Shown here piece by piece: positions 1 to 24,396 of a DNA stretch of 24,396 nucleotides (the stretch's first letter is position 1; every line of letters begins with the position of its first letter). The translations under genes and the position numbers were made by a program. This stretch comes from a virus. The notes beneath the pieces were generated by a model, which was not told the DNA's origin, ran no database searches, and worked only from the letters and a program-made list of their open reading frames with translations. The stretch spans positions 1 to 24,396 of the IMG/VR virus record IMGVR_UViG_3300046007_001916; one strand, written 5' to 3'.

Positions 1-16
1 ATAACCGGAGAGGAAT

Positions 17-673
17 ATGGCCAAGCCAGAAACCCCGAGAAAGCCAGCGAAGAAGGCCACCAAGGCCGTAGCGGCCCCCAGCAAGGGTGAGACAGCCGCG
101 CCCGCAGAAATCGCGCCCAAAAGCCTTGAGGCCAAGAAAACCGGCCGCCCAAGCAAATACTCCCCCGATATCGCACAGAAGATGTGCAACCTCCTCGCAG
201 AAGGAATACCCCTCAAAGAGATCTGTCGCATGGAAGGGTTCCCAGCATGGAGAACCATCTACGACTGGATGTATCGGGATGACGAGGCAGTTGCTGCTGG
301 AGGCGGAGTCGGCCTTTCCGCAAGCATCGCACGCGCACGGGAGATCGGATACGACGCGCTGGCCGAGCAGTGCCTGATCATTGCCGACACCCCGCAGATG
401 GGCAAGAAGACGGTGTACTCGTCTGGGGCGGAAGAGGGCAAGGACAGCGTGACGGTGACCGAGGAGGAGATGCTGGGGCACCGCAAACTCCAGATCGAGA
501 CCCGGCTGAAACTGCTGGCCAAGTGGGATCCCAAGCGCTTCGGCGACCGGGTGCAACTGGCCGGTGACGCCGAGAACCCGCTGAAGGTCGAGGTGGAGTC
601 GCAGGCCGAGAAGATGATGGCCGCTCTGCTCCAGAACATTGAGTTGAAACGGCAGGCCAATGGATCTCGCTGA
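17..673 (+). CDS. terS: Terminase small subunit (TerS), Sf6 gp1-like
   Basis: This protein should recognise the phage DNA and hand it to the large terminase subunit for packaging. Its 218 residues begin with a Lys/Ala/Pro-rich, probably disordered tail (about 1-42). A helix-turn-helix region follows (about 44-86, starting GRPSKYSPDIA and ending with RTIYDWM), as is usual for Sf6-type small terminases. A helical oligomerisation-type region comes next (about 98-180), ending with the RLKLLAKWDPKRFG signature typical of this family. The ATG at 17 follows GGAGAGG with good spacing. The gene overlaps the start of the large terminase gene by 14 nt, which fits coupled translation. The family assignment is recognition by eye; position and partner strongly support it. 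Confidence 0.85.
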   Translation: MAKPETPRKPAKKATKAVAAPSKGETAAPAEIAPKSLEAKKTGRPSKYSPDIAQKMCNLLAEGIPLKEICRMEGFPAWRTIYDWMYRDDEAVAAGGGVGLSASIARAREIGYDALAEQCLIIADTPQMGKKTVYSSGAEEGKDSVTVTEEEMLGHRKLQIETRLKLLAKWDPKRFGDRVQLAGDAENPLKVEVESQAEKMMAALLQNIELKRQANGSR

Positions 674-2084
674 ACTGGCAGATCCCCAAGTACAGGCGGC
701 CTTCAAGGAATTGCCGCCGTACAAGAAACTCGCCACCGCGTGGCGGCTGACATGGCAGCACAACGCCCTCCCGCACCAGACCCTGCCCCATGGGGACTGG
801 TGGTCGATCTGGCTGATGCTGGCCGGGCGGGGAGCCGGAAAGACCCGCACCGCGGCCGAGCAACTGGGCTGGTGGGCGTGGGAGTACCCCAAGACCCGCT
901 GGCTGGTGGCAGCGCCCACGAGCGCCGATGTCCGCGGCACCTGCTTCGAGGGCGACTCCGGGCTGGTGTCGGTGATCCCCGCGTTCCTGATCGAGGACTA
1001 CAACAAGGCCCTGCATGAACTCCGGCTGGTCAACGGCAGCCTGATCAAGGGCATCCCGGCCAGCGAGCCTGAGCGCTTCCGCGGCCCGCAGTTCCATGGC
1101 GGCTGGTGCGACGAGTTGGCCGCGTGGGAGTACCTGCAAGACGCATGGGACATGATGCAGTTCGGCCTGCGCCTGACCCTCGGCGAGGGGTTCAAGACCC
1201 GCCTGATCTGCACCACGACGCCCAAGCCTAAGGATCTGATCCTCGAACTGATCGCCCGGGAGGGTGACGATGTCGTGCTGACCACGGCCTCGACCTACGC
1301 CAACTTGGCCAACCTGAGCGACAACTTCAAGAAGCAGATCTTGTCCTACGAGGGCACGAAGTTGGGGCGGCAGGAGATCTACGCCGAGATCATCGACCCC
1401 GAGGAGGGCGGCATCGTCAAGCGGGACTGGTTCCGCCTGTGGCCCGATGGCAAGCCCTTCCCGAAGTTCGAGTACATCCTCCAGTCCTACGACTGCGCCG
1501 CCACCGAGAAGACCCAGAACGATCCCACGGCCTGCACGGTCTGGGGCGTGTTCAAGCCGCTGGACGGCCCGATGTCGGTCATGCTGATCGATGCGTGGCA
1601 GGACAGGCTCCAGTACCCCGACCTGCGCCCCAAGGTGGTCGAGGAGTACGGCGTGGTCTTCGGCGAGGGTAAGGAGAAGAAGCGCGTGGATCTGATCCTG
1701 ATCGAGGACAAGTCCTCGGGCATCAGCCTGATCCAAGACTTGCAGCGGGCGCATCTGCCGGTCATGGCCTACAACCCCGGCAAGGCCGACAAGGTGCAGC
1801 GCCTGAACATCGTCTCCCACATCATCGCCCGCGGCCGGGTCTGGATCCCCGAGTCGAGCCAGCGCAAGGGATATGTCAGGGACTGGGCCGAGGGCTTCGT
1901 GAGCCAGATCTGCGCCTTCCCCGAGACCACGCACGACGACTTCGTCGATACCGCCTCGCAGGCCCTGCGCTGGCTGCGCGACGCTGGCTGGCTGGAGGTC
2001 GATCCCCCGCCCGAAGAGGACTGGGACGAGGACGACTACGCCGACACCGGCAGGCCGCGCCGGGTCAACCCATACGCCGTTTGA
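660..2084 (+). CDS. terL: Terminase large subunit (TerL), ATPase-nuclease
   Basis: This is the packaging motor that pumps DNA into the procapsid through the portal and cuts concatemers. The 474-residue protein has a Walker A motif GRGAGKT (56-62) and a Walker B-like end with D151-E152 after FHGGWC. A coupling motif ICTTTPKP lies at 183-190. The C-terminal RNase H-type nuclease domain shows candidate metal ligands at D278 (SYDCA), E349-D350 (LIEDKSSG) and D426-D427/D430 (HDDFVDTASQAL). Length and motif order are complete, with no sign of a frameshift. The ATG at 660 lies inside the end of terS. The C-terminal Asp/Glu-rich tail (about 448-462) is variable in this family. Confidence 0.95.
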   Translation: MDLAELADPQVQAAFKELPPYKKLATAWRLTWQHNALPHQTLPHGDWWSIWLMLAGRGAGKTRTAAEQLGWWAWEYPKTRWLVAAPTSADVRGTCFEGDSGLVSVIPAFLIEDYNKALHELRLVNGSLIKGIPASEPERFRGPQFHGGWCDELAAWEYLQDAWDMMQFGLRLTLGEGFKTRLICTTTPKPKDLILELIAREGDDVVLTTASTYANLANLSDNFKKQILSYEGTKLGRQEIYAEIIDPEEGGIVKRDWFRLWPDGKPFPKFEYILQSYDCAATEKTQNDPTACTVWGVFKPLDGPMSVMLIDAWQDRLQYPDLRPKVVEEYGVVFGEGKEKKRVDLILIEDKSSGISLIQDLQRAHLPVMAYNPGKADKVQRLNIVSHIIARGRVWIPESSQRKGYVRDWAEGFVSQICAFPETTHDDFVDTASQALRWLRDAGWLEVDPPPEEDWDEDDYADTGRPRRVNPYAV

Positions 2085-2094
2085 GGAGGGCACC

Positions 2095-2403
2095 ATGATT
2101 CATTTCAAGAAAGAGGGCGACTATTTCAGGCTGGGCCTGAACCTGTACGGGGCACCGGGCGGGTTCGTGGCCATCTGGGTATGGTTCGACTTCGCCAAGT
2201 GCGAGACCTTCTCCGCACGCTTTCGCCTGCGCCTGCACCGCAGCCCGCGCATTCTGTGGGCGGTGGAGCGGGTCAACATCATCGAGGGCCATCTTCGCAA
2301 GCACGACCTCGAACTGGTCTCCCGCGAGGTGCTGCAAGATCTGAAGGCCACCGAGAAGTCGGTCATGCGCGTCAACGAGCCGCTGGCTTACATCAAGCCG
2401 TAG
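2095..2403 (+). CDS. Unknown small protein after the terminase
   Basis: I do not recognise this 102-residue protein. It starts 11 nt after terL with a strong GAGGAGGG ribosome-binding site, and its codon use matches the neighbours, so it is very likely expressed. The first half is aromatic-rich and probably beta-stranded (YFRLGLNLYG, FVAIWVWFDFAK). The second half is helical and charged (WAVERVNIIEGHLRK, then VLQDLKATEKS). There is no signal peptide or clear membrane segment. Its location between the terminase and the polyvalent-like genes gives no firm clue to function. Confidence 0.75.
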   Translation: MIHFKKEGDYFRLGLNLYGAPGGFVAIWVWFDFAKCETFSARFRLRLHRSPRILWAVERVNIIEGHLRKHDLELVSREVLQDLKATEKSVMRVNEPLAYIKP

Positions 2404-2409
2404 GTGGAC

Positions 2410-2436
2410 TTGACAGTGCGCGGCGATTATGATGAT
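2410..2436 (+). promoter_or_regulatory. Weak candidate sigma70-type promoter
   Basis: A perfect TTGACA lies at 2410-2415 in the 59-nt gap before the polyvalent-like gene. The only -10-like hexamer at a tolerable distance is GATGAT (2431-2436), which matches TATAAT at four positions with a short 15-nt spacer. This is one of the few real intergenic gaps in the window. The match is weak and could be chance. Confidence 0.22.
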
Positions 2437-2462
2437 GGTATTGATTCACCAAGGGGAAGTTA

Positions 2463-4604
2463 ATGGCTGATGTACCCATCACCGGTGAAATCAAGCCATA
2501 TGACCCGACGGTGCGCGAGCGCCTTGCGTCAGGCTTGCAGGCCGGGCTAGAGAAACTCGGTGTCAACCGGTACAAAGCCCGCCAGCGTGCTGACACGATT
2601 ATGGGCGGCCCAAGCAGTAACCTGCCGCTCAATGTTGGGCTGGCAGACTTCGTGCCGTTTCTGGGCACGGGCCTGCAAACGCAGGAGGCCGTGCGCGGCG
2701 GCGAGCAGGCGGTGCAGGCGGCCAAGCAGGGCGATGTGGTGGGTGCGGGTGTCGAGGGCACCTTCGCTGCGCTGGGGCTGGTTCCCGGGGCGGCAGGCAC
2801 CGTCCGCGCTGCACGGGCGCTGCGCCGTGGTGAGAAGTTCAAGCCGATGGCCACGCCTGAGGTTCCCAAAATAAAGGAGAGTCGATATGAAACAGCCCAA
2901 GAAGGCCCCTTCTACAGAGTCAAACCGAGATCTGCTCAAGCGGCTCGACCAAAGGATCGGGGAGTACGAGAAGAAGTACGGCAAGCCGACACTGCCGCAG
3001 GATCAGGTGGAGGCGATGTTCCGCAACCAGTATCGGACGAGGCGATCAGCCTACTGATCAAAGACCCGTCGAACTTCGTCTACCGCACGGCCGACGACTA
3101 CAGCCAGCGCGTCGGGGGCAAGGGCTACAGTCTGCCCGAGATGCCGCCCTCAAGTCTCGCGAAGCAGTCCGCCATCGGGCGCACCTTCCAACTGGCCGCC
3201 GACGGCGACGACGCCTACAAGCGCTCGGTCTTTGAGGCATACGGCAAGCGCTACCCCGAACTGGTCGAGGCCACCGGCGCACAGAACTACGACCAGTTGC
3301 TGGAGGCGTCCTACCGCCAGTTGGCCAAAGAGACCGCCGACCAGTTCCACGCCCTGCCGGTGAATATGTCCTACCACCGCGCCGGTGAGGGGAACTACCA
3401 GAGCAGCGGCGAGATGCTGCGCGATGTGTACGGCAACCGGCACCTGTATGTCTACCAAGGCGGCGACCCTCACGACTTCCTGAACGCGCTTGACCCCGAG
3501 TCCGGCCTGAACACCAACGAGATGTTCCGGGCCATCCACGACTTCTACGGGCACGCCGTCCATGGCAACCCGTTCGGCCCCAAGGGTGAGGAGATCGCCT
3601 ACGGGGCGCACGCCCAGATGTTCTCCCCCCTTGCGCGGATGGCCATGGCCAGCGAGACCCGGGGCCAGAACTCCTTCGTCAACTACACCCCTGTCAACGC
3701 CGAGATCAAGGCCCGCATCAACCGCCTGAATGAGGCCCGCTACGAGGCCAGCCGACGCGGCCAGAAGGCCGATGTGGCCGAGATCGACAAGTTGCTGGGG
3801 GAGGCATGGGGAGGCTTCCAGTTCGCGCCCCAGAAGAGCGTGCTGCTGCCCCCTGAGTTCATCGAGACCGCCTACACCGGCGGGATGCCCGGGTACATCC
3901 AGCCTCTGATCCGGCCGGAGCCGGGCACCGCGGCCTCGGAGATGCTGACCCACTTCAGCCATTCGCCCGATCTCCAGATGCTCGACCCGACCCGGTACGG
4001 CACCGGCATCAAGGGCCGGGAAATGGAGCGCCTCACGGGAACCGCCAACCCGGTGATGGAGCGATCCTACTTCTACACCGGCGACCCGTCTACGGTGCGT
4101 CCTGAGCCGGGGCTGGGGCGCTTCCGCTACGGCACTCGCAGCGAGGGTCTATACGACCTTGCGTCCGATCCTCTGCTGCTTCGCACGCTGGCCGCCGAGG
4201 CCAACCGCACCCCGTTCACGGCCAAGTACAACAAGGGCGTGGCCGATCCCTCCCAAGCCTTCACCGATGTGGAGCGCATGGCCAAGGAGTACGGCTACGA
4301 GGGCCTGATGAACCCGCAGCAAGGCACGGCCATCATGTACAAGCCCACGCCGGTGCAACCGTTTGCCCGCGGCGGAGCGGTGATGCCCGCGGCCAAGATC
4401 GGCGGCGAAGAGTTCGTGCGGGCGGCCGACAAGTACGGCCTGCTGACCGACAACGCTACCCTCAACCAGATCGTGGATCTCGTCAACCGCGGACTGTCCG
4501 TAGACGAGGCGGCCAAGATGCTGGCCCGCGGCCCGCAAGATCAGTTCGGCCGCGAGACAACCAAACGACAAGGCGGCCTTGCCGCAATCAAGAGGAGCCG
4601 CTGA
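2463..4604 (+). CDS. Polyvalent-like virion/ejected protein with HDxxGH domain
   Basis: This 713-residue protein has several parts. Residues 1-125 hold a Gly-rich, hydrophobic helical region (ADFVPFLGTGLQTQEA; FAALGLVPGAAGTVRAARAL) like the membrane-active or 'pretoxin' segments that precede effector domains. Residues about 138-190 are low in recognisable structure and overlap a nested ORF. Residues about 350-408 carry a conserved-looking block, MFRAIHDFYGHA, then GEEIAYGAHAQMFSP and ETRGQNSFVNY. There H359, D360, H364, E376/E377 and H383 could bind a metal. Residues about 495-630 (LDPTRYGTGIKG, YFYTGDPS, GLGRFRYG, GTAIMYKP) recall a second domain of phage and plasmid polyvalent proteins. The C-terminus has FARGGAV and KRQGGLA motifs. 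Such proteins are thought to enter the host with the DNA. That role, and any enzymatic activity, are inference. AATTAATG and GGGGAAG precede the start. Confidence 0.6.
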   Translation: MADVPITGEIKPYDPTVRERLASGLQAGLEKLGVNRYKARQRADTIMGGPSSNLPLNVGLADFVPFLGTGLQTQEAVRGGEQAVQAAKQGDVVGAGVEGTFAALGLVPGAAGTVRAARALRRGEKFKPMATPEVPKIKESRYETAQEGPFYRVKPRSAQAARPKDRGVREEVRQADTAAGSGGGDVPQPVSDEAISLLIKDPSNFVYRTADDYSQRVGGKGYSLPEMPPSSLAKQSAIGRTFQLAADGDDAYKRSVFEAYGKRYPELVEATGAQNYDQLLEASYRQLAKETADQFHALPVNMSYHRAGEGNYQSSGEMLRDVYGNRHLYVYQGGDPHDFLNALDPESGLNTNEMFRAIHDFYGHAVHGNPFGPKGEEIAYGAHAQMFSPLARMAMASETRGQNSFVNYTPVNAEIKARINRLNEARYEASRRGQKADVAEIDKLLGEAWGGFQFAPQKSVLLPPEFIETAYTGGMPGYIQPLIRPEPGTAASEMLTHFSHSPDLQMLDPTRYGTGIKGREMERLTGTANPVMERSYFYTGDPSTVRPEPGLGRFRYGTRSEGLYDLASDPLLLRTLAAEANRTPFTAKYNKGVADPSQAFTDVERMAKEYGYEGLMNPQQGTAIMYKPTPVQPFARGGAVMPAAKIGGEEFVRAADKYGLLTDNATLNQIVDLVNRGLSVDEAAKMLARGPQDQFGRETTKRQGGLAAIKRSR
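2887..3057 (+). CDS. Nested 56-codon ORF in the +1 frame of the polyvalent-like gene
   Basis: A 56-residue ORF starts with ATG at 2887, seven nucleotides after a strong AAAGGAG, and ends with TGA at 3055-3057. It lies wholly inside the larger gene in another frame. Its protein is a plausible charged helical one (DLLKRLDQRIGEYEKKYGKP, then EAMFRNQYRTRRSAY). By hand count 43 of 56 sense codons end in G or C. The containing frame has only 23 of 57 over the same stretch, although the rest of that gene is strongly GC3-biased. This points to real coding in the nested frame. It could be an overprinted gene, or a separate gene whose neighbours became fused. Function is unknown. Confidence 0.5.
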   Translation: MKQPKKAPSTESNRDLLKRLDQRIGEYEKKYGKPTLPQDQVEAMFRNQYRTRRSAY

Positions 4605-6046
4605 TGCCTACAGTACCAGCCGGGGCCAAAGAGGCCGCCAAGAACCGCCTGAAGCGCCTGCTGGGCATGGCCGACCAACCCAAGGCGGCTGAACTGCCTG
4701 CGGTAGAACCGTTTCCCAAGCCAATCGAAAGCCAATCGGTTTCCAAGATGGGTGAGGTGCTGGAGTCCAAGACGCCCCCGATGACCACGCCGCAGGGCAC
4801 TGGCCTGCCGCTGATGCCCAGAGGTCAGGGGATGTACACGCCCGGCGTACCGCAGGTGGATCTGCCGCGGATGCCCAGCGTGGACAAGGCCCGGGCCGCA
4901 GGCAAGACGCCCAAGTACACCGAGCGGATGCAAGACCTGCTCGATAGCCCGACCGCCCGCAAGAAGGCCGACAAACTGATCTCCAAGGGTGAAGAGTTGG
5001 GGATGCGGGAGTGGTACGGCACCGAGCCGCTGCGGCAGGTGGCCATGGACGCGGGCCTGAGCCAGAAGGAGTTCGACACCTTCCTCGCGCAGATGGCCTC
5101 CGCGTCCCAGCGCAACCCGGTTGACCAGCAGAACCGCATGGGTTCGTACCTGTGGCACCTGAGCCAGACCGGCGGCCTGCCGGATGACGCTTTCCTGCTG
5201 ACGAACAAGATCCGCCGGGGCAAGGAGCCGATGCCCGAGGGCACGCCGATTGAACTGCCGCCCGGGTACGGCTCGCTGGCGCAGGGCGATATCTTCAGCC
5301 GCGGCAAGCAGATCGCCGCTGGCGACATCGAGGGGGCGCTGCCGCCCGACAAGAAGTTGGGCACCTTCTACCGGAACTATCAGGGCAACCTGCGGCCGGT
5401 GACCGTGGATGTGAACGCGGTGCGAGGCCCGATCATCGAGCGCGGAGACCCGCGCTGGCTGGCGTCCAAACTGGTCGAGAAGGACGACGAGGGCAATGTG
5501 ATCGCCACGCACTTCCCGCGCAAGGATGTCGCTGAGGGCCGGATGTCACTGAAGGAGGCCAAGGAGCGCCCCGGGTTCTGGGAGGCTGCGCCTTCTGGGT
5601 CTGAGTATGCGGGCTTCGAAGACTTCTGGCAGCGTGCGGCCAAGCGCCGCGGCATTGACCCCGCCGAGGCCCAAGCGCTGGGCTGGTACGGGTCTGCCGA
5701 TGTCACGGCTCTCAAGACCAAGCCGGAGTTGTACATCGACAACCTTGAGCGCATGATCCGCCGCACCGCCGAGCAGACTGGCCGCAGCCCCTTGCAGGTG
5801 ATGCAGGAGGTTCTGCGCGGCAAGGACTACCTACGCAAGGAGGGCGGCTCGGTGACCAAGCGCTACAACGAGGGCGGTCTGGCTGCCGTCGAGCAGCCGC
5901 AGCAGCCGTCGCAGGACGAGATGGTGGCCATGCAGATTTTGGATATGGCGCGGGAGATGGGCGTCAGCCCTGAAGAGGTGATCATGATGCTCATGGAGCA
6001 GCAGAGCGCCCCCGTCAGTGGGCTTTCCATGGCCTCAAACGAATAA
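4604..6046 (+). CDS. Second polyvalent-like protein, unknown function
   Basis: This 480-residue protein is translated from an ATG overlapping the previous stop by one base (TGATG) and preceded by AGAGGAG. Residues 1-100 are Pro/Lys-rich and probably disordered. Residues about 103-190 (KADKLISKGEELGMREWYGT, then EFDTFLAQMASASQRNP) resemble a segment that I recall from large phage and plasmid polyvalent proteins, where a WY.T.PL signature precedes an 'A.TSPR'-like block. Residues about 355-410 (LGWYGSADVT, YIDNLERMIRRTAEQTGRSP) look like the matching C-terminal part of that segment. The tail carries RKEGGSV and YNEGGLA motifs, then a methionine-rich helix (EEVIMMLMEQQ). I infer a virion-associated or co-injected protein acting with its upstream neighbour. 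No catalytic residues can be named. Confidence 0.55.
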   Translation: MPTVPAGAKEAAKNRLKRLLGMADQPKAAELPAVEPFPKPIESQSVSKMGEVLESKTPPMTTPQGTGLPLMPRGQGMYTPGVPQVDLPRMPSVDKARAAGKTPKYTERMQDLLDSPTARKKADKLISKGEELGMREWYGTEPLRQVAMDAGLSQKEFDTFLAQMASASQRNPVDQQNRMGSYLWHLSQTGGLPDDAFLLTNKIRRGKEPMPEGTPIELPPGYGSLAQGDIFSRGKQIAAGDIEGALPPDKKLGTFYRNYQGNLRPVTVDVNAVRGPIIERGDPRWLASKLVEKDDEGNVIATHFPRKDVAEGRMSLKEAKERPGFWEAAPSGSEYAGFEDFWQRAAKRRGIDPAEAQALGWYGSADVTALKTKPELYIDNLERMIRRTAEQTGRSPLQVMQEVLRGKDYLRKEGGSVTKRYNEGGLAAVEQPQQPSQDEMVAMQILDMAREMGVSPEEVIMMLMEQQSAPVSGLSMASNE

Positions 6047-6058
6047 AGGAACCAGAAC

Positions 6059-8626
6059 ATGGCCACACAGATGCCGATTGACCCCGAGTTTGGGCGCTTC
6101 GTGGAGGGAATCCCTGACGATGCTTCGCCTGAGCAGCCGCCCGAGGGCGAAGAGGGCATGGAGGTCGAACTCGAACTGACCGACGACGACCTCGAAGAAC
6201 TGCCCGATGGGTCTGTTCGCGTCCGTCTGGACACCACCGGGCCGATGGACAGCAAGGACTTCTACGAGAACCTCGCCGACACCGACATCCTTGGCCTGAC
6301 CGAAATGAGCACGATGGCCCTTCGGTACATCGAACTGGCCGAAAAGGACAAGGAAGCCCGCAAGCAGCGCGACAAGCAGTACGAAGAGGGCATCAAGCGC
6401 ACCGGTTTGGGCAACGACGCCCCCGGCGGCGCGAATTTCCAAGGCGCATCGAAGGTAGTGCACCCCGTGATGGCCGAGGCGTGCGTCGATTTCGCTGCCC
6501 GCGCCATCAAGGAACTGTTCCCGCCTGATGGCCCGACCCGCACGAAGATCCTCGGCGATGTCGATGAGGAGAAAGTGGCCATTGCCGAGCGCAAGCGCGA
6601 CTACATGAACTGGCAGTTGTCGGAGCAGATCGAGGAATTCTGCGACGAGCAGGAGCAAATGCTTACCCAGTTGCCGCTTGGAGGCTCGCAGTACCTCAAG
6701 ATCTGGTACGACGAGAAGAAAAAGCGCCCCTGCGCCCAGTTTCTGCCCATCGACAATGTGCTTTTGCCCTTCGCGGCAGCCAATTTCTACACTTCGCCCC
6801 GGGTGACCGAGGTCGATGACATCTCCGAGTGGGAATTCCGCTCCCGAATCGCCTCTGGCCTGTACCGAGACACCGATTTCGTGCGGGCGACGATGGATCC
6901 CGAGCCGACCGGCCCCCAAAAGGCCACCGACAAGATCGAAGGACGGTCTCCAAACGACAACGAGGACGGTCTGCGCCGCGTCTACCACATCTATGCGTGG
7001 CTGGAGATCGAAAACGACCCCTACACCAAGGGTGAACCGGCCCCGTACATCCTGATGATCGACGAGATCAACACCGAGGTGGTGGGTCTGTACCGAAACT
7101 GGGAAGACGGCGACGAAACGATGACCAAACTCGACTGGATCGTCGAGTACAAATTCATCCCGTGGCGCGGTGCCTACGCCGTGGGCCTGCCGCACCTCAT
7201 TGGAGGGCTTTCCGCGGCCCTTACGGGCGCTTTGCGGGCCTTGCTGGACTCCGCCCACATCAACAACGCCGCGACGCTCCTAAAACTCAAGGGCGCGAAG
7301 GTTTCGGGCCAGTCTCAGCAGGTCGAAGTCACGCAGGTGGCCGAGATCGAGGCCGCCCCGGGCGTGGACGATGTCCGCAAGTTGGCCATGCCGATGCCGT
7401 TCAACCCGCCCAGCCCCGTGCTGTTCCAGTTGCTGGGCTGGCTGACCGACGCCGCCAAGGGTGTGGTGACCACCAGCGAAGAGAAGATCGCCGACATCAG
7501 TTCTACGGCCCCCGTGGGTACCACGCAGGCGCTGATCGAGCAGGGCGCGGCGGTGTTCTCGTCGATCCACGCACGCCTGCACAAGTCTCAGGCCCGGGTG
7601 CTGCGGATCCTGTCGCGCATCAATCGCTGGTACCTCGACGACATGAAGCGTGCCGAGGTGGTGGAAGACCTCGATGTCAAGCGCGAGGACTTCGCCCGCA
7701 TCACCGATGTGATCCCGGTCTCTGACCCGCACATCTTCAGCGAGACCCAGCGCATGGCCCAGACCCAAGCGGTCATGGCCATCATGGACAAGAACCCCGA
7801 TCTGTTCAACCGTCGGGCGGTGATCCAGCGGTTCCTCAAGCAGATCAAGGTGCCGGGCATCAACGAACTGATGACCGATGTGCCGCCCCCGGCCAAGATG
7901 GATGCGGCCAACGAGAATGTGGCCATGTCCATCGGGCAGGCTGCGTTCGCGTACCCCGAGCAGGATCACCTTGGGCACATTCAGGCCCACCTCGACTTCG
8001 CGAAGAACCCGGTGCTGGGTGCCAACCCCTTCATCGCCCCGGGCTTCCTGCCCAAGGCCATCGAGCACATCAAGCAGCACATCGTGCTGTGGTACCTCTC
8101 GCGCATGAACGGCTATGTCCAGAAGGCCATGGGCCAGAAGTTGGGCGACTACGACCTGCTCGACGATCCGAAGGATGTGGACAAGTTGTTCGCGCTGGCC
8201 AGCCAGCACACCGAGATGGACGCCGAGCAGACCCTGCAAGGCATCCTGCCGGTGATCCAGAAGATGGTTCAGGACTCGCAGAAGTACAAACCCAAGCCCG
8301 ACATGACGCCCGACGCGCAGGTGCTGTTACAGACCAGCATGGCCGAGACCCAGCGCCGTCAGGCCCGCGATCAGGCCGAGATGCAGCACAAGGACAAGGA
8401 ATTGGCCGCCAAGATTCAGGTGGACATGGCCGAGTTGCAGCAGCGCCAGCAGCGTGAGATGGAGGAGATGGAACTCCGGCTGGCCATCGCAACGGGCGAC
8501 ATGGAGTTGAAGGAACGCATCGAGACGGCTCGTCTGACGAGAGATGCGGCGCGAATTGTGAACGACAAGGAGCGTATCGTCATTGACTATCAATCCAAAC
8601 TCGGAGGTTCAAATGGCTACCAGTAA
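6059..8626 (+). CDS. Portal protein (head-tail connector ring)
   Basis: The portal forms the ring at one head vertex through which DNA is packaged and ejected. This 855-residue protein is long, as in podophage portals. Residues 1-65 are acidic (ELELTDDDLEEL). The core begins near 85 with a charged helix and a characteristic block (GASKVVHPVMAEACVDFAAR, then IKELFPPDGPTRTKI). Later come WLTDAAKGVVTTSEEKIADI and STAPVGTTQALIEQG, probably the stem and clip region. The final 90 residues are a Gln/Glu/Lys-rich coiled coil (MAELQQRQQREMEEMELRL), a plausible barrel or crown extension. AAAGGAA precedes the ATG by nine bases. The call rests on overall resemblance plus position between terminase and scaffold; no short diagnostic motif exists. 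Confidence 0.82.
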   Translation: MATQMPIDPEFGRFVEGIPDDASPEQPPEGEEGMEVELELTDDDLEELPDGSVRVRLDTTGPMDSKDFYENLADTDILGLTEMSTMALRYIELAEKDKEARKQRDKQYEEGIKRTGLGNDAPGGANFQGASKVVHPVMAEACVDFAARAIKELFPPDGPTRTKILGDVDEEKVAIAERKRDYMNWQLSEQIEEFCDEQEQMLTQLPLGGSQYLKIWYDEKKKRPCAQFLPIDNVLLPFAAANFYTSPRVTEVDDISEWEFRSRIASGLYRDTDFVRATMDPEPTGPQKATDKIEGRSPNDNEDGLRRVYHIYAWLEIENDPYTKGEPAPYILMIDEINTEVVGLYRNWEDGDETMTKLDWIVEYKFIPWRGAYAVGLPHLIGGLSAALTGALRALLDSAHINNAATLLKLKGAKVSGQSQQVEVTQVAEIEAAPGVDDVRKLAMPMPFNPPSPVLFQLLGWLTDAAKGVVTTSEEKIADISSTAPVGTTQALIEQGAAVFSSIHARLHKSQARVLRILSRINRWYLDDMKRAEVVEDLDVKREDFARITDVIPVSDPHIFSETQRMAQTQAVMAIMDKNPDLFNRRAVIQRFLKQIKVPGINELMTDVPPPAKMDAANENVAMSIGQAAFAYPEQDHLGHIQAHLDFAKNPVLGANPFIAPGFLPKAIEHIKQHIVLWYLSRMNGYVQKAMGQKLGDYDLLDDPKDVDKLFALASQHTEMDAEQTLQGILPVIQKMVQDSQKYKPKPDMTPDAQVLLQTSMAETQRRQARDQAEMQHKDKELAAKIQVDMAELQQRQQREMEEMELRLAIATGDMELKERIETARLTRDAARIVNDKERIVIDYQSKLGGSNGYQ

Positions 8627-8762
8627 ACCGCAAGACAGCATGATGATCCCGATGCACAAGCGTATCGCCATGGGCGAGAAACTTGACGGGACTTCCCTGC
8701 AACCCAAGGGCCAGCAGCCCGCACCGCAGAAGGGAGGTCTCTCGCAAGCGAAGCCCAAATAA
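8613..8762 (+). CDS. Small unknown basic protein overlapping the portal end
   Basis: A 49-residue ORF starts at an ATG seven bases after TCGGAGG and overlaps the portal stop by 14 nt. It ends with TAA at 8760-8762. The product is Met/Lys/Gln-rich (MMIPMHKRIAMGEKLDG, then GLSQAKPK), with no membrane segment. The strong ribosome-binding site, coupled position and lack of any other candidate in this interval support expression. Function is unknown; small basic proteins beside the portal may be minor head proteins. Confidence 0.65.
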   Translation: MATSKPQDSMMIPMHKRIAMGEKLDGTSLQPKGQQPAPQKGGLSQAKPK

Positions 8763-8768
8763 AAACTC

Positions 8769-8954
8769 ATGGCAACTATTTCCGATCTGATCGGCCGAAT
8801 CAAGGCGTCGCAGGCTCAAATTGCCTCGTCCTTGGCGCAGGGTAATGCGCCGAATTGGGACACCTATCAGCGGCTGGTCGGAAGAAACGAGGGACTAGAA
8901 GAAGCCCTCGAAATACTCAATAACCTGATGAAGGAAGACGATGAAGATGAATGA
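8769..8954 (+). CDS. Small helical acidic-tailed protein
   Basis: I do not recognise this 61-residue protein. It is predicted to be mostly two helices (ISDLIGRIKASQAQIASSL and RNEGLEEALEILNNLMKEDD) ending in a DDEDE tail, so it could be a small coiled-coil adaptor. The start ATG lies six bases after the previous stop and lacks a clear Shine-Dalgarno, so it probably depends on coupling. It overlaps the co-chaperonin gene by 14 nt, inside the head-assembly cluster. Confidence 0.6.
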   Translation: MATISDLIGRIKASQAQIASSLAQGNAPNWDTYQRLVGRNEGLEEALEILNNLMKEDDEDE

Positions 8955-9375
8955 ACCGGTAGCGGCTGACGCCGCTGAGATGGCTTGGGCATTTCCGAGC
9001 GTAGACCCCGGTGCGAAACCTCTTGGCGGCCGCATTCTCGTGCAGTTGCGCCGCACCAAAAAGAAGGCAACGAGTGCCGGGATTATCTTGGTCGAAGAGA
9101 CCAAGGAAACCGAGAAGTGGAACAACATGGTGGCCAAGGTCATCGAGGTCGGCCCATTGGCGTTCAAGCACCGCGACACGATGGTCGCGTGGCCTGAGGG
9201 CGCATGGTGCTCGGCAGGTGACTACATCCGCGTCCCCAAGTGGGGCGGTGATCGCTGGGAGGTTGAAGTGCCCGGCGAGGATGACGAAGATCCCGCGCTG
9301 TTCATGATCCTGAACGATCACGAAATCATCGCGAAGGTCACTGGCAATCCGCTTTTGATGAAGGCATTCGTATGA
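8941..9375 (+). CDS. GroES-like co-chaperonin (Cpn10 family)
   Basis: GroES caps the GroEL folding chamber. Phage versions such as T4 gp31 are needed to fold a capsid protein. After an N-terminal extension (1-25), the 144-residue protein follows the Cpn10 layout. PLGGRILVQL (27-36) matches the first strand ('PL.DRVLV'). A Lys-rich mobile-loop region follows, with SAGIILVEET (45-54) where GroES has the GroEL-binding GG-I-V-L segment. VAKVIEVGP (64-72) matches 'G.VVAVG.G'. GDYIRVPKWGGDRWEVE (93-109) matches the 'GD.V.F..Y.G' strand. FMILNDHEIIAKV (121-133) matches the final 'Y.I....ILA.V' strand. AAGGAAG lies five bases before ATG 8941, preferred over ATG 8947. Its location between portal and scaffold suggests a role in head-protein folding with host GroEL, since no GroEL gene is in the window. 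Confidence 0.8.
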   Translation: MKMNEPVAADAAEMAWAFPSVDPGAKPLGGRILVQLRRTKKKATSAGIILVEETKETEKWNNMVAKVIEVGPLAFKHRDTMVAWPEGAWCSAGDYIRVPKWGGDRWEVEVPGEDDEDPALFMILNDHEIIAKVTGNPLLMKAFV

Positions 9376-10319
9376 ACACAGAAACCAAACCCAAAGAAGA
9401 GGTCTTCGAGGTCACCGAAGAGAAGGACGGCTCCGTCATCGTCGAACTGCCCGAGGGCATGGAAGGCGTGGACATGGCTGACGGCGGTCAGGCGGCCGCT
9501 CAGGACGACTCTGGTGACGAAGACCAACCCGGTGACACCGACGCTATCCGCGACGCCCGCCGGGCACGACGCCGCGCCAAGAAAGAGTACATCAAGCGCA
9601 CCAACGAAGAGAAGGATCAGCGCCTGACCCTGCTCACGCGGCAGAACCAAGAACTCATGGAGCGGCTGGCCGCGGTGGAGCGCAAGACGCACACTGCCGA
9701 TCTGGCCCGTCTCGACTCGGCGATTTCCGACGAGGAGGCCCGCCTTGAGTTCTTCAAGCGCAAGATGCGCGAGGCCACCGACAACTCCGACGGTGCGGCC
9801 TTCATGCAGGCCCAAGAAGGCTGGTATGAGGCACGCCGCAAGGTCGAGGCCATGCAAGGCATCAAGCAACGCGCCGTGCAGGCCACAAACAACGACGCAG
9901 GCCCCGCCAATCCTCGCTTGGTCAAGTTGGCCAACCAGTGGATGGAGCGCAACCCTTGGTACGACCCCAATGGTGGGGACGAGGACAGCCAGATCGCCAA
10001 GTTGATCGACAACCGGCTGGCCTCCGAGGGCTGGGATCCCGCGAGCGAAGAGTATTGGGACGAGTTTGACAAACGCTTGCACGCTCGTTTACCGAATCGC
10101 TATACTCACGAACAAGACGACCAACCACGAAGGAGACCTCGAAGTTTCGTCACCGGCTCAAGTAGAGAATCATCGGTTCCCGGTCAAACTGGGAAAACCT
10201 TTGTCCTCGAACCTGAAATGGTACGGGCAATAAAGGATGCAGGACTGTGGGATGACCCCGCGTCACGCAACCGAATGATCAAACGCTACGCCGAGCAGGC
10301 ACGAAACAATAGAGGGTAA
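9372..10319 (+). CDS. Probable capsid scaffolding protein
   Basis: Scaffolding proteins guide capsid shell assembly and then leave or are cleaved. This 315-residue protein has the usual profile: a very acidic N-terminus (1-60), a basic patch (DARRARRRAKKEYIKR), then long coiled-coil helices (TLLTRQNQELMERLAAVERK; ARLEFFKRKMREAT). The Asp/Glu-rich middle contains WYDPNGGDEDSQIA, and the basic C-terminal helix (RNRMIKRYAEQARNNRG) is the kind that binds the shell in other phages. Start and co-chaperonin stop overlap as ATGA. It sits just upstream of the head genes, where scaffolds normally lie. No protease is evident in the window, so any cleavage would need another enzyme. The assignment rests on composition and order, not on a specific motif. 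Confidence 0.7.
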   Translation: MNTETKPKEEVFEVTEEKDGSVIVELPEGMEGVDMADGGQAAAQDDSGDEDQPGDTDAIRDARRARRRAKKEYIKRTNEEKDQRLTLLTRQNQELMERLAAVERKTHTADLARLDSAISDEEARLEFFKRKMREATDNSDGAAFMQAQEGWYEARRKVEAMQGIKQRAVQATNNDAGPANPRLVKLANQWMERNPWYDPNGGDEDSQIAKLIDNRLASEGWDPASEEYWDEFDKRLHARLPNRYTHEQDDQPRRRPRSFVTGSSRESSVPGQTGKTFVLEPEMVRAIKDAGLWDDPASRNRMIKRYAEQARNNRG

Positions 10320-10324
10320 ACATC

Positions 10325-10867
10325 ATGGATTCTCGTCTCAAAAAATCTCTCAACGCCGGTGGTCGCGAAACTCGCGCCAGTGAGGACGCCAGCCGGGCGG
10401 CACCTGAAGAGAAGTTCATGTCAGCGCAGGAGCGTCGAAAGATGTGGAGCGATGAGTGGACACAAAGTGCGCTACCAAAGTTGCCCGAATTGCCGGGCTG
10501 GCACCTTTGCTGGTTATCAACGACCAACAGTTACGACAGCATTGATAAGCGAATCCGTCTCGGATATGTACCGGTGAAAACCGAAGAGATACCCGGGTTC
10601 GAGAATTTCCGCGTAAAGGCTGGAGAACACGCTGGTTTCATCGCCTGCAACGAAATGCTCCTGTTCAAAATCCCGATGGATATGTATCAGGACATCATGT
10701 TGCAGATGCACCATGAGAAGCCCATGGAGGAGTCGGAAAAGATCCGAGTCCAACTGGAGAATCTTCAGGGTGCTCGTGACTCCACAGGCAGGTCTCTGGG
10801 GAGAGTTGAAGGCGAAGGCTTTGGTGAAATCGAACGATCCGTTCCGACGCCCGTATTCCACGGGTAA
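10325..10867 (+). CDS. Unknown head-cluster protein
   Basis: I cannot name a family for this 180-residue protein. Its N-terminus is basic and helical (1-45); a mixed domain follows with GWHLCWLSTTN, RIRLGYVPVKTEEIPGFENF and AGFIACNEMLLFKIPMDMYQ. It ends in a charged helix (EKPMEESEKIRVQLENLQ). The start lies eight bases after GAGGG and five bases after the scaffold stop. Placement between scaffold and capsid genes, with matching codon use, suggests a virion or assembly factor. No membrane or signal segment is present. Confidence 0.65.
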   Translation: MDSRLKKSLNAGGRETRASEDASRAAPEEKFMSAQERRKMWSDEWTQSALPKLPELPGWHLCWLSTTNSYDSIDKRIRLGYVPVKTEEIPGFENFRVKAGEHAGFIACNEMLLFKIPMDMYQDIMLQMHHEKPMEESEKIRVQLENLQGARDSTGRSLGRVEGEGFGEIERSVPTPVFHG

Positions 10868-10891
10868 GGACTTCAACCAAGGAGTAAGACA

Positions 10892-11464
10892 ATGTCTTCG
10901 ACCAATGCTCCGTTCGGTTTGCGCCCCGCTTTCCATCCCTCGGGTTTGGATCGCGCTCAGGCGCTTGCCAACGGTATCGCGTCGGGCTATAGCACCGACA
11001 TCCTCAAGGGCCAACCGGTCAAACTGAACTCCAGCGGCAACATCGTTGTCGCGGCAGCAGGCGATTCCTTCCAAGGCGCGTTTGCTGGCGTGGAGTGGAC
11101 TGACACCACCGGCCGCCGTCGCGTCTCGAACTACTGGCCTGCCTCCACGGCTTACCAGACCGGTTCTTGCGTGGCCTATTTCTACAACGACCCCAACATC
11201 GTTTACGAAATTCAGGCTGCTGGCTCGCTGGCCCAGACCTCTATCGGCGACATGGCCGATCTGAGCAACACCACCGCTGGCTCGACCACGACCGGCCTGT
11301 CGCAATGCACGCTCTCGACCACTCTGGTCGGTGCTGGCAACAGCGCACAGATGCTGATTCGCGATCTGGCTCCGTACCCCGATAACGATTGGGGCGATGC
11401 GTTCACGATTGTTCGCGTAACCATTAACGAGTCGCAGTTCAATGCGGCCGTTAACGCCATCTAA
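10892..11464 (+). CDS. Probable head decoration/stabilisation protein
   Basis: This 190-residue protein begins NAPFGLRPAFHPSGLDRA, an opening common in small phage head proteins encoded just before the major capsid gene. The rest is beta-strand-prone and Gly/Ser/Thr-rich (ILKGQPVKLNSSGNIVVAAA, then FQGAFAGVEWTD), resembling the small beta-domains of capsid decoration proteins. AAGGAG sits seven bases upstream of the ATG. The major capsid gene follows 14 nt later, so the two are probably co-expressed at high level. The specific role is inferred from fold-like composition and position. Confidence 0.6.
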   Translation: MSSTNAPFGLRPAFHPSGLDRAQALANGIASGYSTDILKGQPVKLNSSGNIVVAAAGDSFQGAFAGVEWTDTTGRRRVSNYWPASTAYQTGSCVAYFYNDPNIVYEIQAAGSLAQTSIGDMADLSNTTAGSTTTGLSQCTLSTTLVGAGNSAQMLIRDLAPYPDNDWGDAFTIVRVTINESQFNAAVNAI

Positions 11465-11478
11465 GAAAGGGGTGAATC

Positions 11479-12393
11479 ATGGCCGCTCCGATGCGTAGTA
11501 CCGACTTTCGGTCAATCGTTGAACCAATCCTGAATGAATGCTTCGATGGCGTTTACGACCAGCGTGCTGATGAGTGGAGCCGAGTGTTCCGCGAACAGCA
11601 AGGCATTCCCCGCAACTACCACGAAGAACCCGTCCTGTACGGTTTCGGCGCTGCGCCGGAACTGCCTGATGGCACTCCGGTGACCTATCAGCAGGGTGGT
11701 GTGCTGTTCCTCAAGCGCTATGTGTACAAGGTGTATGGCCTCGCCTTCGCCCTGACCAAAGTGCTGGTTGAGGACGGCGACCACATCCGTATCGGTCAGG
11801 TGTATGCCCGCCACCTCGCTCAGTCCCTGATCGAGACTAAGGAAACGCTGGCCGCCAATGTGCTGAACCGCGCATTCAACGCCTCGTACCCCGGTGGTGA
11901 CGGTGTGGCACTGAACAGTGCCTCGCACCCCATCGTGAACGGCACCTTCAGCAACCTGCTGACCACCGCCGCGAACCTGTCGCAGACCTCGCTTGAGCAG
12001 ATGCTCATCCAGATCCGTCAGGCCGTGGACAACAACGGCAAGAAGATCCGTCTGGTGCCCCGCCAACTGGTGGTGGCCCCCGGCAATGTCTTCCAAGCCG
12101 AGGTGCTCCTGAAGTCCGTGCTGCGTGCTGGCAACGCGAACAACGACATCAACCCCATCAAGTCGATTGGCTTGCTGGACGAGGGTGCCGCTGTGATCTC
12201 GCGTCTGACCAGCGCAACCGCATGGTGGGTGCAGACCGATGCCCCCGAGGGCATGAAGTTGATGATGCGCCGTCGTCTGGAAAAGACGATGGAGGGCGAT
12301 TTCGAAACCGACTCGATGCGCTACAAGGCCACCGAGCGTTACGACATCGGCTTCACTGATCCTCGTGCCATGTATGGCACGCCGGGCGTCTAA
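11479..12393 (+). CDS. Major capsid protein (HK97-fold type)
   Basis: This is the best candidate for the shell subunit: 304 residues, following scaffold and decoration-type genes with a strong AAAGGGGTGA ribosome-binding site. It opens with an N-terminal arm helix (RSTDFRSIVEPILNECFDGV). An E-loop-like region follows (PVTYQQGGVLFLKRYVYKVY), then a spine-helix-like stretch (ARHLAQSLIETKETLAANVL). The P/A-domain segments include KKIRLVPRQLVVAPGNVFQA and SRLTSATAWWVQTDAPEGMK. C-terminal strands (SMRYKATERYDIGFTDPRAM) are typical of HK97-fold capsid proteins. No N-terminal delta-domain or protease is seen, consistent with use of a separate scaffold. A UUCG hairpin follows the stop. Confidence 0.88.
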   Translation: MAAPMRSTDFRSIVEPILNECFDGVYDQRADEWSRVFREQQGIPRNYHEEPVLYGFGAAPELPDGTPVTYQQGGVLFLKRYVYKVYGLAFALTKVLVEDGDHIRIGQVYARHLAQSLIETKETLAANVLNRAFNASYPGGDGVALNSASHPIVNGTFSNLLTTAANLSQTSLEQMLIQIRQAVDNNGKKIRLVPRQLVVAPGNVFQAEVLLKSVLRAGNANNDINPIKSIGLLDEGAAVISRLTSATAWWVQTDAPEGMKLMMRRRLEKTMEGDFETDSMRYKATERYDIGFTDPRAMYGTPGV

Positions 12394-12402
12394 ACATGAG
12401 AT

Positions 12403-12420
12403 GGGGGGCTTCGGCCTCCC
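12403..12420 (+). terminator. UUCG hairpin after the major capsid gene
   Basis: GGGGGGC, the loop TTCG and GCCTCCC form a 7-bp stem with one G-T wobble, ten bases after the capsid stop. The following tract is TCTCTTC, only partly T-rich. It may be an intrinsic or leaky terminator, or an mRNA-stabilising hairpin that keeps capsid transcript levels high. The next gene's ribosome-binding site (AGGAGAA) follows directly. Confidence 0.55.
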
Positions 12421-12438
12421 TCTCTTCAGGAGAACGAC

Positions 12439-12888
12439 ATGGCACAAACCTACTTTGGTTCCGCCCTGCGCTCCGGTTCTGGCACGCTGACCGACACCAC
12501 TGACGGCGGTTTCGTCGTCTTGATGCAGACCAGCACCGTAACCACGAACGCAGACGGAACCGCGTCCAGTACCAGTGTCACCATCCCTGCCGGTTCGCAA
12601 CTCATCGATCTTCTGATTGATCAGGTGCAGAACGAGGTAGTCGGTGGCGGCACCGCAACCGCGATCAACGCAACGGTTGGCACCGCTGCCGCAGGTACCC
12701 AATACCTGTCGGCCACGGATGTCATCGGTGGCGGTCGCGCTGCGCTAACTTTCACCGCTGCTCAGTTGGCCGCGATGGCTGATGTTGGTTCCAATACCAG
12801 CGTCTTCCTGACGGTTGACCCGAACGGCACTATCAGCACCACTCAGGGCATCTACCGCTTCACCGTGGTATACGCCCAGAAGGGTTGA
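12439..12888 (+). CDS. Beta-rich small virion-type protein
   Basis: I do not recognise a named family in this 149-residue protein. It is rich in Thr, Ser, Gly, Ala and Val with alternating hydrophobic patterns (TASSTSVTIPAGSQLIDLLI; SVFLTVDPNGTISTTQGIYR), which suggests a beta-sandwich virion protein such as a head-decoration or fibre-like component. It starts after AGGAGAACGAC, just downstream of the capsid gene hairpin. There is no signal peptide or transmembrane helix. Position supports a structural role; the exact one is not visible. Confidence 0.6.
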   Translation: MAQTYFGSALRSGSGTLTDTTDGGFVVLMQTSTVTTNADGTASSTSVTIPAGSQLIDLLIDQVQNEVVGGGTATAINATVGTAAAGTQYLSATDVIGGGRAALTFTAAQLAAMADVGSNTSVFLTVDPNGTISTTQGIYRFTVVYAQKG

Positions 12889-12899
12889 GGAGGCACATC

Positions 12900-14048
12900 A
12901 TGGGCCAATTCAAACCAATGGTGAAGATGATGACCACCGAGCCGTCCGTTGAGTTGAAACTCAAGAAGGGCGGCAAGGTGGAGAAGAAGATGCAGATGGG
13001 CGGCTCGCCAGACATGGCTGCTCCCGCGATGTCTTCGATGCCCGCTCGTGGCGGCATGATGGGTGCCAAGGCCCCCATGAAGCCCTCGATGGCTGCTCGT
13101 CGTCGCGCGATGCGTGCAATGCCTTCTGGTGCCGCCCCCGCGGCTCCTGTGGGCATGGCCGCTCAAGTGATGAAAGAGGGCGGCGAGACCAAGTCCATGC
13201 ACAAGGCCGAGATGGCCAAGATGGCCAAGACCTCCAAGGCGTTGAAAGAACACGCCGACAAACCCGCGTCCAAGGCCCACAAGGGCCTGAAGACCGGTGG
13301 TGTGGTCATGGGTCAGGGCGGCTACAAAAAAGGCGGCTCGGTCAAGATGGCTGAGGGCGGTTTGCCCAAGAGCGGCATCATCAACACCGAGAACCAAGGT
13401 GGTGAGTACCGCAACACCAAGATGCACACCGCAAAGCCCGACCACTCTCCGGCCAAAACCGGCGATGTGAAGATGGGCAATGCTGGTGGGTACGCTACTG
13501 GTGGCGTTGCAAAGGCGAATGCTGGCGGCTACAAAAAAGGCGGCGCAGCAAAAAAAGCCTACGCGGCGGGGGGAGTTGTTGATAGCGGTGCCCCCGTCGC
13601 GATGCCCCAAGGCCGCAAAAAGCCCAGCGCCCCGGTGTCCATCACCGAACTCTCCGGCACCTTCAAGAAAGGCGGCAAGGTAACTGCCGCTGAAGGCCGC
13701 TTGCAGAAGGCATTCACGAAGGAAAACGCCACGGCCATGAAACAGGCCAAGGCGTACTCCAACGAGGTGTACAGCAAGTACGGCAAGAAGATGAAGGAGG
13801 GCGGCGTTCCTGCTGAGGTTGAAGACCAGTTGAAGACGAACCGCAATCAGCGGGCGTATGAGAACTGGGAGAAGTCTCAGCGCGAAGAGAACGAGGGGAT
13901 GCGTAACGCGATCCTCGGTGCTCCCAAGCGCGTCATGCAGGGGATCAAGGGCTTGTTCTCTCCCAAAGTGCCAGAAGGCAGCGTCACCAAGACCAAGGAG
14001 TCTGTCACTGTGACACCTGCCAAGAAGCGCGGCGGACGAGTGTGCTGA
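12900..14048 (+). CDS. Lys/Gly/Met-rich protein with repeated KGG motifs
   Basis: This 382-residue, strongly basic protein has no catalytic domain that I recognise. It opens GQFKPMVKMMTTEPSVELKL. It contains at least eight short motifs of the form K-K/E/R-G-G, for example KLKKGGKVEKK, MKEGGETK, YKKGGSVK, YKKGGAAKK, FKKGGKV, MKEGGVP and the C-terminal KKRGGRVC. Long stretches are low-complexity (MHKAEMAKMAKTSKALKEH). A more globular helical part lies at about 285-345 (KQAKAYSNEVYSKYGKK; AYENWEKSQREENEGM). ATG 12900 is preferred over an upstream in-frame TTG at 12885 because GAGGAGG (12887-12893) lies six bases before the ATG. Possible roles are DNA condensation, membrane interaction or virion assembly; all are inference. 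A strong terminator-like hairpin follows. Confidence 0.75.
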   Translation: MGQFKPMVKMMTTEPSVELKLKKGGKVEKKMQMGGSPDMAAPAMSSMPARGGMMGAKAPMKPSMAARRRAMRAMPSGAAPAAPVGMAAQVMKEGGETKSMHKAEMAKMAKTSKALKEHADKPASKAHKGLKTGGVVMGQGGYKKGGSVKMAEGGLPKSGIINTENQGGEYRNTKMHTAKPDHSPAKTGDVKMGNAGGYATGGVAKANAGGYKKGGAAKKAYAAGGVVDSGAPVAMPQGRKKPSAPVSITELSGTFKKGGKVTAAEGRLQKAFTKENATAMKQAKAYSNEVYSKYGKKMKEGGVPAEVEDQLKTNRNQRAYENWEKSQREENEGMRNAILGAPKRVMQGIKGLFSPKVPEGSVTKTKESVTVTPAKKRGGRVC

Positions 14049-14051
14049 AAC

Positions 14052-14080
14052 AAGGTGGGGGCTTCGGCCCCCGCTTTCTT
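14052..14080 (+). terminator. Intrinsic terminator with UUCG loop
   Basis: AAGGTGGGGGC (14052-14062) pairs with GCCCCCGCTTT (14067-14077) around a TTCG loop, giving an 11-bp stem with two wobbles. The T-rich run TTTCTT follows the GC core. It lies immediately after the stop of the KGG-rich gene and before the next ribosome-binding site. This is the strongest terminator candidate in the window. Its core matches that of the hairpin at 12403-12420. Confidence 0.7.
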
Positions 14081-14092
14081 TGAAGGAAAGAG

Positions 14093-14398
14093 ATGAAAGT
14101 CCAAACCGTTTCTAAGACCGGCACTGGATCGACCGATGCGGTTGTGATCAACACGAACATCACGCCCGTCAACATCGGCTTTGCCGTGATTGTGACTGGC
14201 ACTGTGAACTACTCCGTGCAGTACTCCTACGACGACCCGAGTGTGGGTTTTTCCACTTGGTTCGACGACGCGACCATCACCAGCAAGACTGGCAATGAAG
14301 ATGGCTCGATCAATTTCCCGATCACGGGCCTGAAGACGCTCGTGAACTCCGGCACCGGCACCGTGACCATGAAGGTCGTGCAGGCGGGGATTGCCTGA
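14093..14398 (+). CDS. Small beta-rich virion-type protein
   Basis: This 101-residue protein consists of short alternating strands (TPVNIGFAVIVTGTVNYSVQ; GSINFPITGLKTL; TGTVTMKVVQAG), suggesting one compact beta domain with an immunoglobulin-like feel. I do not know its family. GAAGGAAAG lies just before ATG 14093, right after the terminator. Its stop overlaps the next start (TGATG), so the two products are likely made together. A structural role is inferred from location. Confidence 0.6.
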   Translation: MKVQTVSKTGTGSTDAVVINTNITPVNIGFAVIVTGTVNYSVQYSYDDPSVGFSTWFDDATITSKTGNEDGSINFPITGLKTLVNSGTGTVTMKVVQAGIA

Positions 14399-15177
14399 TG
14401 TCCACGGTCATCTCCTCAATTACGCGGCAAGGGGCGTTCGAGCCTTTCGAACTCCAAGTCGCTCGCGGCCAGATTCAAGGCCACAGGAATGTCACCGTAT
14501 TCGGCTTCAACCCCGATGTGGACACCACGCAGGTGTCTGTCTGGCCGCTGCCCAGCCTGATCACTTTCCCGGCATCTGCCATCCAGATGACGGTCAGTTC
14601 GACCAGCGCGAACGATACGAGCGCAGGCACCGGTGCCCGCACGGTCGTTGTGCAAGGTCTGGACGCCAACTACAACGAAGTCACCGAGACGGTCACCCTC
14701 AATGGCCAGACCGCGGTGACGATGACCGCATCACTGCTGCGCGTCAACTACGCCTATGTGGCCACCGCAGGCTCTGGCAACAGCGCCGCGGGCGACATCT
14801 ACATCGGCACGGGCACAGTGACCGCGGGCGTTCCCGCGACCACTTACGACATCATCAAGTTCGACTACAACAACACGACCACGGGCAGTTACACCATCCC
14901 GGCCGGGTACACGGGCTATGTGTCTCAGGGCCTGTTCTCCAGCGGCCAGTCTGGCGGTTCCAACCAAGTTCAGGGCCGACTGCTGACCCGCGGTACCAAC
15001 AACATCCGAATGACCGCCGCGCTGACAACCCTAAACAACGGCGTGGCGAACTATGTGTTCGAGTACCCGTTGGCGGTTCCAGAGAAGACGACGATTGAGG
15101 CCACTGCAATTGGCAGTTCGAGCAACAACGCCTGCTCCTCGATGTTCATTCTGGTTCTCGTGAAAGAGGGGCCGTGA
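14398..15177 (+). CDS. Virion structural protein, beta-sandwich-like
   Basis: This 259-residue protein is Thr/Ser/Gly/Val-rich. Residues about 78-108 hold TGARTVVVQGLDANYNEVTE followed by TVTLNGQTAVTM, a block I recall from structural proteins of many environmental short-tailed phages. Further strands include SYTIPAGYTGYVSQGLFSSG and the C-terminal AVPEKTTIEATAIG with SMFILVLVKEGP. There is no signal peptide or membrane helix. It is translationally coupled to the gene before (TGATG) and after. It most likely forms part of the head surface or head-tail junction; this rests on fold-like composition and order. Confidence 0.65.
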   Translation: MSTVISSITRQGAFEPFELQVARGQIQGHRNVTVFGFNPDVDTTQVSVWPLPSLITFPASAIQMTVSSTSANDTSAGTGARTVVVQGLDANYNEVTETVTLNGQTAVTMTASLLRVNYAYVATAGSGNSAAGDIYIGTGTVTAGVPATTYDIIKFDYNNTTTGSYTIPAGYTGYVSQGLFSSGQSGGSNQVQGRLLTRGTNNIRMTAALTTLNNGVANYVFEYPLAVPEKTTIEATAIGSSSNNACSSMFILVLVKEGP

Positions 15178-15581
15178 TGCCAGCCAAGTCCCAAGCCCAG
15201 TTCCGGCTGATGAAAGCCGCGGAGAACAACCCCAAGTTTGCCAAGAAGGTCGGCATCAAGCCGAGCGTGGCGGCCGAGTTCACTGCGTCCAACAAGGGCA
15301 AGAAGGCGTACAGCGGCCTGCCAGAGCGCATGAAAGAGGGCGGGGTGTCCCTTGCTGTGGGCCGAGGCGAAAAAATGCCTGTAGAGCGCGGCGCTGGCCT
15401 CACGGCCAAGGGTCGGGCCAAGTACAACCGCGAGACGGGGTCGAATTTGAAGGCTCCGCAGCCCCAAGGGGGCGCTCGTCGGGACTCGTTTTGCGCGAGA
15501 ATGGAGCCTGTTGCAGAGAAAAGCGATAAGGGGAGTCGCGCCCGTGCGTCCATGAAGCGTTGGAACTGCCCCGGATGGTGA
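15177..15581 (+). CDS. Basic protein with PAKSQAQ-type start and KEGG motif
   Basis: This 134-residue basic protein opens MPAKSQAQFRLMKAAENNP, resembling the 'MPAKSK.QQR.M' start of a widespread family of short uncharacterised proteins. It continues with FAKKVGIKPSVAAEFTAS, a motif MKEGGVSLAV, and a Lys/Arg-rich C-terminus ending KRWNCPGW. ATG 15177 overlaps the previous stop and follows GAGGGG; the in-frame GTG at 15174 is possible but less likely. It shares the K-E-G-G-x-V motif with its neighbours. Function is unknown; nucleic-acid or capsid-interior binding would fit the charge. Confidence 0.65.
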   Translation: MPAKSQAQFRLMKAAENNPKFAKKVGIKPSVAAEFTASNKGKKAYSGLPERMKEGGVSLAVGRGEKMPVERGAGLTAKGRAKYNRETGSNLKAPQPQGGARRDSFCARMEPVAEKSDKGSRARASMKRWNCPGW

Positions 15582-15588
15582 GGTGAAC

Positions 15589-16662
15589 ATGGCCTACTCG
15601 GGAACCGTCGGTACGACCGTCATCCAAGTCCAGACCCTGATTGATCACGGGGCGCGTCGCTGCGGGAAATTGGCCGAGGAGTTGACCTCCGAGCAGGTTT
15701 TGAGTGCCCGCGAGTCGCTGTTTTTTCTGCTTTCGAACCTGATCAACATCGGGATCCAGTACTGGGCCATCGACAAGAAGGTCTACGGCCTGAAGGCCGA
15801 CCAGTACATCTACAAATTGCCTCTGGGCGGCAACGATGTGCTCCAAGCACTGTACCGCCGCATGAACAGGCCCACCCCGAACAGCACCGGCGGGTACGCA
15901 TCGAGTGCCGGGGGCATCGTTGGAAACGCCTTTGACTCGAACATTGACACCCTCTGTACCCAAACCAGCGCCAACGGCACCATCACAGTCGATTACGGCA
16001 CCAACAATCCGGTCTACATCGGCTCAATCGGCGTTTTGCCGGGCGTTTCTGCGAGTATCGATTGCGTATTTGAGTACTCCGCCGACGGGATCACTTGGAG
16101 CACGCTCTACGACCCGGGTGTGACCGCTTGGGTCAACGATGAATGGCTCTGGTACGACATCGACCCGGGCCAGACTGTGCAGTTCTACCGTATCCGGGCC
16201 AGAAACGGCTCGACGCTGTCGCTTCGTGAACTTTACTTCGGGAACAACTCGACCGAGATCACGATGGCGCGTCTGAACAGGGACGACTACACGAACCTGC
16301 CGAACAAAAACTTCACCGCCAACCAGCCGTTCCAGTACTGGTTCAACCGCACGATCCCCGAGTCGGAGATCTACCTTTGGCCGGTGCCTTCGGACACCTT
16401 CGTTCAGATGACGGTCTGGTACTCGCGCCAGATCATGGATGTCGGCTCGCTCTCCGGCGAACTGGAGATCCCCCAGCGCTGGTTCTTGGCCGTGCAGTCG
16501 ATGCTGGCTCACCAGATGAGCCTCGAACTGCCGGGTGTTGCGCTGGATCGCATCACCTACCTTGAGGGTCAGGCCGAGAAGTACCTGACCTTGGCCGAGG
16601 TCGAGGAGCGCGACAAGTCGCCGATCTACTTCGCGCCGAACATCAGCGTCTACACGAGGTAA
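15589..16662 (+). CDS. Head-tail connector with inserted discoidin-like domain
   Basis: The helical N-terminus (1-95; QTLIDHGARRCGKLAEELTS, LFFLLSNLINIGIQYWAIDK) and the C-terminal part (about 225-357; ITMARLNRDDYTNLPNK, EIYLWPVPSDTFVQMTVWYS, RWFLAVQSMLAHQM) resemble P22 gp4/T7 gp11-class adaptors that seal the portal and join the tail. Between them, about 100-218, sits a beta domain like an F5/8-type (discoidin) galactose-binding fold, with AFDSNIDTLCTQTSANGTIT, VFEYSADGITWSTLYD and QFYRIRARNGSTLSLRELYF. ATG 15589 is preferred; an in-frame GTG at 15583 is the alternative. Connector identity is supported by the order head genes, this gene, fibres. The insert may bind a glycan or another virion protein. 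Confidence 0.7.
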   Translation: MAYSGTVGTTVIQVQTLIDHGARRCGKLAEELTSEQVLSARESLFFLLSNLINIGIQYWAIDKKVYGLKADQYIYKLPLGGNDVLQALYRRMNRPTPNSTGGYASSAGGIVGNAFDSNIDTLCTQTSANGTITVDYGTNNPVYIGSIGVLPGVSASIDCVFEYSADGITWSTLYDPGVTAWVNDEWLWYDIDPGQTVQFYRIRARNGSTLSLRELYFGNNSTEITMARLNRDDYTNLPNKNFTANQPFQYWFNRTIPESEIYLWPVPSDTFVQMTVWYSRQIMDVGSLSGELEIPQRWFLAVQSMLAHQMSLELPGVALDRITYLEGQAEKYLTLAEVEERDKSPIYFAPNISVYTR

Positions 16663-16665
16663 GCC

Positions 16666-17010
16666 ATGCCTCGTTTCCTCGACACCGAAGGTTACTCAGA
16701 CATCGCAATCGCCGTGTGCGACCGGTGCAAGATGAAGCGCCCGCACGCGGTGATGAGGAGCGACCCGAACTTCCCCGGTTTGCAGGTCTGCAACGAGGGC
16801 TGCGCCGACGAATTCGACCCCTACCGCCTGCCTGCCCGGAAAACCGAAAGGATAACGATTCGGTTTCCTCGGCCGGATGTCTCGGTGGCCGTCGATCCCA
16901 ACAATCTGTCCGCTGGGGAGCCTTACGGCGGCGCGGTGCTTTCTACGGAAGGCAACACCGAGACGCCGGAGAACAATGGCAACCTAGACGGACTGGAGAT
17001 CCAGCCCTGA
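16666..17010 (+). CDS. Small zinc-binding-type protein
   Basis: This 114-residue protein has four cysteines in a likely zinc-knuckle arrangement: C18 and C21 (VCDRCKMK) and C42 and C46 (QVCNEGCADEFDPYR). A tail follows with PARKTERITIRFPRPDVSV and a low-complexity C-terminus (TEGNTETPENNGNLDG). Small phage proteins with a 'CDRC...L.VC...C' pattern followed by DP are often found near connector and tail genes, role unknown. It begins three bases after the connector stop and ends two bases before the first fibre gene, so it is part of the same operon. Confidence 0.65.
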   Translation: MPRFLDTEGYSDIAIAVCDRCKMKRPHAVMRSDPNFPGLQVCNEGCADEFDPYRLPARKTERITIRFPRPDVSVAVDPNNLSAGEPYGGAVLSTEGNTETPENNGNLDGLEIQP

Positions 17011-17011
17011 T

Positions 17012-19471
17012 ATGCCGAACTTAACCATCACCCAACTCCCGGCGGCTGGCCCCATCACTGGGACGGAACTCGTCCCCATCGTTCAGAACGGCCAGACCCT
17101 TCGCACGACCACGGCGGCCTTGGCTGGCTCGCCGGTGCAGACCCAGACTTTCCTGACGCTCAATCAGGAGCCGACTCTGATCAACAGCCGGGCGCTTTCC
17201 GGCGGCACCGGCATCGGTCTTGTGGATGGTGGAGCGCTCTCGACCCTTCAGATCACGCTCAACGGCACTTCCGGGGCTTTGGAAGGGGCTGGTACAGGGA
17301 TCATCGTAAAAACGGGTTCTGGGGCCGTTTCTGCCCGTTCTGTGGCGGTTTCTGGCACCGGTCTGGCCATCGCCAACGGCTCCGGGGTCTCAGGAAACCC
17401 GACGATCTCGCTGGATGGGCTGATTTCGGCCATCGCGCAGGTCGGCGGCACGGGTCTGCTGGCCTTCCAGAACGGCACCACCGCGGGCGGGGTGCTGATC
17501 GCCGGTACTGCAAACCAGATCGCGGTGGCCAACGGCAACGGGCAGGGCGGTAATCCGACCATCTCGATGGTGTCCGACCCGGTCATCCCCGGCGTGGCCG
17601 GTATGGTGATCCCCGTGGGCACCGCCGCGCAGGAGCCGGTTGGAACCCCGGGCCAGTTCCGCTTCAACAGCACCAACCAGACCTTCGACGGCTACGCAAA
17701 CGGCCAGTGGCGGCAGTTCTCGCTCGCCGGTGGCGTGACAACCTTCAGCGCTGGCTCGACTGGCTTTACCCCGTCGTCGCCAACCAGCGGCGCGGTGGTG
17801 CTGGCTGGCATCCTGAACCCTGCCTCTGGCGGCACGGGTGTCAACAACGGCTCCTACACCACCACGCTGGGCGGCAGCATCAGCACCGCGGGAGCATTCA
17901 CGACCTCTGGCGCGTTCCCGCTCACGCTGACGGCCACGGCCTCGACGAATATCACCCTGCCCACCACGGGCACGCTGGCCACGCTGGCGGGTGCCGAGAC
18001 CCTGACCAACAAGACGATGTCGGGGTCTTCGAACACCTTCTTGAACATCCCCAACGCGGCCCTGACCAACTCGTCAATCACTATCGGCTCGACCTCGGTC
18101 TCGCTGGGCGGCACGATCACGACCTTCACCGGGACATCGATCAGTGGCTCGACCAACACGCTGTCGAACATTGGCAACGCGAGCCTGACGAACTCCTCGG
18201 TGACCTACAACGGGGTCACGGTGGCCCTCGGGGCTTCGGGCACGATCACGGCCTCCACAACGGCCGCGCTGACCGTCGGCACCGGCCTGCAACTGGATTC
18301 GGGTACGACCTTCAACGGCTCGGTTGCTCGGACGATCAGCATCGACTCGACCGTCGTCACGCTGACCGGCTCGCAGACCCTGACGAACAAGACCCTGACC
18401 GCGCCGGTCATCGCGACGATTGTCAACAGCGGCACGCTCACGCTTCCGACCTCGACTGATACCTTGGTTGGGCGGGCAACAACCGACACGCTGACGAACA
18501 AGACGATCAGCGGCTCGACGAACACCCTGAGCAACATCGGCAACGGGTCTCTGACGAACTCGACGATCTCGTTCACCTACTCCGGCGGCATCTCAGGCTC
18601 TGCCTCAGTTGCGTTAGGGAGCACGAACGCGCTGTCGCTGTCGAACATCCCGAACGCCTCGCTGGCCAACAGCGCGGTGACCATCGGCACGACCTCGATC
18701 TCGCTTGGCGCGACCTCGCTGACTCTGGCGGGCCTGACTTCGGTCACACTCACGCAAGACCCGGTGTCTGCCTTGCAGGCTGCCACGAAGCAGTATGTGG
18801 ACACGCTGGTTGCCTCGGGCATTCACTTTCACACGCCTGTCCGCGTCGAGTCCCCGACTCCGCTGAACGCGACCTACAACAACGGCTCTTCCGGTGTGGG
18901 CGCAACGCTGACCAATGCTGGCACTCAGGCCGCACTGGTGATCGACGGCGTGACCCTCTCGGTCAATGACCGCGTGCTGGTTTACACCCAGACCAACGCG
19001 ACGGAAAACGGCGTCTATGTGGTCACCAATACCGGTTCTGTCTCGACGAACTGGATCTTGACCCGCTCGTCTGACACAGACACCTATGGCATCGCTGGCC
19101 CGAACACACTGAGCGAAGGATCGACCTTCTTCGTTCAGCAGGGCACAACGGGCGCTGGTGAGACTTACACCTGCAACACGCAAGGCGTGATCACCTTCGG
19201 TACGACGGCGATCACCTTCGTGCAGGTGTCTGCCGCGCAGGTCTACTCTGCCGGTACCGGCCTGACGCTGTCGGGCACTCAGTTCAGTCTGACCGTGCCG
19301 GTGACGGCAATTCTGGGCGGGACTGGGCAAACCTCTTATACCGCAGGAGACCTGCTGTATGCCTCAACAAGCACTGCACTCAGTAAACTAGCGCTGGGAA
19401 CCCAAGGATATGTCCTAAAGGCCGGGGCCACTGGCCCTGAGTGGGGCGTGATCTCCGGCGGGACTTTCTAA
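17012..19471 (+). CDS. Tail fibre/spike protein 1
   Basis: This 819-residue protein is almost all Thr/Ser/Gly/Asn-rich beta structure. It opens with LTITQLPAAGPITGTELVPI, a start found on phage tail-attached proteins. Residues about 335-560 repeat units such as TLTNKTMSGSSNTF, LTNKTLTAP and LTNKTISGSTNTLSNIGNGS. Residues about 583-745 form a module common in tail fibres: AATKQYVDTLVASGIHFHTP, VIDGVTLSVNDRVLVYTQT, NGVYVVTNTG and STFFVQQGTT. The end (about 768-815; ILGGTGQTSYTAGDLLYAST, then PEWG) is also found near the start of the next fibre. It probably trimerises into a shaft, linking the tail to the receptor-binding fibre. No lyase or hydrolase motif is visible. Confidence 0.78.
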   Translation: MPNLTITQLPAAGPITGTELVPIVQNGQTLRTTTAALAGSPVQTQTFLTLNQEPTLINSRALSGGTGIGLVDGGALSTLQITLNGTSGALEGAGTGIIVKTGSGAVSARSVAVSGTGLAIANGSGVSGNPTISLDGLISAIAQVGGTGLLAFQNGTTAGGVLIAGTANQIAVANGNGQGGNPTISMVSDPVIPGVAGMVIPVGTAAQEPVGTPGQFRFNSTNQTFDGYANGQWRQFSLAGGVTTFSAGSTGFTPSSPTSGAVVLAGILNPASGGTGVNNGSYTTTLGGSISTAGAFTTSGAFPLTLTATASTNITLPTTGTLATLAGAETLTNKTMSGSSNTFLNIPNAALTNSSITIGSTSVSLGGTITTFTGTSISGSTNTLSNIGNASLTNSSVTYNGVTVALGASGTITASTTAALTVGTGLQLDSGTTFNGSVARTISIDSTVVTLTGSQTLTNKTLTAPVIATIVNSGTLTLPTSTDTLVGRATTDTLTNKTISGSTNTLSNIGNGSLTNSTISFTYSGGISGSASVALGSTNALSLSNIPNASLANSAVTIGTTSISLGATSLTLAGLTSVTLTQDPVSALQAATKQYVDTLVASGIHFHTPVRVESPTPLNATYNNGSSGVGATLTNAGTQAALVIDGVTLSVNDRVLVYTQTNATENGVYVVTNTGSVSTNWILTRSSDTDTYGIAGPNTLSEGSTFFVQQGTTGAGETYTCNTQGVITFGTTAITFVQVSAAQVYSAGTGLTLSGTQFSLTVPVTAILGGTGQTSYTAGDLLYASTSTALSKLALGTQGYVLKAGATGPEWGVISGGTF

Positions 19472-19482
19472 AGGAAAACGAC

Positions 19483-22400
19483 ATGGCTGCAACCAATTTC
19501 ACCCCGATCATTCTGTATCACACGACCACTGCCTCGGCTGCGCCGACGGCGGGGAACCTGAACAACGGGGAACTGGCCATCAACATCACTGACGGCAAGT
19601 TGTTCTACAAGGACAACGGCGGCACGGTGCAGGTGATCGCGACCAAAGGCACTGGAACCATTGGCGGCTCGAACACACAGGTTCAGTACAACAGCAGCGG
19701 TGCTCTGGCTGGCTCGTCGAACTTCACCTTCAACGGCACCACGGCGACGATTAATACCCTGAACCTCACCAACGCGCTGGATGAGACCTTCGGCGGCACG
19801 GGGCTGACCTCCTACACCACCGGCGATCTGGTGTACGCCAGCGGCTCGAACACGCTCGCGAAGTTGGGCATCGGCGCAAACACTTACATTCTGACCTCTA
19901 CCGGCTCTGTGCCGCAGTGGTCGGCCCCTTCTGCGGTGACGGTATCGACCGCCAACAACCTCGCAGGCGGTGCAGCAGGATCTGTTCCGTACCAGTCTGG
20001 CGCGAGCACCACGACTTTCCTGTCGATTGGCAGCGCTGGTCAGGTGCTGACCTCCAGTGGATCCGCTCCGCAGTGGTCAAACCTCTCCAGCCTTGGCGTG
20101 ACCAGCCTGTCGTTCGGCACCACGGGTTTGACGCCCTCCACGGCCACGCAGGGCGCGATCACGGTCGCAGGAACGCTGGCCACCACGAACGGCGGCACGG
20201 GCCTGACCTCGTTCTCTGCGAATCAGGTTTTCTACGCCTCTAGCACTTCGGCGTTTGCCCAGTCTTCCAACCTTCAGTTCAGCGGCACTGACCTGACCGT
20301 CTACGGCATCACCGTAGGCCGTGGCGCGGGTGCTGTGTCCACCAACACTGCGATGGGTGCGAGTGCTTTGGCGGCTAACACGACTGGTTCTCAGAGTGCT
20401 TATTTTGGATGGCGTTCCGGTTTTAGCAACACGACTGGAGACAACAACGCCGCATTTGGCGATGTAAGTCTTTATTCAAATACTACTGGCTCCGGTAATA
20501 CAGCACTTGGTCGCGCCACGCTGTACACAAACACAACTGGAACATTAAACACGGCAGTTGGCTATCAAGCACTTAACGCCAACACCACCGCCTCTAACAA
20601 CACTGCTGTTGGTTATCAGGCGGGATATAACGCCACTGGCGCTGTGATGACAGCGGTTGGCTATCAAGCGGGATATAGTAATACTGATACCGGGGGTATA
20701 ACAACTTTTGTTGGTTACCAAGCGGGTAAAGCTAACACTTCTGGATATGGTGTGGCAATTGGCGGTAATACAGCTTTAGGTAATACTACAGGAAATACAT
20801 ATGTAGCCGTTGGAAATAACGCACTTAGAACAAACACCACAGGCAGTAGTAATACCGCAATTGGCGAATCTGCACTCTACTCCAACACCACCGCCTCATA
20901 CAACACCGCAGTCGGTTATCAAGCGGGGTTTAGCAATCAAACCGGCAGCACAATAACGGCTGTTGGTGCATTCGCCCTGTACAGCAACACCGCCTCCAAC
21001 AACACCGCTGTTGGTCGCAACGCTCTTTATTCCAATACCACAGGTCAATTTAATGTGGCTGTCGGAACTTATGAAGGCGGCGGGAATTCTGTTCTTGTAT
21101 CTAACACCACGGGCAGTTACAACACTGCAATGGGTGGTGGGGCGCTTGCACAAAACACCACCGCCTCTAACAACACGGCTGTAGGTTATCAGGCTGGGTA
21201 CAGTAATACGACTGGTGCGCTTGGAACATTTTTTGGCGTACAGGCGGGTTACTCCAACACTACTGGGAACTACAACGCATTCTTTGGCGCTGGCGCTGGA
21301 TACGCCAACACTACGGGCAATTACAACACCTTTATGGGTGCAAATGACTCAAACGGTAATGCCCCCGGCGCGTCAAACACTACAGGGGGTAGAAACACTG
21401 CAGTGGGCGCTGCCGCATTGAAAAGCAACACGACCGCCAATGACAATGTTGCGGTTGGCTATCAAACATTGCGCCTTAATACCACGGGTACTGCATCGGT
21501 TGCTGTTGGCAATAGTGCATTGGGCGCAAACACAACGGGCAACTACAACATCGCAATTGGTACCGACACCCTCGGCTCCAACACCACCGCCTCTAATAAC
21601 ACTGCTGTTGGATATCAAGCGGGGTTTAGCAATACGACGGGCACCGGGCTTGCGCTGTTTGGGTATCAAGCCGGATACAGCACGACTGGGAGCAATGTCA
21701 CTGCTTTTGGCCCCAATGCCGCAAGGAGCACAACGACTGGCGGCGCAGTAACTGCTATTGGTGAGCAGGCGCTATTTAACAACACAATAGGCAACTTCAA
21801 CACTGCTGTTGGTTCTCAGGCTCTTTATAACAACACCACCGCTTCCAACAACACGGCTGTTGGTTATCAGGCGGGGTATAGCAATACGACGGGTGACTTC
21901 AGCACATATTTGGGGCAGACCGCCGGTTATTCCGTCACCACAGGAGCGACCAATACTTTTGTTGGCGCGGGGGCAGGCTACTTTGTCTCCACGGGCGGGA
22001 AGAACACCATCCTCGGACGCTACAACGGCAACCAAGGTGGCCTCGACATCCGCACTGCCAGCAACTTCATCGTGCTGTCGGATGGGGATGGGAACCCAAG
22101 GTTCTGGCATAACGGAAGTATTGCGGCGATCAATACCGCCAGCGGAACATTGTCTTCCGACTTGACAATCCGTAACCCCAACGGCACATCATCTGGCACG
22201 CTGTCTCTGGCCGCATCATCTGGTGGGGGCGGTGGGGCATCCGCCATCGTCATGGGTAACAATGATTCTGGTGGAACCGCTGGCCCCAATGTGATTGTTT
22301 CGGCAAACAGGAATCTTCAACTTGGTCGAGGGAACAGTTTTACCGGCAGTACTGGCGGCACTCTTACCACAGACTTGTGGGTCAACGAGTACGGGATCGG

Positions 22401-22899
22401 TCTGCAAGGCAACCAGCCGTCTTCTGGTATTGGTGTTGCGTTCCCCGCCACCCAATCCGCATCGTCCAACGCCAACACGCTGGATGACTATGAGCAAGGT
22501 TCGTTTACTCCAACAATTTCAACCGCTTCGGCAAATGTGACTTACTCACAGCAAGCCGGTAACTACACCAAAATTGGAAGGGCAGTTCATTTTGGCATAT
22601 CTATTGTATTAAACACAGTCACTTCAACAGGTTCTGGAGATTTTGAAATTGGTGGGCTGCCATTTTCATCATCTTCAACAGATGTAAATCAGGTCAGATT
22701 TGTAATTCAAACTCAGGGCGTGGATTTTGATGCCACCGCATACAATATGTATGCGTACATCCCAACAACAAGTTCTAGTGTTCTAAAAGTTTTGTATTCG
22801 TTTGATAACGCAAACTGGTCTGTTGCTACCTCGTCAACTTTTGTTATTGCTGCCGGTGACATTATTGTCATAACAGGTACTTACTTTGCAAACGACTGA
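19483..22899 (+). CDS. Tail fibre/adhesin 2 with 32 tandem 17-residue repeats
   Basis: This is the likely receptor-binding fibre, 1,138 residues from ATG 19483. That start follows AAAGGAA; a GTG 42 bases upstream, inside the previous gene, is unlikely. Residues 1-60 carry a tail-fibre start module (NNGELAINITDGKLFYKDNG). Residues about 100-265 have GGTG-x-TSY modules. Residues about 288-848 contain roughly 32 units like TAVGYQAGYSNTTGNYN, each giving a short beta turn, similar in style to trimeric adhesin heads. Residues about 1000-1138 form a terminal domain (DDYEQGSFTPTI, NYTKIGRAVHFGIS, DIIVITGTYF) that resembles C-terminal domains of other fibres. The repeats and the last 400 bases are visibly richer in A/T and A/T-ending codons than the neighbours, suggesting exchange with other phages. 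No chaperone or enzymatic motif is seen. Confidence 0.8.
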   Translation: MAATNFTPIILYHTTTASAAPTAGNLNNGELAINITDGKLFYKDNGGTVQVIATKGTGTIGGSNTQVQYNSSGALAGSSNFTFNGTTATINTLNLTNALDETFGGTGLTSYTTGDLVYASGSNTLAKLGIGANTYILTSTGSVPQWSAPSAVTVSTANNLAGGAAGSVPYQSGASTTTFLSIGSAGQVLTSSGSAPQWSNLSSLGVTSLSFGTTGLTPSTATQGAITVAGTLATTNGGTGLTSFSANQVFYASSTSAFAQSSNLQFSGTDLTVYGITVGRGAGAVSTNTAMGASALAANTTGSQSAYFGWRSGFSNTTGDNNAAFGDVSLYSNTTGSGNTALGRATLYTNTTGTLNTAVGYQALNANTTASNNTAVGYQAGYNATGAVMTAVGYQAGYSNTDTGGITTFVGYQAGKANTSGYGVAIGGNTALGNTTGNTYVAVGNNALRTNTTGSSNTAIGESALYSNTTASYNTAVGYQAGFSNQTGSTITAVGAFALYSNTASNNTAVGRNALYSNTTGQFNVAVGTYEGGGNSVLVSNTTGSYNTAMGGGALAQNTTASNNTAVGYQAGYSNTTGALGTFFGVQAGYSNTTGNYNAFFGAGAGYANTTGNYNTFMGANDSNGNAPGASNTTGGRNTAVGAAALKSNTTANDNVAVGYQTLRLNTTGTASVAVGNSALGANTTGNYNIAIGTDTLGSNTTASNNTAVGYQAGFSNTTGTGLALFGYQAGYSTTGSNVTAFGPNAARSTTTGGAVTAIGEQALFNNTIGNFNTAVGSQALYNNTTASNNTAVGYQAGYSNTTGDFSTYLGQTAGYSVTTGATNTFVGAGAGYFVSTGGKNTILGRYNGNQGGLDIRTASNFIVLSDGDGNPRFWHNGSIAAINTASGTLSSDLTIRNPNGTSSGTLSLAASSGGGGGASAIVMGNNDSGGTAGPNVIVSANRNLQLGRGNSFTGSTGGTLTTDLWVNEYGIGLQGNQPSSGIGVAFPATQSASSNANTLDDYEQGSFTPTISTASANVTYSQQAGNYTKIGRAVHFGISIVLNTVTSTGSGDFEIGGLPFSSSSTDVNQVRFVIQTQGVDFDATAYNMYAYIPTTSSSVLKVLYSFDNANWSVATSSTFVIAAGDIIVITGTYFAND
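20344..22020 (+). repeat. Tandem imperfect 51-bp repeats in fibre 2
   Basis: About 32 in-frame units, mostly 51 bp (17 codons), encode T-A-V-G-Y-Q-A-G-Y-S-N-T-T-G and relatives. Units are diverged, but a block beginning AACACCACCGCCTC and running into GGTTATCAGGCGGG recurs closely at 20581, 20884, 21154, 21580 and 21832. A few units carry short insertions (for example near 21085 and 21345) or shortened turns. Being in frame and coding, these are protein-domain repeats rather than CRISPR or satellite DNA. The near-identical blocks are places where recombination could add or delete units. Confidence 0.85.
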
Positions 22900-23399
22900 T
22901 GAAAACCTGCACCAAATGTCAATCCACGAAGCCGTTTGACGGCTTCTACAAGCGTTCTCGTGCGCCTGATGGCCACGAGGCTTGGTGCAAGGTTTGTCGT
23001 CTGGAACACAACCGCAACTGGCTTGCCAAGAACAAAGACCGCCACGGTGAACTCACTCGGTCATGGTACGAGCGCAACAAAGATCAGCATCTTGCCAACA
23101 GCAAGGAATGGTATGCCTCAAACCGCCACCGCAAACTGGCAACCACAACGGCTCGTGAACTGCGGTGCAGGCAGGCAACCCCTGTGTGGGCAGACAAAAC
23201 GGCAATCATAGCCTTCTATGCTGAAGCACAGCGTCTAAGCGCAGAGACAGGTATTCAGTACGATGTTGACCATATCGTGCCGCTGAAAGGTAAAACGGTG
23301 TCGGGGCTTCATGTTCCGGCCAATCTAAGAGTCATTCCGTCAAGCGAAAACAAGCGCAAGGCGGCTAAATTTATGGAGGCCCATCATGGCTCAATTTGA
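22899..23399 (+). CDS. HNH endonuclease, free-standing
   Basis: This 166-residue protein has an N-terminal zinc-finger pair, CTKC (4-7) and CKVC (30-33), and a basic, aromatic helical middle (NWLAKNKDRHGELTRSWYER). Its C-terminal HNH core is VDHIVPLKGKTVSGLHVPAN (123-142), followed by RVIPSSENKRKAAKF. D124-H125, H138, N142 and N151 are the expected catalytic and metal positions, so it looks intact. The ATG overlaps the fibre stop (TGATG), and its end overlaps the next gene by 14 nt. Free-standing HNH genes often behave as homing endonucleases or take part in DNA cleavage or packaging. Beside a repeat-rich fibre gene, a mobile role is plausible but not shown. Confidence 0.85.
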   Translation: MKTCTKCQSTKPFDGFYKRSRAPDGHEAWCKVCRLEHNRNWLAKNKDRHGELTRSWYERNKDQHLANSKEWYASNRHRKLATTTARELRCRQATPVWADKTAIIAFYAEAQRLSAETGIQYDVDHIVPLKGKTVSGLHVPANLRVIPSSENKRKAAKFMEAHHGSI

Positions 23400-23658
23400 A
23401 GAAGTAACATACATCTCTCAGTTCGACATCCAGCCCAACGGGTGCATTGGAGTTCGCAAGACCACCGATGTCATCAAAACGGTTGATGGCGTGGCAACTG
23501 TCATTTCCAGCACCTACTGGCGTTGCGTCCTTGTGCCCAACGACCCGCAGGCATCCACGGTGCTGGATGAGGCGTATTACGCCAACATCGCCACATACGC
23601 TTGGAGCCAGCCATCGCCCCAGCCGTATGACCCGAATCCCCCAACTCAAGGAGCCTAA
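23386..23658 (+). CDS. Unknown small protein, possibly tail-associated
   Basis: I do not recognise this 90-residue protein. It begins AQFEEVTYISQFDIQPNGCI and continues with DVIKTVDGVATVISSTYWRC, likely beta strands, then a Tyr/Trp/Pro-rich C-terminus (ATYAWSQPSPQPYDPNPP). ATG 23386 follows GGAGG by six bases and lies inside the end of the HNH gene. Lying after the fibre genes, it might assist the fibre or be a minor tail protein; this is speculation. Confidence 0.6.
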   Translation: MAQFEEVTYISQFDIQPNGCIGVRKTTDVIKTVDGVATVISSTYWRCVLVPNDPQASTVLDEAYYANIATYAWSQPSPQPYDPNPPTQGA

Positions 23659-23661
23659 ACC

Positions 23662-23880
23662 ATGACTGAACAAGAAAAGCCCACCACCGAAGAGATCGCA
23701 CGCCACTACAGCGCCGCAATGGACTCGGTGAACCTGATCAACGCTGGCAAGCCTGAAGGCATGGAAGATGCCGACTGGGCTGATACGGTGTCCCGCAACA
23801 AGGAGCACCTGAAGATCATGCTGGCCAAGGACTTCTGGACGACCGAAAACCTTGAGCCTTTGCGTCGAGCCGCAGCATAA
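23662..23880 (+). CDS. Unknown small helical protein
   Basis: This 72-residue protein is mainly charged helix (TEEIARHYSAAMDSVNLINA, then VSRNKEHLKIMLAKDFWTTE). It has no cysteine cluster, membrane segment or signal peptide. It starts three bases after the previous stop; CAAGGAG lies just upstream, overlapping that gene's end. Codon use agrees with real coding. No family is recognised. Confidence 0.6.
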   Translation: MTEQEKPTTEEIARHYSAAMDSVNLINAGKPEGMEDADWADTVSRNKEHLKIMLAKDFWTTENLEPLRRAAA

Positions 23881-23895
23881 TGATGGAAGGGCATA

Positions 23896-23914
23896 CCGCT
23901 GGCCCTGACAGCGG
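23896..23914 (+). other. Small intergenic hairpin
   Basis: CCGCTG and CAGCGG are perfect inverted repeats around a 7-base loop, followed by AAAA rather than a T-run. It lies in the 54-base gap after the stop at 23880, the only sizeable gap in the right-hand end. A terminator role is not supported. It may affect translation or mRNA stability, or be chance. Confidence 0.3.
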
Positions 23915-23934
23915 AAAACTACACGGAGAAAATG

Positions 23935-24090
23935 ATGGAAACAGTGCAACTCTCGACCCAACTGGTCAACGCAATCCTGCAATACCTTGGCAGCCGCCCT
24001 TTCGTCGAAGTGGCGAACTTGATCAACGGCATCCAGAAAGAGGCTGAGGCGCAAGTCAAGCCCGTTCAGGACGAGGCTCCTGCGGAGTAA
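23935..24090 (+). CDS. Unknown 51-residue protein
   Basis: A short ORF begins at ATG 23935, six bases after GGAG. An adjacent in-frame ATG at 23932 sits only three bases after it and is less likely. The product is one or two amphipathic helices (STQLVNAILQYLGSRPFVEV, then LINGIQKEAEAQVKPV) with an acidic end. It ends two bases before the holin-like gene, so the two appear to be co-translated. It may be a small assembly or lysis-cluster protein; no family is recognised. Confidence 0.6.
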   Translation: METVQLSTQLVNAILQYLGSRPFVEVANLINGIQKEAEAQVKPVQDEAPAE

Positions 24091-24092
24091 CG

Positions 24093-24314
24093 ATGGAAAC
24101 ACAGGCGATCTTCAACATCGTGGTGGGGATCGCCGCCTTTTTCGGCGGCTGGGTTCTCAACAACATCACGAAGGCCATCGAGCGCTTGGATACTGATGTG
24201 CGTGCTATGCCACATACCTATGTCACGAAAGAGGACTACCACCGTGACATCGACGAGTTGAAGGACATCTGCAAGCAGATCTTCAACAAACTGGACAACA
24301 AGGCCGACAAATGA
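24093..24314 (+). CDS. Holin-like one-TM protein with coiled-coil tail
   Basis: This 73-residue protein has one clear transmembrane segment near the N-terminus (about 5-22, AIFNIVVGIAAFFGGWVL), followed by a charged helical tail (YVTKEDYHRDIDELKDICKQ, then IFNKLDNKADK). Small phage proteins with this TM-plus-coiled-coil plan are frequently found in lysis cassettes and are annotated as holin-like or XhlA-like. Position just after the structural genes supports that. No endolysin is in view, so the role is a hypothesis. Its stop overlaps the next start as ATGA. Confidence 0.55.
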   Translation: METQAIFNIVVGIAAFFGGWVLNNITKAIERLDTDVRAMPHTYVTKEDYHRDIDELKDICKQIFNKLDNKADK

Positions 24315-24396
24315 CCGAGCCTACCGACCTCGAAATGTTCCGAGCACAAGCGAAGGCTGAACTGGCCCGCTTGGAGGCGGAGAGCACCGCAAAAGA
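24311..24396 (+). CDS. Partial gene, cut by window end
   Basis: An ORF begins with ATG 24311, overlapping the previous stop (ATGA), and remains open to the last base with 28 complete codons. The visible N-terminus is charged and helical (DLEMFRAQAKAELARLEAES). Too little is present for a family call. It could be a further lysis-cluster protein. Confidence 0.5.
   Translation, partial: MTEPTDLEMFRAQAKAELARLEAESTAK

Follow-up and report, generated by a model that had tools for sequence, protein, structure and literature searches.

The protein encoded at positions 12,900 to 14,048 of the window (the whole analysed stretch, a 24,396-base virus record with head and tail genes of a tailed phage) belongs to a large, so far unnamed family of uncultured aquatic phages that is annotated, if anywhere, as hypothetical protein; we call it the KGG protein. 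From its charge, its disorder, its operon position and a motif common to it and to proteins encoded between terminase and portal, we infer a DNA-binding component located inside the phage head and produced from the capsid operon, a reading to which we give an even chance. The earlier note had suggested a DNA-condensing internal head protein, and these features, drawn from sequence and structural models, are consistent with that idea. Protein loading with DNA into phage heads is poorly understood beyond T4, P22, N4 and a few others, and a widespread basic, disordered family beside the capsid gene, with a motif recurring in likely packaged proteins, would permit a direct test of short cargo-sorting tags; in addition, a gene annotated only as hypothetical is now named and clearly delimited. 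The gene and its parts are as follows.

12900..14048, + strand: KGG protein gene (coding 12900-14045 plus stop), 382 aa; from the open reading frame, relatives and dN/dS of 0.09-0.23
12888..12893, + strand: AGGAGG ribosome-binding site of the KGG gene; from sequence
12900..12980, + strand: codons 1-27, the most conserved N-terminal stretch, MGQFKPMVKMMTTEPSVELKLKKGGKV; from the family alignment
13290..13680, + strand: GG-rich repeated modules (TG-x-V-K-x-GNAGGY-xx-GG type), residues about 131-260; from sequence

The open reading frame runs exactly as first reported, and its product is indeed extremely basic and rich in Lys, Gly and Met (40.0 kDa, pI 10.17 and net charge +41, computed from the 382-aa translation; K 14.7%, G 13.9%, A 13.4%, M 7.6%). 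The repeated KGG described by the earlier note was also borne out: the protein has 17 GG, 16 of them preceded by K, E, Q, T, N, R or A vs. 3.6 expected from its own composition, a number reached in 0 of 1,000 shuffles, and among 25 window genes only the KGG gene has p < 0.001 by GG-site count. All 9 pairs of relatives tested gave dN/dS between 0.088 and 0.232, indicative of purifying selection; thus, the gene is not a chance open reading frame. An upstream AGGAGG, AGGAG, GAGG or GGAG lies within 20 bases of the start in 152 of the 161 starts with enough upstream sequence. At an E cut-off of 0.1, Pfam, PHROGs and NCBIfam contained no family matching the window protein, seven divergent relatives matched no Pfam family, and a search of PDB sequences with the KGG profile gave no matches.

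IMG/VR protein scans yielded at least 589 related stretches for the window query and 541 for the query from ctpbd312 (MW202545.1, a complete genome from Manatee Spring), of which the best 80 each were retained; with ctpbd312 itself and three MAG contigs, these selections make up the 164 loci examined. The KGG gene is complete in 159 of them, corresponding to 140 distinct proteins whose length ranges from 336 to 572 aa, with a median of 397, all with a net charge between +28 and +51 and, as a family, with a Lys:Arg ratio of 3.8. The window protein opens with FKPMVKM...EPSVxLKLKKGG; FKPMVKM is found in 133 and LKLKKGG in 136 of the 140, and positions 4-7, 9, 10, 12, 14, 15, 19-21, 24, 25 and 27 are invariant in the 134 proteins with FKP at residues 4-6, a conservation to be read with caution given that one of the six search patterns per scan was derived from the N-terminal 27 residues and that the patterns favour this stretch. 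The middle of the proteins is rich in indels and repeats: the module TG-x-[VI]-[KR] ... GG[YF] is single in 84 proteins, double in 30, triple in 17 and absent from 9, and the mean number of GG per protein is 17.8 vs. 7.8 after shuffling. A C-terminal Cys, invariant in the first alignment of 26 sequences, is present in 115 of the 140 and was dropped as an invariant feature on the wider set. In the annotated phage collection, ctpbd312 was the sole match; its UOF78453.1, annotated as hypothetical protein, has the same slot, N and C termini and hairpin as the window gene, at 449 aa compared to 382. Of the three MAG contigs, two are binned as betaproteobacteria, a weak hint at a freshwater betaproteobacterial host. 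Two contigs call for comment: one of 61,862 bases (G007) carries two different KGG genes near its two ends (L098:325-1494 and L100:14286-15479) and is likely a chimeric or overlapping assembly, and another (L104), binned as Akkermansia muciniphila with a KGG gene cut at the contig end, is probably a phage contig placed in a metagenome bin.

Gene order in the window is terminase, two large proteins, portal, a GroES-like gene, an acidic scaffold-like gene, two further genes, the major capsid protein gene, a 149-aa gene and the KGG gene, with these neighbours:

6059..8626, + strand: portal protein (phrog_1216, E 4e-16)
8941..9375, + strand: GroES-like co-chaperonin (phrog_3188, E 1.9e-9)
9372..10319, + strand: 315-aa acidic protein, probable scaffold by position only
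11479..12393, + strand: major capsid protein gene, 304 aa (Pfam Phage_capsid_4, 52.8 bits; 90.5% identity to the annotated major capsid protein of ctpbd312)
12439..12888, + strand: 149-aa gene between capsid and KGG genes; other phages have a different head gene in this slot
15174..15581, + strand: basic DUF6321 protein, downstream of the KGG gene (Pfam DUF6321, 53.9 bits)
15583..16662, + strand: tail adaptor, by homology with the annotated tail adaptor of ctpbd312

The synteny proposed by the earlier note as a check on the N-terminal opening holds across relatives. Of the 133 complete loci whose upstream sequence exceeds 1.2 kb, 132 have the major capsid gene on that side of the KGG gene; of the 144 that extend beyond 1.5 kb on the downstream side, 143 have DUF6321 there and 140 the tail adaptor. 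The gene had been placed directly after the capsid genes; it is downstream of the major capsid gene, but one gene intervenes, in a slot that is variable across loci (149-aa type or 321-aa type). Searches of the capsid and 149-aa proteins against PDB sequences gave only chance matches. A GroES-like gene is present in the head operon of both the window and the viewed relatives with similar capsids, the DUF6321 proteins of some relatives contain KGG-type sites, and positions 17012-22899 of the window encode two large Gly/Thr/Asn-rich repeat proteins (819 and 1152 aa) that are tail-fibre-like by composition.

Two hairpins accompany this segment:

14055..14074, + strand: hairpin GTGGGGGCTTCGGCCCCCGC 3' of the KGG stop, -15.9 kcal/mol
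about 12403..12420, + strand: similar, weaker hairpin 3' of the major capsid gene, -13.5 kcal/mol

The terminator-like hairpin from which controlled, possibly abundant expression had been proposed is real and conserved: a strict rule finds it after the KGG stop in 152 of 159 loci, and inspection by eye shows a hairpin in the other seven. It is G+C-rich, with a UUCG loop in 135 of the 152, and its outer pairs covary in a compensatory manner (pair 6: T-G, T-A, C-G, G-C). However, it is not the only one of its kind in the window, and the T-run that follows is short (only 21 of the 152 have five or more T among the 8 bases after the hairpin), so that a leaky terminator, a 3'-end stabiliser and a processing site are all possible, and to call it a terminator is to guess. 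The hairpin 3' of the capsid gene was considered as a constant twin and rejected, given its presence in 68 of 145 loci (vs. 36 of 725 random 60-mers from the loci). T7 has a leaky terminator 3' of its capsid gene and, by analogy, the KGG gene would close a strongly expressed head segment.

The KGG protein is predicted to be mostly disordered, with a few helices (mean pLDDT of the AlphaFold2 models 46 with 26 sequences and 57 with 64):

13191..13259, + strand: predicted Ala/Lys/Met helix, residues 98-119 (approximate); AlphaFold2 model
13686..13958, + strand: two long helices, residues 263-293 and 305-353; AlphaFold2 with 64 sequences, ten-residue blocks with pLDDT up to 95

In the 64-sequence model, residues 1-60 and 127-260 are without regular structure. 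Of the Ala-Lys-Met helices described by the earlier note, only that at residues 98-119 fits the description, whereas the two long ones, better scored in the deeper model, are of mixed charge. These are not family-wide either, as the motif of the first is present in 60 of 140 proteins. Foldseek with the second model returned one match at E < 0.001, an uncharacterised phage protein with a TM-score of 0.10, therefore a sequence relative that provides no clue to the fold, and neither PDB sequences nor Foldseek gave a structural relative of known function.

To score the motif elsewhere, we built a profile from the sequence context of GG across the 140 family members and, with the family lower quartile (3.78) as the threshold, applied it to every other coding-strand protein of seven genomes (six IMG/VR contigs and ctpbd312). 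High-scoring sites made up 20 of 105 GG in the terminase-portal proteins (1.7 expected by shuffling), 15 of 335 in the ejection cluster between the gp10-like and SLT-domain genes (2.6 expected) and 2 of 863 in all other proteins (4.0 expected). With G007, which is close to G003, left out, the respective counts were 14/88, 9/279 and 1/608. The contrast is not due to composition because a composition-only profile, made from shuffled family proteins, gives no such contrast (38/105, 65/335 and 274/863); 0 of 5,000 random length-matched protein sets reached the profile count, and the nominal p-values of these tests are not literal, homologous proteins not being independent.

The protein classes had been chosen after looser looks at the first seven genomes and, therefore, six further genomes served as a test. 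There, 34 of 141 GG in terminase-portal proteins were high-scoring (2.4 expected), compared to 3 of 114 in the ejection cluster (1.15 expected) and 10 of 643 elsewhere (5.1 expected); at least one site was found in 11 of 11 terminase-portal proteins vs. 7 of 316 others. Thus, the terminase-portal enrichment replicates, whereas that of the ejection cluster does not clearly do so. Nine of the ten sites elsewhere are in proteins of 61 to 191 aa encoded no more than about 3 kb downstream of the KGG gene. Among the first seven genomes, six have KGG-type sites in the marked proteins; in G001, the full relative closest to the window, none of the 72 GG in terminase-portal and ejection proteins scores high, which speaks against the internal-head reading. 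The interval proteins of the window itself contain a single passing site:

2463..4604, + strand: terminase-portal interval protein, 713 aa; one high-scoring KGG-type site, PFARGGAV at residue 637
4604..6046, + strand: terminase-portal interval protein, 480 aa; best site 2.3 vs. threshold 3.78, none above

These two open reading frames (2463-6046) match the two halves, in reversed order, of single 1351-aa and 1366-aa open reading frames in G003 and G007, respectively. Outside the KGG group, the profile gave 4/117 GG in DSL-LC04 (1.4 expected), 4/280 in HTVC023P (2.1), 1/73 in HTVC027P (1.4) and 2/137 in RW (1.3), and no high-scoring site in CRP-901 (0/103), Pag-Yong1 (0/76), QDWS535 (0/44) or ct2G2228 (0/41); the divergent family member L103 had 4/43 (0.3 expected). 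A genome-wide tag sought with loose motifs was not generally supported, and only the profile test separated the classes. Loose-motif counts, observed/expected, were 7/4.4 in G001, 5/4.1 in G002, 11/4.9 in G003, 6/4.0 in G005, 7/3.6 in G006, 14/5.4 in G007, 7/2.8 in ctpbd312 and 7/1.3 in L103; a second such test placed most of 15 gene sets near or below expectation, and in a third, 5 or fewer of 200 shuffles reached the count in 7 of 18 sets.

As for the marked proteins, a terminase-portal protein of G005 has an ART-PolyVal domain above the cut-off, those of ctpbd312 and DSL-LC04 have GP88 and PcfJ domains, respectively, and no domain reaches the cut-off in those of G003, G006 and the window. 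Polyvalent proteins are predicted, in a passage of PMC5512222, to be packaged in virions and injected. The KGG protein itself has no enzymatic or known polyvalent domain detectable with Pfam, the polyvalent criterion being two or more. In the ejection cluster, the SLT protein resembles an 'internal virion protein with endolysin domain' (phrog_342, E 8.7e-14), and there is a weak match to a DNA ejection protein (E 0.003).

Under the preferred reading, the KGG protein would be a product of the late operon, expressed from its capsid end, and the conserved N-terminal peptide would attach it to an unvarying partner, namely, shell, scaffold or portal. The Lys-rich, disordered GG modules would run along the packaged DNA and offset its charge, and the C-terminal helices may bind the protein itself or another protein. 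The motif common to both suggests that the KGG protein and the large terminase-portal proteins are handled together, conceivably, by co-packaging.

The motif could also mean more than this. The KGG-type sites might be a short packing tag, repeated many times in the KGG protein and present in one or a few copies in other internal proteins, with the N-terminal peptide of the KGG protein linking cargo to the capsid wall, a possibility that we rate as unlikely. It fits the presence of the motif in all held-out terminase-portal proteins and in small basic late proteins downstream of the KGG gene; the single passing site in the window's own interval proteins and the near-chance results of the looser tests in several genomes speak against it, and the motifs could be mere flexible linkers. 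The earlier note had spoken of a scaffold for other KGG proteins; by the profile tests, the shared motif is real and restricted, though binding would be a further step. That the motif (roughly [MYLF]-[AK]-[KTE]-G-G-x-[VIA]) serves this phage group as a packing tag for proteins bound for the head interior, and that the KGG protein, anchored by its N-terminus and bearing as many as two dozen GG sites, is a multivalent receptor or organiser of cargo and DNA, is a doubtful proposition and the boldest reading that the data allow, albeit one that has a specific, replicated sequence signal; if true, the tag would constitute a cargo-sorting system for tailed-phage heads without a protease-cut leader.

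We consider it quite unlikely that the KGG protein is a host-acting factor, made late or injected, that binds host nucleic acid or ribosomes and forms no stable part of the head. A basic, disordered, RGG/KGG-like composition such as that of the KGG protein suits RNA as well as DNA; however, the gene keeps a constant slot in the capsid-adaptor interval, and the motif is common to proteins that are themselves near-structural. Genes adjoining the capsid gene often encode cement proteins, and relatives such as DSL-LC04 have annotated cement proteins in that slot, but a role on the outside or at a vertex of the shell, as a cement, decoration or neck protein with a disordered body, is improbable for a highly basic protein with mostly low pLDDT, and the intervening 149-aa or 321-aa head gene is the likelier cement. 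Equally improbable is an assembly factor confined to proheads and lost on maturation (a second scaffold or a capsid chaperone client), for which the head operon and the nearby GroES-like gene would speak, given that scaffolds are usually acidic or neutral and that a gene for a different, acidic scaffold-like protein already precedes the capsid gene.

Returning to a DNA-binding component inside the head, several known systems bear comparison. Adenovirus core and protamine-like viral proteins are basic and of low complexity, and the DNA-condensing role proposed for the KGG protein would resemble theirs, although it is Lys- rather than Arg-rich and homology is not expected. The KGG phage has a P22-like gene order, with an SLT-domain internal virion protein encoded elsewhere in the genome; unlike P22-type ejection proteins, the KGG protein lacks their domains and is encoded in the head operon, outside the ejection cluster that includes the SLT-domain protein. 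The T4 internal head proteins (IPI-III, Alt) are late and head-associated, some of them basic and some injected (in part from a passage of PMC5512222), and no sequence relation to the KGG protein was found. In the subset of window and G001 proteins submitted to PHROG or Pfam scans, no prohead protease family was detected, and cleavage at GG sites by an adenovirus-like or prohead protease was dropped, there being no protease among the proteins scanned. Small Lys/Gly/Met-rich proteins of 75-83 aa in DSL-LC04 and Pag-Yong1 occupy the same capsid-adaptor interval and have a KGG-like composition without detected homology; they would be, at best, analogues. The passages of PMC9382816, PMC9599517, PMC10149686, PMC11053796 and PMC5512222 that were available describe neither the protein nor the motif, which is no proof of absence.

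Counting against the preferred reading, the closest cultured relatives by capsid, the Caulobacter phages RW, RLK, KcrB and GB2A (78.0% identity), have no KGG homologue detected in the annotated phage collection; given the capsid of RW, the KGG protein is not required by this shell type. In RW, the capsid gene is followed by an unrelated 501-aa gene with a net charge of +22, no mechanically called open reading frame passes the basic, Lys-rich or K/G/M-rich filter (59.7 of 62.4 kb), and an annotated 42-aa protein is Lys-rich. In a passage of PMC11053796, the capsid gene of the phage cluster of RW is given as not identified. RW_GP086c (MK929790.1; L105:9001-9915) is 78% identical to the window capsid protein and, thus, is very probably the missing capsid gene of that cluster.
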